Source: Chloracidobacterium validum
Lineage (GTDB): Bacteria; Acidobacteriota; Blastocatellia; Chloracidobacteriales; Chloracidobacteriaceae
Assembly (NCBI RefSeq): GCF_018304825.1
Contig: NZ_CP072648.1
Location: 913,501 to 977,500 of the forward strand
DNA length: 64,000 nt
Direction of reading: 5' to 3'
The translations under genes and the position numbers were made by a program. This document shows, piece after piece, positions 1 through 64,000 of this stretch; within the stretch, counting starts at the first letter, position 1, and the number at the start of each line of letters is the position of its first letter. Below the pieces are notes generated by a model that was given only the letters and a program-made list of their open reading frames with translations, did no database searches and had not been told where the DNA came from.

Positions 1-197
1 CCTTCCTCAAACTCGGATGCAGAACCCAAGTCAATCCAGTCTTTACTATCCCCATCGTCTGCCGTTTTTAGTGCGTTCCCAACGGCAAATTGGAAAATTG
101 GATAGGCCAGTGCGCCGCCAATGCCAGCGCCAATCACAATTGAACCAAGCCCCATGAAAAGGCGCTTAGTTTTGTCCACTTCGGACAGGTCGGACAT
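1..197 (-). CDS. Rieske-type iron-sulphur protein, N-terminal fragment (cut by window edge)
   Basis: The reading frame runs off the left edge, so only the first 65 residues are visible. They show a short charged start (MSDLSEVDKTKRLFMG), one glycine/alanine-rich membrane helix at about residues 14-40, then the segment DWIDLGSASEFEE. This layout (N-in anchor helix followed by a W-V/I-D-x-G-x-x-x-x-F segment) is that of the iron-sulphur subunit of bc-type quinol:cytochrome c oxidoreductases; the CxH...CxxH cluster motifs would lie outside the window. The start is fixed by AAGGAG five bases before the ATG at 197. It is transcribed away from the CPXCG/lepB genes with a spacer of about 190 bases. 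Family assignment rests on the anchor and the first soluble residues only. Confidence 0.68.
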   Translation of the reverse strand, partial: MSDLSEVDKTKRLFMGLGSIVIGAGIGGALAYPIFQFAVGNALKTADDGDSKDWIDLGSASEFEE

Positions 198-385
198 ACG
201 AACTCCTTACGAGTCAAGCAAAAGTCAAAGGTACTGCTCTGGTAACATGCGCTGGGGAATACGCTATCGCGCTTGTGGAGGATAACTGAGCGCGAGTATA
301 GCGATGGACTGATGCGGTGTGTGTAAGCAACCTTACAAAGCTTTTGCGTTTTCACCAGGTGGAGTGGCTAGGGTGATTTGAGCCA

Positions 386-571
386 CTACGCCGGCTCAAC
401 CACCACGCTCACTTCATCTAAATCGGGATTGAGACATACACGAAGCACATTGGGTTGGCAGCAGACAGCGCAATCTTCGATATATTGCTGCCGCCGTCCG
501 GCGCTCCAGTCAGGAAGGGTGACATTCAGCTCGCCACAGTAGGCGCACGGGTAGGTTGCCGTGTCTTGCAT
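386..571 (-). CDS. CPXCG-motif cysteine-rich small protein
   Basis: A 61-residue protein with CAYC at residues 9-12 and a second cluster DCAVCC at 33-38, the pattern of the Cys_rich_CPXCG family (small putative zinc-binding proteins of unknown function). The tyrosine-aspartate-rich stretch between the clusters (QQYIEDC) is also typical. It starts eight bases after the stop of the signal peptidase gene and is probably co-transcribed with it. No membrane segment or signal is seen. The function of the family is not known; a zinc-ribbon fold is inferred from the two cysteine pairs. Confidence 0.8.
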   Translation of the reverse strand: MQDTATYPCAYCGELNVTLPDWSAGRRQQYIEDCAVCCQPNVLRVCLNPDLDEVSVVVEPA

Positions 572-579
572 GGTGGTGA

Positions 580-1716
580 TTACTCGGCCGGGGGCAACTC
601 GCGTTGCGGCTCCATCCGCCGCAGCGACCGGAGCGGCTCAAGTGTGGTTGCTTCATCTTCAATAAAGCCAATTTCGCTCACTGGCCAGTAGCGATAGACC
701 GCTTTGCCGTAAATGTACATTTCGGGCACCAGTCCCCAATTGCGACTGTCATTGCTGGCATCCCGGTTGTCACCCATCACGAAATAGTGGTGCGGCTCGA
801 CGATCCAGGTGCGCGGTGGGCTGACAATGGTCGTGTAGTCACTTGACAAGTAGGTTTCAGGAACCAGCTTGCCGTTGATGTAGAGCTTGCCGCCTGACAG
901 TGTGACCTCGTCGCCGGGCAGCCCAATGACACGCTTGATAAAACTCTCCTGGGGGTTTTTAGGGTAGTAAAACACCACGATGTCCCCCCGCTCGATGTTT
1001 GAAAAATTATAGATGAAGCGATTGACGAAAAGGCGTTCACCCTCGCGCAGCCGGGGCAGCATGCTTGTCCCCTTGACATAGACGGGTTGAATGACGAAGA
1101 GGCCAATCAGCAGCGCAATCACGAGCGCCAACAGCATGTCCCGACCAATGCTTAGACCCTCCTTGACCCAGTGTTTCCAGCCTGGTGGCGCGCCGGTAAA
1201 CGTGGACACCACTACGCCACCCTCGTCTGTAAAAGCGTGCCCGGCTGAAAGTGGCTGGTTGGGCGCGACAGTCCACAGTGGGCGGAACGTGGGAAGGGTA
1301 AGGAGTGGATCCTGAGCGAATATAACTGCCTCATCCGCTTCATCCGCACCTTCCGGTTGCAACCCATCGGCCTGGGCTGGCGGTGCTTGAGCTAGGACTT
1401 CCTCGGTTGGAGGCTCTGACACTGAATTGGCACAAACCGGGTATTCAGTATCGTCGGCGGTAAGTTTCGGCTCTGTGCCAGATTCGCTTGGCGCCGTCAC
1501 GGATGAATCTTTCGCCAAAGCCTCCGCAAAAAGCACTTCCACAGGGACTTCGGCTGATGAAACCGCGGCTTCTCTCCCTGGCGTTGGTGAGGTGGTTGCT
1601 TCGGGGCCCAACGGGGTACTCGACTGGTGAGGCGAGTCGCTGGCCGGGGAGTAACCAGTTAGCGGAAGTGCCTGTGGAAATTCAACTATCTGGTTGTCGG
1701 AGAAATCATCGCGCAT
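580..1716 (-). CDS. lepB: Signal peptidase I with long N-terminal extension
   Basis: Membrane-bound serine protease that removes signal peptides from exported proteins. The S26 core is complete: membrane helix at about 193-213, catalytic Ser218 in GTSMLP, catalytic Lys261 in FIKRVIGLPGDE, and the C-terminal box GDNRDASNDSR. Unusually, about 190 residues precede the single helix; they are rich in Pro, Ser, Glu and Ala, look disordered, and would be cytoplasmic in the usual topology. Most one-helix signal peptidases have only 10-40 residues there. The start at 1716 is the first ATG of the frame; a start nearer the helix cannot be excluded, but the acidic/proline composition is protein-like and has no stop. 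secA lies in the same minus-strand block. Confidence 0.93.
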   Translation of the reverse strand: MRDDFSDNQIVEFPQALPLTGYSPASDSPHQSSTPLGPEATTSPTPGREAAVSSAEVPVEVLFAEALAKDSSVTAPSESGTEPKLTADDTEYPVCANSVSEPPTEEVLAQAPPAQADGLQPEGADEADEAVIFAQDPLLTLPTFRPLWTVAPNQPLSAGHAFTDEGGVVVSTFTGAPPGWKHWVKEGLSIGRDMLLALVIALLIGLFVIQPVYVKGTSMLPRLREGERLFVNRFIYNFSNIERGDIVVFYYPKNPQESFIKRVIGLPGDEVTLSGGKLYINGKLVPETYLSSDYTTIVSPPRTWIVEPHHYFVMGDNRDASNDSRNWGLVPEMYIYGKAVYRYWPVSEIGFIEDEATTLEPLRSLRRMEPQRELPPAE

Positions 1717-1773
1717 CGTCGTTATCGTTGTTCAGTTCGTAAGCTTCCAGCCCAAGCTTCGGGACACTCAGGC

Positions 1774-3162
1774 CTATGGTTGGACAAGTTCAACGTTTCC
1801 AAACTTTGCCAATGCCGTTTGAAGTGTGGTGGACCCACCCTGAAGCACCACGAGCCGCCCGCGGCCAAGCATTTGGCTGGCCAAGGCCTGGCAGTCGGCT
1901 GGGGTTACGGCTGCCAACCGGGCTGGCAGATCAGCTTCGATGGTTGGACTAAGTCCGTAGGTTTCCAACCATACAAGTTGCTGGGCAATGTCCCGGTTAT
2001 TTGGCGTATGCCCACGAAGCACCGCTTCGATTGCCGTCCGTGCGGCTTGAACCTCTTCCTGGCTTGGGGGGGCGTCGCGCAGCTTGTCAAGTGTTTGTAA
2101 GACAACATCAATATCCGCAACAGCCGTTTCTGTGGTGAGCTTGCTGCTCAACATCCACGGGCTGTCAGGTAGTCGGCGGTGGGTGAGTTCAAGCGTCCAG
2201 GGCTGGACACGACGCTTGATCAGCTCGGCCAAAACAAGCCAAGCTGCCCGGCTTTCAGGTGTGGCTTCGGGCAGAAGTCCCCCCAGGCGAACGTGAACCC
2301 ACTTGCCCGTCCCAGGTTGCAGCACCAAGCGCAGTTGCTCCGGTGGATTGGGCGGGAGGAATGTGGCTGGCGCCAGTTTGCCTTTGGCCCAGCCGCCAAA
2401 GGCACGGCGCGTCACACTCCGCACTTGAGCGGCCGTGACATCCCCCACAATGACAACCGCCGCGTTGTTGGGTAGCCAGTGGCGACGGTAAAAGTCGGCG
2501 ACATCCGCCTGCGTGATGGCGGCAATGCTCTCCGGCGTGCCGAGCAGGCTGTGGTGATAAGGGTGAGCGTCATAAAGCGTCTGGAAAAACAGCGCATCCG
2601 CTGCTGCTTCCTCGGTTTGAGCCGCCTGGGCGGCGGCCATCGCAGCTTCCTGAAATGGCTTGAAACGGGCCTCGGCAAAGTCGCGTTTGGCAAAGTCGGC
2701 AAGTGTAATGAGTCGCCCAAGCAAATCAATCAGGACCGCCGCGTTGCGGGCTGGCCCGGTAAGCAGAATGCAGGTGCGGTCCCAGTTCACGTCAACCTCG
2801 AGTTGGGCTTCAGCCTCCTCAAGCTCAATCCGCACCCGCTCGGCGTCATAGCCACCGCCACCGCTGCGAATACATTCCGCCGTCAAGCGTGCCAGTCCCG
2901 CTTTGCCAACTCGGTCAAACGTGCTGCCAACTTTGATGACGACGGCCACAGTGACGGACGTCGAACCAGGCCGTTCACCAACGAGAATGGGCAGTCCCGT
3001 CAGTAGGGTATCCCGTTGGACATTCGGTAATCCGTCTGGTTCGCATATTCCAAGTGTCGTCGCCACCACCTGGAATGGCAGCGCAAGTTGCAGGATCAAA
3101 GCGAGCCAAGCGGCAAGCCTCCAAGGTGGCTGGCCGTGAAATGTCATCTGCTTGATGGGCAT
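1774..3162 (-). CDS. M16 peptidase-like exported protein lacking the zinc motif
   Basis: The protein has an N-terminal signal peptide (hydrophobic core about residues 14-34) followed by two M16-type halves. Family landmarks are the opening segment VIKVGSTFD, the mid segment HPYHHSLLGTPESIAAI, and FYRRHWLPNNAAVVIVGDV. At the place where active M16 enzymes carry HxxEH, this protein has LARLTAE, so the zinc-binding histidines are absent. M16 enzymes are often made as pairs in which one partner lacks the motif and supports the other; no active partner is adjacent here. The protein is probably periplasmic or secreted. Catalysis on its own looks unlikely. Confidence 0.82.
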   Translation of the reverse strand: MPIKQMTFHGQPPWRLAAWLALILQLALPFQVVATTLGICEPDGLPNVQRDTLLTGLPILVGERPGSTSVTVAVVIKVGSTFDRVGKAGLARLTAECIRSGGGGYDAERVRIELEEAEAQLEVDVNWDRTCILLTGPARNAAVLIDLLGRLITLADFAKRDFAEARFKPFQEAAMAAAQAAQTEEAAADALFFQTLYDAHPYHHSLLGTPESIAAITQADVADFYRRHWLPNNAAVVIVGDVTAAQVRSVTRRAFGGWAKGKLAPATFLPPNPPEQLRLVLQPGTGKWVHVRLGGLLPEATPESRAAWLVLAELIKRRVQPWTLELTHRRLPDSPWMLSSKLTTETAVADIDVVLQTLDKLRDAPPSQEEVQAARTAIEAVLRGHTPNNRDIAQQLVWLETYGLSPTIEADLPARLAAVTPADCQALASQMLGRGRLVVLQGGSTTLQTALAKFGNVELVQP

Positions 3163-3286
3163 AGCGCTAACACCACGCTCAAAACCAATCGCAAACTTGG
3201 CGGGGAACCATCATCGCCCCACCAGCTCAACATCCTAACTGATGCCTGACAGTCACGCTACCGTGCGCCGTTGTGTGTCCCGCCGC

Positions 3287-4687
3287 CTACGGTTCCGACC
3301 ATCCACCTGACTTATCTGCCTGGCGGGCGAAGCGTAGCTCGCTGATTGGAATTTCGCGTTTCCAGTGTTCGATGCCGTCTTCGTCAATGCAGCGCATCGT
3401 CAGAAGCCGGGTGGCGCGGGAACCCGAGAACTCCAGGATGCCAAAGTTGTGTTTCTCCACAAGCGTGCCACTCACGCGGGCGGGATTGCTTTGTTCAGCC
3501 TTGGAAAGGGTAGCGATGCCAGCCGTGAGTGAGCTTGAGGTGAAGTCATACAGCGGGTAAAGCCCTGGCTCTCGGCGCTGATTGAGTTCAGCGAGGTGGC
3601 GGTCGCCAGAGATGAACAAGACACCTGAGATTTTCTCCGCTCGAATGAAATCAAAAAGCCTGGCTTGCTCAACCTTGAAGCGGCTGAAGCATTCCCAGGG
3701 CGAAACTGGGTTGAGCATTTGTCCGCCGCCGACCACGACCTTGAAGGTCGCTTGGCTGGACCGCAACGATTCCAGGAGCCATTGGAGCTGCTCACGTCCA
3801 AACAGCATTTTCTCTGGTGAGTCATCGCTCAGCTCATTTGGCGTACGATGGTACCGACCATCCAGCATGAAAAATTCGATATCCGCCCACTCGAAGCGGA
3901 AGAAGCAGCCGGGAATGTCTGGCGTCCCGTAGGCTGGGTTGCCCCAGTAGTCCCGGAAGATGCGCAGGGCTATGTCGCGTCCACGAAATGTGCGGTCCGA
4001 GTCGTTTGGGCCGTAATCGTGATCATCCCAAATCGCGTAGTGGTGTGTCGCCGCCCACAGCGGTTGTAGTTCGGCTTGGGCCCGCGTGTGGGCGTAGCGA
4101 TACCGCATGCCGGCTTCGGTATGGTAGTCCGCTTCCCGGTAATAGCAGTTATCGCCGAGCCACAGCATGACGTCCGGTTTGTGCGCCATGATCGCCGAGA
4201 AGATTTTGGCTGGGCTGCCATAGGGGCGGCCGGGGCGATCAAATGGCGGATCGTTGACGTAGTGACACGACCCAAAGGCGACCTTGAACGGCGGCGGTTC
4301 CGTCCGCCACTTCCACATGGGCTGCGTTTGGAACGTCATCGCGTAGGGACGCTCAATTCGGTGACCGTCTAGGTACACCTCGTAGTCGTAGCGTGTCCCG
4401 AACGCCAACCCGGACAACGTGAATTTGGCGATAAAGTCTCCGGCCTGGGTGGTTCGGTATTCTTCGCTGATGCGCGCCGTCTCTGGTTTGCCCTGAACCC
4501 AGTAGCGAAGCTGGGCGCGCGCCGCCCGTCGCGTCTGAAGCCAGATGACGGTTTCCGTGATTTCGCTGTAGCCAACCATGGGACCTGAGAGCAGGGCATC
4601 CACTGCCTCCCCTTCAGCTCGGAGCTGAAGGAGTGACAGAGCCACCGGCGACAACAGCAGGTGACTCATGAATGAACGTCGCTTCAC
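3287..4687 (-). CDS. PhoD-like metallophosphatase with Tat-type signal
   Basis: The N-terminus MKRRSFMSHLLLSPVAL is a twin-arginine-like leader, suiting a folded metalloenzyme exported by Tat. A fibronectin-like N-terminal domain (SGPMVGYSEITETVIWLQT) is followed by the PhoD metallophosphatase fold, with FGSCHY, MLWLGDNCYYRE, WDDHDYGPND and SGDRHLAEL supplying the metal ligands. PhoD enzymes are alkaline phosphatases or phosphodiesterases that use Fe/Ca and scavenge phosphate in the periplasm or outside the cell. The length (466 residues) is normal. No pho-box was identified, and neighbours do not point to a phosphate operon, so the substrate is open. Confidence 0.88.
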   Translation of the reverse strand: MKRRSFMSHLLLSPVALSLLQLRAEGEAVDALLSGPMVGYSEITETVIWLQTRRAARAQLRYWVQGKPETARISEEYRTTQAGDFIAKFTLSGLAFGTRYDYEVYLDGHRIERPYAMTFQTQPMWKWRTEPPPFKVAFGSCHYVNDPPFDRPGRPYGSPAKIFSAIMAHKPDVMLWLGDNCYYREADYHTEAGMRYRYAHTRAQAELQPLWAATHHYAIWDDHDYGPNDSDRTFRGRDIALRIFRDYWGNPAYGTPDIPGCFFRFEWADIEFFMLDGRYHRTPNELSDDSPEKMLFGREQLQWLLESLRSSQATFKVVVGGGQMLNPVSPWECFSRFKVEQARLFDFIRAEKISGVLFISGDRHLAELNQRREPGLYPLYDFTSSSLTAGIATLSKAEQSNPARVSGTLVEKHNFGILEFSGSRATRLLTMRCIDEDGIEHWKREIPISELRFARQADKSGGWSEP

Positions 4688-4767
4688 GATAAAGTTCCTC
4701 GTTTAGGGGATTGGTGGCGGCGCTCGATTGACTAGGTGCGCGAATTGACGCTACCGCCAGAGACGTG

Positions 4768-5982
4768 TCACCCACGCCAATACCACCACAGCATGCCTCC
4801 GATGAAAGCGCACGCTACGACGATAACTGCAATAACGACTGTACGCCAAGTTGCACTCCGGCGCGGCTCTTCACGGGCAAGTACCGTTTGGGAAGCCATG
4901 ACTAGGTCGGCCGGGCTGGTGGCTAAGGCTGCTGGCTCAACTGCATCCGCAGTGGGTGGCAACGGCGGGGTTGCCGGCGGCAGTGACCGTTGTTCGGCTT
5001 CACGCTTGCTCATCGTTGCTGCCAGGCGCACCGCGAGTTCCAATTCACGCGCAAACTCACTGCCTGACTGTGGACGCCGCAGTGGGCTTTTCTCCAGCGC
5101 CCGCATGATGACGCGCTCGACGTGAGCGGAAAGGTCTGGGCGTAGTCGGCGTGGCGATGGTGGGATTTCGTTGGCGTGTTTGTTGAGGATAATCTTGGAC
5201 GGCCCGCCCTGAAATGGCGTCTTGCCGGTGAGCATCTCGTAAACGATGATCCCGAGGCTGTAAATATCGGAACGCGCGTCGAGTTCCAGTCCCTTGGCCT
5301 GTTCGGGCGACATGTACTGCGGCGTTCCCATGACCATGTTCTGAGCCGTGAGCGGCGCGCTATCGCTGGTGTCTTCCTGCACCTTGGCAATGCCAAAATC
5401 GAGCACCTTGACTCGTTCGCGCTCCGCCTCATCCGTGGGCAAGAGCATGATATTTTCAGGCTTGAGGTCACGGTGAATGACGCTTTGGGCGTGGGCGGCG
5501 TCAAGCGCCTCGCCAATCTGCCGAACGATATGCACGGTCCGGTCGAGCGAAAACGGTCCGTCAGTCTGGATGGCGCGCTTGAGCGTCGTCCCTTCCAGAT
5601 ATTCCATGACCAGATAGACATAGCCCTCTTCGCTCGTCCCGAAGTCAGTCACCTGGATGACACTGGCGTGGTCAATCCGGCTGGCGGCCTGAGCTTCTTT
5701 TTGAAACCGCTTGACCGCCCGCCGCTGCGCGGCAAGTTCGGCATGTAGAATCTTGACCGCCCAGAGCTTGCGGGTGAGCACATGGGTGCCACGATAGACC
5801 GTGCACATCCCCCCTTCGCCAATCCGGGCCGTGAGATGGTAGCGGTCAATGAACACGCGCCCGACCAGCGGATCGTCCCCAAGCTCTTCTTCGTCCGACA
5901 CCGCCGACAGTGGCTTGCCATCGTATGGGCAAAAGGCGATGTCCGCCGTGTAGGTGCGCCGACATTGCGAACAGGCTTTCAT
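4768..5982 (-). CDS. Membrane-anchored Ser/Thr protein kinase with zinc-ribbon start
   Basis: The first 25 residues carry CSQC (4-7) and CPYDG (18-22), a zinc-ribbon-like head often seen on Hanks-type kinases of acidobacteria and myxobacteria. The kinase domain covers about residues 48-315: glycine loop IGEGGMCTVY (54-63), Lys77, HRDLKPENI (170-178), DFG (195-197) and GTPQYMSPEQ. All catalytic residues are present. A Pro/Ala-rich linker leads to one C-terminal membrane helix (about 380-402) ending four residues before the C-terminus, so the kinase faces the cytoplasm and no extracellular sensor exists. It lies 44 bases after the solute-binding protein gene, which suggests co-transcription. 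Targets are unknown. Confidence 0.92.
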   Translation of the reverse strand: MKACSQCRRTYTADIAFCPYDGKPLSAVSDEEELGDDPLVGRVFIDRYHLTARIGEGGMCTVYRGTHVLTRKLWAVKILHAELAAQRRAVKRFQKEAQAASRIDHASVIQVTDFGTSEEGYVYLVMEYLEGTTLKRAIQTDGPFSLDRTVHIVRQIGEALDAAHAQSVIHRDLKPENIMLLPTDEAERERVKVLDFGIAKVQEDTSDSAPLTAQNMVMGTPQYMSPEQAKGLELDARSDIYSLGIIVYEMLTGKTPFQGGPSKIILNKHANEIPPSPRRLRPDLSAHVERVIMRALEKSPLRRPQSGSEFARELELAVRLAATMSKREAEQRSLPPATPPLPPTADAVEPAALATSPADLVMASQTVLAREEPRRSATWRTVVIAVIVVACAFIGGMLWWYWRG

Positions 5983-6026
5983 GGCTTACACGATTGACGA
6001 AACCGATGGGTGGACCCGCCCCGTGC

Positions 6027-7736
6027 TCACTTCAGATAAAGTTCCTCGAGATTCCACGTCGCCGCCGGATCGAACGCTGCCAGACGGACATTCAAAACGT
6101 TGGACCGCGCGCCAGCTATGGTATGTTCTGAAACAAGGTAGATAACAGGTGAGACTTCATTCCAACTTTTCTGGAAGTCATCATAGAGCTTTTTGCGCTC
6201 CTCGACCGTTTTCTGCTGGAGTGCTTTGTTAAAGTCCCTAGCTATTTTCTTGAACCAGTCGTAACCACGCAAGTCTAACTGCGGATTGACGATGGTGGCT
6301 TCCGCAAAATAGGGGCGCGTCCCTGTCACAAATGGCTGGAGGAACACGGGGTCTGGGAACTCAGGCTGAAGCTCGACCAAAATCATGTCGAAGACCCCGG
6401 TCGTCAGGGCTTTCCACCATTTGTCAAGCGGCTGCTCTTCGATGACGATGTCCAATCCGGCGGCCGTCAAGTCCTGCACGATGGACTGTGCCAGCGCGAT
6501 TGCCGTCGGCTCCTTGGGCACCGTGAACTTGAAGCGCACCGGCGTTTTGATGCCGTCAAAGAGCTTGCCATCCTGGTAGCTGTAGCCTGCGGATTGAAGA
6601 GCCGCCTTCGCGGTTTGCACATTGGGTTCGTAGCGTGGCGCGTTGGGGTCGTACCACGTCGCATTGCCGGGGGCAATAAGCCCGAATGATGGCTTGGCCT
6701 CGCCATTCAAGACGGTCTGAGCCAGGCGGTTACGATCAATCAGCCGTGAGATCGCTTCCCGAAAGTCATCGGTGAGGAAGTGCTTTGAGCGATTGCGATC
6801 AACCTTGGTTTGATCAATCCGGGTATTACCCACAAGGGTCCACACCCGCAGCGAGCCGCCGGCGTTCCGAATTTTGGCCTGCCCGTCGAGAGCTTTGGCT
6901 TGTTCCGGTAGCAAATAGTCAATGATGTCGTATTTGCCTTCCGCAAATCGCTCGGACTGGGTTTTGCGATCGACTCCCAAGTCATAGACCACTTCATTGA
7001 GGTAGGGCAGGACTGTGCCTGCGTTATCCACTTTCCAGTAGTTTGGATTGGCCGCCAAACGCAGCTCTTTTGCAGAGGATGCTTTGACGACAAACGGGCC
7101 GGAATAGGCCAGTTTGGTTGGATCGTCCTTGGCGGTTGGAAAGTTTGCTTTGGAAACGATTGGAATCCGCGCAAAGACAAACTTGGCTGCGTCTGCCGAG
7201 ATTGGATCGTTGAATTGGATTTGCACCGTTTGAGCGTCAATGATGCTGAACTTGGCATCTGACCGCTCATTCCCAACGCCGGTCTTGAGGAGGTCGCTCA
7301 ACGCTGAACCAGCCGCCAAGGCGCTACTGTATGAGAAGACGACATCATCCGGCACAAGCGGCGAGCCATCTGAAAACAGGCACTTGCGCAGTGTTACCCG
7401 ATAGGTTTTGCCATCTTCTTGGAGCGAAACGGCGGTTGCCAGCCCGCTGTCTTCGACGACCTGTTTTTCAAAGTCGTAATCCAGCAGCGTGCCGTAGAGC
7501 TTGCGCAGCACGGCAAAGGTATCTGGCGTGGAATCAACGAATGGATTGAACGTCAGCGGGCCAAACGCCAATGCCAGCCTGAGCACACCCCCCTGCTTAC
7601 CGGGTTCACATTTGGCTGGTTTGGGATCAATTCCTGCCACGAGCTTGCGGGAAGACGTCCCACACCCGGTGACCAGGGTCAGACAAAGCGACAGCGCCAA
7701 TGACAGCGCCAAGGCAGCTTGAGTGGTTGATCGCAT
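6027..7736 (-). CDS. Family-5 ABC substrate-binding lipoprotein (peptide/opine type)
   Basis: The ATG at 7736 is preferred over the longer frame to 7805 because it begins a lipoprotein signal directly: MRSTTQAALALSLALSLCL, with lipobox LVTGC. The mature protein shows SBP_bac_5 landmarks such as LRLALAFGPLTFNPF near the start, the segment YRVTLRKCLFSDGSPLVPDDVVFSY, and NYWKVDN. Members bind oligopeptides, opines, nickel or sugars and hand them to an ABC permease. No permease or ATPase gene lies nearby, so this is an orphan receptor. It sits between secA and a Ser/Thr kinase on the same strand; the kinase gene follows after 44 bases. The ligand cannot be told from sequence. Confidence 0.9.
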   Translation of the reverse strand: MRSTTQAALALSLALSLCLTLVTGCGTSSRKLVAGIDPKPAKCEPGKQGGVLRLALAFGPLTFNPFVDSTPDTFAVLRKLYGTLLDYDFEKQVVEDSGLATAVSLQEDGKTYRVTLRKCLFSDGSPLVPDDVVFSYSSALAAGSALSDLLKTGVGNERSDAKFSIIDAQTVQIQFNDPISADAAKFVFARIPIVSKANFPTAKDDPTKLAYSGPFVVKASSAKELRLAANPNYWKVDNAGTVLPYLNEVVYDLGVDRKTQSERFAEGKYDIIDYLLPEQAKALDGQAKIRNAGGSLRVWTLVGNTRIDQTKVDRNRSKHFLTDDFREAISRLIDRNRLAQTVLNGEAKPSFGLIAPGNATWYDPNAPRYEPNVQTAKAALQSAGYSYQDGKLFDGIKTPVRFKFTVPKEPTAIALAQSIVQDLTAAGLDIVIEEQPLDKWWKALTTGVFDMILVELQPEFPDPVFLQPFVTGTRPYFAEATIVNPQLDLRGYDWFKKIARDFNKALQQKTVEERKKLYDDFQKSWNEVSPVIYLVSEHTIAGARSNVLNVRLAAFDPAATWNLEELYLK

Positions 7737-7908
7737 GTGTTTTTCGGTCCGCCGGTCTTGGCTACAACAAGCCCGCGCCGACGGCAGTTTATGAAATGAA
7801 ATCAAAGAAGCTTAGCTGCCTTTTACCAAAGTGGCGGGAAAAACGCCATGACTTGCTTCAAACGCAGGCGTATGCGCTGGAGCAACCGGGTGGCTGACTA
7901 GGCGGGTG

Positions 7909-10677
7909 TTATGAAGCGCCGTGACAGTTTTTATACTTCTTGCCTGAGCCACAGGGACAGGGCTCATTCCGCCCAACCTTAGGCGTCCGCCGCACGACCT
8001 GCCCCCCTGACCCGGCACGAGCTGCGCTAGCGTTGGCAGCCGTGTAAACCTGTCCGGTCACTGGGCGCGGAGCAGGCAATGGCACCGCCGGCCTGGGTTG
8101 GGGCGCGACGCGGGAAAGGTTCGCCGGGGCGATTGCCTCGCTGGCGACCTCGAAGCTCCCACTCTCAACGTCCTCAGCCTCGATTTCGAGCGCCGAAGCT
8201 TCCGCGACCTCGACGCGCATGTTGAACAGAATGCGGACACACTCTTCATCCATCCGGTCAATCATCTCTTCAAAGAGGCGACTGGACTCCTTCTTGTATT
8301 CAATCAGCGGGTCCTTCTGACCGTAGCCACGCAAGCCAACCCCTTCTTTCAGGTGATCAAGCGTGGCAAGATGTTTTTTCCAGTGGGCGTCAACGACATT
8401 GAGCATGACGTGGCGCTCAAGCTGCCGCAGGTTCTCAGCCCCGACCTTGGCCTCGCGCGCCTTATGGCGCTCCAGGACGGTCTGCCATACTTTGTCACGG
8501 ATTTCATCTCGGCTCAGATGATCGAAGTCGAGCTGTTCCGCCTCACAGTCAAAGGCATAAATGTCGAGCAAGGCGACTCGGAGCCCATCCACATCCCATT
8601 CCTCTGGGCGTCCGTGGAGGTAGCGGCGAATAACGTCACCAAGCAAGTCTTCCGCCAGATGAATGAACTCCCGTCCCCCATCTGCACCTTCCATGAGTTC
8701 CTGGCGCAGTCCGTAGATGGTGCCGCGCTGGAGATTCATGACATCGTCATATTCGAGCAGATGTTTGCGGATCGAGAAGTTATGGGCTTCAACTGACTTT
8801 TGGGCAGCTTCCACGCGCCGCGATACCATCCGGCTTTCAATCGCCACGCCCTGTTCCATGCCCAGGGTGAGCATGACTTTTTTGAGCCGGTCGCCACCAA
8901 AAATCCGCATCAGGTCGTCTTCGAGCGAGAGGTAGAAGCGGGAAGAGCCGGGGTCGCCTTGCCGCCCAGCTCGACCGCGTAACTGGTTGTCAATCCGGCG
9001 CGATTCATGGCGCTCACTGCCGATGATGTGCAGTCCGCCGATGGCGACGACCTCTGCGTGTTCGCGGTCAATTTGCGCCTTGATTTGATCGAAAACAGCC
9101 TGGCGCTCTTCGGGGGAAACCTCCGCCGGATTGCGCTCCTGCCGTCGCAGTTCGGCATCGGTGAGAAAATCTGGGTTGCCGCCCAGCAGAATATCCGTCC
9201 CGCGCCCGGCCATGTTCGTGGCAATCGTGACCGCACCCTTGCGTCCGGCCTGGGCGACGATTTCCGCTTCGCGCTCGTGATACTTGGCGTTGAGAACGTT
9301 ATGTGGAATCCCGATGGCTTCGAGCTTGCGTGAAACCAGTTCCGAGTTAGCTACGGATGCCGTCCCCACCAGAATCGGCTGTCCGGTTTGGTGGCGTTCC
9401 TTGATTTCTTCAACAATCGCATCCCACTTTTCTTCGGCCGTCCGGTAGATAAGGTCTGGATAGTCCTGACGAATCATGGGCCGGTGGGTTGGAATGACCG
9501 TAACTTCCAGATCGTAAATTTTGGCAAACTCTGGCGCTTCGGTTTCCGCCGTGCCGGTCATGCCGGCCAACTTCTCGTACATGCGAAAGTAGTTTTGGAG
9601 CGTGATCGTCGCCAGCGTCTGGGTTTCAGCCTCAATTTTGACGCCTTCCTTGGCTTCGACGGCTTGGTGAAGGCCATCCGACCACCGGCGTCCATCCATC
9701 GGTCGCCCCGTGTGCTCATCCACGATGATGACCTGTCCATCCCGGACCATGTATTCCTTGTCGCGGTGATAGAGCGTGTGAGCCTTGAGCGCTTGGTTGA
9801 CGCAGTGCAACAGCTCGAAGTTCGCCGGGTCGTAAAGATTTTCGATGCCAAGCAGTTTCTCGACCCGCTCGATGCCGACCTCGGTCAGGGCTGCGGTGTG
9901 GGTTTTTTCGTCAACGAGATAGTCCGTTGCGCGGTCCAGCTTGGGGATGACATCGTTGGCCAGGTAGTACTTCTCGCTCGATTCATCTGATGGGCCGGCG
10001 ATGATGAGTGGTGTTCGAGCTTCATCAATCAGGATCGAGTCCACTTCGTCCACGATGGCGAAGTAGTGTCCGCGTTGGACACAGGACGCGACCGCGTATT
10101 TCATATTGTCGCGCAAGTAATCAAAGCCGAACTCGTTGTTGGTACCATAGGTAATATCGCAGGCATAGGCTTCACGGCGCTCGTCGTCATAGAGATGATT
10201 TTGAATGACGCCCACCGACAAGCCCAGAAACCGGTAAATTTTACCCATCCACTCCGCATCGCGCTTGGCGAGATAGTCGTTGACCGTGACCACGTGAACG
10301 CCCCGTCCTGCAAGCGCGTTGAGGTAAACCGGCAGGGTTGCCACAAGCGTTTTGCCTTCCCCGGTGCGCATCTCGGCAATCCGTCCGTGGTGGAGCGCCG
10401 TGCCGCCGATAAGCTGGACATCAAAGTGTCGCATGCCCGTCACGCGGCGTGACGCTTCGCGTACGGTGGCAAAGGCATCCGGGAGAAGGTCATCCAGTGA
10501 CGCTCCGAGGTCGAGGCGTTCCTTGAAGCGGGTAGTTTGCGCCTGTAGCTCGGCATCGGAAAGCGCCTGGAGCTTGGCTTCGCGCTCGTTGATGGCGGTG
10601 ACAATGGGACGAATCCGCTTGAGGTACCGCTCATTAGCGCTACCGAAAATCTTGGCGAGAACCTTATCGAGAAGCAT
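7909..10677 (-). CDS. secA: Preprotein translocase ATPase SecA
   Basis: SecA drives proteins through SecYEG. Visible features are Walker A TGEGKT (105-110), the DEAD-type box DEVD (210-213) with [13 protein letters not shown], the second RecA-like domain ([43 protein letters not shown] in two parts), and a C-terminal zinc-binding tail [14 protein letters not shown] that contacts SecB or the ribosome. The length of 922 residues is ordinary. It is the first gene of a minus-strand series and faces a 526-base spacer that also serves mglB. Identification is secure. Confidence 0.98.
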
Positions 10678-11203
10678 GGAAGTGCCTGGGCGGAATGAGA
10701 AATGAAACGAAGTTGGTCAATGTACCTTCCCTCAGCAAGTCGCCCGGGTAACAGCCAGACGCTTCAGCAGAGCGGTTAAGCCCGGTCTGACATAGTAGGG
10801 AACCAGTGGTGTGGCGTCAAGAAAGGGCAGCTCGCGCATTCGTTTCGCTGGACAGGAGAGTTTTGAGCGGATAAATGCCCTTGAAAGCTTTTTTTCGCCT
10901 ATGCTATGAAGCCGCTTGCTCCAGACAAGCTTCCGTATCGGCGTTTCGCTCGGTGGTGGTGTGGCTTCGGAATGGGTCGGAGTGCGGTAGTGCCGATGCC
11001 GCTTGGAGCAGCCGGCGTGCGGATAACCAGCTACGGTAAGTAACCGGCTATGGTAACCGGCTATGGTAAATGACTGGCGCATGGGGTTCTGAAGGATAAA
11101 CCGGCCACAACTCGCAACATATGAAAACTTGGGCTGCTAGCGCAACTTGGGTGTAGCCAAACTGAGCCGCACGCGCTACCTTTCTCGGCGAGGACGTTAC
11201 AAC
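10678..11203. other. Divergent spacer between secA and mglB, no gene seen
   Basis: I see no convincing gene here. A minus-strand frame at 10732-11082 has no family resemblance and partly consists of repeats. For mglB, a possible promoter is TTGAAA at 10881-10886 and TATGAA at 10905-10910 with 18 bases between, though it lies 300 bases upstream. A short tandem repeat occupies 11024-11070 and is listed separately. No tRNA or riboswitch pattern was recognised. Confidence 0.5.
11024..11070. repeat. Short tandem repeat, 13-bp unit
   Basis: TAACCGGCTATGG is present twice in exact tandem at 11041-11053 and 11054-11066. A degenerate copy, TAACCAGCTACGG, precedes them at 11024-11036, separated by TAAG. 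The array lies in the secA/mglB spacer, about 140 bases before mglB. Its role is unknown; it could be a slippage product or a set of protein-binding sites. Confidence 0.75.
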
Positions 11204-11701
11204 ATGTCAAGTGCCGCGCTGGTGCTGTATGGTGAAGAGTACCAGCAAATCAAGACTATCATCGCCCGTTTGTGTGAAGACGCCAACGCCCGAATGGTCT
11301 TTCTGATCGATAAAAACGGTCAGAAGATCGCCGATCATGGCGACGTTGGCGCCATTGACACAACCAGCTTGGCTTCGCTTACTGCCGGGAACGTCGCCGC
11401 AACCGATGCGCTGGCGCACCTGGTCGGGGAAAAAGAATTTCCAGTGCTCTCGCATGAAGGTGAGCGTGATAATATCCACATCTCAATTGTGGCTCAGCGC
11501 GTCATTCTAGTAGTAATTTTTGACGAACGGTCGAGCTTGGGGTTGGTTCGGTTACGTGTCAAGCGAGCGGCGACGGATATGGCCGAAGTGCTAGAAGCCA
11601 TCGCTCGTAAAGTAGAGGAAGAAAAAGCCCGTGGGGTCAACCTTGAGTCGCCATTTGCCGAAATCACCGAAGATGATATTGACAACCTGTTCTCTGACTG
11701 A
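11204..11701 (+). CDS. mglB: MglB-like Roadblock/LC7 protein, GTPase-activating partner of MglA
   Basis: The 165-residue protein has the Roadblock/LC7 fold typical of MglB, with the diagnostic runs DANARMVFLIDKNGQ and IDTTSLASLTAGNVAA, and GLVRLRVKRA near the C-terminal helix. MglB acts as GTPase-activating protein for MglA and sets cell polarity and motility direction in Myxococcus; in Thermus the pair is linked to type IV pili. The ATG at 11204 is chosen over the frame start at 11147 because homologous sequence begins there (MSSAALVLYGEEY). The C-terminal acidic tail (EITEDDIDNLFSD) is extra. mglA follows after 69 bases, as in other bacteria with this system. Confidence 0.93.
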   Translation: MSSAALVLYGEEYQQIKTIIARLCEDANARMVFLIDKNGQKIADHGDVGAIDTTSLASLTAGNVAATDALAHLVGEKEFPVLSHEGERDNIHISIVAQRVILVVIFDERSSLGLVRLRVKRAATDMAEVLEAIARKVEEEKARGVNLESPFAEITEDDIDNLFSD

Positions 11702-11770
11702 GAAGGTGTACCCAACATACCCAAGTATTTTTTCAGGTTCTGTTCCTAGTCGTCCAAGGAGTAGCCGGCC

Positions 11771-12361
11771 TTGACATTCATCAACTACGCTGCCCGTGAA
11801 ATCAATTGCAAGCTCGTCTATTACGGCCCTGGGCTTGGTGGAAAGACGACAAATTTGCAGTACATCTACGACACCACTTCGCCCCAGGCGAAGGGCAAAC
11901 TCATCAGTCTTGCCACGGAAACGGATCGTACGTTGTTTTTCGACTTTCTGCCGCTTGAGCTGGGTACGGTGCGCGGTTTCAAAACCCGCTTCCACCTCTA
12001 CACCGTGCCGGGACAGGTTTTCTACGATGCCAGCCGCAAGCTGATTCTCAAAGGCGTGGACGGTGTGGTGTTTGTCGCCGATTCCCAGGAAGAACGCATG
12101 GATGCCAACATTGAGTCCCTGTGGAACCTTGAGCAGAACCTCAAAGCCCAGGGCTATGACCTGATGAAGATTCCCTACGTTCTCCAACTCAACAAGCGCG
12201 ATCTGCCAAGTGCCATGCCAGTCGAGGAGCTGAAGAAAGAGCTGATGCGCAAGGGGGAGCCGGTGTTTGAAGCGGTTGCCTACAAAGGCACGGGCGTGTT
12301 TGATACGCTCAAGGCTGTTGCCAAGCAGGTGCTGGTCGAACTCAAGAAAGGTGGCGGCTAG
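11771..12361 (+). CDS. mglA: MglA-like small Ras-family GTPase
   Basis: The start is TTG at 11771, supported by AAGGAG at 11756-11761 with nine bases of spacing and by the conserved MglA opening [20 protein letters not shown]. The P-loop is GPGLGGKTT (19-27). The switch II region carries TVPGQ (78-82) where most Ras proteins have DxxG, which is the MglA hallmark. The base-recognition motif is NKRD (141-144). MglA-GTP marks the leading cell pole and recruits motility or pilus machinery; MglB from the gene upstream would stimulate hydrolysis. A strong hairpin terminator follows at 12405-12434, so mglB-mglA look like one transcription unit. Confidence 0.95.
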
Positions 12362-12404
12362 TTGCGCTTCATCGTGTTTGGGAGCGTGAACCATCGCGCA
12401 CTTC

Positions 12405-12434
12405 AAGGCTTCGGTAGTCAGCCGAAGCCTTTTT
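12405..12434 (+). terminator. Intrinsic terminator after mglA
   Basis: A perfect 10-bp stem, AAGGCTTCGG (12405-12414) against CCGAAGCCTT (12422-12431), encloses a 7-base loop and runs into a T-tract to 12434. It lies 43 bases after the mglA stop and separates the mgl genes from fabI. Confidence 0.88.
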
Positions 12435-12458
12435 AGTTTAGAGCTTTTTAGTTTAGAG
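12429..12458 (+). repeat. Exact 15-bp tandem duplication overlapping the terminator T-tract
   Basis: CTTTTTAGTTTAGAG occurs at 12429-12443 and again at 12444-12458 without a gap. The first copy contains the T-tract of the mglA terminator, so the tract itself has been duplicated. The second T-tract has no stem of its own. This looks like a small replication-slippage event. Confidence 0.85.
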
Positions 12459-12528
12459 TTAGTGTATTTCCAACGTTGGCGGCTTATCGGCCGACGCGCC
12501 GTTCTCAGGATAGGAGCTTCATCATCGC

Positions 12529-13341
12529 ATGTCTGGTCTCATGCTTGCCGATAAAAAGGGTGTCGTTCTGGGTGTTGCCAACAAGCGCAGCATCGCTTGG
12601 GGTATTGCCCAAGCGGCGGCGAACGCCGGCGCAACCCTTGCCCTGAACTATCAGAATGAGCGCCTCGAAGCGAATGTTCGTGAACTTGCGGTGACCTTGC
12701 AGAACCCACTGGTTCTGCCTTGCGATGTCACCAACGACGCCGACATCGAGACTTTTTTCGCGCAAGTTCAGTCCAAGTTTGGCGCTCTGGATTTTCTGGT
12801 TCACGCCGTTGCCTATGCGCCCAAAGAAGACCTCGAAGGGCAGTTTATTGATACTTCGCGTGAGGGATTTCGCATCGCGCATGACATCAGCGCCTATTCG
12901 CTGACGGCCGTGGCGCGGGCGGCGCTGCCGCTGATGAAGGATCATGGCGGAAGCCTGGTGACGTTGACCTATCTTGGCAGCGAGCGGGCGGTGGTTGGCT
13001 ACAATGTCATGGGTGTGGCCAAGGCAGCGCTTGAAGCCAGCGTGCGCTATCTCGCAGCGGATTTGGGCCCCTACGGTATTCGCGTCAATGCCATTTCAGC
13101 CGGGCCGATCAATACGCTTGCCGCGCGCGGGATTCAGGGCTTCACCAAGATGCTCAAGCACCATGCGGCCATGGCCCCGTTGCGCCGCCCCACCGAGGTG
13201 GCGGAGGTGGCCGATACGGCTCTGTTCCTCATTTCGCCCATGGGGCGCGGCGTTACCGGGGAAGTGATTCATGTGGATGGCGGTTATCACTGCATTGGTC
13301 TCGTCCCCAAAGATGAACCAGCCGAAAGTAAACTGGGCTAG
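12529..13341 (+). CDS. fabI: Enoyl-[acyl-carrier-protein] reductase (NADH)
   Basis: FabI performs the last reduction in each round of fatty acid elongation. The protein belongs to the divergent SDR branch of FabI: the nucleotide-binding segment is GVANKRSIAWGIA rather than the classic TGxxxGxG, and the active site is Tyr158-x6-Lys165 (YNVMGVAK) with a further conserved tyrosine in LTYLGSERAV. The substrate loop and C-terminus (GEVIHVDGGYH) are normal, and 270 residues is the usual length. It begins 94 bases after the mglA terminator region and is followed by an unknown gene only five bases downstream. Confidence 0.95.
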   Translation: MSGLMLADKKGVVLGVANKRSIAWGIAQAAANAGATLALNYQNERLEANVRELAVTLQNPLVLPCDVTNDADIETFFAQVQSKFGALDFLVHAVAYAPKEDLEGQFIDTSREGFRIAHDISAYSLTAVARAALPLMKDHGGSLVTLTYLGSERAVVGYNVMGVAKAALEASVRYLAADLGPYGIRVNAISAGPINTLAARGIQGFTKMLKHHAAMAPLRRPTEVAEVADTALFLISPMGRGVTGEVIHVDGGYHCIGLVPKDEPAESKLG

Positions 13342-13346
13342 CCGCG

Positions 13347-14003
13347 TTGATACGCCAGCAACTCAGCGCGTGGTTGGCGCGAACCCGCACGCCAATTGAT
13401 GAGCGCGAACTGCCGTCCTGGGCGGCACTGCTTCCGTCCGTGCGGGACAGCTTCGAGGTCGCTGGTGTTACACCCACCGACTTTGCATGGTTTGGGCGGC
13501 GGCGTGGCGACCTGCTCAACTTTTACTGGGCGTTGCGACGAAAGCGCCTGTGGCGACATGTCACCTTCAAACAACCTAACCTAGAAGTCGGTTTCAACGG
13601 TCTGCGCTTGCACCCACGCTTTGGAACGGATGAACTCCTTGCAGATTTGCGGGCGGATGCTACCTTCACGGACCTGCGCCAGACCTATCGTGGGCGCTTC
13701 AACAGCCGTTTACACCCAGAGCGGTACAACTTTTCAGAAAATGACACGTCCCTCGCGGCGCTCCACTTCAATTTTGATGATGACGCGACCGTGGATGTGC
13801 ACTTTGATTACTTCAACGCCCATGCGCCGGGAGGGTGGCCGCTGATCGCCCACGCCTTGTGGGAGTATCCGCTCAAGTTTCTAGTGGATTACTCAAACGC
13901 CGAAGACATTCGGCGTTGCTTCCAGGCGCGGGATGGACAGGACCCATGGCAAGTGACGCGAGGCGTCACGGATGAGCCTCCCCAAAAAGCGCTTGGCTAC
14001 TAG
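13347..14003 (+). CDS. Protein of unknown function downstream of fabI
   Basis: I do not recognise a family. The frame starts with TTG at 13347, five bases after the fabI stop, so it is probably translated from the fabI message. The 218-residue product is soluble, without signal or membrane helix, and rich in Trp, Tyr, Phe, Arg and Asp. It contains FGRRRGDLLNFYWALRRKR near residue 50 and an acidic stretch HFNFDDDATVDVHFDYF near residue 150. Codon usage resembles neighbours, which supports a real gene. The C-terminus looks unstructured. Confidence 0.7.
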   Translation: MIRQQLSAWLARTRTPIDERELPSWAALLPSVRDSFEVAGVTPTDFAWFGRRRGDLLNFYWALRRKRLWRHVTFKQPNLEVGFNGLRLHPRFGTDELLADLRADATFTDLRQTYRGRFNSRLHPERYNFSENDTSLAALHFNFDDDATVDVHFDYFNAHAPGGWPLIAHALWEYPLKFLVDYSNAEDIRRCFQARDGQDPWQVTRGVTDEPPQKALGY

Positions 14004-14085
14004 ACCGGCGCTTCAGTTGAAATCAAAACACTTTTACCACGTTTTTGATGCAATAGAGAAAAAACTAACGCTTTCAGGTTACACA

Positions 14086-17037
14086 ATGATGACCATCCGA
14101 GCGCACTGGTTAATCATTTGTTTGGCTGTCTTTTTGGCGCTGGGTTCGAGCACTGGGTATGCCCAGAGCGGCTCAACGACGGGTGCCATTACGGGGCGTG
14201 TTCGGGATGCTTCGGGTGCGGTGATTGCCGGTACGGAAATTGTCTGCTTGCAAGTGGCTACCGGAACAGAGCGCGCGACGCAATCCCGTGAGGATGGCAC
14301 GTATGAATTTCTCAACCTTCCGCCTGGCGATTATGAAATCCGGGCTATGGCGGCCGGTTTTGAGGATCGGCGGCAGACTGTCCGGCTCTCGTTGGGCACA
14401 ACCGCCCTAGTGGTGATTACCTTGGCCACGGCGGGGACGACGGATGTGATCGAGGTCGTGGCCGATGCTCGGAATGCGGCTGAATCTGCCACGAATGTGA
14501 GAGAAACTGACATCCCAAGGCTGCCTATCAACCGGCGCGATTTCTTGCAGTTTGCGATTACCGCTGCGCGGACGGTCCCGGATAATCTCCCGGACCAGGG
14601 AGCAACCGCGACTTCTGGTCTATCTTTCAACGCCCAGTCGCCGCGACTGAATAACCTGACCATTGACGGACTGGACAACAACGATGCCACCTCTGGGAGC
14701 ATCCGCTCGACGTTCTCACAGGAAGCCGTGCGCGAGTTCCAAGTCGTGTCGGATGGGTATTCCGCCGAGTTTGGACGCGCATTGGGCGGTGTCATCAATA
14801 TCATCACGAAGTCTGGTGACAATACGTTTCGTGGATCGCTGTTTGGCTTCTTCCGCAACGCGGCGCTGAGCGCGCGCGAATCCCTCACGCCGAGCAAGCC
14901 GCCATTTGAGCAGTATCAATACGGTCTCACGGCTGGCGGGCCGCTGCGGCCGAATCGGGCCTTTTTTTTCGTGACGGGCGAGCGTCTCAACATCAAGCAG
15001 AATACCGTCGTCACGATTTCCGACACCGTCCGGGCGGCGGCGCTGCGGAATGGTTTTCGGTTTGACACCGGTAGTGTCCCGTTCAGTACCGGTGGTTCGA
15101 CGGCACTGGTGCGCGGCGACTGGCAAATCGTTCCTGAAGACAACCTGACCGTACGTTATAACTACGGCGGACAGGTCAACACGGCGTTTGAGCCATTTGG
15201 TGGGCTGACGGCTAGTACCTTCACGGGAGAGCAACGCCTGACGGACCACAATCTGGCGGTCAACAATACGTTTGTCGGACAAAATGCGCTCGTCATCGAG
15301 AGTCGCTTTCTGTACAGCACCCGCCTGCAAGACATTGGCGCGGCTGATCCTGGCCCGCGCATTGCCATCAACGCGCCAGAGGGGCAGGTGATCTTTGGTA
15401 AATCACTGGTCTTGCCACAGTTTCGAGATACGCAGACCTATCAGTTTTTCACGGCCGTGGGGTTGGTGCGTGGTCGTCATCAAGTAAAATTTGGCGGCGA
15501 TCTGCTCCGCGTGAACTCACGCCAGCGCCAACCCGCCAGCGAGGGCGGGCAGGCGAACTTTTCCAACACGAATCTGGTCGCTTTGGGCGCGCCGGCCGGA
15601 TCGCCGGTGCTATCCGCGCTCCAGGCTTTTGACCCTTCGCTCCGCACGCCGGAACAACGCGCGGCACTGGCCCTGATTGGCGCGAGTTTGCCGAGTCGGT
15701 TTCCAGGCTTCCCAGCGCTCCCACTCGATATTCTGCCGCTTACCAATGACTATCGGCAGGGCTTTCTCGATCCACAGCCGACGCCGATTCCCCAAACCTC
15801 ACTGAGCCTGTTTGCGCTTGACGATATTTCACTTGGTCCGAGCTTGAAGCTCAATGTGGGGTTACGCTACGATTTGACGCGGGCGCGGAGTACGCCGGAA
15901 AACAATGGACTGCTGTCGCCCCGCGTCGCGGTCGTCTGGCAGCCACTCAAGAAGCTGACGGTACGGAGCGGTTACGGACTGTTTGCGGCCAGCAATCTCA
16001 CCTTTCCGATCTTCACGGTCGTGCCACCGACGCGCCGGACACTGGTCCTGCCGTTTCCCTTCAGCATTTTGCCCTTTACACAACCCAATCGGCAGCTTCC
16101 CCCATCCGGTGATTTTCCGTTTGGGATTCAGTTTGTTCCCCAGTTCGGGCTGGAGTTTCAGTTTGCCCAACGGCTGCCGGCCAGTTACACCCAACAGGCG
16201 AGCCTGGCCCTGGAGTCGCAGGTTGGCAACACGCTGTTTTCGGCTGTGTACAACTACGTCCGGGGTAACCGCATTCTCTCGCTGCGCACGATCAACCCGG
16301 TCGTCCGGCCGGGCATCGATCCCCTGGACAGTGTCATCAACGGACGCCTCGACCCACGGCGCGGCACGGTGAATGAGTATGCGGCGGCATACGACAGCTA
16401 CTATCACGGTGTGACGTTTGGCGTGGAGCGGCGCGTCGGACGCTTTACCGGACGGGCCAGCTACACCTTGTCCAAGGCGATTGACAACTATGTGGATTTC
16501 CGAACGTCGCTTCAGGAGTTTGCCGAGCCGCTCGATATTAGCGGCGAACGCGCGCTTTCAATCCAGGATGCGCGCCATCGGCTAGTGCTGGCCGGCATCT
16601 GGGACATCAACTATTCAAAGAACCCGCTGCTGCGCGACTACGCGCTGTCATACATTTTGACGGCCGTTTCGGGGCGTCCCTGGAACCTGCTGGCCGGCGT
16701 AGATTTGAACCGCAACGGAGACGCCAATGACCGACCGGCCGGGCTGGGGCGGAATGCCGGCGTGACGCCCGCGTTTTATAACCTCGATGTGCGCTTTTCG
16801 CGCCGCTTCATCAACCGCGAACGGCTCAAGATCGAGGGCATCATCGAGTCGTTCAATCTTTTCAACCGGACGAATGTGCGTGAGTTTGGGCGCACCTTCC
16901 CGCCTATCAATCCGCCACTCAATACGCAGTTCAACCTCCCGCCGCGCCGGGGTGGACGTTTCATCGTTACCCCGGATCGCTACCGGCGGGCCTTTCCGCC
17001 GCGGCAGTTCCAAATTGGTTTTCGGATTACGTTCTGA
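14086..17037 (+). CDS. Oar-like TonB-dependent outer-membrane receptor with carboxypeptidase-like N-terminal domain
   Basis: The pair of ATGs at 14086/14089 starts a clear signal peptide (core WLIICLAVFLALG, cut near YAQ), so the longer frame from 13972 that overlaps the previous gene is not used. Domains in order: carboxypeptidase regulatory-like beta-sandwich (about 32-118, GAITGRVRDASGAVIAGTEI); TonB plug (about 135-245, PRLPINRRDFLQF, GGVINIITKSG); a large beta-barrel ending in aromatic FQIGFRITF, which suits BAM recognition. Such proteins are numerous in Acidobacteriota and are thought to take up oligosaccharides or peptides. No TonB or substrate-processing gene is adjacent, so the substrate is unknown. 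Confidence 0.92.
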   Translation: MMTIRAHWLIICLAVFLALGSSTGYAQSGSTTGAITGRVRDASGAVIAGTEIVCLQVATGTERATQSREDGTYEFLNLPPGDYEIRAMAAGFEDRRQTVRLSLGTTALVVITLATAGTTDVIEVVADARNAAESATNVRETDIPRLPINRRDFLQFAITAARTVPDNLPDQGATATSGLSFNAQSPRLNNLTIDGLDNNDATSGSIRSTFSQEAVREFQVVSDGYSAEFGRALGGVINIITKSGDNTFRGSLFGFFRNAALSARESLTPSKPPFEQYQYGLTAGGPLRPNRAFFFVTGERLNIKQNTVVTISDTVRAAALRNGFRFDTGSVPFSTGGSTALVRGDWQIVPEDNLTVRYNYGGQVNTAFEPFGGLTASTFTGEQRLTDHNLAVNNTFVGQNALVIESRFLYSTRLQDIGAADPGPRIAINAPEGQVIFGKSLVLPQFRDTQTYQFFTAVGLVRGRHQVKFGGDLLRVNSRQRQPASEGGQANFSNTNLVALGAPAGSPVLSALQAFDPSLRTPEQRAALALIGASLPSRFPGFPALPLDILPLTNDYRQGFLDPQPTPIPQTSLSLFALDDISLGPSLKLNVGLRYDLTRARSTPENNGLLSPRVAVVWQPLKKLTVRSGYGLFAASNLTFPIFTVVPPTRRTLVLPFPFSILPFTQPNRQLPPSGDFPFGIQFVPQFGLEFQFAQRLPASYTQQASLALESQVGNTLFSAVYNYVRGNRILSLRTINPVVRPGIDPLDSVINGRLDPRRGTVNEYAAAYDSYYHGVTFGVERRVGRFTGRASYTLSKAIDNYVDFRTSLQEFAEPLDISGERALSIQDARHRLVLAGIWDINYSKNPLLRDYALSYILTAVSGRPWNLLAGVDLNRNGDANDRPAGLGRNAGVTPAFYNLDVRFSRRFINRERLKIEGIIESFNLFNRTNVREFGRTFPPINPPLNTQFNLPPRRGGRFIVTPDRYRRAFPPRQFQIGFRITF

Positions 17038-17096
17038 AGCCAGTCTGGGACGTCGTTTTGGCATCTTCGCGCGCAATGGCAGACGCCGGCTGGCGC

Positions 17097-18242
17097 TCAG
17101 GCCGGGCTTGATAGCCGATTGACCAGAATCTCCAACCCGGCGCGCAACTGGGTCGGTTCGGTCAGACAGGAAATCATCAGGTGCGCCCCTTGCTCGCAAC
17201 CGTAGAAATAACCCGGATGGACCAGGACACCAGCTTCGAGTAAGTCCAGGACCAGCTCTTCTTCGTCGTCCCAGCCTGCAACCTGCGGAAAAAGATAATA
17301 CCCCCCGTCTGGGGGCCGGACGGTAACATTCGAGCAGCGCTGGAGTGTTTCCAGCGCCATATCAAGTGCTGCGCGGATGCGAGCCTGCATCGTTGCGACG
17401 AAAGCCGTCCCCTGGTCAAAGAGTCGCGGCAGCATGAACTGCGTCAGGCTGTTGGCACTCAGGAACGCATCGTTGAGGATTTCCAACCGTGCGCCGAACC
17501 GGGCGACCGCCGGTTCGTTGAGCGCCATCCATCCGAGCTTCAAGTCCGGTAGGGCAAATCGCTTGGAAATGCCGTTGAGGTGAAAAACAGGCAGTTCCGG
17601 GTGGAGCACCCCAAGGGGAGGCGTGGTGGCGGCACGGTAGGTAAAGGCCGCGAAGACCTCGTCGCAAATGAGGGGCAACCCCAGTTGGGTCAGTGTCGGC
17701 AGCCGTTCGGCAACGATGCTGCCGGTTGGGTTGTGGGGCGAAATCAGCAGGATGGCCCGCGTTCGCTCGTCGGCGGCTGCCAGCAGTGAGTCGGCCTGAA
17801 TCGCCCAGCCGCGGGCTTCGTCCAGCGTGTACGTGCGCAGCGCGATGTGATGGGCCGCCGCGAGATGCTCAAACAGTGGGTAGGTGACATCCGGCCCAAG
17901 CACGTTATCGCCGGGTTCCGTCAACAGCGTGAACAGCAGGCTGTAGGCTTCACTGGTGCTGGCCGTGATGAAAATTTGGTTTGGCGACACGTCGAACTGC
18001 GGTGTCCGCCGCGCATAGTCGGCCACAACAGCCGTTCGCGCTGCCAGCAGCCCGCGCGGGTCGGGCGCGTAGGCTCGATTGCTCCAGTAGCCATCTGCCG
18101 CCGCGCGGAGTATGTCGGGCGGGAACAGCAGCCCCTGGGTCGTTGGATTGCTGCTTGTCAGGTCAATGTATGCGCCCGCTTGTCGGCGGGCGCGTTCAAT
18201 GCGGTTGGGTGTGAGGTCAACGTCTGACAGAAAACCAGGCAT
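17097..18242 (-). CDS. Class I/II pyridoxal-phosphate aminotransferase
   Basis: Fold-type I aminotransferase with the PLP lysine at about Lys227 in GISKRFALPDLKLGW, the substrate/cofactor segment LISPHNPTGSIV, the PLP-pyridine aspartate in LICDEVFAAF, and the C-terminal carboxylate-binding region MISCLTEP. The gene lies 26 bases after gltX on the same strand and ends 59 bases from the convergent TonB-receptor gene. Amino-acid specificity cannot be read from sequence. The opening, DLTPNRIERARRQAGAYIDLTSSNPT, resembles a subgroup often annotated simply as pyridoxal-phosphate-dependent aminotransferase. Confidence 0.9.
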   Translation of the reverse strand: MPGFLSDVDLTPNRIERARRQAGAYIDLTSSNPTTQGLLFPPDILRAAADGYWSNRAYAPDPRGLLAARTAVVADYARRTPQFDVSPNQIFITASTSEAYSLLFTLLTEPGDNVLGPDVTYPLFEHLAAAHHIALRTYTLDEARGWAIQADSLLAAADERTRAILLISPHNPTGSIVAERLPTLTQLGLPLICDEVFAAFTYRAATTPPLGVLHPELPVFHLNGISKRFALPDLKLGWMALNEPAVARFGARLEILNDAFLSANSLTQFMLPRLFDQGTAFVATMQARIRAALDMALETLQRCSNVTVRPPDGGYYLFPQVAGWDDEEELVLDLLEAGVLVHPGYFYGCEQGAHLMISCLTEPTQLRAGLEILVNRLSSPA

Positions 18243-18268
18243 GGCCGGAATGGCTGGCAGCCGCGCTT

Positions 18269-19759
18269 TCAGAATGGTTGCTGGCGAATGGCACGCAAGC
18301 GCGCGCAGGAGCGTTCCCGTCCGATGAGCGCGAAGACCTCAAACATGCTCGGCCCAACGCTTTGCCCAGTGAGCGCCACGCGCGCGGCGTTGATAAAAAG
18401 GCCGGCCTTGGCAGCCTTTGACTCGGCAAAGTCCCGCAGCGCCGCTTCGACGGTTTCCGCCGTCCAGTCAGTTACCTTTTCCAGCGCATCGGCCAGTTCG
18501 GGCAGCCAGTCCAGCAAACGCGCGTCCCGAAGGTTTTTCTTGACGGCCTCCGGGTCAAACTCAAACGCATCGTCAAAATAGGCTCGTCCATAGGTGGTGA
18601 AATCCACCAGCGTGCGGAAGCGTTCGCGGATGACATCTACCGTGCGGGCAAACCAGGCGTGACCGTCCCCTTCGGCAAGCTCGGCTTTCCACAGGCCGGC
18701 CGCTTCGAGCTGCGCCCGAACCATTGGCAGAAGCTGATCGAGCGGCATCGTTTTGAGATATTCCGCGTTCATCCAGAGCGCCTTTGGGTCGGTGAACTGG
18801 CGCGGATCAGGGAGTGGCTGGTCGGTCGGCACAAGGTTGAAAATACCGTTGGTGCGGCTCACTTGCGCGAAATCAAACGCGGCAATCATGGCTTCGCGGG
18901 AAAGGATTTCACGGTCGTCGCCGGGCGACCACCCGATGAGGGCAATGGCGTTGAGAAAGGCATCGGGGATGAACCCGCGCTCCTGGTAAAACTGGACCGT
19001 TGCGCCCGCGCCATGCTTTCGCTTAGAGAGCTTGGCACGTTTTCCGTCCAGAATGAGTGGCAAGTGGGCAAAGGTTGGTTCGGCGACACCTAAAGCGCGG
19101 TAAATCAGCAGTTGCTTGGGCGTATTCGCCAGGCCGTCTTGCCCGCGGATGACGTGTGTGACTCCTTCGGCAATGTCATCGGCGGCATTGCTGAGAATGT
19201 AGAGCGGCGAGCCGTCGGAGCGAAGCAGCGCAAAGTCTTCGATGTCGGCATAGCGTTTGGTCTGCTCGCCATGCACTAGGTCGTGAAAGGTAACGGCGCC
19301 GTCCGCGCGCGGGACGCGAAACCGGACGACATAGGGAACCCCATCTGCCTCTCGCCGGGCACACTCCGCCGCCGTCAACACCTGACCGCGAAAGACAAAA
19401 GCCGTTTTGGCAGCTTCGGCCGCCCGCCGCATGGCATCGAGTTCTTCCTTGGTTTCGTATGACTTGTAGGCATGTCCGCTGGCCAGCAGGCGTTCAGCCA
19501 ACGCACGGTGATCGGCCAGCCGTTCGGATTGGTAGAATGGCCCTTCGTCCCAGTCGAGGCCAAGCCAGCGCAAGCCATCGAGAATCGTGGCGATGGCATC
19601 TGGCGTGGAGCGTTCGCGGTCGGTGTCCTCGATGCGCAGAATGAAGACGCCATTGTGTTTGCGGGCGAAAAGCCAGTTGAAGAGGGCTGTGCGCGCGCCG
19701 CCGATGTGCAGGTAGCCGGTCGGCGACGGCGCAAAGCGGACTCGGATGCGATTGGTCAT
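18269..19759 (-). CDS. gltX: Glutamyl-tRNA synthetase
   Basis: Class I aminoacyl-tRNA synthetase that charges tRNA with glutamate. The HIGH motif is HIGG at residues 18-21 in PSPTGYLHIGGARTALFNWL; the KMSKS motif is KLSKR (243-247); LRIEDTDRER is the family signature for the glutamate site. Length 496 is typical. The C-terminal anticodon-binding region is helical, ending in an Arg-rich tail. Whether it is discriminating or also charges tRNA-Gln is undetermined; no gatCAB genes are in the window. An aminotransferase gene follows after 26 bases. Confidence 0.97.
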   Translation of the reverse strand: MTNRIRVRFAPSPTGYLHIGGARTALFNWLFARKHNGVFILRIEDTDRERSTPDAIATILDGLRWLGLDWDEGPFYQSERLADHRALAERLLASGHAYKSYETKEELDAMRRAAEAAKTAFVFRGQVLTAAECARREADGVPYVVRFRVPRADGAVTFHDLVHGEQTKRYADIEDFALLRSDGSPLYILSNAADDIAEGVTHVIRGQDGLANTPKQLLIYRALGVAEPTFAHLPLILDGKRAKLSKRKHGAGATVQFYQERGFIPDAFLNAIALIGWSPGDDREILSREAMIAAFDFAQVSRTNGIFNLVPTDQPLPDPRQFTDPKALWMNAEYLKTMPLDQLLPMVRAQLEAAGLWKAELAEGDGHAWFARTVDVIRERFRTLVDFTTYGRAYFDDAFEFDPEAVKKNLRDARLLDWLPELADALEKVTDWTAETVEAALRDFAESKAAKAGLFINAARVALTGQSVGPSMFEVFALIGRERSCARLRAIRQQPF

Positions 19760-19975
19760 GCGGTATGATGTGTCCTATCAAGAAGATTTGGCGGCGTAGC
19801 GTGCCAAGTCACGGCGGTTTCCCCAAAGTCTTAGCAAACTGCCTGGCGTTCGTCACGTTGGTTGCGTCAGGGCTGTCATTGGTTCCGGCAAGTTGTTTGC
19901 GTGGCCGCCGTTGCGCTGGCGTCCTGGCGACGATACCATCCCCTCGTTCGCATCATCACGCTTGAGCTACGTTCT

Positions 19976-20905
19976 ATGGCACTTGGTATTACCGAAGACA
20001 TCACTGAGCTTATTGGCAAAACCCCGCTGCTTCACTTGCGCACTGTCGTCCCGCCGGGCGCGGCAAATGTGTATGCCAAGCTCGAATACCTCAACCCCGG
20101 CGGAAGCATCAAAGACCGGGCCGCGCTCGGCCTCATTACCGACGCCGAGCGGCGCGGGCTGCTCAAACCTGGCGCGACCATCATTGAACCCACCGCCGGC
20201 AACACCGGCGTTGGGCTGGCGCTCATTGGACGGACACGCGGCTATCGAGTCATCTTGTGTGTTCCCGAAGGCTACAGCCGTGAGAAGATGCAGGTTGCTG
20301 AAGCGCTGGGCGGTACGTTGGTTTACACGCCCACTGAAGAGGCTATCCCAGGCGCGATTCGCAAGGCTTTGGAACTAGCGGAAACCATCCCTGATTCATT
20401 TGTTCCGCAGCAGTTTAGCAACCCGGCAAATCCCCACATCCACTACGTGACGACCGGCGCGGAAATCTACGAACAGCTTGGCGGCAAGGTGGATGGCTTG
20501 GCGATTGGTTGTGGCACGGCCGGGACGTTTTCCGGCGTGGCCCGCTACATTCGAGAGCGCAATCCACAAGCCGTTTGTGTCGCCGTTGAGACAGAAGGCT
20601 CAGTTCTGGGTGGCGGCCAGCCCGGCCCGCACAAGGTTGAAGGCATTGGCACCAGCTTCATTCCAGAAAACTTTCACCGCGAGTTGTGTGACGAAATTGT
20701 GGCGGTCACAGACCGCGACGCCTTTGCCATGGTGCGCCGCTTGGCGTGTGATGAGGGCGTGTTGTGTGGCGGCTCAGCCGGGGCCAATGCCTTTGCCGCC
20801 ATCCAACTGGCCATCCGTCTTGGGGAAGGGAAGAATGTTGTCACCATCTTCCCGGACGGCGCCGAGCGTTACATGAGCAAGGGAATCTTCGACCCCATCC
20901 CATAG
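19976..20905 (+). CDS. cysK: Cysteine synthase (O-acetylserine sulfhydrylase)
   Basis: PLP enzyme that makes cysteine from O-acetylserine and sulfide. Lys46 in NPGGSIKDRAAL is the Schiff-base lysine; PTAGNTGVGLAL and GCGTAGTFSGVA bind substrate and the PLP phosphate. The ATG at 19976 gives 309 residues, the family length, and starts with the conserved MALGITEDITELIGKTPLL; the longer frame from 19862 adds unrelated sequence. Cystathionine beta-synthase-like or CysM activity cannot be excluded, but there is no CBS domain. No cysE is adjacent. Confidence 0.93.
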   Translation: MALGITEDITELIGKTPLLHLRTVVPPGAANVYAKLEYLNPGGSIKDRAALGLITDAERRGLLKPGATIIEPTAGNTGVGLALIGRTRGYRVILCVPEGYSREKMQVAEALGGTLVYTPTEEAIPGAIRKALELAETIPDSFVPQQFSNPANPHIHYVTTGAEIYEQLGGKVDGLAIGCGTAGTFSGVARYIRERNPQAVCVAVETEGSVLGGGQPGPHKVEGIGTSFIPENFHRELCDEIVAVTDRDAFAMVRRLACDEGVLCGGSAGANAFAAIQLAIRLGEGKNVVTIFPDGAERYMSKGIFDPIP

Positions 20906-20996
20906 TAACTGCCGTTTCCGTATCCCGGATGGGTTTCGATGACTGTGCGCCGTGCTGACTGTCGCGCGCGGGGTCCGCTGCCTGAAGAGAGTTTTG

Positions 20997-21021
20997 TCGC
21001 ATGGGAGCGGTTCCCATGCGA
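20997..21021. other. Perfect 10-bp hairpin in the leader of the TPR-AAA gene
   Basis: TCGCATGGGA (20997-21006) is repeated in inverse as TCCCATGCGA (21012-21021) around a 5-base loop. No T-tract follows on either strand, so a standard terminator for cysK is not indicated. It lies 88 bases before the ATPase start and could be a protein-binding operator, a leader hairpin, or part of the cysK 3' end. Confidence 0.6.
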
Positions 21022-21108
21022 TAGTGGAAGTGGGATCACGTGGGCTTGGCTTTTCCCCCGCGCCGACCGGTCATCTGTGGTCTCATCTTGCCCGGTTGAC
21101 ACGCATAG

Positions 21109-23232
21109 ATGATGGACACTGCGGAAGCGCGCGCCGCGAACGTACGCGGCAATGAACATTTACAGCGTGGTGATTATGCCGCTGCCATTGCTGCCTATCA
21201 GGAAGCAATTGCGGCTGATCCGCACGCGCGGGCCTACCCACGCGAGCGTGGGATCATTCACGCCAACCTAGCCTATGCGCTGTTGCTGTCTGGGGAGCTG
21301 GATGCCGCTCGCGCCGCATATCAAACGGCCATCCAGCTTGAGCCACGTCGGGCAACCTACCATAACGAGCTTGGCGATGTACTTTTCCGCCTTGAGGATT
21401 GGTCATCTGCCCTGGCGGCCTATCACCGGGCCGCTCAAGCCGAGACCTTCATGCGGGTGTATCCCGAATCACCCGGGCTGATTCAATATAACTTGGGCGT
21501 GACCTACCAGCGGCTCGGTGACCGGGGCGCGGCGCGGCGCCACTTGGCTGAAGCGGCGCGGCGGGAGCCGCGCAACGAAACGTACCGGGCGGCGCTTGAC
21601 CAGCTTGGTGACGCTGCTGAACCGGTGGCGGCGCCCATCCCGTCAGACCGCCCCACCTTTGCGGCGGTTGGTGGGTGTGCCGAGGCCAAGCAAGCCATTG
21701 CCCAGGCTGTGCGGATTGTTCTCGATACCGAGCGCGCCGCCCGATACCGAATCCGCTTGAACGGCATCTTGCTGATTGGCGCACCGGGAACGGGCAAGAC
21801 GTTTCTTGCCGAGGCCACGGCCGGAGAGTTCAAGCTGCCACTGCTGCGGATCACCCTCAGCGAAGTGACCTCAAAATGGGCCGGGGAAGGCATCGAGCGC
21901 CTTCGGCAAGTGTTTGAGCAAGCGGCTCAACGCGCGCCCTGCCTGCTGTTTTTTGACGATTTTGATGGGTTAGCCGCGACGTTGCGCGACACCGAATCCA
22001 ATATCGAGCACCGCCGCTTCCTGGAAGCCTTCATTCAGCATATTGAGCAAATTCGGCGACAGCCAAGGGTGGTGCTCATGGCGGCAACCTCCCAGCCGGA
22101 CGCGCTGGACGCTGCCATTGTGCGTCCGGGGCGGTTTGATTGGCGGGTCACCCTTCACCCACCGGGAACGGCCGAACGGCGGGCGATGCTTGAAAGTTTA
22201 TTGCAAGCCCGCCCAATTGGTGAGATCAATGTTGACCACTGGGCCACGCGCACAACCGGATACACGGCAGCCGATTTGACGCGCCTTGTCAACACAGCCG
22301 CACTCAACGCCTTTGATGCCAATCAGTTGATTGCTGACCAGCACCTTGCCGAGGCCCTGTCGCAGTTTGAAGCCAGCGAGCGTTTCGTGGGCGTGAAACG
22401 CTCTTGGCAGGACATCGTCTTGGATGAAGATGTACGGGCCGCGTTCCGGCTTATCCAGCACCTGCTAGAAGACCCCGATGCCGGTCGCGCCTTTGGGCTG
22501 ATGCCACCCCGCGGAGCGATCCTTTACGGACCGCCGGGCACCGGCAAAACGACGTTGGCGCGCGTCCTTGCCTACGAAGCCCGGTGTAGCTTCTACGCCA
22601 TCACGCCAAGCGACATCTACGCCAAGTGGGCAGGCGAATCGGAGCGCCGCGTCACTGAACTGTTTCAGCGCGCGCGCGCCAACCGCCCCAGCATTATTTT
22701 TTTCGATGAGGCCGATGCCTTGTTCGGTGCGCGCTCCACCGCTGCCGGAGAAGCCGCGCCACACGTCAATCGCGTGGTCAATCAGTTCCTGGCCGAAATG
22801 GACGGGCTTCGCGCCAATGAGCGGCTATTTGTTTTAGCCGCGACAAATCGTCTCGATCTCATTGACCCGGCAATGTTACGTGCTGGTCGCCTGTCAGAAA
22901 AAATCCACGTTCCCCTGCCAAACCAGGCACAGCGCTACGCGCTGCTTAAGCTCTTCACGCGCCACATGCAATTCGATGCGAACCTGTGCCTGGATGCATT
23001 GGCAGCGAAGACAGCCGGGATGTGTGGCGCGGATATCGAGGAGCTTTGCCATGCCGCCGCGCGCGCGGCGTTTCTTCGGTACTTGGATACACCGTTATCA
23101 TCACGCCAGTGCTTTGTCACCGAAGCCGATTTTCATCGCGCTTTGCTCCACACCAGCGCCTGCACGGCACCCTCACCCGTATCACCAGTGACCGAACCAC
23201 ATCTCGACGCCGAGGCATTCGCGGCTAGATAA
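21109..23232 (+). CDS. TPR protein with two AAA+ ATPase domains
   Basis: Residues 1-165 form TPR-like helical repeats (for example GDYAAAIAAYQEAIAADP and GELDAARAAYQTAIQLEP). Two CDC48/FtsH-class AAA+ modules follow. Domain 1 has Walker A GAPGTGKT (224-231) but its Walker B reads LLFFDDFDG (about 280), with Asp where the catalytic Glu is expected. Domain 2 has Walker A GPPGTGKT (474-481), intact Walker B IIFFDEAD (about 529), sensor AATNRLD and arginine-finger region RAGRLSEKI. Such tandem rings unfold or remodel proteins; here TPRs replace the usual CDC48 N-domain and may bring the client. The gene is isolated: convergent with glgP and 203 bases after cysK. No ribosome-binding site is obvious before the ATG at 21109. 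Confidence 0.88.
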   Translation: MMDTAEARAANVRGNEHLQRGDYAAAIAAYQEAIAADPHARAYPRERGIIHANLAYALLLSGELDAARAAYQTAIQLEPRRATYHNELGDVLFRLEDWSSALAAYHRAAQAETFMRVYPESPGLIQYNLGVTYQRLGDRGAARRHLAEAARREPRNETYRAALDQLGDAAEPVAAPIPSDRPTFAAVGGCAEAKQAIAQAVRIVLDTERAARYRIRLNGILLIGAPGTGKTFLAEATAGEFKLPLLRITLSEVTSKWAGEGIERLRQVFEQAAQRAPCLLFFDDFDGLAATLRDTESNIEHRRFLEAFIQHIEQIRRQPRVVLMAATSQPDALDAAIVRPGRFDWRVTLHPPGTAERRAMLESLLQARPIGEINVDHWATRTTGYTAADLTRLVNTAALNAFDANQLIADQHLAEALSQFEASERFVGVKRSWQDIVLDEDVRAAFRLIQHLLEDPDAGRAFGLMPPRGAILYGPPGTGKTTLARVLAYEARCSFYAITPSDIYAKWAGESERRVTELFQRARANRPSIIFFDEADALFGARSTAAGEAAPHVNRVVNQFLAEMDGLRANERLFVLAATNRLDLIDPAMLRAGRLSEKIHVPLPNQAQRYALLKLFTRHMQFDANLCLDALAAKTAGMCGADIEELCHAAARAAFLRYLDTPLSSRQCFVTEADFHRALLHTSACTAPSPVSPVTEPHLDAEAFAAR

Positions 23233-23239
23233 GGCTCGA

Positions 23240-25774
23240 CTAAACTTCACAGGTTGCCATATTAACCGTGACCGGTGAGACGTTCCAGATTGACTTGGCA
23301 TATTCCTGTATGGTTCGGTCACTAGAGAATTTCCCCATTTTCGCGGCGTTGAGGATAGACTTTCGCGTCCATTGATCCTGGTCAAGGTACGCCTGCGAAA
23401 CTTGCTCCTGACATTCAATATATGAACGGTAGTCGGCCAGCACCATGTACTGGTCCCCACCTTCAAGCAGTGAAAACAGAATGGGGTGAAACAGCTCTTT
23501 ATTCAGTGGGCTAAAGTATCCACCTCCGATCATGTTCAGTACTTCATTCAGCTCTGGATCGTTGTGAAAATAATCCCAAGATGAATAATGTGGCTTGAGG
23601 GCAGCTATTTCTTCAACTGTTAATCCAAAGATAAATATATTTTCGCTTCCAACTTCTTCAGCAATCTCAATATTTGCCCCGTCGAGTGTTCCAATAGTCA
23701 GTGCGCCATTGAGAGCAAATTTCATATTCCCTGTGCCGCTTGCTTCCATACCAGCCGTAGAAATTTGCTCGGAAAGTTCAGCGCCTGGCATAATTTTTTC
23801 GGCAAGGGAAACACGGTAGTTCGGAAGAAAAATTACGCGCAACCGATCTCTAGTAGATACATCATTATTGATGACATCAGCTACCGCATTGATTAACTGG
23901 ATAATTAGCTTTGCTTGTCTGTACCCTGGGGCAGCTTTTCCTGAAAAAATAATAGTTCTTGGCACAACGTCAAGCTGAGGTTGGTGTCGAATCCGGTTGT
24001 AAAGGGTAATAGCATGTAGCACATTAAGGAGCTGGCGCTTGTACTCATGAATTCGCTTGACCTGACAATCAAAAATGGACGACTGGTCTATTTTAATTTT
24101 GCCTTTCCATCCTTTTTCAATAATATTGATGATGAGATTCTTACCGGCCTGCTTAATTTTTTGCCACTCTTGACGGAAGCCAGCGTCTTCGGCAAGCGGC
24201 AGGAGTTTCTCTAATTGATAGAGGTCGGTCATCCATTTGTCCCCAATAGCCTTGGTAATCAGGGAAGCCAGGTCAGGGTTACACGATGCCAACCAGCGTC
24301 GTTGCGTAATACCATTGGTTTTATTCTCAAATTTTCCAGGGAACATGGTAGCAAAATCTCTAAACAGCTCGCGTTTGATGATTTCCGTGTGGAGTGCGGC
24401 GACCCCATTAACGCGGTGCGAACCAACAATCGCTAAGTTCGCCATTCTGACAGATTTAGGTCGGATACCTGGAACTGGTTCCTCGATGATAGAGACTCTT
24501 TCGACCAATGACTCATTGTTTGGATATTTCATTCTAACTTCACGGAGAAATTTATGATTGATCTCATAAATAATTTCCAAATGACGTGGCAGCACTTTTC
24601 CTAAAAGTTCGACTGTCCACTTCTCTAAAGCTTCTGGCAAAACGGTATGATTTGTATAAGCGACAGTTGCTCTTGTCAGTTCCCAAGCCTTATCCCAAGG
24701 TAGTTCTTCAATATCGACAAAAATTCGCATGAGTTCAGCAATAGCAATCGCCGGATGGGTGTCATTAAGTTGAATGGAAACTTTGTCGGAAAATTCATCA
24801 AAAGTATTTCTTGTTTTTTTATAACGCCGAAAAATATCTTGTAGTGTTGCTGACACAAAGAAGTATTCCTGCTTTAATCTCAGTTCCTTGCCAGAGTGAC
24901 GACTATCGTTTGGATAGAGAACCTTTGAAATTGTCTCAGATTCAGTTTTCATGCGTACTGCGCTGATATAGTCGCCTTCATTGAAATGATGAAAATCAAA
25001 TTCTCGTGATGCTTTTGATGACCAGAGGCGGAGAGTGTTGACATTTTGTACGCCATAACCTGGGATGGGAGTATCATAAGCTAGGGCTAAAATCTTTTCT
25101 GTTTTGACCCACTTGTGAAAAATTTTCCCTTTCCCGTTTGGATACTCAACAACTTCCCCATAATAGTGGACAGGATAGATTACCTCTGGGCGTACGATCT
25201 CCCATGGGTTTCCATAACGAAGCCAGTTATCCGGCTGCTCAATTTGCTCACCATTCTTAATCTGTTGATTGAAAATACCATACTCATAGCGAATTCCATA
25301 GCCGTACCCAGGCAGTGCTAACGTTGCCATTGAGTCAAGGAAGCAAGCTGCCAGCCGTCCAAGCCCACCGTTGCCAAGCCCTGCATCTGGCTCAATCTCC
25401 TGAATTGCCTCAAGCGCATAGCCGAGTTCAGCCAGCGCCTTTTGACATTCGTCTCTAAGGTTAAGGTTAATAATGGCATTGCCTAGAGTTCGGCCCATGA
25501 GGAATTCCATTGAAAGATAGTACACTCGCTTGGCATCAGCCCGGTAATAGGCATCCTGAGTTCGCAGCCAACGTTCAATCATCCTGTCACGAATAGCATG
25601 AGCTAAAGCTAGATATTGATCGAGTTCAGTCATGCTAAAGCGATCTTTGGCCAACGTGAATTCAAGGTGGTCAAGAAAGCTGCGCTGGATAGCTTGTGCT
25701 GTAAGTCCATGATAGCTTTCATAGGCCGAGAGCTCAGTGGACGAATCAGTAAACTGCTTTGCTAATTGTGACAT
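23240..25774 (-). CDS. glgP: Glycogen/starch phosphorylase
   Basis: Releases glucose-1-phosphate from alpha-1,4-glucans. Recognised by GGLGRLAACFLDSMATL, KTNGITQRRWL and the PLP-lysine segment EASGTGNMKFALNG with Lys685; 844 residues is the normal length for the full-size (GT35) group. AAAAGGAG seven bases before the ATG at 25774 fixes the start. No other glycogen gene is in the window. The DNA is far more AT-rich than its neighbours (16 G+C in 60 bases at 24781-24840 versus 41 in 60 at 22501-22560), and codons end in A/T much more often, suggesting a different history. Confidence 0.96.
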   Translation of the reverse strand: MSQLAKQFTDSSTELSAYESYHGLTAQAIQRSFLDHLEFTLAKDRFSMTELDQYLALAHAIRDRMIERWLRTQDAYYRADAKRVYYLSMEFLMGRTLGNAIINLNLRDECQKALAELGYALEAIQEIEPDAGLGNGGLGRLAACFLDSMATLALPGYGYGIRYEYGIFNQQIKNGEQIEQPDNWLRYGNPWEIVRPEVIYPVHYYGEVVEYPNGKGKIFHKWVKTEKILALAYDTPIPGYGVQNVNTLRLWSSKASREFDFHHFNEGDYISAVRMKTESETISKVLYPNDSRHSGKELRLKQEYFFVSATLQDIFRRYKKTRNTFDEFSDKVSIQLNDTHPAIAIAELMRIFVDIEELPWDKAWELTRATVAYTNHTVLPEALEKWTVELLGKVLPRHLEIIYEINHKFLREVRMKYPNNESLVERVSIIEEPVPGIRPKSVRMANLAIVGSHRVNGVAALHTEIIKRELFRDFATMFPGKFENKTNGITQRRWLASCNPDLASLITKAIGDKWMTDLYQLEKLLPLAEDAGFRQEWQKIKQAGKNLIINIIEKGWKGKIKIDQSSIFDCQVKRIHEYKRQLLNVLHAITLYNRIRHQPQLDVVPRTIIFSGKAAPGYRQAKLIIQLINAVADVINNDVSTRDRLRVIFLPNYRVSLAEKIMPGAELSEQISTAGMEASGTGNMKFALNGALTIGTLDGANIEIAEEVGSENIFIFGLTVEEIAALKPHYSSWDYFHNDPELNEVLNMIGGGYFSPLNKELFHPILFSLLEGGDQYMVLADYRSYIECQEQVSQAYLDQDQWTRKSILNAAKMGKFSSDRTIQEYAKSIWNVSPVTVNMATCEV

Positions 25775-25818
25775 ACTATTTCTCCTTTTCCCTAAGCGAC
25801 CAAGACGAGAAATACTTT

Positions 25819-26310
25819 TTACTTGGTATCCGTCACCCTAACCATAGCAGGTGCTAGTGAGCCAAAAAGCGCGCGGCTGACACAAGCCACAATAATGCAG
25901 AGAATAGGGGCTGTGAACAGCGCGACTGTGCGTGGAATCATAGCTCTGTAATCAGCTATGCTACCTTCTGGAAGATTGAGTGAATCCCAGTGAAGGAAGT
26001 ATGAATTATGCAGATTACCCATCAAGCTTATGAGTGTGAAAATCCAGATTAAGATTTCGGCAAACTCAGCAATGATAAATCCAACTAGTGCAGTCTCGAT
26101 CCATCGAAAGTTGCCGAATGAACTTGATAAAGCTCCAAAGTAAAAAGAACTTAAAATCATTGTAACAACAATTGAAAACATAGAATTTCCGCGCGGCGTG
26201 TATGGCACACCCGATATACCAATAACAAATCTTCCAAGCGCAACTATAAAAATTACAATTAGAGGAAGTCTAACGAATTTGAATACTTTCAAGAACATGA
26301 CTTTTGACAT
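25819..26310 (-). CDS. Small integral membrane protein of unknown function
   Basis: I do not recognise a family. About four hydrophobic helices are visible in 163 residues: LPLIVIFIVALGRFVIGI, MFSIVVTMILSSFYFGAL, GFIIAEFAEILIWIFTLISL and VALFTAPILCIIVACVSRAL. The ATG at 26310 is preferred over an upstream TTG because GGTGAGG lies nine bases before it. The first 41 bases overlap the 3' end of the AddB-like gene, and glgP follows after 44 bases, so the three could share a transcript. Base composition is AT-rich like glgP. Confidence 0.72.
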   Translation of the reverse strand: MSKVMFLKVFKFVRLPLIVIFIVALGRFVIGISGVPYTPRGNSMFSIVVTMILSSFYFGALSSSFGNFRWIETALVGFIIAEFAEILIWIFTLISLMGNLHNSYFLHWDSLNLPEGSIADYRAMIPRTVALFTAPILCIIVACVSRALFGSLAPAMVRVTDTK

Positions 26311-29300
26311 TTTTGTTTTCCTCACCAAAGTTGGTTTTTTGACGGACCCGATAGTTTTCGTAACGACACACTGACTTAAAATTGCAGAATCTACATTCTT
26401 CTAATCCACGAAACGGCGTGATTTGAAAATTTCCGTTTCTTATTCTAAATTGATATTTGAATGTATGACTAATTATTGTTTCAATTTGCGAATCCCACTC
26501 CGATTCTTCTAATAAGGATTTTTCTGAAATATTTGGCAGTAGATTTTTGTAATTAGATTTATAAAAACCATTGTTGCATCTAGGCGTTTTTGTGATCGAA
26601 TAATACCCTCCTCCAATGATAGTTTCACGGGGTAAAAAAAGAGACTTTAGTGCTTTGAGGTAGATAGCGACCTGGACATCCCTTCCTTCGAGCATTTGCC
26701 TTGGTGAAAATCCACTAGATAGCTTGTAATCATAAGCTATAAAAACTCTTTTGCTGTGTGATTCATTTTCTATTTGCAAGACATCAATTCGATCAATTTG
26801 CCCGCGTAAGCGAAGTTCCTGGCCTTGTTCGTTGCTTAGCACAAGTGGATTTTTGTCTGAATGTAGGTCAGCTTCAGGCGGCCGCATTCCGAAAGCAATT
26901 TCCGTTATGTGTTCGATTGCTTGTGGGGAATTGGATAGTTCCTCGGCCACAAACTGCTTGAGTTGTCCAATGAGGACGCGCTTCTCAATCTCCCAGAGTC
27001 GAGCATTGAGTGGCGGAAGCTGACGCTCATAGTGCGCGCAGGTTTCTTTGGCAATCAGTTCAAGGCGATGTAGCTTCTCCTCAAGCGAGGCATTGTTGGC
27101 AAAAGAGACCCGGTAAAAGTCCCTAAGAATATCGTGCATGAGTCGCCCACGGTCCTGTGCCTGAAGGTCGAGCGCCGCCGCAACTCGTGGACGCAGGTTC
27201 AGCACCCGATGCGCAAAAAAACGAAATGGGCAAGCGGCATATTCATTGAGCGCCGTGGCGCTGAAGACATATTCGGGGCCAAAACGGAGCGTCAGGCTAT
27301 CGCGTATGTCTTGTGCTTCAAGCCAGCCATCGAAGGGCGTCCAGTGGAAACCCTGCCGGGCTGCCTCAGCGGCGAGCCGTTGAGCGAGCGTTGGGCTACG
27401 CCACGACTTTTCTTGGAGGTACGCTTGAACCGTGTCGAGCTGCTCGGATGGCAACAGTTGATAAGGGGTGTTTTCAAGTGTCAGGAGGGCCGGCTCGGCG
27501 ACGCCGCGTTGGCGGCGAGCAGCGACGGCTTCAGCGAGGCGTATCAACTCGTGGGGCGTGGTTGCTTCTAGAAGTGGTGAGCCATCGTAGCCCTTGGGAA
27601 CAACCACGCGGCACGCGCCCCCAGGTCGGATTGCGGGCAAGAGGCGCATCACTTCAGACACGAATGAGGACAGGGTCAGTTCTTCGTCTTCCGCCCCGAC
27701 GGTGGCGTAGGAGAGATGAAGTGCCCGCGTCGCGCGACAGGCAGCCTGATAAAAATAGTGTTCTTCCTTGGCAAGCGTGGCCGGTGAGATATCTTCGAGC
27801 GTCAGTCCATCTTCCTTGAGCCGCTCGCGCTCCGCGGCCGGGTAAATCCAGTCGCCTGGCAGGCGAATGGGAAAGCCCCCTTCGACCAGGCCGGGAAGGA
27901 AGATGACCGCGAAGTGCAACCCACGGACGGTTGTGGCTTCCAGAATCCGCACGGCGCCGAAGGTTTCTGGTTCAACCCGCAGCGTCAGTCCATCCAGCGC
28001 GCGCAGGATGTCGGATTGCAACGCGGTCAACTTCATCTGTGGTTGAAGGGAAGGATTTGGCGCTGACGCGCCAAGCACGGCCGCAATGCCGCGCGCCGCT
28101 ACACTCTGAGCGTCGAGCGTCGCCGCAATGGCGCGGCGCACGGCCTGAAGTCCCCGTAAGTCCAGCGTGGCTTGAAGGAGTTGCTGCGGTTTTCCAGCCG
28201 CCGCCCGAATGTTGGCCGTGAGCTGTGACTCGAAGTCAAGCGCGGCGAGCGTGTGTTCAAGGGCATTGACCAAGGCTGGGGCCTCGCCCTGCGTTGGGAT
28301 TGCCGCGATCATCTCTCCTAACTGCGTGAGGAGCGCGCTGACTTTGTCCACATCAGAACTGGTCACGGTATCTGGCCGGACGGTTGTCCCGTGCTCCTCT
28401 GCGTCCACGTCGTCGGCGTCCGCTTCCTGAACATCATCCGAAACGCTTTCATCTAATGAAACGCTTTCATCTAATGCCGTCTCGCCTGGAACTGCCAGTT
28501 GGTTATCCTTGGTTTCTCCCTTGCCTTCCGTTGTTCGCAGGTACGCCGCCAAGCGCGCGGCGCGGGCAAGCCAAGTGTCCAAGTGCAGTTGGTCTCCGAC
28601 AAAAGCAACGACGTTTTCAATATCATCCGGTGGCAGATGGCTGCCGGGCAGCGCGAAGTAATCGCTTTTGATCACGTCAAGCAGCCGACTCACCGGCACG
28701 TGTGGGATGGTGTCTGGTGGGGTGTTGTCCGGCCGGTCCAGCGCCGCGGCCAAGAGTTTGAGCCAGGCGCGCACAGCCGGAATGTCAGTGATCGGCAGGC
28801 GCTCATCGAGCGTGTAGGCAATACCCTCGTCGGCGAGGATGCGCCGCAGGTGCGGCCCGTAGGTTTCTTTGTCGCGCACCACAATGGCGATGTCGGAAGG
28901 TGCCAGCCTGGCAACGCGAATGTATCGTTTGATTGTTTTGGCAATGTGCCGAAGCTCGCGTTCCAGATCAGGCGCTTCGGCCAAAAAGACGGGAGCCGGC
29001 GCGGGGCCTGGGTCAAGTGAAGTCAATGCTGAATCAATGGTTGGGTTGAAAAGCCCCCGACGCAGGGTATCGAGTCCGTCCGCCACGGGAAAACAAGCTA
29101 TCGGCTGGTCGCCGGCGCGGTCGTGGAAGATGACGTCCGTGAAGCCCTCGCCCATGGTGCGTACCTTTTCGATGGTTTCCCGAACCGGCGCGAAAACCTG
29201 TGGGTTGTCGAGGTCATCATCAAAGTTGAACGTGACCTGTGGGATGCGCCCGATCAGTCGCCGCAGGATTTCACCCTGAACCGGGGTGAAGTCGAAAAAC

Positions 29301-30067
29301 CCATCCACGATCAGCCAAGTCACGCCCTGCACCATTGGCGTCTGGCAGGTGTGTCCATCCAGTTCGCCGTCCAGGGCAGCTATGGCGCGCAAGTAATTCA
29401 CATCACTATCGGTCAGACCGCCCGCTTCGAGCGCGGCGGCATAGCACTGGGCGATGCGCGCCACATCTTGCTCGTAGCCATACACCTGCTCGGCCGGGTG
29501 CGGCGCTTGCGCCCCGGTTGGATCGGGCGCCGGCAAGCTCTCCTGGTAGCGGGCAATGCGTTGTTCGACAATCCGGGCAAATTCCGCCGCGGTCTTGCCG
29601 GCCCGCGTGATTTCGCCAATGAGTTTCGTCACGGAAGCGATGCAGCCACTGGCCGTCGCCAGTGGACCAAAGGCCGGTAATGCCCCCTGCTGCGCAAGCT
29701 GGCGCATCACTTGGGCAATCAGTGGACGGCGGGCCGGATAGTCTTCCTGGCCGATGTCACGCCGGAGCAGTGCTGGTTGCCACGCGCCGGCGTCTTGGAC
29801 GCGGGCCGTCCGCAGTAGTTGGTGGATAAACCCGTTGAAGAGATAGACCGGAAGCCCATCAAAGCTGCCTTGCACAGATTTCCCGTCCAGCAAGCGACGG
29901 GAAATCGCGTCCAGCATCGGGCGCGAAGCGGTCAGATAGATGACCTGCCTGGCTTTTCCCTCACCAATCAGCCGCTTGACTTCGTCCAGCAAGCGGTCGC
30001 GTTGCTGCCCAAGTATGGGTCCACGCCAGATTTCACGCTTCACGGCTACCGCCTGCTTGCCTGACAT
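26270..30067 (-). CDS. AddB/RexB-like helicase-nuclease (PD-(D/E)XK) subunit
   Basis: The ATG at 30067, preceded by AGAGGGGAAACC, is chosen over an implausible Arg/Cys-rich extension to 30238. The 1,265-residue product has a UvrD-like N-terminal body without a Walker A (the place reads RGPILGQQRDRLL) and a C-terminal nuclease domain with GRLMHDILRDFY, IDRIDVLQ and YDYKLSSG as PD-(D/E)XK elements. A 4Fe-4S staple is suggested by AACPF (about 940) and CRFCNFKSVC (about 1222-1231). AddB/RexB works with AddA in double-strand break repair; no addA lies in the window. An acidic, Ser/Asp-rich insert (about 520-570) separates two helicase parts. GC content falls sharply within the last third of the nuclease domain. 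Confidence 0.85.
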   Translation of the reverse strand: MSGKQAVAVKREIWRGPILGQQRDRLLDEVKRLIGEGKARQVIYLTASRPMLDAISRRLLDGKSVQGSFDGLPVYLFNGFIHQLLRTARVQDAGAWQPALLRRDIGQEDYPARRPLIAQVMRQLAQQGALPAFGPLATASGCIASVTKLIGEITRAGKTAAEFARIVEQRIARYQESLPAPDPTGAQAPHPAEQVYGYEQDVARIAQCYAAALEAGGLTDSDVNYLRAIAALDGELDGHTCQTPMVQGVTWLIVDGFFDFTPVQGEILRRLIGRIPQVTFNFDDDLDNPQVFAPVRETIEKVRTMGEGFTDVIFHDRAGDQPIACFPVADGLDTLRRGLFNPTIDSALTSLDPGPAPAPVFLAEAPDLERELRHIAKTIKRYIRVARLAPSDIAIVVRDKETYGPHLRRILADEGIAYTLDERLPITDIPAVRAWLKLLAAALDRPDNTPPDTIPHVPVSRLLDVIKSDYFALPGSHLPPDDIENVVAFVGDQLHLDTWLARAARLAAYLRTTEGKGETKDNQLAVPGETALDESVSLDESVSDDVQEADADDVDAEEHGTTVRPDTVTSSDVDKVSALLTQLGEMIAAIPTQGEAPALVNALEHTLAALDFESQLTANIRAAAGKPQQLLQATLDLRGLQAVRRAIAATLDAQSVAARGIAAVLGASAPNPSLQPQMKLTALQSDILRALDGLTLRVEPETFGAVRILEATTVRGLHFAVIFLPGLVEGGFPIRLPGDWIYPAAERERLKEDGLTLEDISPATLAKEEHYFYQAACRATRALHLSYATVGAEDEELTLSSFVSEVMRLLPAIRPGGACRVVVPKGYDGSPLLEATTPHELIRLAEAVAARRQRGVAEPALLTLENTPYQLLPSEQLDTVQAYLQEKSWRSPTLAQRLAAEAARQGFHWTPFDGWLEAQDIRDSLTLRFGPEYVFSATALNEYAACPFRFFAHRVLNLRPRVAAALDLQAQDRGRLMHDILRDFYRVSFANNASLEEKLHRLELIAKETCAHYERQLPPLNARLWEIEKRVLIGQLKQFVAEELSNSPQAIEHITEIAFGMRPPEADLHSDKNPLVLSNEQGQELRLRGQIDRIDVLQIENESHSKRVFIAYDYKLSSGFSPRQMLEGRDVQVAIYLKALKSLFLPRETIIGGGYYSITKTPRCNNGFYKSNYKNLLPNISEKSLLEESEWDSQIETIISHTFKYQFRIRNGNFQITPFRGLEECRFCNFKSVCRYENYRVRQKTNFGEENKNVKSHVLESIQIR

Positions 30068-30108
30068 GGTTTCCCCTCTGAGCGTGCGCCGGCCACTGCC
30101 GGTTTCGG

Positions 30109-31347
30109 TTAGGACTGCGCAGATGCCGTCCGTTGTACAGTCAAGAATGCCAGAAACACGGCCGCGGCCAGCGCCGCGACGGAAGCTCCGGTAACGAATG
30201 GAGAAACGACAGCCACATGCTTCATGGCATAGCCGCACCAGGCCGGGGCGACGATGCGCCCAAGGCTGGCAACCGATGCGGCAACGCCGAGCACTTCACC
30301 ACGTTCATCATCGGCGGCCCGATTGGTCAGCAGCGCCAGGAGCGTTGGGTTGGCCAGCGCCGTGCCAATCCCCATCCCGGCGCACAACCAGACCAGTCCC
30401 GTAACCGTACTTGCGGCGGGAGCCAGTCCGAGCGTCATGGTGAGCAAGCCAATACCGATGGCAAAAATCGTCCGCTCACCGAAGCGATGCACCAGCGGGC
30501 GAATGAAGCCACCCTGCACGATGGTCATCGTCAGACCCAGGAAGGCAAAGAGGTAGCTGTTGTCGCGTTCCTCCAATCCGAAGCGGAGATTGGTGTAAAG
30601 CGGGAGCATCATCTGGTAGCAAGAGGCGGCCACGATGAACAAAAAGTTGATGAGTAGCAACGGCCCAAGTTGTGGGTGGCGCAGCCACGCCCACAACGAA
30701 GTCAGGTTACCCGTGTGGTGATTGAGCCTCGCTCCCTGGCGCTGTTCCGGCGAGAGGCTTTCGGGAAGCACCCACCACATCACCAGCGCGTTCACGAGGG
30801 CCAGTCCGGCGGCGACGTAAAATGGCGTGGCCGCATTGCTGTAGTGGGCAATCAATCCCCCCAGTGCCGGGCCGATCGTGTAGCCCAGACCAATGGCCGC
30901 GCCGATCAGGCCGAGTCCCTGGGCCCGGCGTTCAGGCGGTGTCACATCGCTGGCGTAGCTCATCGCCAGCGCGGTGTTGCCCCCGGTGATGCCATCGAGT
31001 GCGCGGGCCAGGAACAACACACCAAGCGCAAGCGCCCCATCCGTCAGCAGGGAGGCCGCGCCGGTGGCCGCCGCCGCGACGGCCGAGCCGCCCATGCAGG
31101 CGAGCAGTAACGGCTTGCGTCCGGTGCGGTCGGACAGCCGCCCAAGGGCCGGCGCAAACAGGAGTTGGGCCACCGAATACGACGCCAGCAACCACCCGAC
31201 GACAATTGCCGAACCGCCGAACGTCCGGGCGTAGGTCGGCAAAATGGGGATGACCATGCCCCACCCAATCTGATCAACCAAGGTGACGACAAAAATGAGC
31301 CACGGCGCGCGCCGTAGCCGATTGTCCATGTTCACGACCTTGCTCAT
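30109..31347 (-). CDS. Major facilitator superfamily transporter (TetA/drug-proton antiporter type)
   Basis: Twelve predicted membrane helices in 412 residues, opening with [24 protein letters not shown]. The MFS loop 2-3 signature is [13 protein letters not shown], and the antiporter-like motif C region contains [19 protein letters not shown], which favours drug:proton antiport. The ATG at 31347 overlaps the queD stop by four bases (ATGA), so the two are translationally coupled. The longer frame to 31446 would lie inside queD and is rejected. The substrate is unknown; a link to pterin or deazaguanine compounds is only suggested by the coupling. Confidence 0.9.
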
Positions 31348-31718
31348 GGGGGTGTTCCCTCGCCGTAGTAGTGACAGGCCGAAGTACAGGTTTCGGCAAC
31401 GCTCACGCGATACAGACAAGGTAATACCGGCGCAAGCCGTTCCCAAATCCAGCGGGCGAGGATTTCGCTGGTCGGGTTTTCAAGTCCGGGAATTTCGTTG
31501 AGGTAGTAGTGGTCGAGCTGGAGACGCAGCGGTTCAAACGCTTGCTTGATCTGGTCAAAGTCCATGAGCCAGCCGAGTTCGGGATCAACCTCCCCACGCA
31601 CGACGACCTCCACTCGATAGCTATGCCCATGCAGGCGTCGGCACTTGTGGCCGGGCGGCACATGAGGCAGGTGGTGGGCCGCTTCAAAGGTGAAAGTTTT
31701 CGCCAGCTCAACGCGCAT
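31344..31718 (-). CDS. queD: 6-pyruvoyl-tetrahydropterin synthase / QueD family protein
   Basis: A 124-residue T-fold enzyme. The zinc histidines are His15 (FEAAHHLP), His30 and His32 (LHGHSY); Cys26 is the catalytic cysteine. QueD makes 6-carboxy-tetrahydropterin for queuosine synthesis, while PTPS members serve biopterin synthesis; short bacterial proteins of this form are usually QueD. Either ATG at 31718 or GTG at 31724 could start it; the former matches the family start. It is the first gene of a two-gene unit with the MFS transporter. The upstream spacer contains the inverted repeat at 31791-31845. Confidence 0.88.
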
Positions 31719-31790
31719 CGTCACGAACCTGCCTGGATAAGAAACTCAATGTGATAGTACGCACAATCGGCATAAGGTCAACGCCCGGCT

Positions 31791-31845
31791 TGTGTCAAGT
31801 CCTGGTCGTCAACGGGCGTTGCTTGACTTGATCTGACTTGACACA
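31791..31845. promoter_or_regulatory. 11-bp inverted repeat between queD and the kinase-GGDEF gene
   Basis: TGTGTCAAGTC (31791-31801) is mirrored exactly by GACTTGACACA (31835-31845) with 33 bases between; CAACGGGCGTTG at 31809-31820 forms a smaller palindrome inside. Read on the minus strand, TTGACA (31798-31793) is followed 17 bases later by TTATGC, a possible weak promoter for queD. The repeat sits in the 236-base divergent spacer, so it could be a shared operator. The half-site CTTGACAC also forms the palindrome at 60000-60016. Confidence 0.55.
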
Positions 31846-31954
31846 TACCGTTTAGCCCACACGCTGGTTCCTTTCTAGCTAACCTCTCGACTCGTTTTTT
31901 CACTGTGATGAGCTACGTCTAGGATGTAGGTGGTCACGCTCTTCGCCCGCACAC

Positions 31955-34900
31955 ATGACTGAACGCGAGTCGCCGTCAACTGAAGCTGCTGACATCCAGT
32001 CTGATCCACTCCTTGGGATGACGGTGGATGGGAAGTACCGTGTCGAGCGGGTGCTTGGCGTCGGTGGCATGGCCACTGTGTATGCCGCCGTCCGGCTGCA
32101 AATTGGCGATATTGCCGCCATCAAAGTCCTGACGCCAGAATCCACGGCCGTTCCACTGGCCGTTGCCCGTTTTCAGCGGGAAGTGCGGGCCGCCGCGCGG
32201 ATCAAGCACCCAAATGTCGTTTCGATTTATGATTTTGGCACGCTGCCGGACGGTCGCGCCTACATGGTGATGGAATACATCACGGGTGAGTCGCTGCGTG
32301 ACGAACTCAAGCGGATGGGACGTCTTTCCCCAGAGCGCGCGGTTTCGATCATGGTCAGCGTTTGCAACGCCATTCACGCCGCGCATCAGGAGGGCATCCT
32401 GCACCGCGACCTCAAGCCGGAAAACATCATGCTGGCGCGGATGCGGGATGGGTCGGAAGTCGTCAAGGTCGTGGACTTCGGCGTGGCCGAACTCCACGAC
32501 CAGGCGGCTACCTCCGCGGTGACGAAGCTGACGGAGTATGGCTTGATGGTGGGCACACCACACTATATGTCACCGGAGCAGTGCCGCAGCGAGCCGCTCG
32601 ACCCGCGGTCAGATATCTACAGCCTGGGCATCATTCTCTATGAATTGCTGACCGGAACGGTGCCCTTCAACGCCCGTACCGTATCCGCCGTCATCATCCA
32701 GCAAGCCACCGAGGCTCCCCGCCGTCCGCGTGACCTCCACCCGGAGCTAAGCTGGGCGCTGGAGCACGTCGTGTTGCGGGCCTTGGAAAAAGACCCGTCG
32801 CGCCGACCACAAACCGCGGCCGAACTGGGCCAGGATTTGAGTCTGTCGCTGTCAAACATTCGTCCGTCCCTGTCAAGCCAGCGTCCGACCGGTTCACTTG
32901 GCGGCTTTGCGGCGCCGCCAACCCGCGAGATGACCGGTCCGTTGTCACTCACCACCCGTGGCGGAGCCGGAGAGCCGTCGCTGGCGCGCGGTGGCCTGAC
33001 GCGCCGTTCGGGTACGTTGCGGTACGACAGCCTAACCGGCATCCGCAACCTGACCTTTCTCAAGCAAGAAGTCGAGAGCCTGGTCGCGGCGCGCCGCGCG
33101 GCGGCATTGCTCCTGGTCGGAGTGGACGGCATGAAGGACCACAATGACCGACTGGGCTATGCTGCCGGCGACAATCTCCTGCGTGACCTGGCCCACTGGC
33201 TGCGGGAGCATGTCGGTGACCTGGGCATTGTCGCCCGATTCGGCGGCGATGAGTTTGCCATCCTCTTGCCGGGCAGCACAGCCTCAGATGCCATCGTCTT
33301 TGCTGACCAAATGGTGCAACGATTGTCTGAGCAGCGGTTTTTGCGGGCGGAAGTTCCCGATGGCATCGCCTTGCAGGTGACGGTGGCCGTGGTCGTCTCG
33401 CCGGACGATGCCGCAACTGGGGTTGAACTGCTCGATATAGGCGGCCGCGCCCTGTCCGCGGCCAAGGCGCAGTCGCCGGGGCGCGTCTATCGCCGGGGCC
33501 TCGATGACAACGCGCTTCAGCATCACCCAAACTTCAATGCGTTTGTCGGACGGGAACAAGAACTGCACTGGCTAAGCGAAATGTTTGACCGAACCGTGGC
33601 CGGGCGTGGTCAGCCGGTGCTCGTGCTCGGCCCGACCGGAATCGGTAAAACGCGCCTTCTGCACGAGTTTCGGCGGCGATTGGCCGGGCGGGAGGTCACG
33701 TTTCTGACCATGCCATTCTATGAGGCCGGACAGGGAACACCTTACAAGTCCTTTTATGACAGCCTGCGCGCCAGCATTCAGTTGCTGCTTGAAGTCCCCG
33801 AGCCAGCGGATGCCGCGCAGCTTTTCGGTCCACTGGCCGAGCGGGTGGCTTTGGAGTTTGCAACGGAAGATGGCTTCTTGCACTTCTGCGACTCCGTGCA
33901 GTCTGACAATCTGCATGAGCGTTATCTGGCCTTTGACTATCTCGCGGCGCTCTATGCCACGCTGGCCGGTCAGCAAGTCACGGTGTTGTTCGTGGATGAT
34001 GCCCACTTTGCCGATGAACTGAGTTTGGACCTTCTCGCCTATTTGGCCCGTGCCCTGTCCGAACAACGTCTGATGCTCGTTCTCACCGCACGGACGGAAC
34101 TCCTGACCGAGCAGCATCCGTTGCGCAATTGGATGCGGGCCGTCAACCAGTCGGTCGGGTTTGAGTCGCTGACGCTTGAGCCGTTGTCGCTGGAGCATAC
34201 GACCGCGCTCATTCAGACCATCTTTCCCGGTGTCAAGGTGGCTGCCGGCACCGTTGCGCGCCTGCATCACGAAACCCGTGGCAACCCTTTCTTCTTGGCT
34301 GAAACCCTGCGTCACCTGACCCAGACGCAACACATTGTGCGTCAGCCAGACGGTTGGTCGTTCCCCCCGCTGACGGATGTTTCACTGCCGCCTTCGGTGG
34401 TCGAAGTCGTCGAAGCCACCTTTTCCCGGCTTTCGCCCAGCGCCCTTGAACTGCTCTCCCAGGCGGCCGTGATCGGCATGGACTTCACCTTCGATTTGTT
34501 ACTGACCATTACGGAACGCCCGGAACGGGAAGTTTTGGCCGCGGTTGAGGAAGGACTAGCCCAGGGCGTGATCACCGAGATCACCGAAGCCGAAGAGGAC
34601 AGTTACCGTTTTCGCCATGGAACGGTGCAAAAGGTGCTGTACAACCGTCTCAATCGCCGTCGGCGTCGCACGACGCACGCTGCCGTCGGCTATGCGCTGG
34701 AGCGGGCCGCAACGGCGACCGGCCACGGCGGGCGACTGGCCGGAGAGCTGGCTTTTCACTTCCACCACGCAGCGGAACACCTGCCGACGTTGCGTTACGC
34801 CTCGGCCGCCGGCACCCAGGCCTGGCGAACCTGGGCCATTGACGAAGCCCTCAAGTTCTACGGCTGGGCCGAAGAAGCTGAGCGGCGACTGAACATCCTG

Positions 34901-36124
34901 GTGGATGTCATTTTTGATGAAAAACAAGCGTCGTTCGACAATGTCCCCGTGGAGCAACTGCGGCTCATTGCCGACTTCAATCTCCACTACGGGCAACTTC
35001 TCGTGCATATCGGCCGGCTGGATGAGGCGGAAAAGAAGCTTCAGCTTGCCCAAACATTGGCCCGTCCCTCTCAGGATGAGCACCTGCGGGGCAAAACGCT
35101 GGCCGCCTTGGGCGAGCTGTGCGAATCCCGCAGTGAGTACTCCTCGGCGCTCCTGTACTGCCATCAGTCCCTTGAAGTCCTGCGGCGCAAGGGCGACAAG
35201 CGCGCCGAAGCGCGGACCACGGCCGTCATCGGCACACTCTATGACCGGCTTGGGCAATTTGCGCGCGCGGCCGAAGCGCTGGATAAAGCCCTGACCCTGG
35301 CCCGCGCCATACGCGACCGCAACGTCGAGGCGCTGGCCCTGCGGGAAGGCGCGTTCGTTCGCGCGCGGCAGGGGCAGTTTGCCACGGCGACATCCCTGGC
35401 CAGGGAAGCCGTCACCGTCGCCGAACGCCTGGGCGACCCGCTCGGTGTCTCAATTGCGACAAGTATTCTAGGTTCGGCGCTGCGTGCCCAGGGCGTTTAT
35501 GAAACCGCCTTGGAACACTTTGAGCGCGCGCGTCAGTTGACCTCCGACCTGAACCGTCCACGCAGTGAGTGCATCGAACTCATCAACTTGGCCGAATCCC
35601 TGATCGGACTGGGCGAAGCGCCCCAGGCGTTGGAAAAAGGCCAGAAGGCGCTCGATATTGCCCTTCAGATCGGCAGTCGTCAGCTCGAGGGACTGGCGAC
35701 GCTCGTCGTCGGCCGGGCCTATCGCCAGCGGGATGAGTTAGGGGCGGCGGTGGTCTGTTTCCAGTCGGCGCTGAAATTGTTGTCGGCCATCAGCGACCGC
35801 GCCGCCGAGTGTGACGCCCTGCTGGCGCTGGCCGACTGGCACTGCCTGGACCGCCATCCGGTCGAGGCGCTGGAACTCGTCCACCAGGCATCCACGGTGC
35901 TGCCGGATGTCACCGCTTGGCCCTGGCAGTGGCGCATCGCCGTGATGTCGGCACGGTGCCACCGCCTGCTGCGGCAGATGGAGGCGGCGCGGTCCGACCT
36001 TGAAAAAGCCCGCACCATTGTCGAAAACCTCCGCGCCAATCTCAGCGCAGAAGTCAGACCCGAGCACTTTGCGCGCGTCATCCAACTGTTTGAGGCGGAG
36101 TGGCAGGAAGTGCACGGCGGCTGA
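31955..36124 (+). CDS. Ser/Thr kinase - GGDEF - AAA ATPase - TPR fusion protein
   Basis: A 1,389-residue soluble protein with four modules. (1) Hanks kinase, about 28-290: glycine loop LGVGGMATVY, Lys57, HRDLKPENI with Asp152, DFG at 174-176, GTPHYMSPEQ. (2) GGDEF domain, about 355-505: YDSLTGIRN, GVDGMKDHNDRLGYAAGD and an intact RFGGDEF (GGDEF at 430-434); the RxxD inhibitory site is not seen. (3) AAA_16-type P-loop ATPase, starting FVGREQEL at about 530, Walker A GPTGIGKT (559-566), Walker B VLFVDDAHF (about 675). (4) Helical TPR-like repeats, about 950-1370. Kinase-AAA-TPR proteins resemble PknK/LuxR-type regulators; the diguanylate cyclase-like insert is unusual. No membrane helix or DNA-binding domain is visible. 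The start ATG at 31955 is the first in frame. Confidence 0.9.
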   Translation: MTERESPSTEAADIQSDPLLGMTVDGKYRVERVLGVGGMATVYAAVRLQIGDIAAIKVLTPESTAVPLAVARFQREVRAAARIKHPNVVSIYDFGTLPDGRAYMVMEYITGESLRDELKRMGRLSPERAVSIMVSVCNAIHAAHQEGILHRDLKPENIMLARMRDGSEVVKVVDFGVAELHDQAATSAVTKLTEYGLMVGTPHYMSPEQCRSEPLDPRSDIYSLGIILYELLTGTVPFNARTVSAVIIQQATEAPRRPRDLHPELSWALEHVVLRALEKDPSRRPQTAAELGQDLSLSLSNIRPSLSSQRPTGSLGGFAAPPTREMTGPLSLTTRGGAGEPSLARGGLTRRSGTLRYDSLTGIRNLTFLKQEVESLVAARRAAALLLVGVDGMKDHNDRLGYAAGDNLLRDLAHWLREHVGDLGIVARFGGDEFAILLPGSTASDAIVFADQMVQRLSEQRFLRAEVPDGIALQVTVAVVVSPDDAATGVELLDIGGRALSAAKAQSPGRVYRRGLDDNALQHHPNFNAFVGREQELHWLSEMFDRTVAGRGQPVLVLGPTGIGKTRLLHEFRRRLAGREVTFLTMPFYEAGQGTPYKSFYDSLRASIQLLLEVPEPADAAQLFGPLAERVALEFATEDGFLHFCDSVQSDNLHERYLAFDYLAALYATLAGQQVTVLFVDDAHFADELSLDLLAYLARALSEQRLMLVLTARTELLTEQHPLRNWMRAVNQSVGFESLTLEPLSLEHTTALIQTIFPGVKVAAGTVARLHHETRGNPFFLAETLRHLTQTQHIVRQPDGWSFPPLTDVSLPPSVVEVVEATFSRLSPSALELLSQAAVIGMDFTFDLLLTITERPEREVLAAVEEGLAQGVITEITEAEEDSYRFRHGTVQKVLYNRLNRRRRRTTHAAVGYALERAATATGHGGRLAGELAFHFHHAAEHLPTLRYASAAGTQAWRTWAIDEALKFYGWAEEAERRLNILVDVIFDEKQASFDNVPVEQLRLIADFNLHYGQLLVHIGRLDEAEKKLQLAQTLARPSQDEHLRGKTLAALGELCESRSEYSSALLYCHQSLEVLRRKGDKRAEARTTAVIGTLYDRLGQFARAAEALDKALTLARAIRDRNVEALALREGAFVRARQGQFATATSLAREAVTVAERLGDPLGVSIATSILGSALRAQGVYETALEHFERARQLTSDLNRPRSECIELINLAESLIGLGEAPQALEKGQKALDIALQIGSRQLEGLATLVVGRAYRQRDELGAAVVCFQSALKLLSAISDRAAECDALLALADWHCLDRHPVEALELVHQASTVLPDVTAWPWQWRIAVMSARCHRLLRQMEAARSDLEKARTIVENLRANLSAEVRPEHFARVIQLFEAEWQEVHGG

Positions 36125-36451
36125 GTGTCACACGCGCCGCGGCGACCGTTGTCATCAGCGGGCAACGGCTCTTGTTCAGACGGCCTTGAAAAGTTCCAGC
36201 GCCGGCCCGGAGCTAACGCGGCCTTGCTCAGACCAAGGTTGGGGTAGGCAACCGCGTAGAAGGCGGGTTTGGGGCGGAACCTGAGTGGCGTCTGCAACCC
36301 CGAATGTTCACCCATCAACGACAGGTAACCGAGCAGCTAGGCCAATTCTGGCGCAAGATGAGTCCACGCAAACGCACTCACGACGCACAGGGTTCAGAGC
36401 TGTACTTGACAGTATTACAGTAATTTGCTATACTACTGTCAGATTAAGCTC
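36125..36451 (+). other. Spacer with the MerR-gene promoter; no gene seen
   Basis: No credible coding frame is present in these 327 bases. A 6-bp hairpin, CCGTTG at 36146-36151 with CAACGG at 36163-36168, may help end the upstream message but has no T-tract. The functional content lies at the right end, where the promoter/operator of the MerR-like gene is found (listed separately). Confidence 0.55.
36406..36441 (+). promoter_or_regulatory. Sigma-70-like promoter with overlapping inverted-repeat operator
   Basis: TTGACA (36406-36411) and TATACT (36429-36434) are separated by exactly 17 bases. TGACAGTA (36407-36414) is mirrored exactly by TACTGTCA (36434-36441), so the arms cover the -35 and -10 elements. 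A further TACAGTA lies between them. The ATG of the MerR-like gene is 18 bases past the -10 element, so the leader is very short. An operator wrapped around a promoter is the expected place for a MerR-type regulator to act; autoregulation is inferred. Confidence 0.85.
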
Positions 36452-36973
36452 ATGACCATTGAAGAGTTATGTCAAGCGACAGCACACGAACTTGCCCGGC
36501 GCGGACTGGCGACACCCCAGCCCGACGGGCGGGTTACGGATGCGCCGGATGAGCGGACCGTGCGTTACTACCAAACGCTTGGGTTGCTGCCGCGTCCGTC
36601 AGTCCTCGGCCGCAAGTCGTGCTACGCTGCCGTGCATGTGCAGCGATTGCTGGCCATCAAGGCATTGCAGCGTCAAGGCTGGTCACTGGCAAAGATTCAA
36701 CAGTGGTTGGTCGGGCGGACCGATGAAGAACTGCACGCCCTGATCGATAGGGTATCGGAGTCAGTTCGTTCTGAAGGGCAGTCACTCCCAACCACCGTCT
36801 GGCGGGAAGTCACCCTCCTGCCTGGTCTCAAGCTGCTGGCGGCAACCGACTGGTCTCCGCCAGTCGAGGCCACTGCCGCACTCGAAGCACTGTTTCGCGC
36901 GGCACTGGCTACGTTGCGTACGGCCCACCCCGGCTCCCCTGGAGGAAGAATGCATGAACCCGCAAATGAATGA
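36452..36973 (+). CDS. MerR-like transcriptional regulator
   Basis: A winged-helix MerR-type DNA-binding region covers about residues 33-90: RTVRYYQTLGLLPRPSVLGRKSCY (in two parts) is the wing/recognition segment and LLAIKALQRQGWSLAKIQQWL the following helices. The region before it is longer than usual and lacks the classic IGExA opening. The C-terminal 70 residues show no cysteine cluster or drug-binding domain, so a metal sensor is unlikely. ATG 36452 is chosen as it follows the strong promoter; an upstream start at 36425 would overlap the -10. The gene overlaps the VIT-VWA gene by 20 bases, implying that the two are made and controlled together. Confidence 0.85.
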   Translation: MTIEELCQATAHELARRGLATPQPDGRVTDAPDERTVRYYQTLGLLPRPSVLGRKSCYAAVHVQRLLAIKALQRQGWSLAKIQQWLVGRTDEELHALIDRVSESVRSEGQSLPTTVWREVTLLPGLKLLAATDWSPPVEATAALEALFRAALATLRTAHPGSPGGRMHEPANE

Positions 36974-39485
36974 CGCTGCAGACCAAAAGACCAACCGACA
37001 ACTCGGAACACTCGCCGTCGAGCAGTCCAGTAAGCGCGTGGCGCTGCCATTGGAGCGCGTTTGTATTTCCGCGCGCGTGGTTGAGCGGATTGCTGAGGTT
37101 GAGGTCAGGCAAACCTTTGCCAATGACTTTGACCAGCCACTTGAGGCGGTTTACATCTTTCCACTCGCGGGTGGCGCTGCCATAACACAGTTTGAAGTAA
37201 CGTTTGCCGGGCGTACGCTGACCGGTGCGCTTGCCGAGCGCAAAGAGGCGCGGCAGCAGTACGCCGAGGCGGTCCAGCAAGGTTATCGGGCCGCCTTGCT
37301 AGAGTCAGAGCGGGATGACGTGTTCACCATCCAGGTGGGTAACCTGCCCCCCAGAGAAACTGCCGAGGTGCGGTTGGTTTACGTCGAGTCACTACCGTTT
37401 TGGGCGGATGGCATGACCGAGTTGCGGCTGCCGACAGTCGTCGCGCCACGTTACATTGCCGGACAACCACTTGACCGTGACAGTGTCGGCACCGGGGTTG
37501 AGTCAGACACGGACCGCGTCCCGGACGCCTCGCGGATTACGCCGCCGCGATTGGCGCCGGGCTTTGATCCGAATGTCGGATTGAAGATAACGGTTGAGTT
37601 CGATGGCGAGGACCTCGCCGACCTCAGTTGTGTCCAGCATGCGATCAGCCTCACGCTGACCAAGGGCAAGGCGCGGATTTCGTTGGCGCAGCAGACCGAA
37701 CGACTCAACCGAGACTTCGTCTTGCGTTGGAAATCCGCCGGTGACGACATCCAGTTGCGCGCGCGAGCCTTTCCGGCCAAAGCCCGCAAAGTGTTCACCA
37801 TGCTCACACTGACCCCACCGGTATTGCCTGGCCGGGAAGTCGTGGCGCGTGATGTCACGCTGGTTCTCGACCGGTCTGGCTCGATGGGCGCGGTGAAGAT
37901 GCTCAGCGCAGTACGAGCCGTCACCTTGTTGCTCAGAAGTCTAACCCCACAAGACCGCTTTGCGATCCTTGCCTTTGATGACCGAATGGAGTGGTTTGAC
38001 CAGGGTCAACTGCGTTCCGCGGATGGGCCTAACCTCACCCGTGGCGAACAATGGCTGCGTACCATCGAATCGCGTGGGGGCACCGAAGTCACCAAGGCAC
38101 TTACGGCTGCCTTGGACGGGATACAGCGCCAATGCACCGAAGCCAACCGATTGCCGGTGATCATCTTGCTGACAGATGGGCAGGTCGGTGATGAGTCATC
38201 TGCCCTCAAGCTCGTGCAAGAGCGCTTGGGGCATGGACGGCTCTTCACCGTTGGGATTGATACCGCCGTGAACGATGCATTTCTAAACCGGTTGGCCAAA
38301 CTCGGCAGGGGCACGGCCACGATGGTGACACCTGACGAGAGCCTCGACCGGGCGCTGCGCCAGATCGCCGAGGAAATGGGTACTCCGGTACTCAGAAACT
38401 TGGCAGTCGTCGAAGCGGCATCTGGCGCATCTATTTCAACGCTGGCGCCGATGTCCCTCCCCGATCTCTTCCCGGGACGCCCGGTGACGGTTTTCTTAGA
38501 GACGAGTGACGTGAGAGAACTGCGTGTGACCGGTGTTTTGCCCAACGGGAAGGCTTGGCAAAAGTCACTCAAGCCGGTCAAGACCGATGTGCCAGCGCTA
38601 GCGCACCTGTGGGCCAGGCACCGGATTGCCGATCTCGACGATCAGTTCCGCCTCGAGCGCGCGAGCCATCTCAAGCAAACCATCATTGATTTGTCCATCA
38701 GCCACTCGGTGCTCTCCCGTTTCACGGCATTCCTGGTCGTGGACAAGAAGGAAATCGTCAATCAGGGCGGAAAACGCCTCACTTATGTTCAGCCGGTCGA
38801 GACCCCAGCTCGTTGGGAAACAGAGACTAATTTCACCTTAGGTGCAGGATTTTGCCCCTTTCCACCATTCGAAGTATCTTCCCCAAGAGACTCTGCTGCC
38901 CCACCACCTGCTGCCCCACCACCTGCTGCCCCATTAGCTTGTGCTATGCTACATTTCACAGCAGAGGTTGTAGCTTCTGCGACTGAGGACTCCGCTCGGA
39001 ATCTCACTCAAGGTGCGCCTGATGCGACAGCATCACTGCCGGATGACCTCACGACCGTCTTGGCTGATTTTGCCAAGGAACTCACGAAATTCGTTCAACT
39101 TGCCGACCCATCACTGCCCGAGAAGGACATCGAGACCCTTTGGGCCAAGTTAGCCTCGACGGAACTTGATGATCTCGCCGAGGCCTGCATTTACGCGGAG
39201 GTGTATCTTTCGGGCCATTTTTCGGACTTCAAGGTTCATTTCCCTGAGACGCAGCGCTTGCTAAACGAGTTGGACCAGCTTCTTTGGGTGGACAGCGACT
39301 TGAGGTTTGGGGGGAAAAGGCAGCTCTCGGCAGCGGAAGCCTGTGCGCAAGGGTTCTGTGCCAAAACCTTCAAGCCATTGATGGAAGCGTGCTTGAAGGA
39401 AATAGCCCCTTACGTGAAGCCGGCACCGCCGATGCGAACCTCCTCAAGTCAAGAGGATGGGGATTTCTGGTCGGGAAGCATCTAG
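36954..39485 (+). CDS. VIT and VWA domain protein
   Basis: The start at 36954 follows GGAGGAAG six bases upstream. Residues about 15-150 form a vault/inter-alpha-trypsin (VIT) domain (RVVERIAEVEVRQTFAN, YIFPLAGGAAITQFEV, KEARQQYAEAVQQGY). The VWA domain begins about residue 300 with a complete MIDAS, DRSGSM with Asp306, Ser308 and Ser310. A proline-rich linker (about 647-660) precedes a helical acidic C-terminal domain. No signal peptide, sortase signal or membrane helix is present, so unlike the well-known sortase-target VIT-VWA proteins this one appears cytoplasmic. It is co-transcribed with the MerR-like regulator. Metal-dependent protein binding is expected; the biological role is not known. 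Confidence 0.88.
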   Translation: MNPQMNDAADQKTNRQLGTLAVEQSSKRVALPLERVCISARVVERIAEVEVRQTFANDFDQPLEAVYIFPLAGGAAITQFEVTFAGRTLTGALAERKEARQQYAEAVQQGYRAALLESERDDVFTIQVGNLPPRETAEVRLVYVESLPFWADGMTELRLPTVVAPRYIAGQPLDRDSVGTGVESDTDRVPDASRITPPRLAPGFDPNVGLKITVEFDGEDLADLSCVQHAISLTLTKGKARISLAQQTERLNRDFVLRWKSAGDDIQLRARAFPAKARKVFTMLTLTPPVLPGREVVARDVTLVLDRSGSMGAVKMLSAVRAVTLLLRSLTPQDRFAILAFDDRMEWFDQGQLRSADGPNLTRGEQWLRTIESRGGTEVTKALTAALDGIQRQCTEANRLPVIILLTDGQVGDESSALKLVQERLGHGRLFTVGIDTAVNDAFLNRLAKLGRGTATMVTPDESLDRALRQIAEEMGTPVLRNLAVVEAASGASISTLAPMSLPDLFPGRPVTVFLETSDVRELRVTGVLPNGKAWQKSLKPVKTDVPALAHLWARHRIADLDDQFRLERASHLKQTIIDLSISHSVLSRFTAFLVVDKKEIVNQGGKRLTYVQPVETPARWETETNFTLGAGFCPFPPFEVSSPRDSAAPPPAAPPPAAPLACAMLHFTAEVVASATEDSARNLTQGAPDATASLPDDLTTVLADFAKELTKFVQLADPSLPEKDIETLWAKLASTELDDLAEACIYAEVYLSGHFSDFKVHFPETQRLLNELDQLLWVDSDLRFGGKRQLSAAEACAQGFCAKTFKPLMEACLKEIAPYVKPAPPMRTSSSQEDGDFWSGSI
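38893..38932 (+). repeat. 15-bp tandem repeat encoding a proline/alanine linker
   Basis: CCACCACCTGCTGCC is present at 38901-38915 and 38916-38930, preceded by a partial copy (CTGCTGCC, 38893-38900). It encodes PPPAA repeats in the hinge of the VIT-VWA protein. Being a multiple of three, copy-number change would lengthen or shorten the hinge without a frameshift. Confidence 0.8.
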
Positions 39486-39503
39486 AGTTGAGTGGTTCAC
39501 ACC

Positions 39504-39539
39504 GGGGTGGCCGTGCGGATGGCTCCGCGCTGCCACCCC
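39504..39539. terminator. Long GC-rich hairpin between convergent genes
   Basis: GGGGTGGC (39504-39511) pairs with GCCACCCC (39532-39539), and inside it GCGGA (39515-39519) pairs with TCCGC (39524-39528) around a 4-base loop. With the intervening bases partly paired, the stem is close to 16 bp. It lies 18 bases after the VIT-VWA stop and about 100 bases from the end of the convergent oxidoreductase gene. There is no T-tract, so a transcript end or stability element is inferred rather than proven. Confidence 0.6.
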
Positions 39540-39636
39540 CCGCACAGGCTCAGGCTACCTTCATACGGGCAGGAAGCGCTTGTCAGTCCCAGTGGCTGGA
39601 TGCGTCGTTGCAGGAAGCTTTGGCACGTGGTCGAGA

Positions 39637-40662
39637 TCACCGAAGCGCGCTGCCTGTTGGCGGTAGGTTTTCCGCTTCCCCAGACGTGACGAGCAGCAGT
39701 TTGCCGATGACGGCGCGGCTTTCGAGTTGACGGTGGGCCGTTGCCGCGTCGCTCAACGGGAAGCTCCCGGCAATGATGGGATGGAAGGTCCGGTCGGCAA
39801 CCCGCTCCAGGATTGTGTCGAGGTCTGCGCGCGCCTCTGGATAGCGCCCGGCCGCCATCAAGTTCCCCAACTGAAAGCCATAAATCTGGGCGTTTTTAGG
39901 GTAAAAATCCCGAACGTTGATGACGGATGGCTCGAGCGTAACGTTGGCCAGCGCCGTGACGCGACCAAACGGCGCCAGGGCTTTGAGGCCGTCGGCAAAG
40001 GTCAGTCCGCCGACCGTATCGAGAAACGCCGTCACGCCTTTGCCCTCGGTGATGTCGCGGACGGCTTCGAGGAGGTTAATCTCGGCGTAGTTGACGGTCA
40101 CATGAGCGCCCAGCCGGGCCGCAACCGCCAGTTTTTCCGGGGTGCTGGCCGCCGCGATGATCCTGGCTCCAACGTGGCGCGCGATTTGAATGGCTGCGAC
40201 GCCCACGCCACTGGTGGCGGCAGGAATGAGCAGGGTATCGTCCGGGCGCAACCCAATCAGTCGCCGGAGGCAGTACCACGCCGTCAGCCAGTTGACCGGC
40301 AGCGCGGCGGCCGTCACGGTTGAAACCGCATCGGGGAGCAGCGCGACCTCGGAGGGCTGGACGACCACCTCGGTTGCATAAAGTCCGGTTCGATTGCCAA
40401 AAATGACAACCCGGCTTCCAACCGGGAGGTCGGGTGTGCAAGATTCAACGACCGTCCCGGCCGCTTCGAGACCAAGTCGCGCCGGCGGACGCGCGCCATG
40501 GTAGGCTCCGGCGCGAAGCAGAATGTCGGCGCGGTTGACGCCGATGGCTTCAATGGCAACCCGCGCCAGGCCTGGCGTCAGGTTTGGTAGCTCTTCAGTG
40601 ACGAGGCGGAGCGCTTCGGGTCCGCCAAACGTTTCAACAATCATGGCTTGCCGCGTAGGCAT
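39637..40662 (-). CDS. Zinc-independent quinone oxidoreductase / MDR-family NAD(P)H reductase
   Basis: Medium-chain dehydrogenase/reductase of the quinone reductase (QOR) branch: MIVETFGGPEALRL at the start, VNRADILLRAG, the nucleotide-binding TSGVGVAAIQIARHVGA, and SFPLSDAATAHRQLESR near the end. The structural and catalytic zinc cysteines of alcohol dehydrogenases are missing, as in QOR proteins. The ATG at 40662 gives 341 residues; the frame to 40824 would run into the divergent kinase gene. Such enzymes reduce quinones or enones with NADPH; the natural substrate is unknown. It is divergent from the first propeller-kinase gene with under 70 bases between. Confidence 0.88.
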   Translation of the reverse strand: MPTRQAMIVETFGGPEALRLVTEELPNLTPGLARVAIEAIGVNRADILLRAGAYHGARPPARLGLEAAGTVVESCTPDLPVGSRVVIFGNRTGLYATEVVVQPSEVALLPDAVSTVTAAALPVNWLTAWYCLRRLIGLRPDDTLLIPAATSGVGVAAIQIARHVGARIIAAASTPEKLAVAARLGAHVTVNYAEINLLEAVRDITEGKGVTAFLDTVGGLTFADGLKALAPFGRVTALANVTLEPSVINVRDFYPKNAQIYGFQLGNLMAAGRYPEARADLDTILERVADRTFHPIIAGSFPLSDAATAHRQLESRAVIGKLLLVTSGEAENLPPTGSALR

Positions 40663-40711
40663 ACGGGTTGGGAATGCACCTTTCGTCGGATTGTCTAGGG
40701 TCACGCCAGAG

Positions 40712-40727
40712 TGTGCGCTTGCGCACA
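40712..40727 (+). other. Small palindrome just before the first propeller-kinase start
   Basis: TGTGCGC and GCGCACA flank two bases (TT), giving a perfect 7-bp inverted repeat three bases before the ATG at 40731. It covers the place where a ribosome-binding site should be, and none is seen there. It could be an operator or could limit translation; the alternative GTG start at 40713 lies inside it. Confidence 0.5.
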
Positions 40728-40730
40728 ACC

Positions 40731-43700
40731 ATGCCATCACGCGGGTGGATTTGGCTACTTGGTCTGTGGTTGGCGTTAGGTGGACTGGGTGAAATTTCCG
40801 GTGCCGATGGGGAGGCGTCGTCACCGTCGGGGCCGACCTTGCGCCCCTTCACGCGCCTGTTCACCGGAAAAGACGGATTGCCCCAGGTGTCGGCGATGAG
40901 CCTGGCGACCGACGCGCAGGGCTATCTCTGGGTGGCGACGCAGGACGGCGCGGCCCGATTCGACGGGCGTGCTTGGCAGTCCTTTGCCGTGCCGAATCGC
41001 AGCCGGTCAAACTTTCTCCGGGTATGCCTTGCCACCCGTGATGGGCGGGTGTGGTTTGGCCGGCAAGATGGCGGGTTGGCCTGCCGTCTGCCGGATGGCA
41101 CCTGGGAAAACTATGACGAAGCTCAGGGCTTGCCGGCCGGACGGGTCAACGGTCTCCTGGAGCGTTCAGACGGCGCGCTTTGGATTGGAACGGAACAGGG
41201 CCTGTCCGTATGGATGCCAACCACGTCGCGGGTGACACCGCTCCCGGCGACGCACGCCACCGGGCGGGTGCTTGCCCTGGCGGAAACCGCCGACGGCCTG
41301 GTTTGGCTTGGGACGGCCCAGGGATTGGCCAGCTCCGATGGAAAGACCTGCGAAATCGTCGCCAACGGGCCGACCGGGAGCGTGTTTGCCACGTTCGTTG
41401 ACGGGACTGGGGCGCTCTGGGTTGGCGGCCGAGACGGTTTGCTTTGGCGTCGGGAAAGCCAAACCTGGCAGCGTTGGCCATTGCCGACCCGGAGCCGCGT
41501 GACGGCGCTGACCGAAACCGTGCTGCCCAGCGGTGAACGTCGGCTCTGGATTGCCACCGATGGCGACGGGCTGTTTTACACCCGCTCCGATGGCCGCCCG
41601 GACCTGGCCGGCGTTCAGGCGTTCGATGCATCATACGGTTTGCCGAACATCAGCGTCTGGAGCTTGCTCCCGCTCCCGGCGGCCGACCCCGGCCGCCACG
41701 TTGGGCTGTGGGTTGGGACGGATGGCGGATTACTGCACGTCTCGTTTACCGGATGGGCGACGCTGGACAATGTTCCGGCACTGGCCGGGGCAAGCGTGTA
41801 CGGCATGGGCACGGCCACGGGGCCGGACGGGACGACGAACTACTGGTTTGGGACGCGCGGCAAGGGGCTGGTTGGCTACGTGGATGGGCGCTGGCGCCAG
41901 CTCACCATGGCCGACGGACTCTCCACCAACACTGTGTTCAGTGTTCATGAGTCGTTCGATCCGAAGACCGGCAGTACGCTCTGGATCGGAACGCAGTTGG
42001 GGCTATTCCGCAAGTCCGGGCAGGGGCGGCCGTTGCCGGTGCGCGACGCGCCAGGGCTTGAAAAAGCAAGCATTCGCGCTTTTCTGGCGTCAGATGGTTG
42101 GCGTGGCCGGCCGGGGCTGTGGGTGGTTACGGCCGAAGTGGGACTGGCACGCTTTGAAGATGGGCAGTGGTCATCATTCACAACCGCCAATGGCCTACCA
42201 ACCAACGCCCTGCACAGCATTTGTGAGAGCGTCGCGCCGGATGGTGAAAAGACCATCTGGGTGGGCACGGAAGGCGGCGGACTGGCGCGGTGGCGTAACG
42301 GGCGATGGGACACCTGGCAAACGCCGACATTGCCCAACAACACGGTCATGACGGTGCAAGCCATGACCTTTCCCGATGGCAAGCAGTTTCTGTTCGCCGG
42401 GACGGAAGGTGGCGGTCTGGTGACGGCCGAACTGAACCTGCCTGAGCTGCGCTTCCACGTCTGGTCACAAGCCACCACACCGGGCTTTCCGAACGATACC
42501 GTGTATCAGGTGCAGTTCGATGCTGAGCGGCGGGCTTACGCGCTCACCAACCAGGGGGCTGCCCGGCTAACCTACCAGGGGAACGGCACCTTCACGATTG
42601 AAACGTTTGACGCGGAAGATGGTCTCCCCAGCGGCGAGTTCAATGGCGGCGCTTCGATGGTGGATCCATCGGGGCGCATCTGGGGCGGCACGCCCAATGG
42701 CGTTGCCGTGTTTGATCCGGCGGTCAATGCCTTACCGCCACCCCCACGCCGGCCGGTGCTTCAGGCAATGACAACCGGGGCGACCAATCTTTTGCTCACC
42801 GATGGGCTGACGGTGCCCTACAGTGCGCGTAACTTGACATTTGATGTCTCCACGCCAGTGTTTGCGTCGCCTGCGCGGTTGCGTTACCGAACCTACCTTG
42901 AAGGCTTCGATGAACAGCCAAGCGTGTGGAGCGCCGAACCGCGCCGGTCGTTCACCAACCTCTGGCCGGGCGAATATGTTTTTCAAGCGTGGGCACGGGA
43001 TGGGCAGGGGCGTGAAAGCCAGCCGGTCCAACTCCGTTTTCGGGTCGCTACCCCGTGGTGGTTGCGGTGGTGGGCGTGGGTGGGGTACGTAGGCTGTGGG
43101 GTTGGACTGGTGTACGGCGGGGTGCGGTGGCGACTGCGGGCGCTGGAGCGCCAAAACGCCGAACTGGAAGCCAAGGTGGCCGAGCGGACGGCGGCGCTGG
43201 AAGCGGCCAAGACCGAGGTGGAAGCCCAGAACCAGGCGTTGGCGGCGGCCAAGACGGAAGTGGAGCGCAAGAACGCGGCGCTGGACGAGAAGGTGGCGGC
43301 GCTGGAAGCGTCGCAGCGGCGTGCGGATCGGATTTTTTCGGCTCTGGCGGAAGCGCTGCCTGGGACGGTGCTGGATGGGAAGTACCGGCTTGGGGAGAAG
43401 TTGGGGGCTGGGGGGTATGGGGTGGTGTTTGCCGGGGAGCACCTTGGGTTGAAGCGGGCGGTGGCGGTGAAGGTGTTCAAGCCGGTAGCCGGGAACGACA
43501 GCGCGGAGGCGCTGGAGCGGTTTCGGCGGGAAGGGGCGTTGGCGGCGCAGATCAAGGATCGGCACGTGGTGGAGGTGGTGGACGCTGGGGTATCGAGCGA
43601 GGGGATGGCGTACTTGGTGATGGAGTTGCTGGAGGGGTACGCGCTGACGCGGGAGGTGCGGGGTGGGGTGAGCGTGGAGCGTGCGCTGCGGGTGTGTGGG

Positions 43701-44330
43701 GCGGTGTGTCGTGGGCTGGCGGCGGCGCATGAGCTGGGGGTGGTGCATCGGGACGTGAAGCCGGAGAATGTGTATGTGGATTGGTCGAGTGGGGAAGAGG
43801 TGGTGAAGGTGGTGGATTTTGGGATTGCGACGGTGGTGGAGCGTGGGAGTGGGGAGGTGTTGGAGACGCTGACGGCGGCTGGGTCGGTGGTTGGGACGCC
43901 GGCCTACATTGCGCCGGAGCGGGTGGTTGGGGGGACGTATGATGGGCGTGCGGATGTGTATGGGGTTGGGGTGATGTTGTACGAGATGGTGTGTGGGGCG
44001 GTGCCGTTTGGAGGTGGTGGGGAGAGTGGGATACGGGTGTTGTTGGCGCACGTGCATGAGGCGGCGGAGGCGCCGGCGGCGCGGGTGGCGGGGTTGGATG
44101 AGGAAGTGAGTGCGTATGTGCTGCGGATGCTGGCGAAGCGGCCGGAGGAGCGTCCGACGGCGGCGGAGGCGGCGGCGGACCTTGACCGCCTGGCGGACAA
44201 GGTCCGTTGTCAACGAACCTTGGACTTCGAGCCGGCAACCACCAAACCAGAGGATTGGGATACATTGGTTGAAGCCCGGCGGCGGACCATCAACATTCGG
44301 CGTGATACGGCAATGGACAAGAACGCATAG
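40731..44330 (+). CDS. Periplasmic propeller/Y_Y_Y sensor Ser/Thr kinase, copy 1
   Basis: A signal peptide (WIWLLGLWLALGG) is followed by about 650 residues of repeats of the two-component-regulator propeller type (repeated LWIGTEQGL, VWLGTAQGLA, IWVGTEGGGLARW), then a Y_Y_Y domain (LRYRTYLEGFD, WPGEYVFQAWARDGQG), one membrane helix (about 778-800, WWAWVGYVGCGVGLVYGG), a heptad coiled coil (about 803-867) and a complete Hanks kinase (about 882-1155) with LGAGGYGVVF, HRDVKPENV (Asp1008), DFG (1029-1031) and GTPAYIAPE. In most proteins with this sensor the output is a histidine kinase; here it is a Ser/Thr kinase. Start choice between ATG 40731 and GTG 40713 is uncertain. An 1,148-bp part is repeated in the next gene. 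Confidence 0.9.
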   Translation: MPSRGWIWLLGLWLALGGLGEISGADGEASSPSGPTLRPFTRLFTGKDGLPQVSAMSLATDAQGYLWVATQDGAARFDGRAWQSFAVPNRSRSNFLRVCLATRDGRVWFGRQDGGLACRLPDGTWENYDEAQGLPAGRVNGLLERSDGALWIGTEQGLSVWMPTTSRVTPLPATHATGRVLALAETADGLVWLGTAQGLASSDGKTCEIVANGPTGSVFATFVDGTGALWVGGRDGLLWRRESQTWQRWPLPTRSRVTALTETVLPSGERRLWIATDGDGLFYTRSDGRPDLAGVQAFDASYGLPNISVWSLLPLPAADPGRHVGLWVGTDGGLLHVSFTGWATLDNVPALAGASVYGMGTATGPDGTTNYWFGTRGKGLVGYVDGRWRQLTMADGLSTNTVFSVHESFDPKTGSTLWIGTQLGLFRKSGQGRPLPVRDAPGLEKASIRAFLASDGWRGRPGLWVVTAEVGLARFEDGQWSSFTTANGLPTNALHSICESVAPDGEKTIWVGTEGGGLARWRNGRWDTWQTPTLPNNTVMTVQAMTFPDGKQFLFAGTEGGGLVTAELNLPELRFHVWSQATTPGFPNDTVYQVQFDAERRAYALTNQGAARLTYQGNGTFTIETFDAEDGLPSGEFNGGASMVDPSGRIWGGTPNGVAVFDPAVNALPPPPRRPVLQAMTTGATNLLLTDGLTVPYSARNLTFDVSTPVFASPARLRYRTYLEGFDEQPSVWSAEPRRSFTNLWPGEYVFQAWARDGQGRESQPVQLRFRVATPWWLRWWAWVGYVGCGVGLVYGGVRWRLRALERQNAELEAKVAERTAALEAAKTEVEAQNQALAAAKTEVERKNAALDEKVAALEASQRRADRIFSALAEALPGTVLDGKYRLGEKLGAGGYGVVFAGEHLGLKRAVAVKVFKPVAGNDSAEALERFRREGALAAQIKDRHVVEVVDAGVSSEGMAYLVMELLEGYALTREVRGGVSVERALRVCGAVCRGLAAAHELGVVHRDVKPENVYVDWSSGEEVVKVVDFGIATVVERGSGEVLETLTAAGSVVGTPAYIAPERVVGGTYDGRADVYGVGVMLYEMVCGAVPFGGGGESGIRVLLAHVHEAAEAPAARVAGLDEEVSAYVLRMLAKRPEERPTAAEAAADLDRLADKVRCQRTLDFEPATTKPEDWDTLVEARRRTINIRRDTAMDKNA
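43053..44200 (+). repeat. 1,148-bp direct repeat, copy 1 (membrane helix to kinase end)
   Basis: This block matches 46726-47873 base for base at a constant offset of 3,673 with no insertion or deletion. I found five differences, at 43085, 43358, 43686, 44043 and 44177, all silent. It spans the membrane helix, coiled coil and kinase domain. Sequence on both sides diverges at once. No inverted ends or target duplications are seen. Confidence 0.95.
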
Positions 44331-44352
44331 CTCGATCGTGAGGCGGCATACG

Positions 44353-47300
44353 TTGGAACGGCTTCTTTCCAAGCAGTGGCGCGGTTGGGGGCGGCGAGCC
44401 ATCCTCTGGTTGGGATGGCTGTTGGCTGGCAGTTTGGTTTCGGCCGCCGCCAATGTCCGTGAAGCCCTACCGACACTACGCCCGGCCCTGCGCGTTTTTA
44501 CGGATCGCGACGGCCTGCCCCAAAATACCGTTGGGGCCATGACCTGGGATCGCCAGGGACGCCTATGGGTGGGAACACAGGATGGACTGGCGTGCTACAA
44601 CGGGCAACGGTGGCGGACCGTGGCGTTTCCCGCCACCGCCAAGTCGCGCAACATCCGCGCCCTGCTGGCGACTGCCGACGATGCCCTGTGGGTCGGCACA
44701 CTCGATGGTGTGCTGCGTCTCCAGGCTGGCCAGTGGACGAGCTTTGGGCCGCACGAGGCGGCCGAAACCGGCAAGTTTCCAGGCCGTGAAGTGTACGCCT
44801 TACTTGAGGAAGCCACGCCACAGGGGCCGGTCGTGTGGGCCGGTGGCGATGGTGGCGTGGCGCGCTTCAGCGGCGGCCGCTGGGAGGCGGTCCCTATCCG
44901 GGCCAGCCTCCCCAGCGTGACGGTAAAGTGTCTCGCCCGCACGGTAGATGCCGCCGGGCAAACGGTGCTCTGGATTGGAACCACCAACCGCGGTCTGGTG
45001 CGCCAAGTGGGTGATGAAGCGCGTGTGCTCGGTCTCGACACCGGCCTTCCGGGCGAGTACATCACCTGCCTGCTGGCTGTCCAAAGCGCCGATGGTCAGC
45101 CGCAGGTGTGGGGTGGCACGCAAGGGGGCGGCGTGTTTCAACTGGATGGGCAAGGTGCCGTGCTTCAGCGGTTTGACCCGAAAACCTCGCCGCTGCCCAA
45201 CGGACGGATTCAGTGCCTGGCTCAGTCGGTCGCGCCGGATGGGGCGCGTCACCTGTGGATTGGAATGGATGGGAGCGGTGTCGCCTGCTACACGGGACGT
45301 GGCTGGCAGGTTTACACGCCAAAGCAGGGGCTTCCCGCCGAGCGAGTTTTTTCACTGCTCCAAGAAACCGGCGATGTGACACCCGCTGTCTGGATTGGCA
45401 CCGGCGGCGGCGGTTTGGCGCGCTGTGATCTCGAAGGCTGGCAGTCCCTGACGGTCAGCGAAGGATTGCCAGACCGCCGGGTGTATGCCTTTCTCGAATC
45501 GGCGGGGCGCAATGGCAAGCGCTGTTTCTGGATTGGAACGTCGGGCGGACTCCTCCGCGCCGAGGCTGGCCAGCTTCAAACCTTTACCCGCAAAGATGGC
45601 TTGCCCGGCGATACCGTGCTGAGTCTGGCCGAGACCCGCGCCCCAGACGGCGCGTCAATCATCTGGGCCGGGTGCGACGGCGGACTGGCCAAGTGGGTTG
45701 GCAACCGCTGGCAAGCCGAGCCAACCCCATGCGATGGCAAGTATGGAACCGTCTATTTTTCATTGGCCGTGACCAACCATCCAACCGGACAACCCATCCT
45801 CTGGGCTTTTACCTATGATGGTGTCCAGTATCTCGAAAACGGACGGTGGCAACGGGTGACACTGCCCGGATTTGAAGAAAAACATATTCCAACGTCGGTG
45901 ATGCGCGATCCTCTGCGACCAGATGTGCTGTGGGGCAGCGTCTATGGAATGGGCGTTCTGCGCTATGCCGATGGACAGTGGACACAACTGCCACGCCAGG
46001 GATTACCGACCGATTTGCTGCTTGGCGTCGGCGTCTTTGAGGTCCAGGGTCAACCCCAGCTCTGGGTTGGCACGCAAAGCCAGGGCGTGGTGCGCTATGA
46101 CCCGGAGCGGACTGAGATGCCCTGGACAAACTTTTCTGAGCAGAGCCAACCGCCGCTGCCCAATAATCACGTCTATGGGGTGGTCGTGGATGCGCTCGGA
46201 CGCTTGTATTTCCCCACCAACCGGGGTGTCGCGCAGTGGACGTTCAGCGACGGCAGTCGTCAGCCGACCCAAACCCGCACCTTCACCATGGACTATGGCT
46301 TGCCAAGCAATGAGTGCAACCAGGGAGCGTTTTACCGGGATAGCGCCGGCCGGCTCTGGATTGGCACGGTGGCAGGCGCGGCCGTGTATGATCCAGGCTT
46401 GGAGATCACGCCTCCACTGCGTTCGCTCGTCATGGAGCAGGTGTTTGTCAACGGTCGTCCGGCGCGTCTGGCATTGGGACAGCGCCTCGCTTATGCCGAC
46501 AACAACCTGGCGTTCGAGTACGCCTTGCTTGACTTCACCGAGCCGCAGGCGATCCGCTACCGGGTTCAACTGGACGGCTACGACCGCGCCCCATCCGACT
46601 GGGTGTCCGAAGCCAAAGCGGTTTACACCAACGTTCCCGCCGGAAACTATCGTTTGCGGATTTGGGCGCGTGATGCGCGCGGCCGGGTCGTCGAAATGTC
46701 GCCGCTGGCGTTTGAGGTGCTGTCACCGTGGTGGTTGCGGTGGTGGGCGTGGGTGGGATACGTAGGCTGTGGGGTTGGACTGGTGTACGGCGGGGTGCGG
46801 TGGCGACTGCGGGCGCTGGAGCGCCAAAACGCCGAACTGGAAGCCAAGGTGGCCGAGCGGACGGCGGCGCTGGAAGCGGCCAAGACCGAGGTGGAAGCCC
46901 AGAACCAGGCGTTGGCGGCGGCCAAGACGGAAGTGGAGCGCAAGAACGCGGCGCTGGACGAGAAGGTGGCGGCGCTGGAAGCGTCGCAGCGGCGTGCGGA
47001 TCGGATTTTTTCGGCTCTGGCGGAAGCGCTACCTGGGACGGTGCTGGATGGGAAGTACCGGCTTGGGGAGAAGTTGGGGGCTGGGGGGTATGGGGTGGTG
47101 TTTGCCGGGGAGCACCTTGGGTTGAAGCGGGCGGTGGCGGTGAAGGTGTTCAAGCCGGTAGCCGGGAACGACAGCGCGGAGGCGCTGGAGCGGTTTCGGC
47201 GGGAAGGGGCGTTGGCGGCGCAGATCAAGGATCGGCACGTGGTGGAGGTGGTGGACGCTGGGGTATCGAGCGAGGGGATGGCGTACTTGGTGATGGAGTT

Positions 47301-47985
47301 GCTGGAGGGGTACGCGCTGACGCGGGAGGTGCGGGGTGGGGTGAGCGTGGAGCGTGCGTTGCGGGTGTGTGGGGCGGTGTGTCGTGGGCTGGCGGCGGCG
47401 CATGAGCTGGGGGTGGTGCATCGGGACGTGAAGCCGGAGAATGTGTATGTGGATTGGTCGAGTGGGGAAGAGGTGGTGAAGGTGGTGGATTTTGGGATTG
47501 CGACGGTGGTGGAGCGTGGGAGTGGGGAGGTGTTGGAGACGCTGACGGCGGCTGGGTCGGTGGTTGGGACGCCGGCCTACATTGCGCCGGAGCGGGTGGT
47601 TGGGGGGACGTATGATGGGCGTGCGGATGTGTATGGGGTTGGGGTGATGTTGTACGAGATGGTGTGTGGGGCGGTGCCGTTTGGAGGTGGTGGGGAGAGT
47701 GGGATACGGGTGTTGCTGGCGCACGTGCATGAGGCGGCGGAGGCGCCGGCGGCGCGGGTGGCGGGGTTGGATGAGGAAGTGAGTGCGTATGTGCTGCGGA
47801 TGCTGGCGAAGCGGCCGGAGGAGCGTCCGACGGCGGCGGAGGCGGCGGCTGACCTTGACCGCCTGGCGGACAAAGTACAGGGAACGACGGATGGGAAAGT
47901 CCGTTCCATCGCTGCGCAGTTTCCAACGAAAGCGACTTTGGTGACGACAGACGAAACAAAACCAACCCCAAGTTCACGCGAGTGA
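44353..47985 (+). CDS. Periplasmic propeller/Y_Y_Y sensor Ser/Thr kinase, copy 2
   Basis: Same architecture as the preceding gene: signal peptide (AILWLGWLLAGSLVSAAA), propeller repeats (LWVGTQDGLACYNG, LWIGMDGSGVACY, IGTGGGGLARC), Y_Y_Y domain (IRYRVQLDGYD, PAGNYRLRIWARDARG), membrane helix, coiled coil and kinase with catalytic Asp1025 and DFG at 1046-1048. The sensor halves of the two proteins are clearly diverged, while the helix-to-kinase part is identical in protein sequence. TTG 44353 is chosen because GAGG lies nine bases before it; GTG 44338 is an alternative. The gene starts 22 bases after copy 1 and nine bases separate it from the PH-domain gene, so an operon is likely. The two C-terminal tails differ. 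Confidence 0.9.
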   Translation: MERLLSKQWRGWGRRAILWLGWLLAGSLVSAAANVREALPTLRPALRVFTDRDGLPQNTVGAMTWDRQGRLWVGTQDGLACYNGQRWRTVAFPATAKSRNIRALLATADDALWVGTLDGVLRLQAGQWTSFGPHEAAETGKFPGREVYALLEEATPQGPVVWAGGDGGVARFSGGRWEAVPIRASLPSVTVKCLARTVDAAGQTVLWIGTTNRGLVRQVGDEARVLGLDTGLPGEYITCLLAVQSADGQPQVWGGTQGGGVFQLDGQGAVLQRFDPKTSPLPNGRIQCLAQSVAPDGARHLWIGMDGSGVACYTGRGWQVYTPKQGLPAERVFSLLQETGDVTPAVWIGTGGGGLARCDLEGWQSLTVSEGLPDRRVYAFLESAGRNGKRCFWIGTSGGLLRAEAGQLQTFTRKDGLPGDTVLSLAETRAPDGASIIWAGCDGGLAKWVGNRWQAEPTPCDGKYGTVYFSLAVTNHPTGQPILWAFTYDGVQYLENGRWQRVTLPGFEEKHIPTSVMRDPLRPDVLWGSVYGMGVLRYADGQWTQLPRQGLPTDLLLGVGVFEVQGQPQLWVGTQSQGVVRYDPERTEMPWTNFSEQSQPPLPNNHVYGVVVDALGRLYFPTNRGVAQWTFSDGSRQPTQTRTFTMDYGLPSNECNQGAFYRDSAGRLWIGTVAGAAVYDPGLEITPPLRSLVMEQVFVNGRPARLALGQRLAYADNNLAFEYALLDFTEPQAIRYRVQLDGYDRAPSDWVSEAKAVYTNVPAGNYRLRIWARDARGRVVEMSPLAFEVLSPWWLRWWAWVGYVGCGVGLVYGGVRWRLRALERQNAELEAKVAERTAALEAAKTEVEAQNQALAAAKTEVERKNAALDEKVAALEASQRRADRIFSALAEALPGTVLDGKYRLGEKLGAGGYGVVFAGEHLGLKRAVAVKVFKPVAGNDSAEALERFRREGALAAQIKDRHVVEVVDAGVSSEGMAYLVMELLEGYALTREVRGGVSVERALRVCGAVCRGLAAAHELGVVHRDVKPENVYVDWSSGEEVVKVVDFGIATVVERGSGEVLETLTAAGSVVGTPAYIAPERVVGGTYDGRADVYGVGVMLYEMVCGAVPFGGGGESGIRVLLAHVHEAAEAPAARVAGLDEEVSAYVLRMLAKRPEERPTAAEAAADLDRLADKVQGTTDGKVRSIAAQFPTKATLVTTDETKPTPSSRE
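46726..47873 (+). repeat. 1,148-bp direct repeat, copy 2
   Basis: Partner of 43053-44200. The five differing positions here are 46758 (A), 47031 (A), 47359 (T), 47716 (C) and 47850 (T). Each changes a codon to a synonym for Gly, Leu, Leu, Leu and Ala. The identity ends exactly where the kinase domain ends, before the unrelated tails. Confidence 0.95.
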
Positions 47986-47994
47986 GGTGGTCGC

Positions 47995-48639
47995 ATGCCA
48001 GATTCCATGCCTGAAACGGCTACACTTGAAGCGCCGTCAAACAACCAGCCCGAAACCACCCTGCCGCCTTCGCTCGTATCACAAGCCGCGCCGGTCGTGG
48101 ATGAGCCAATGCGTCTGGAACCGGATGTCATCGCTTTGTGGCGGCTCAATGGTGGAATTGAGTGGGCCATGCTGCTCGGACTTGCCTTTGTGGCGATAAC
48201 CATCGGCAGCATCATCTTGTCGCTGGGCATGTGGTTCTGGCTGCTTCTGGCCGCCTGGGTTGTCATGGCGCTACTGGCGGTTGTCCAGACGATTTGGTAT
48301 CCACCTCTAGCCTACCGGCACTATGCCTACCGCATTGCCGAGCGCGTCATTGAGGTACGCCACGGGGTGTGGTTTCGTGAAAGTCGCCTTGTGCCACTGT
48401 CACGCATCCAACACGTTGATCTTCGGCAGGGACTGTTTGAGCGGTCATACGGCCTGGCAACGCTCGTTTTTCACACTGCCGGCATGCATGAGTCGAGCAC
48501 CGTTTTGCCCGGACTGGCCCTGGCGACCGCGACCGACCTCCGCGATCGATTGATGGCGCAGATTCACGGCGGCCGTCCGCTTCGCCGTGAATCACCACAC
48601 CCTGGCGAAGCCGTATCTGAGGCCGGGCATGGCGGCTGA
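47995..48639 (+). CDS. PH-domain (bPH2) membrane protein, YdbS type
   Basis: After a Pro-rich N-terminal tail of about 45 residues come two membrane helices (about 57-100: MLLGLAFVAITIGSIIL and MWFWLLLAAWVVMALLAVV) and one bacterial PH domain: AYRIAERVIEVRHGVWFRESRLVPLSRIQHVDLRQGLFERSYGLATLVFHTAG (in parts). GTGAGG upstream supports the ATG. YdbS/YdbT pairs are linked in Bacillus to resistance against antimicrobial compounds. The gene follows the second kinase by nine bases and overlaps the next gene by 11, so it may be part of the kinase operon; a functional link is inference. Confidence 0.88.
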   Translation: MPDSMPETATLEAPSNNQPETTLPPSLVSQAAPVVDEPMRLEPDVIALWRLNGGIEWAMLLGLAFVAITIGSIILSLGMWFWLLLAAWVVMALLAVVQTIWYPPLAYRHYAYRIAERVIEVRHGVWFRESRLVPLSRIQHVDLRQGLFERSYGLATLVFHTAGMHESSTVLPGLALATATDLRDRLMAQIHGGRPLRRESPHPGEAVSEAGHGG

Positions 48640-50134
48640 AGCCAATTCGTTGTCCGCCGGCCGCTTGGCGGGACGGCTGCATCCGTGGACGCTGGCATTC
48701 GGCCTCCTGGCCGTGGCGCGGCAAATGCTCATTCCGCTGCTGTACTGGGTCTTTTCCGGTTTTGGGTTCTTCGGCACATTGCTGGTTCTGGTCTTTGGCG
48801 TGCCAAACCTGCTGTTGGTGGTCGCGCGGTACTGGAGCTTCCGTTACCGCGTGGAAGCCGAAGAACTCGTCGTCGAGCAGGGCATCCTGCGCCGTCAGGA
48901 GCGGCATATCCCGCTAGCCAACATCCAGGAGATTCGGCTGGAGCAAAATCTCATCCAGCGTCAACTTGGTGTAGCGCGGGCCGACATCGAGACTTCTACT
49001 GGTGGTGGCATTGAGGCCTCCCTGGCCGTGCTTTCGGTGGGCGATATTGCGCGGTTGCGTCAGCGGGTGTTCGGTCACCGCCCGGTGGCAGCCGTGGAAG
49101 CGCAGACGGGCGCGGATGAAGTGCCGATTGTTGCCGTAGGCCCCCGCGAACTGCTCTTGGCCGGACTGACCTCAAACGGCGTTTTTACGTTGTTTATTGT
49201 GCTGGGTGCGCTGACGCGGTTTGCCGAAGAATGGCTCCCTGAAACGGCGCGCCGGTTGGTGTGGCAGGGACTTGAAAACCTGGCGGTGACGCTCGGCGGC
49301 CGGAGCTGGATGACGGTCTTGGCACTGCTGGTGGGGGTGGTCGGCGGGTTGCTGGTGGTTAGTACGGTAGTTTCCAGCTTGCTCTCGCTTGCGCGATTTT
49401 ACGATTTTCGGCTGACCCAACACGGAACCGCCTTGCGGCGCACCTATGGACTGTTGACACGCCATGTCAGCAACTTGTCACCGGCGCGTATTCAGTTGAT
49501 TGCCATCGAGCAAACGCTGGTGCGGCGCTTCTTTGGCTGGGCTGCGCTGCGCGTGGATGTGGCCGGCGTTGCCTACGAACGCGACGAAGAGCAGCAGGGG
49601 CGGGGACTGCTGGCTCCGCTGCTGGAGCGCGGCGCGGCCGAACGCTTGCTCCCACGGTTTTTGAACGACTGTGACCTCGACCCACAGGCTTGGCAGCCGG
49701 TGTCACCGCTGGCGATTCGACGCGGTATCTGGCGTCGGTCGGCCTGGCTGGTGGCGCTGACGGCCGGTGCGCTGTGGTGGTCGGGCCTGCCCTATGGGCT
49801 GTGGCCGTTGACGCTCTTCCCGGTCATCATTTGGGTGAGTTGGCTGGATTACCGCGCGCGGGGCTACATCGCCGGTGAGGCGTACTGGTTTGTTCGGCAA
49901 GGATGGATCAACCGGGCGACATACGTCATTCCGGTCTGCCAGATTCAGTCGGTAGTCGTTGCCCAAACCCCTTTTGATTGGCGGTTGGGCCTGGCAACGC
50001 TCATCCTGGATACCGCCGGACAGACGCCAGTGGTCATTCGGGATGTCCCAGTCGCTGAAGCCGAGGCGCTCGGCCGTCAAACGGTGTCTCGGGCTGAAAC
50101 TGCCGCACTGGAGATGACACCGAGTGGTGGATAG
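48629..50134 (+). CDS. Multi-PH-domain membrane protein, YdbT type
   Basis: Contains bPH2 modules in series, separated by paired membrane helices: YRVEAEELVVEQGILRRQERHIPLANIQEIRLEQNL, then LARFYDFRLTQHGTALRRTYGLLTRHVSNLSPARIQLIAIEQTLV, then AYWFVRQGWINRATYVIPVCQIQSVVV (each cited in part as landmark). About six membrane helices. The ATG at 48629, with GAGG six bases before it, is preferred over GTG 48587. It overlaps the stop of the YdbS-type gene by 11 bases. The two proteins are expected to form one membrane complex. A weak hairpin with a short T-run at 50164-50185 may end the operon. Confidence 0.88.
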   Translation: MAAEANSLSAGRLAGRLHPWTLAFGLLAVARQMLIPLLYWVFSGFGFFGTLLVLVFGVPNLLLVVARYWSFRYRVEAEELVVEQGILRRQERHIPLANIQEIRLEQNLIQRQLGVARADIETSTGGGIEASLAVLSVGDIARLRQRVFGHRPVAAVEAQTGADEVPIVAVGPRELLLAGLTSNGVFTLFIVLGALTRFAEEWLPETARRLVWQGLENLAVTLGGRSWMTVLALLVGVVGGLLVVSTVVSSLLSLARFYDFRLTQHGTALRRTYGLLTRHVSNLSPARIQLIAIEQTLVRRFFGWAALRVDVAGVAYERDEEQQGRGLLAPLLERGAAERLLPRFLNDCDLDPQAWQPVSPLAIRRGIWRRSAWLVALTAGALWWSGLPYGLWPLTLFPVIIWVSWLDYRARGYIAGEAYWFVRQGWINRATYVIPVCQIQSVVVAQTPFDWRLGLATLILDTAGQTPVVIRDVPVAEAEALGRQTVSRAETAALEMTPSGG

Positions 50135-50163
50135 CTGCGGATGATTGAAAGCGATCGGGCCCG

Positions 50164-50185
50164 AAGACCACCTTGGGTCTTGTTT
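50164..50185 (+). terminator. Possible weak terminator after the YdbT-type gene
   Basis: AAGACC (50164-50169) pairs with GGTCTT (50176-50181) around a 6-base loop, followed by GTTT. The stem is short. It lies 30 bases after the stop codon in a 68-base spacer between convergent genes. Confidence 0.4.
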
Positions 50186-50202
50186 CTGGAAGCTGGGGCC
50201 GT

Positions 50203-50832
50203 TCACCGGCCGTGATCGGGTTCAGGCACGAAATTGTGGAGCACCAGCCGCGGATGCAACGGTCCAAACGTGACAATGTTGAGGCAGCCATGGTGCTGCT
50301 CCAGCCGGACGAGGTATTCATCCGGCAGTCCAAGCGCCCAGCCCAAAATCACGCGGTTGACGCCGGAATGAAGCGCGAGGGCGATGGTCGAGCCGGCATG
50401 TTGGGCGAGCAGGCGCTCGATGGTCGGCAGCACGCGCTGCTTGACGGACTGGAAACTCTCGCCGTTGGGAAAGTGGCAGGTCGCCGGATTCGCGCGCCAG
50501 GCGGTGATGGTTGCCGGAAAGCGTTGGGGAAGCTCATCCACCAAGCAGCCTTCGAGGTCGCCAAAGTTGATTTCGCGCAACGCCGGTAGCGCCACCGGGG
50601 AAAGGTTACGCCCGGTCGCCAGGATGCGCGCGGAATGTTGGGAGCGCGTCAAGTCACTGGCGTAGAGGGCATCAATGGGTTGGTGGCGCAGGTAGCGCGC
50701 GAGGCGTTCGATCTGTTTTACACCTTCATCGGATAACGCCAAGTCGGCCCAGCCATGGCAGCGTGGCTCTGAGCCGTCCGTTGTCTGTCCGTGGCGAATG
50801 ATGAGCAGTCTGGTTTCGGTGGAATAGGTCAT
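50203..50832 (-). CDS. Histidine phosphatase family protein (phosphoglycerate mutase-like)
   Basis: The RHG motif is at residues 13-15 (LLIIRHGQTTDG), the phosphorylated histidine being His14; ALHSGVNRVILG supplies the second active-site histidine. YASDLTRSQHSARIL and the REINFGDLEG segment are typical of the GpmB/CobC group. Length 209 is usual. Substrates in this group range from phosphoglycerate to alpha-ribazole phosphate; with no cobalamin genes nearby the substrate is not assigned. It follows the acetyltransferase gene by 17 bases on the same strand. Confidence 0.9.
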   Translation of the reverse strand: MTYSTETRLLIIRHGQTTDGSEPRCHGWADLALSDEGVKQIERLARYLRHQPIDALYASDLTRSQHSARILATGRNLSPVALPALREINFGDLEGCLVDELPQRFPATITAWRANPATCHFPNGESFQSVKQRVLPTIERLLAQHAGSTIALALHSGVNRVILGWALGLPDEYLVRLEQHHGCLNIVTFGPLHPRLVLHNFVPEPDHGR

Positions 50833-50849
50833 GAACGTTGTGAGCGCAG

Positions 50850-51377
50850 TCAGTTGCTTTCTGATGAGATGATTGCTTGAGCGGGCTGCGGACTGGGACG
50901 CACCATCTCGACATGGGGAATCCCATCTTCATCATAGGGTTCGGACACCGTCCGGTAGCCGAACGCGCCGTAAAACCGCTCTAGGTACTGCTGCGCCGAG
51001 ATGCGATTGGCCTGTCCCGGATACAGCCGGTCGTGCAGGTCCAGCGCCTGCCGGAGTAGCGCCCTGCCGAAGCCTTGTCCGCGTCCGGCCGCCGGGGTAA
51101 TCACCCGCCCAATAGACGGTTCAGCGTATTTGATACCCGGTTCGACGAGCCGACAGTAAGCAACCAGTGTGCGTCCATCTGGCGTTCGTCGCCACCCCAT
51201 GACGTGGTGGGCATGGCGGTCAACGCCATCGGCATCCTGATAGGCACACTGCTGTTCAACGACAAACACGGCCAGGCGAGCCTGAACAATGTCGTACAGC
51301 TCGTCGAGCGTCAGTTCGGCAAAGCGGGCCGTCTGCCACTCAAGTGGCGGCATCGGGGGCGTAGGTTCTGGTGTCAT
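50850..51377 (-). CDS. GNAT family N-acetyltransferase, ElaA type
   Basis: Family landmarks are LDELYDIVQARLAVFVVEQQC at the start (quoted in part), VAYCRLVEPG, the acetyl-CoA loop GRVITPAAGRGQGFGRALLRQAL and ISAQQYLERFYGAFGYRTVSEPYDEDGIPHVEM. These match the ElaA group of GNAT acyltransferases, whose substrate is unknown. The ATG at 51377 is taken; upstream residues up to 51461 have no homology to the family and would run over the TetR operator region. Confidence 0.88.
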   Translation of the reverse strand: MTPEPTPPMPPLEWQTARFAELTLDELYDIVQARLAVFVVEQQCAYQDADGVDRHAHHVMGWRRTPDGRTLVAYCRLVEPGIKYAEPSIGRVITPAAGRGQGFGRALLRQALDLHDRLYPGQANRISAQQYLERFYGAFGYRTVSEPYDEDGIPHVEMVRPSPQPAQAIISSESN

Positions 51378-51427
51378 AGGTGGAAAACTAGCTTGTTGGC
51401 AGTTGAGACGCCAGTGTAGTGTTGGTG

Positions 51428-51445
51428 AGTAAGTGAATACTAACT
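51428..51445 (+). promoter_or_regulatory. Putative TetR-family operator
   Basis: AGTAAGT (51428-51434) and ACTAACT (51439-51445) form an inverted repeat with one mismatch around GAAT. The motif lies 34 bases before the TetR start codon, in the divergent spacer. The form AGTxAGTGAATACTxACT is common for AcrR-like repressors of efflux genes. Binding by the adjacent regulator is inferred. Confidence 0.6.
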
Positions 51446-51479
51446 TTGTGGGTAAACGCACACAGTACGCTCTGTCACC

Positions 51480-52190
51480 ATGACCAGCTCCCTGCCAACC
51501 GCTTCACCTCGGTCACTTCTGGCCCGCGCCCCGCGGCGCATGTCAGGCGAAGACCGGCGACAACAAATCGTCCGGGTAGCCATGCAGCGCTTTTCTGAAA
51601 AGGGTTTCAACGGCGTGACCACCAAGGAAATTGCGGCTGCGGCCGGCGTAAGCGAGGCCATCATTTTCCGGCACTTTGCCACCAAGCAAGACCTGTATGC
51701 CGCCATCCTCGACCAGAAAATGAAAGACGCCGATGCGGCAACGTTCTGGGCGTGCATGCGCGAGCTGGCTGCGGAACGCGATGACCGGCGCTTTTTTGAG
51801 GCGATCATGAGGCACGTCATCGAACGCCACCGCGCTGATTACTCCTTTCAGCGGTTGTTGTTTTTTAGCGCGCTTGAAGGTCATGAGCTGTCGGAGATGT
51901 TTTTCCGGCTGTATGTGCGCGATATTTTTGACTTTTTGGGTGATTACATTGAAACCCGCATCCGCGAGGGCGCGTTTCGGGAAGTGAACCCGCAGGCCGC
52001 CGCGCGTTCACTATTTGCCATGCCGTTTCTTCAGACCATGTTCGAGCAACTTCACGGCGATGCGACCGTTACCGGATCGCCGGAAGCGCTGGCGCGCGCT
52101 TACACCGCTATTTTCCTCGACGGTGTGCGGCAGCCGGTGGCCGATGTGGCCGAAACGTCATCCCCGGTAAGAAAGGTGAGAACGTCATGA
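51480..52190 (+). CDS. TetR/AcrR family transcriptional regulator
   Basis: N-terminal helix-turn-helix at about residues 25-72: RRQQIVRVAMQRFSEKGFNGVTTKEIAAAAGVSEAIIFRHFATKQDLY (seen in full, quoted as the defining region in pieces: GFNGVTTKEIAAAAGVSE and IIFRHFATKQDLY). The C-terminal ligand-binding half is helical and Phe-rich. A start at Met21 (51540) would remove a Ser/Pro-rich tail and is an alternative. The stop overlaps the adaptor start (ATGA), so the repressor heads the efflux operon it probably controls. Confidence 0.92.
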   Translation: MTSSLPTASPRSLLARAPRRMSGEDRRQQIVRVAMQRFSEKGFNGVTTKEIAAAAGVSEAIIFRHFATKQDLYAAILDQKMKDADAATFWACMRELAAERDDRRFFEAIMRHVIERHRADYSFQRLLFFSALEGHELSEMFFRLYVRDIFDFLGDYIETRIREGAFREVNPQAAARSLFAMPFLQTMFEQLHGDATVTGSPEALARAYTAIFLDGVRQPVADVAETSSPVRKVRTS

Positions 52191-53425
52191 CGACGAAAGC
52201 TTGGTCGGTGGGTCGTATGGTGCTTGGAGGATGGGGACTGGCACTCCTGGTCGCCGGCGCCGGTGGATGTTCCCACAAGAAGGAAACGGTCAGCGCCGCC
52301 GCCCCGGAAGCCACCGCGCCGCCGGCGGTCGTCGAGGTCAAAACCACGCCGGCCGTTGAGCGGCTCATCCGCAAATCCATTGAAACCGTTGGCTCGCTGG
52401 TCCCGGATGAGCAAGTGGTCGTCGCCGGACAGGTCGGCGGCGAGATTGCGGAACTGACCGTTGATGTCGGCAGTCCCGTCAAGGCCGGGCAGCCCATCGC
52501 GCGCATTTCGCCCAAGGAATATGAACTCAAGCTTCAGCAGGCCGAGGCGGCGCTGGCGCAAGCGCGCGCCATGCTCGGTGACGCCGGACGGCGCGACCCG
52601 ATTGATATTGAAGCCGTCCCAACGGTGCGCCAGGCCAAGGCGGCTCTGGACGATGCGCGGGCGCAGATGGAGCGTACCCAGCGGTTGGTCGAGTCTGGGG
52701 ATGTCCCACGCCAGCGGTGGGACACGGTCGAAGCCAGCTACCGCGCGGCCGAAGCCCGCTACCAGGCGGCTCGTGACGAGGCGGTGATGCGCATTGGCGC
52801 GGTTGAGCAGCGTCAGGCAGAAGTCCGCTTTGCGAGAAAAAAACTGGAAGACTCAACGGTTCGCGCCCCAATCAGTGGATTCGTCAGTGTCCGCCACAAG
52901 TCGCGCGGGGATTTCATCAACGAACAGGGCGGCAACCGTGACATCGTCACCATTGTCCGGCTCGATCCCATCCGGGTCCAGGCCAATGTCGCTGAAGTTG
53001 GCGTTTCGTACGTCAAGGCCGGCATGCCGGTGCGTTTCACGACTGACGCCTACCCAGGGCGCGATTTTCCGGCGCGGGTGGCCCGCATCAGTCCTGTTCT
53101 CAATCAGCAGGCGCGGCTCTTGATGGTCGAGGCGACCGCTCCGAATCCACAGGGACTCCTCAAGCCGGGCATGTTTGCGCGGGTCTATGTGGACATCGCC
53201 AGCGACGTGCCGGCGGTGTTCGTTCCATCTGGCGCGGTGGTCAGCGTCGCCGGCGTGGAAAAGGTCTTTGTTTTTGAGGGTGGCAAGGCCGTGGAGCGGC
53301 GCGTCCGGTTGGGCAAGCGCGATGGCGAGGCAGTTGAAATTACCGAAGGCCTCAAGCCCGGTGAAAAGGTCATCACGACCAACCTGGATCGCCTGACCAA
53401 TGATCAGCCAGTGAACGTTTCATAA
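52187..53425 (+). CDS. RND efflux periplasmic adaptor (membrane fusion lipoprotein)
   Basis: Lipoprotein-like leader with Cys28 (LLVAGAGGC). The lipoyl/biotinyl halves are EQVVVAGQVGGEIAEL and LEDSTVRAPISGFVSVR; between them is an alpha-hairpin (about 110-215), and a beta-barrel follows, ending GLKPGEKVITTNLDRL. This is the AcrA/MexA type of adaptor that joins the inner-membrane RND pump to an outer-membrane channel. No TolC-like channel gene is in the window. Translation is coupled to the TetR gene by a 4-base overlap. Confidence 0.93.
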   Translation: MTTKAWSVGRMVLGGWGLALLVAGAGGCSHKKETVSAAAPEATAPPAVVEVKTTPAVERLIRKSIETVGSLVPDEQVVVAGQVGGEIAELTVDVGSPVKAGQPIARISPKEYELKLQQAEAALAQARAMLGDAGRRDPIDIEAVPTVRQAKAALDDARAQMERTQRLVESGDVPRQRWDTVEASYRAAEARYQAARDEAVMRIGAVEQRQAEVRFARKKLEDSTVRAPISGFVSVRHKSRGDFINEQGGNRDIVTIVRLDPIRVQANVAEVGVSYVKAGMPVRFTTDAYPGRDFPARVARISPVLNQQARLLMVEATAPNPQGLLKPGMFARVYVDIASDVPAVFVPSGAVVSVAGVEKVFVFEGGKAVERRVRLGKRDGEAVEITEGLKPGEKVITTNLDRLTNDQPVNVS

Positions 53426-53444
53426 GAGTCGAGGACAGAAGGCG

Positions 53445-54224
53445 ATGCGGCTCGAAGGCAGTGTGGTCGTGATTACTGGAGCTTCAAGCGGGATTGGCGC
53501 CGCCACGGCGAAGCACCTGGCCGCGCGGGGGGCCGCGGTGGCGCTCTTTGCCCGCCGCGAACCGGAAATGCAGGCCGTCGCGCGCGACATCACGCAGGCC
53601 GGCGGCCGGGCGCATGTGGTTCCGGGCGATGTCACCAACGGGGAGCACGTCCGCCATTTGATCCAGTCCACCCTGGATGCCTTTGGGCGCATAGATGCTC
53701 TCGTCAACAACGCCGGCACCGGGGGCGGTCTCAATCTGTGCGACACCCGCGACGACCTGCTCAAGCAGGTGCTCGACGTGAACGTGCTCGGCTGCGCGCT
53801 CTGCGCCAAGTATGCCCTACCACACCTGTCGCCCGGTGGCGTCATCGTCAACATCGGTTCGGTGGCCGGCGAAGTCGCTACCGTTGGGATGTACACGGCC
53901 TCGAAGTTTGCGCTGCGCGGTTTCAACGACGCCTTGCGGCGCGAGGTCAAGGGACGTGGGCTGCGGGTGGTGCTGGTCGCGCCGGGCTTCATTCGCACGG
54001 AGATGACCGCCGGACTGCGCTACCGCATGCCGGGACCGGAAATCGTCGCCCGCGCCATTGAAAAGGCCATTCGGTCGCCCCGGCGCAAAATCGTCGTGCC
54101 GTGGTGGTATCGCCCGCTGATGTATCTCGGCAAAATTCCCCTCATTGCCGACGCCATCTTTAGTAACCCAAAGACCCAAGCGCGCTACCGTGACCGCGAC
54201 AGCGTGAAGCGGTTGACGACCTGA
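53445..54224 (+). CDS. Short-chain dehydrogenase/reductase within the efflux operon
   Basis: Classical SDR: nucleotide-binding TGASSGIG (11-18), NNAGTG, catalytic Tyr150-xxx-Lys154 (YTASK) and APGFIRTEM. The last 40 residues (WWYRPLMYLGKIPLIADAIF) are hydrophobic and may bind a membrane or lipid-like substrate. It lies 19 bases after the adaptor and 37 before the pump ATG. An SDR between adaptor and pump is unusual; it may modify the compound that is exported. Substrate unknown. Confidence 0.9.
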   Translation: MRLEGSVVVITGASSGIGAATAKHLAARGAAVALFARREPEMQAVARDITQAGGRAHVVPGDVTNGEHVRHLIQSTLDAFGRIDALVNNAGTGGGLNLCDTRDDLLKQVLDVNVLGCALCAKYALPHLSPGGVIVNIGSVAGEVATVGMYTASKFALRGFNDALRREVKGRGLRVVLVAPGFIRTEMTAGLRYRMPGPEIVARAIEKAIRSPRRKIVVPWWYRPLMYLGKIPLIADAIFSNPKTQARYRDRDSVKRLTT

Positions 54225-54261
54225 TGCCGCCGCGGGTGGCTTGTCCCGCGTTTCTACCGCT

Positions 54262-57200
54262 ATGCAAAAACTTGCCGAACTCTGCATCAAGCGCCCCGTT
54301 TTTGCCACCATGCTCGTCATGGCGTTCATCGTCGTGGGGGCGTTTTCCTACTTCAAGCTGGGCGTGGACTTGTTTCCCAAGATCGACCTTCCGACTGTGA
54401 CCATCACGACGCGGCTCGATGGCGCGTCGCCGGAGGAAGTCGAATCGCAAGTCACCAAGCGCATCGAGGAAGCCGTCAACACCATTGCCGGCGTGGATGA
54501 GCTGCGGTCGGTGTCGGCCGAAGGCGTGTCGCAGGTGTTCGTCGTGTTCGTGCTTGAGCGCAAGATTGACGACGCTGCCCAAGATGTGCGCGACAAGGTC
54601 AACCGCATCCTGGGTGAGCTGCCGTCCGATGTGAAAGCGCCCATCATCGAGAAGCTCGACCCGGATGCGCAGCCGGTGTTGTCGCTGGCCGTGTCTGGCA
54701 ATCGTTCGCCCCGCGAGATTACCGAAATTACCGACAAGGCAATCAAGCAAAACCTGGAATCGCTCAACGGCGTTGGCCGCGTTTCCTTCATTGGCGACCG
54801 CAAGCGGGAAATCCAGGTGACGCTCGATGCGTCAAAAATCGCGGCCTATAACCTCAGCGTGGAGGCGATCAAGCAGGCGTTGCGCGCCCAAAACGTCGAA
54901 ATCCCCGGCGGACGCCTCGATGACGGCCAGCGTGAACTCTCACTACGCACGCTCGGACGAGTCACCAGCGTGGAAGACTTCAATCAAGTCATTGTCGGCA
55001 CGGTCAATGGACTGCCCATCTACGTCAAAGACATTGGGTATGTTGAAGACGGCGTGGAAGAACCCCGCTCGCTGGCCCGGCTCGATGGTCAGCCGGCGGT
55101 TATTTTGGAGGTTCGCAAGCAGTCGGGTAGTAACACGCTCGAAGTTGTCCGGCTGGTCAAGGAGCGGGTAGCAGAACTGCTGCCGCAACTGCCGTCTGAC
55201 TTCCGGGTGCAGTATCTCAAAGACCAGTCCATTTTTGTGCAGGATGCTTTTGACGCCGTGCAGGAACACCTCCTCTTGGGTGGCATCATGGCGGCGCTGG
55301 TCATCTTGCTGTTTTTGCGCAACTGGCGTTCGACCGTGATTTCGGCCATTGCCATTCCGGCGTCGGTCATCGCGACCTACGGGCTGATGTACGCCATGGG
55401 CTTTACCCTCAACCGCATGACCATGCTGGCGCTGGTCCTGAGCGTCGGGATTGTGATTGACGACGCCGTGGTGGTGCTCGAAAACATCTACCGCTTCATG
55501 GAAGAAAAGGGCATGTCGGCGTTTGAAGCCGCCAAGGAAGCCACCGCCGATATTGGTTTCGCGGTGCTGGCAACGACGCTTTCGCTCGTAGTGATTTTCA
55601 TTCCCGTGGCCTTTATGGGCGGCATCGTGGGGCGCTTCATGTCATCGTTTGGCTTCACCTGTGCCTTTGCCATTCTGGTCTCGATGGTCATCAGCTTCAC
55701 GCTGACCCCGATGCTCTGTTCGCGCTTTTTGCGGCCGCCGAAAGCTGCCGACGCTCGCCACAAATCATCACGCGCCACAGGCTTTTACGGGTGGTTGGAG
55801 CGAAACTACATCTGGCTACTCGAATGGTCCCTCCGGCGGCCGGTCGCCGTAATTGGCATTTCGCTGCTGACCGTCCTTTCGGTGATTCCAATTTTTTCTG
55901 TGATCGGGAAAAACTTCATTCCCTTTGATGACGCGGGCATGTTTGAGGTCGCCGTCAAGTTGCCGGAAGGAATGACCTTGCAGGAAGCCGAAAAACAAAT
56001 GGCCAACTTGGAAGCCATGGTCAAGACGACCCCACATGTCACGCACTATCTCACGACGCTTGGCGGTGACGAACAGCGCCGCGTCAATCGGGGCAACATC
56101 TTTGTTCAACTAACGCCACTGACAGAGCGACGCCTGACCCAGGCCGACTTGATGCAGATGGTCCGTGACAAGCTCGCCGATCAGCAGGGTAAGCAAATTT
56201 CGGTGCAGTACGTGCAAGCCATTTCCGGCGGGGGCAACTCGGCAGCGCCGGTGCAGTATGTCGTGCGTGGCCCCGACATCGCCGTGCTGACCCAAGCCTC
56301 GCAACAGCTCTCAGACTTCCTCAAGGCGACGCCTGGGGTCGTGGACGTGGACACCACTCTGGAAGTTGGGAAGCCGGAACTGCGCGCCACGATTGACCGT
56401 GAAAAAGCAGCCAACTTGGGCGTGAATGTGGCGACGATTGCTTCGTCCTTGCGCACGCTCGTGGCGGGGGAAGTGGTCGGGACGTACCGCGAAGGCGATG
56501 ACCGTTACGACGTGCGGTTTCGGCTGCGGGGTGACGACCGAACCGGCCCGGAAACGTTGTTGCGGTCGTATGTCCCCTCGACCAAGTTGGGGAATGCGCC
56601 GATTGCCAACTTTGTGTCGTTTTCGAGCGGTGTCGGGCCGGCCCAGATTGACCGTTACAATCGGCAGCGGCAAGTCACCATCTCGGCCAACCTCCAGGAA
56701 GGGTATTCGCTTGACCGGGTGCTTCAGGCGCTCGATGAAAAAGCCACGGCGCTCAACCTGGGTCCTGACTACCGGGCGGCAAAGCTTGGTCAGAGCAAGG
56801 AATTGGGCAAGGCGGCGGCCAACTTCCTGCTGGCCTTCGTGCTGTCCTTTGTGTTCATGTACATGATTTTGGCCGCCCAGTTCGAGAGTTTCCTCCACCC
56901 GGTGACCATTTTGTTGAGCCTGCCCATGGCCGTACCGTTCGCGCTGCTGTCACTGATTCCATTTGGGGAGACGCTCAATATCTTTTCGGCACTGGGCATC
57001 CTGATGCTGTTTGGCGTCGTCAAGAAAAACTCCATTCTCCAGATTGACCACATCAACGTTTTGCGCGCCGAAGGGAAAGCGCGTTACGACGCCATCGTGG
57101 CCGGTTGCCGCGACCGGCTGCGCCCGATTCTCATGACGACTCTGGCGCTGGTCGCCGGGCTGATCCCCATGGCCGTGGCACAGACGCCTGGTTCGGCCGC

Positions 57201-57417
57201 CCTCCGTTCGGTCGCCATCATTGTCATCGGCGGACAAACGCTGTGCCTGCTGCTGACGTTGGTGGCAATCCCGGTGTTTTATCAGCTTTTCGACACCCTG
57301 ACGGACGGTTCCTGGTGGCGCGCGCGGTTTGACGCACTGCCTGGTTTCTGGCGTCCAACACCGCGTGAAGAAGCGCCGACGGATGTTTCGGCTGCCGCGC
57401 GAGAACAGATGCCGTAA
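54262..57417 (+). CDS. RND (HAE1/AcrB-type) efflux pump
   Basis: Inner-membrane proton-driven pump with twelve membrane helices and two large periplasmic loops. Landmarks are AELCIKRPVFATMLVMAF in helix 1, GVDLFPKIDLPTVTI, the helix 4 proton-relay segment GIVIDDAVVVLENIYR, and the C-terminal repeat ILMLFGVVKKNSILQIDH. The ATG at 54262 fits the family start (MQKLAELCIKRPVF); a TTG at 54241 would add seven residues. About 1,051 residues is standard. The stop shares one base with the start of the NorD-like gene. Confidence 0.95.
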   Translation: MQKLAELCIKRPVFATMLVMAFIVVGAFSYFKLGVDLFPKIDLPTVTITTRLDGASPEEVESQVTKRIEEAVNTIAGVDELRSVSAEGVSQVFVVFVLERKIDDAAQDVRDKVNRILGELPSDVKAPIIEKLDPDAQPVLSLAVSGNRSPREITEITDKAIKQNLESLNGVGRVSFIGDRKREIQVTLDASKIAAYNLSVEAIKQALRAQNVEIPGGRLDDGQRELSLRTLGRVTSVEDFNQVIVGTVNGLPIYVKDIGYVEDGVEEPRSLARLDGQPAVILEVRKQSGSNTLEVVRLVKERVAELLPQLPSDFRVQYLKDQSIFVQDAFDAVQEHLLLGGIMAALVILLFLRNWRSTVISAIAIPASVIATYGLMYAMGFTLNRMTMLALVLSVGIVIDDAVVVLENIYRFMEEKGMSAFEAAKEATADIGFAVLATTLSLVVIFIPVAFMGGIVGRFMSSFGFTCAFAILVSMVISFTLTPMLCSRFLRPPKAADARHKSSRATGFYGWLERNYIWLLEWSLRRPVAVIGISLLTVLSVIPIFSVIGKNFIPFDDAGMFEVAVKLPEGMTLQEAEKQMANLEAMVKTTPHVTHYLTTLGGDEQRRVNRGNIFVQLTPLTERRLTQADLMQMVRDKLADQQGKQISVQYVQAISGGGNSAAPVQYVVRGPDIAVLTQASQQLSDFLKATPGVVDVDTTLEVGKPELRATIDREKAANLGVNVATIASSLRTLVAGEVVGTYREGDDRYDVRFRLRGDDRTGPETLLRSYVPSTKLGNAPIANFVSFSSGVGPAQIDRYNRQRQVTISANLQEGYSLDRVLQALDEKATALNLGPDYRAAKLGQSKELGKAAANFLLAFVLSFVFMYMILAAQFESFLHPVTILLSLPMAVPFALLSLIPFGETLNIFSALGILMLFGVVKKNSILQIDHINVLRAEGKARYDAIVAGCRDRLRPILMTTLALVAGLIPMAVAQTPGSAALRSVAIIVIGGQTLCLLLTLVAIPVFYQLFDTLTDGSWWRARFDALPGFWRPTPREEAPTDVSAAAREQMP

Positions 57418-59942
57418 TGCTGCTCAGGACTTGGTTGCGTCTCACCCGACCCCGCCGCCCGACCGCGCCGCCAGCGGGACTTGTCCCTTCATCTGCGGCC
57501 GCGTTGGCTGCTGCCGAGCCGACGTTCAGCCCGGATGTGGCGGCGGTGCTGGCCGCCCTGCAAGCTGACCTGGGACGGCTGTCACCCCAGTTGGCCGCCG
57601 GTTTTGCCGACCAAGCGCCAACTTTGATCGGACAGCTTGGGGAGCCGGTTTTCATTGCGCTCTGCCGCGCGCTCAACGCCGCCAGCGCGACGCGGCACAC
57701 GGCGCGCTTGACCGACATTGTTGCGGAAACTTGCCAAGTCGTTCTGGCCCTGCGTGACGATGAAGCCCGGTGTCAGGCTTTGGTCGAGGCGGCGCTGCCA
57801 CTCTATGCCACGCAGCCGCTGCTTGGCGCAGCCGCCTTGCGCGCCGCGGCTGAGCATCTGGCGCTGACGGCAGATGGTTTCGCGCAGTGGCTTTCATTCG
57901 GATTGGCACGCCACGGCGCGAACCCTTCACACTTGGCAGCGTTTGCGCGATTGGAAACCGCGCAAGCGCGGTCGGTGCTTGAAGCGTATTTGCCCGGACT
58001 TCCACTGGAAGAAGCCGCGCCAACGCTGCGCCACTACCTGCGGGCCCTCACCGGGCGGAGCTTTCGTCTTGCGCCGTCCGCTGGTGCGGCGGACGTGGGC
58101 GGGCAAGTGCGTTTTCAGGCGCAAGTCCATCAGTTGGCGTTGCCGCGACGGGTTGCCCTGTTTTCAGAACGCGACCGAAATTTTCTGCTGTACAAGCTGT
58201 TGGCGGCGCAGGGGGCTGGGCGACTCCTGTTTGGCAGCTATGCCGAAGACACGCCGCCGCTGCGAGTGGCCTACGAAACCATGCGGGCGTTTTTTGCGGA
58301 TTTGGGGGCCGGTGCGGGCGGGCTGTCGCATGTGGATTTTGCCGTGATCCGAGACCGCGCGGTGGAGCGCCGGCTGCCGCCACGTCCCGGCGTGGTCACG
58401 GCCGAGGATGCGCTGGCACTTTTCCCCGATGTTGAAACCGCCAGAACGCTCTTCGATGTCGTGGAGATGGCGCGGGTGCTCCGGCGGCTTCGCCGGGCTT
58501 ACCGCGGCGTGGCACGGGATGCCGACGCCTTGACCGCTCCCTTGCTGGCCAGTCGGCAGTCGTTGGCCGGAGCGCCGTTGACGACGGCTGCTGTTGAGCT
58601 GCTCTTTCGCTTGGCGCTGGCGGGCGAAGTTGGGCCAGCGGTCCAGGCAGAGTACGCCGCCCTGACCAAAACGCTCACCGATGCGCTTGCGCCGTGCCTG
58701 GCGGGCGATGCAACGGTTGCCGACTCATTGCAAGCAACCCTTGACATTTACAGGCTGTTGCCGCCGCCGTCTCAGCCGCGATGGTCTTCAGACGCGCCAC
58801 CATCAAACGGCATGGCGCCGCAGCGCGTCCCGGCCTCTGGCACCGCACAGCCCAATCCGTCCATTGCTGATGCCGCCGGCCAGAGCCAGTCCATCCGGGT
58901 GGTTCCGGCGCTGCCCGGCGGACTCGCTCAGTCGGTCACAAGTGGCAATCTGCCAGCGTCGGCTGTGCCGCCGCCGGATGATGCGACACCACCGCCGAGC
59001 GACGGCCTCCCTGGCGATCAGCCGCTGGTTCCCAGACAAGCGAGCTGGCGCGCAGTGGCAAGCTATCGCTACCCAGAGTGGGATGTTCGACTGGGCGAAT
59101 ATCGCCCCGATTGGTGCCAGGTGAGTGAACTGGATACACCGGGCGACCTGCCGACCGTTCCGGTCGGGGACAGCGCCACCGTGGCGCGGCTGCGCCGCGC
59201 TTTTGAACGCTGGCGTCCGGCCGATTTAGCCTGGGTGCGTCCCACCACCGATGGGTCAGAGTTGGCGCTCGATGCCCTGATTGAGCGCCACGTCGAACGG
59301 CGGGCGCAGCCTTGGGCTTCAGACGCGGTGTATGCCCGACGGCAGCGGATGGTCCGTTCTGTGGCGGCGCTGCTCCTGCTGGATGTGTCACGCTCGACCG
59401 GTGAGCCGATGGCTGGCGCGGCTCCGCGGCGCGTGCTGGATGGCGAAGTGGAAAGTGTCCGCTGTCTGGCGGCGGCGCTCGAACAGATTGGGGATCGTTT
59501 TGCCATTTATGCGTTCAATAGTCAGGGGAAAGATGCTGTGCGATGTTTTCGGCTCAAGGCCTTTGATGAGCGCGCTGAACGCCTGGCCGGACGGTTGACG
59601 GCGCTGGCGCCGGCGTCCAATACCCGTTTGGGGGCGGCCATCCGCCATGCCACGCGGCTGCTCTTGGCTGAGGCGGCGCGCTCGCGGCTTCTGCTGGTTG
59701 TGACGGACGGATTGCCGCACGACAGCGACTACGGAGATGTCACCTACGCCGTGGCCGACACCGCACAAGCTGTGGCGGAGGCACAGGCCGTTGGCATCCG
59801 AGCGTTGGGCGTCGCCCTGGACGCCGGGCAGGATGCGGCGCTCTTGGACACCTTGTTCGGGCGCGGCCGCTATGCCCGCCTCCGTGAGGCATCCCGGCTG
59901 CCTGACGCGCTGCCTCGCCTGTATCGCCGGTGGGCAGTCTAG
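57417..59942 (+). CDS. NorD-like VWA domain protein
   Basis: The last 200 residues are a VWA domain with MIDAS DVSRS (Asp656, Ser658, Ser660). Just before it is the segment YRYPEWDVRLGEYRPDWCQV, which marks the NorD family (nitric-oxide-reductase activation type). The N-terminal 480 residues are helical and Ala/Leu-rich, and a Pro/Ser-rich linker (about 450-550) separates the parts. NorD works with the AAA ATPase NorQ to load metal into NorBC; neither norBC nor norQ is in the window. The gene overlaps the RND pump stop by one base (TAATG), so it is co-translated with the efflux system. Function here is open. Confidence 0.85.
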   Translation: MLLRTWLRLTRPRRPTAPPAGLVPSSAAALAAAEPTFSPDVAAVLAALQADLGRLSPQLAAGFADQAPTLIGQLGEPVFIALCRALNAASATRHTARLTDIVAETCQVVLALRDDEARCQALVEAALPLYATQPLLGAAALRAAAEHLALTADGFAQWLSFGLARHGANPSHLAAFARLETAQARSVLEAYLPGLPLEEAAPTLRHYLRALTGRSFRLAPSAGAADVGGQVRFQAQVHQLALPRRVALFSERDRNFLLYKLLAAQGAGRLLFGSYAEDTPPLRVAYETMRAFFADLGAGAGGLSHVDFAVIRDRAVERRLPPRPGVVTAEDALALFPDVETARTLFDVVEMARVLRRLRRAYRGVARDADALTAPLLASRQSLAGAPLTTAAVELLFRLALAGEVGPAVQAEYAALTKTLTDALAPCLAGDATVADSLQATLDIYRLLPPPSQPRWSSDAPPSNGMAPQRVPASGTAQPNPSIADAAGQSQSIRVVPALPGGLAQSVTSGNLPASAVPPPDDATPPPSDGLPGDQPLVPRQASWRAVASYRYPEWDVRLGEYRPDWCQVSELDTPGDLPTVPVGDSATVARLRRAFERWRPADLAWVRPTTDGSELALDALIERHVERRAQPWASDAVYARRQRMVRSVAALLLLDVSRSTGEPMAGAAPRRVLDGEVESVRCLAAALEQIGDRFAIYAFNSQGKDAVRCFRLKAFDERAERLAGRLTALAPASNTRLGAAIRHATRLLLAEAARSRLLLVVTDGLPHDSDYGDVTYAVADTAQAVAEAQAVGIRALGVALDAGQDAALLDTLFGRGRYARLREASRLPDALPRLYRRWAV

Positions 59943-59999
59943 CATCGCGTGCCTAAATGCTCTGCCGAACGGGGTTGTGCTGGCTTGGCAAAATCCACA

Positions 60000-60016
60000 C
60001 TTGACACTGTGTCAAG
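60000..60016. promoter_or_regulatory. 17-bp perfect palindrome before the polysaccharide ABC gene
   Basis: CTTGACAC (60000-60007) and GTGTCAAG (60009-60016) flank a single T. A third half-site, CTTGACAC, occurs at 60037-60044. TTGACA at 60001 with CATCAT at 60025 (18 apart) could be a weak promoter. The site begins 59 bases before the TTG start of the ABC gene and 58 after the NorD-like stop. The same half-sites form the inverted repeat at 31791-31845. Confidence 0.6.
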
Positions 60017-60058
60017 GCACGACGCATCATCGGCGGCTTGACACCCAGGAGGTGCCAC

Positions 60059-60835
60059 TTGACGGTTGCCATTCACGTCGAACGTCTCAGCAAAACCTTC
60101 AAGCGCTACCAGCCGCGGCGGTATCGGACGCTCAAAGAGTCACTCATCAACGGAGAAATGTTCGAGCGGCGACTATCGGAACGAATTGAAGCCGTCAGGG
60201 ATGTATCGTTTTCCGTGACGGCCGGTGAGACATTTGGCATCGTCGGGCGCAATGGCGCCGGAAAAAGCACCCTGCTCAAGCTGCTCTGCGGCATTCTCAA
60301 GCCGACGAGTGGCCGGATTGCCGTCAACGGGCGCATTGCCGCGCTGCTCAGTCTTGGCGTCGGCTTTCACGAGCAAATGTCCGGTCGGGAAAATGTTTTT
60401 CTCAACGGACTCGTGCTTGGACTCACACCGCGTGAGGTTCGGGCGCGCTTTGATGACATCGTGACCTTCGCCGAGCTGGAAGACTTCATTGACGCCCCAG
60501 TGTGGACGTACTCGACCGGGATGCGCATGCGACTGGCTTTTTCGGTCGCCGTCAATGTGGACCCTGACATTCTCATCATTGACGAAGTTTTGGCGGTGGG
60601 AGACGCTGCCTTCATGGAAAAGTGCCTGGGGCGAATGCGTGAGTTCAAAGCAAAAGGCAAGACCATGTTGCTCGTCACGCACGAGACGGCGGCGCTGACG
60701 GAATGGTGCCGACGCGCGCTATGGCTCGATTATGGGCAAGTGCGCGCGCTTGGCGACCCAGCCGAAGTGGTTCAAGCTTATCTCAACGAGTTTTCCGAGG
60801 CCGTTTCGGTTGCGGCTATGAATGCCGTTGCATGA
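60059..60835 (+). CDS. ABC transporter ATPase for surface polysaccharide export (Wzt/TagH type)
   Basis: The start TTG at 60059 is set by a near-perfect AGGAGGT at 60047-60053. Walker A is GRNGAGKS (63-70), the signature YSTGMRMRLAFSVAV is the polysaccharide-exporter variant of LSGGQ, Walker B is ILIIDEVLAVGD, and the H-loop is LLVTHE. The N-terminal YRTLKESLING segment is characteristic of this export subfamily. At 258 residues it lacks the C-terminal glycan-binding domain of Wzt from E. coli O9a. The matching permease (Wzm type) is not upstream as usual. The stop overlaps the glycosyltransferase start (ATGA). Confidence 0.92.
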   Translation: MTVAIHVERLSKTFKRYQPRRYRTLKESLINGEMFERRLSERIEAVRDVSFSVTAGETFGIVGRNGAGKSTLLKLLCGILKPTSGRIAVNGRIAALLSLGVGFHEQMSGRENVFLNGLVLGLTPREVRARFDDIVTFAELEDFIDAPVWTYSTGMRMRLAFSVAVNVDPDILIIDEVLAVGDAAFMEKCLGRMREFKAKGKTMLLVTHETAALTEWCRRALWLDYGQVRALGDPAEVVQAYLNEFSEAVSVAAMNAVA

Positions 60836-63369
60836 AACCCGTTGCGTTTTGCACCATTGCCGCCAAGAACTACTTTGCCTGCATTCAAACGCTGGCCGAT
60901 TCAATTCGTGACCACCACCCGCAAGTGGATGTCATGGCGCTTGTGGTGGACCGTGACGAGCTACCGCCACTGACACCGATCGAAAAGCCGCTCCAACTTC
61001 ACGGCCCGCTGGATTTTCTATCCGAAGACCGGTTTCGCTCGATGGCCTTCAAATATGATGTCACCGAGTTTTGCACGGCGGTCAAACCCTTCTATCTTGA
61101 ATACTTATTCAAGCAGGGCTACCAAAAGGTAATCTACCTCGACCCAGACATTTTGGTCTTGCGCCCGCTTGATATTGTTCTTGCCGCGCTTGACCAGTCC
61201 GCCATTGTACTGACACCACACTTGGTCGAGCCGCTGCCGCTTGATGACAAGTTTCCAACTGAAGTCACCATCATGCAGGCCGGGGCCTACAACTTGGGGT
61301 TCATCGGTCTGGCGGCCGGCGCGGAAACCGAGCGCCTGCTGGCGTGGTGGTCACAGCGTCTAGAGGACTTATGCTTCAGTGACTTCAGCAAGGGGTTGTT
61401 CGTTGACCAGAAATGGATTGACCTTGTGCCGGGACTGTTTGATGGCGTTCAAGTTCTGCGTCACCCGGGTCTCAACGTTGCCTACTGGAACTTGCGGGAG
61501 CGAGACATCACCGAGCAGCAGGGCGAGTTCTTTGCCAAGGGTGAGCCAATTCTGTTCTTTCACTTTAGCGGTTACAACCCGTCGCGCCCGACCATCATTT
61601 CGCGCTACCTCTCCCGCTACACGCTTGATGACTACCCAGTGGCGGCGCCAATTTTTGACAAGTACACCAAGCTTTTGGCGCAAAATGGTCATGCCATTTA
61701 CCGAAAGATTCCCTACGGATTTGACACCTTCGACAATGGTTTTCCCATCGAGCCGACTATGCGCCGGCAATATGCCGACGCGCTGAGACAAGGGCGGCAC
61801 TTTGGCAATCCGTTTGTCGTGGGTGGGCGACGCTCGTTTTTCCGCGAGATCACCGGCGTTGAGGCGGTTGAGTTGCCCATGGGGGTCAATATCGCCGGGT
61901 ACTTTCGGGCCGAGCTAGGGCTTGGCGAAGCCGCGCGCGGATACGTCCATGTCATTCGGAAGCTGGGCTACGCGACCAGCCTGTATGATTTCTCCGACAC
62001 CGTGTCCAGTCGAAAGCTGGACACGACCTTTGGTGAGTTTTCCAATGAAAACCCCTTTGGCGTGAACCTCGTATGCGTCAATGCCGATCAGTTCGATGTC
62101 TTTACGAGCCGGGTGACCGAAGCTTTTTTTCAGGATCGCTACAACATCGGCCTCTGGGCTTGGGAGTTGCCGGATTTTCCATCTGAATGGTCTCCCTGCG
62201 CCAGGTGGTGCGATGAAATTTGGACGGCCAGCCACTTCATCCGGTCCAGTCTGGAGAAAGCTATCCAGACGCCTGTTTACACCATTCCCCATGTGGTCGA
62301 AATTGGACCGATCAAGCCGTTGAGCAAAGCGCACTTTGGACTACGCGAGCAAGACTTTTGCTTTCTGTTTTCATTTGATTTCAACAGCACCCTCGAGCGG
62401 AAAAATCCCTTGGCGGCGGTGGCCGCTTTCAAGCGGGCATTTCGTCCCGATGAACCGGTGTGCTTGGTGCTCAAGTGCGTCAATGAACATCTCCACCCAG
62501 AGAGCTTTGCGCGGCTCGAAGCGGCGGCGCGTGGGGCGAACATCCGCATTCTCAATGGCTACCTCTCGCGTGAGGAAAAGCATGCGCTGACGCAAGCCTG
62601 CGATGCCTATGTGTCGCTGCATCGCTCGGAAGGCTTTGGGCTGACGATTGCCGAGGCGATGTACTTCGGCAAGCCGGTCATTGCTACGGGGTGGTCGGGG
62701 AACATGGACTTCATGACGCCGGCCAACAGTTATGCGGTGGAAGCGCGTCCGACGGTCATTCGTGAAACGGTTCATGTGTACCGCGCCGGCAACGTCTGGG
62801 CCGAGCCGAATGTCGAACATGCCGCCCGCCTCATGCGTGACGTCTATGATCACCCGGAGGCTGCGCGCGCGCGCGGCGAGCAGGCCGCGCGTGACATCCG
62901 CGAACACAACTCCATTGCCGCCGTCGGCCGCATTATCGAGTCACGCTTGCGGGATATTGAGCAGCGCCGCCGTACGCAGGTCATCAGCCGCACTCTGGCC
63001 GCTCGAGCGGCAACAGCGGCTATGACGGCGTCGCCAGCTCCCTTGCCCGTAGATGCGGTGCCGGCGACGCAAAACGGTCATCATCCAACGTCGAGCTGGC
63101 AGCTCGCCCTGCGCTCGAAGCTCGATGTGGCTCGCCAGGCGCTGCCGCTGCCCGGCGAAGCCTACATGGACGATTCCCAGGTTGGGACGCTGGGGCGTAT
63201 CTCGAAGCGTTTTCTGGCCCGCCTGTTTCGGTTCTACATTTTCCATCAAAACAAGGTAAATCAGCATCTCCAGGCGCGGGTGGCCGAGCTGACCGAGGAT
63301 ATCCATCGGCTGAACGAAACTTTGGCTGAGTTGCGGGCTCCGGTGCTGCCGCCTGAAAAGCACCGCTAG
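60832..63369 (+). CDS. Two-domain glycosyltransferase (GT-A-like plus GT4)
   Basis: ATG 60832 overlaps the ABC stop and starts with the conserved MKPVAFCTIAAKNYFACI. The first 270 residues resemble a nucleotide-diphospho-sugar transferase with a DPD metal motif at 104-106 (IYLDPDILVLRPLD). From about 390 a GT-B enzyme of the GT4 type follows, opening with NIAGYFRAELGLGEAARG and containing the EGFGLTIAE motif near residue 600. The C-terminal 60 residues form a coiled coil after FRFYIFHQNKV. Such double enzymes add two sugars in turn to a glycan. It belongs to the polysaccharide cluster with the ABC ATPase and the following GT2. Confidence 0.88.
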   Translation: MKPVAFCTIAAKNYFACIQTLADSIRDHHPQVDVMALVVDRDELPPLTPIEKPLQLHGPLDFLSEDRFRSMAFKYDVTEFCTAVKPFYLEYLFKQGYQKVIYLDPDILVLRPLDIVLAALDQSAIVLTPHLVEPLPLDDKFPTEVTIMQAGAYNLGFIGLAAGAETERLLAWWSQRLEDLCFSDFSKGLFVDQKWIDLVPGLFDGVQVLRHPGLNVAYWNLRERDITEQQGEFFAKGEPILFFHFSGYNPSRPTIISRYLSRYTLDDYPVAAPIFDKYTKLLAQNGHAIYRKIPYGFDTFDNGFPIEPTMRRQYADALRQGRHFGNPFVVGGRRSFFREITGVEAVELPMGVNIAGYFRAELGLGEAARGYVHVIRKLGYATSLYDFSDTVSSRKLDTTFGEFSNENPFGVNLVCVNADQFDVFTSRVTEAFFQDRYNIGLWAWELPDFPSEWSPCARWCDEIWTASHFIRSSLEKAIQTPVYTIPHVVEIGPIKPLSKAHFGLREQDFCFLFSFDFNSTLERKNPLAAVAAFKRAFRPDEPVCLVLKCVNEHLHPESFARLEAAARGANIRILNGYLSREEKHALTQACDAYVSLHRSEGFGLTIAEAMYFGKPVIATGWSGNMDFMTPANSYAVEARPTVIRETVHVYRAGNVWAEPNVEHAARLMRDVYDHPEAARARGEQAARDIREHNSIAAVGRIIESRLRDIEQRRRTQVISRTLAARAATAAMTASPAPLPVDAVPATQNGHHPTSSWQLALRSKLDVARQALPLPGEAYMDDSQVGTLGRISKRFLARLFRFYIFHQNKVNQHLQARVAELTEDIHRLNETLAELRAPVLPPEKHR

Positions 63370-63394
63370 GCAGTCGTGTTCATCTTGGAAAGCC

Positions 63395-64000
63395 GTGAAA
63401 TCGCTGCTCGACTATTACCGCCGTCATCCGCACCGGATTCGGCAAGTGATGCAAACGGCGGGCAGGCTCTGGCGCACGGAAGGCGTGAGTGGCATCTGGC
63501 GTCATGTGCGAACCCGCATCGCTGAAGAAAGCGGCGCGGCGCCACCGCGTTGTCCCTACGCCCGGTGGGTTGCGCGCTATGACCGACTGACGCCCACCGA
63601 CCGGCAGCGTATCCAGGAGCGCCTCGGCAAGCTTTCATCTCACCCGCGATTTTCCATCATCATGCCGGTGTGCGACCCGGAGGTGCGCTGGCTGCGCGCG
63701 GCGCTCGATTCAGTCCGGCGGCAGTTGTACCCACACTGGCAACTCTGCCTGGCCGACGATGCTTCAACCAATCCCGAAGTACGCCGCTGTCTGACGGAAG
63801 CAACGCAAGCTGACCCCAGAATCGTTGCAGTGTATCGTCAGGCGCGCGGCCACATAGCTGCCGCGTCAAACAGCGCCCTCGAACTGGCGACCGGTGACTT
63901 CATCACGTTCCTTGATCACGACGACCTGCTGGCCGAGCACGCGCTGGCCTGCGTTGCCGTGGCGCTCGATGTGCACCCCGCAACCGATGTGTTGTACACC
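63395..64000 (+). CDS. GT2 family glycosyltransferase, N-terminal part (cut by window edge)
   Basis: The frame starts with GTG at 63395 (GGAAA lies four bases before) and stays open to the window end, 202 residues. After a basic helical N-terminal segment of about 95 residues the GT-A fold begins: RFSIIMPVCDPEVRWLRAAL, CLADDAST, GDFITFLDHDDLLAEHAL. DDAS and DHDD are the nucleotide-sugar and metal-binding motifs. It follows the previous gene by 25 bases in the polysaccharide cluster. The acceptor is unknown, and the C-terminal part is not visible. Confidence 0.88.
   Translation, partial: MKSLLDYYRRHPHRIRQVMQTAGRLWRTEGVSGIWRHVRTRIAEESGAAPPRCPYARWVARYDRLTPTDRQRIQERLGKLSSHPRFSIIMPVCDPEVRWLRAALDSVRRQLYPHWQLCLADDASTNPEVRRCLTEATQADPRIVAVYRQARGHIAAASNSALELATGDFITFLDHDDLLAEHALACVAVALDVHPATDVLYT

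Follow-up and report, generated by a model that had tools for sequence, protein, structure and literature searches.

Tandem receptor Ser/Thr kinases in Chloracidobacterium validum with divergent propeller sensors and one shared, G-biased kinase module

Organization of the locus

The window is a 64,000 nt stretch of DNA from Chloracidobacterium validum, whose genome consists of two contigs of 2.66 and 1.00 Mb. Two adjacent genes in the window, W1 and W2, each encode a signal peptide, propeller repeats, a Y_Y_Y domain, one membrane helix, a coiled coil and a complete Hanks kinase (Table 1). This layout had been proposed from the sequence alone and is confirmed by Pfam and by the kinase motifs. 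The start codon of W1 is ATG. W2 has a non-ATG start, either GTG at position 44338 or TTG at 44353, which is 7–22 bp past the W1 stop codon. A promoter scan at the locus gave nothing above chance.

Two bPH_2 genes, YdbS-like and YdbT-like, begin 9 bases downstream of W2, at the position noted earlier. They follow the kinase gene or genes in every related locus whose downstream side is covered, and the order adh, kinase(s), ydbS, ydbT is conserved in the relatives checked. Based on this conserved gene order, the bPH_2 membrane proteins are regarded as candidate partners of W1 and W2. Elsewhere in the window, positions 31955–36124 encode a single protein with an intact Ser/Thr kinase (HRDLKPEN, DFG), a GGDEF domain with an intact GGDEF motif, an AAA_16 ATPase and TPR repeats.

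Table 1. Positions of the receptor kinase genes, their parts and the downstream genes in the window
Feature	Position	Strand	Basis
W1, receptor Ser/Thr kinase: signal peptide, double propeller, Y_Y_Y, membrane helix, coiled coil, kinase	40731..44330	+	Pfam; structure match to BT3049/BT4663 ectodomains
W1 periplasmic sensor: two propellers and Y_Y_Y (Y_Y_Y ~42861–43046)	40803..43052	+	Pfam, structure comparison
Shared output module, copy 1: membrane helix ~43068–43124, coiled coil, kinase 43383–44174; coterminous with extreme G bias	43053..44200	+	Sequence comparison
W2, second receptor Ser/Thr kinase	44338..47985	+	Open reading frame, Pfam
W2 periplasmic sensor (Y_Y_Y ~46534–46677), 32% identical to W1 sensor	44455..46725	+	Pfam, structure comparison
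Shared output module, copy 2: kinase 47056–47847	46726..47873	+	DNA comparison with copy 1
bPH_2 protein, YdbS-like; gene order same in related genomes	47995..48639	+	Pfam PF03703; synteny
bPH_2 protein, YdbT-like, three bPH_2 stretches	48587..50134	+	Pfam; synteny

Sensor and kinase domains

Reg_prop repeats are found in W1 and W2 with Pfam E values of 3e-20 and 2e-20, respectively. The Y_Y_Y domain of W1 has an E value of 1e-7, above the Pfam cut-off. That of W2 (E value 1.6e-5) is slightly below the cut-off, and the W2 model aligns through this region with solved ectodomains. The predicted ectodomains of both proteins match the periplasmic parts of BT3049 and BT4663 over nearly the full length. 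The models were built from two-sequence alignments and have pLDDT values of 76–79. Foldseek gives an E value of 2.6e-37 for an ectodomain model against 3v9f, and VIA alignments give Z scores of 31–33 over 673–681 residues with rmsd values of 6–10, e.g., Z 32.9 over 681 residues (rmsd 9.1) and Z 32.2 over 678 residues (rmsd 6.2). The high rmsd values are probably the result of hinge differences between domains. The structure predictions thus support the earlier suggestion that the input is of the hybrid two-component type.

The kinase domain is called by Pfam in W1 and W2 with an E value of ~5e-45 each, at 154 bits compared with a curated cut-off of 31.7. The motifs GAGGYG, VAVK, HRDVKPEN, DFG and APE are intact in both, and the best solved-structure match is PknB (E value 5e-48). 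Sequence and structure comparison show that W1 and W2 each consist of a periplasmic double-propeller/Y_Y_Y sensor of hybrid two-component type, a membrane helix, a coiled coil and an intact PknB-type kinase. A frameshifted module remnant with stop codons, located elsewhere in the genome of relative G006, would suit a reading in which the kinases are decaying or inactive passengers and the sensors alone matter. This is very improbable, as W1 and W2 keep every catalytic motif and have identical module protein sequences, the module reading frame is intact in the window, G005, G001 and G003, and the HRD motif is intact in the kinases of relatives.

The shared module

W1 and W2 share a module of approximately 1,150 bp, which consists of the membrane helix, the coiled coil and the kinase. 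The identity starts at the proline codon that precedes the membrane helix. The two copies are ~99.4–99.5% identical in DNA (5 differences in 1,148 bp, or 7 in 1,152 bp including the ends) and 100% identical in protein. Identity between the two sensors is ~32%. The sequence-only reading of two inputs that feed one identical kinase module is supported.

The sister species G005 has the same pair of genes, and its two modules are 98.3% identical. Between the window and G005, identity is 85.8% for the module, 68.5% for sensor 1 and 73% for sensor 2. The phylogenetic trees are in conflict with a support of 1.000: the sensors cluster by gene and the modules by genome. Paralogous modules are more alike within than between species and the sensor flanks are orthologous, which is the pattern tested for concerted evolution. 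The comparison indicates that the sensors are old and separate, with orthologues in the two species, and that the helix-coiled coil-kinase module has been homogenized repeatedly between the tandem genes, with a sharp edge. Both genes are present in two genomes only, thus concerted evolution is based on two independent pairs. All seven differences between the C. validum copies are silent, and three amino acids differ between the G005 copies. The silent differences imply that the module protein is also under purifying selection.

Within-pair divergences of 0.6% and 1.7% in the two known pairs fit one recent event each, i.e., a single chance copying of the W1 module over the W2 module per lineage, with no ongoing exchange and no functional reason. 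This explanation deserves consideration but is rather doubtful. Repeated exchange fits better with two separate overwrites that, in two species, have the same left edge precisely where the helix begins, and with the putative recombinant fusion of a third species (see below). If the module had been duplicated recently and independently in each lineage, the outcome would look the same, yet the second module would still have to be replaced in place. Other tandem kinase pairs in G007 and G009 have 66–73% identity and are without skew, which shows that homogenization is not general in the family. The C. validum genome also has a tandem Reg_prop/Y_Y_Y-SpoIIE pair (L016, positions 3620–10553), in which the outputs are 83.5% identical in DNA over 1.76 kb and the sensors are 55% identical in amino acid sequence. 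This pair is partly homogenized.

Homogenization of the module would leave each species with two different inputs and one identical output. It is likely that W1 and W2 are single-pass receptor Ser/Thr kinases with old, separate sensors and a module homogenized between the tandem genes, such that two inputs act on one output and the stimuli converge. By analogy with known families, a ligand would bind the propellers and move a dimer formed through Y_Y_Y, the helix and the coiled coil. This movement would join two kinase domains and lead to trans-autophosphorylation on the activation loop. Dimers would be expected in all combinations, W1-W1, W2-W2 and mixed. The helix and coiled coil are identical in W1 and W2, so mixed dimers are likely and both stimuli would act on a common set of substrates.

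The locus in related genomes

In G001, which belongs to the same genus, a single gene consists of sensor 1 (98% identical to that of G005), one module and the tail of gene 2. Sensor 2 was not found elsewhere in the G001 genome. The fusion could be the product expected from recombination between modules; the reverse history also fits. It could in principle be an assembly collapse of the 1.15 kb repeat, but the G001 assembly has only two contigs. G003 and G004 have sensor 1 only, and the G004 gene runs to the contig end inside the module. G006 is without sensor 1 and keeps only the broken module fragment mentioned above. This fragment (L046, positions 5765–6374) is kinase-only, has stop codons and frameshifts, is away from any sensor and has 60% protein identity to W1.

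G bias of the module

The module is distinguished by a GC skew of up to 0.60 on the coding strand. G is present at 81% of its four-fold sites, and all eight four-fold codon families prefer G (68–100%, compared with 25–50% in the sensors). In four of six genes, among them the single-copy G003 gene, the change-point of the bias is no more than one codon away from where the module begins. Against a background of 1.1 Mb sampled from the C. validum genome, the next highest skews are 0.46 in a Uma2 gene (L109, positions 6701–7500), which is among the local values nearest to the module bias, and 0.40 in a DUF4351, Rpn-like gene with repeats. A further gene, Uma2-like by eye and without a Pfam match, has a skew of 0.34 (L116, positions 10801–11600). 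The mean G4Hunter score is 0.86 in the module compared with 0.06 in the window as a whole, and 225 of 254 high-scoring G4Hunter segments are inside the two modules. Several long antisense frames overlap at once across the module because the complements of stop codons are missing in G-rich DNA.

Four-fold G sites differ between species at 12% in the module and 49% in sensor 1 (p 1e-23). Four-fold C sites in the module and in the sensors change at the same rate. G sites thus change four times less and C sites equally often, which implies that the bias is maintained and is not a relic. The exact start of the bias at the module edge, even in the single-copy G003 gene, could be read as a remnant of horizontal gene transfer, the donor having had the same codon use. 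This origin is unlikely: four-fold sites of the neighbouring sensors differ at 50–55% between species, and a relic should have faded, yet 81% G is kept in the module.

Other causes were considered and rejected. Cytosine deamination of the R-loop type would shift C to T, but the codon families that end in C or T show no overall T shift (C:T is 22:26 in the module and 126:122 in the sensors). Duplication or conversion does not account for the skew, as the repeats L016 (83.5%) and L124 (94%) have skews of 0.02–0.05 and the single-copy G003 gene also has the bias. A younger common ancestry does not explain the fewer silent changes in the module, because its C sites change no less often than those of the sensors. 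Codon choice alone is an unlikely explanation because first codon positions are enriched in G as well (0.56 in the module compared with ~0.40 in paralogues). A broader proposal is that the module is dual-purpose DNA, with a quadruplex-prone G-rich strand kept by a DNA-level process that also drives copy exchange, locks the two sensors to one kinase and makes them fusable or splittable by recombination. This proposal is speculative and is given a low probability.

Outputs attached to Y_Y_Y sensors

All Y_Y_Y proteins of the C. validum genome were gathered and their domains scanned with Pfam. There are 15 Pfam-called propeller/Y_Y_Y sensors: 5 with a kinase, 8 with a SpoIIE phosphatase and 2 with a histidine kinase. 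A profile search added a sixth sensor of the kinase type (L023). The order and phylum were surveyed with a profile of the Y_Y_Y-to-kinase stretch, and full-span matches were counted. These are present in seven of seven genomes of the genus and in three other genera of the family, with at least 21 in G007 and 12 in G009, and also in the sister family (G011, G012 and G013). The kinase-type sensor is frequent across the whole order. There were no full-span matches in the rest of the class among the scores listed, in the remainder of a 199-genome sample of the phylum or in 61 genomes of another class. A profile scan of other phyla matched only generic kinases, which carry no information on this architecture.

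Outputs across the phylum were read from 29 genomes, each represented by its best Y_Y_Y protein. They consist of histidine kinases, GGDEF, GGDEF-EAL, a sigma-54 activator, SpoIIE and kinases. In G085 and G097, from another family of the phylum, a different Ser/Thr kinase is fused approximately 50 residues after Y_Y_Y (L224 and L225). The varied outputs, together with this different kinase, imply that the sensor is a general input module in Acidobacteriota. The fusion of a kinase to the Y_Y_Y sensor probably arose more than once, and these comparisons point to the W1/W2 architecture as one of the results of outputs being exchanged frequently behind the sensor in this phylum.

The pair had been described as a special swap from a histidine kinase norm. 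This is not borne out, as only 2 of the 15 sensors of the same genome drive a histidine kinase and other outputs are found across the phylum. The cross-genome search that had been suggested shows that the architecture is common in the order, which removes its presumed rarity; a prior description, the other half of that expectation, was not found in the open literature searched. The lack of a paper there on Reg_prop/Y_Y_Y with a kinase might suggest a rare invention limited to W1 and W2. This is hardly credible and is refuted by the counts: there are six such proteins in the same genome and many more in a relative, the architecture is also in the sister family, and a different kinase is on the same sensor in a further family. 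The W1/W2 architecture is a local variation, found repeatedly, on a known design.

A well-known glycan-sensor module is thus a general-purpose input with at least six output types in one phylum. Two features are added to the sequence-only reading, i.e., a module kept identical by concerted evolution, and its G-biased composition. The locus is a natural case of two receptors held on one kinase by homogenization, in which signal convergence and mixed dimers become testable. A G bias that is confined to part of a coding region and actively kept is a clean example of local strand asymmetry.

Comparison with known systems

The Bacteroides hybrid two-component sensors BT3049, BT4663 and BT4673 have, like W1 and W2, a double propeller with Y_Y_Y, one membrane helix and a coiled coil. 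A Pfam scan of the full W1 and W2 gave no match to HisKA or HATPase_c, and no receiver or AraC-type DNA-binding domain. W1 and W2 carry a Hanks kinase in place of the HisKA/HATPase, receiver and AraC domains. PknB-type Hanks kinases provide the best solved-structure match; W1 and W2 are without PASTA repeats and have the sensor before the membrane helix. The tandem pair L016 is similar to W1/W2 in that tandem sensors have the more similar outputs, but its output is of the phosphatase type, the copies resemble each other less completely and the G bias is absent (skew 0.05).

In PknD, the kinase is N-terminal and a single six-bladed propeller is C-terminal, an arrangement that W1 and W2 do not share. 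PknD of Mycobacterium tuberculosis is a receptor Ser/Thr kinase with an extracellular beta-propeller sensor (PMC2877116). PknD is the known precedent among receptor kinases that sense through a propeller, but in W1 and W2 the sensor is N-terminal and consists of two propellers and Y_Y_Y.
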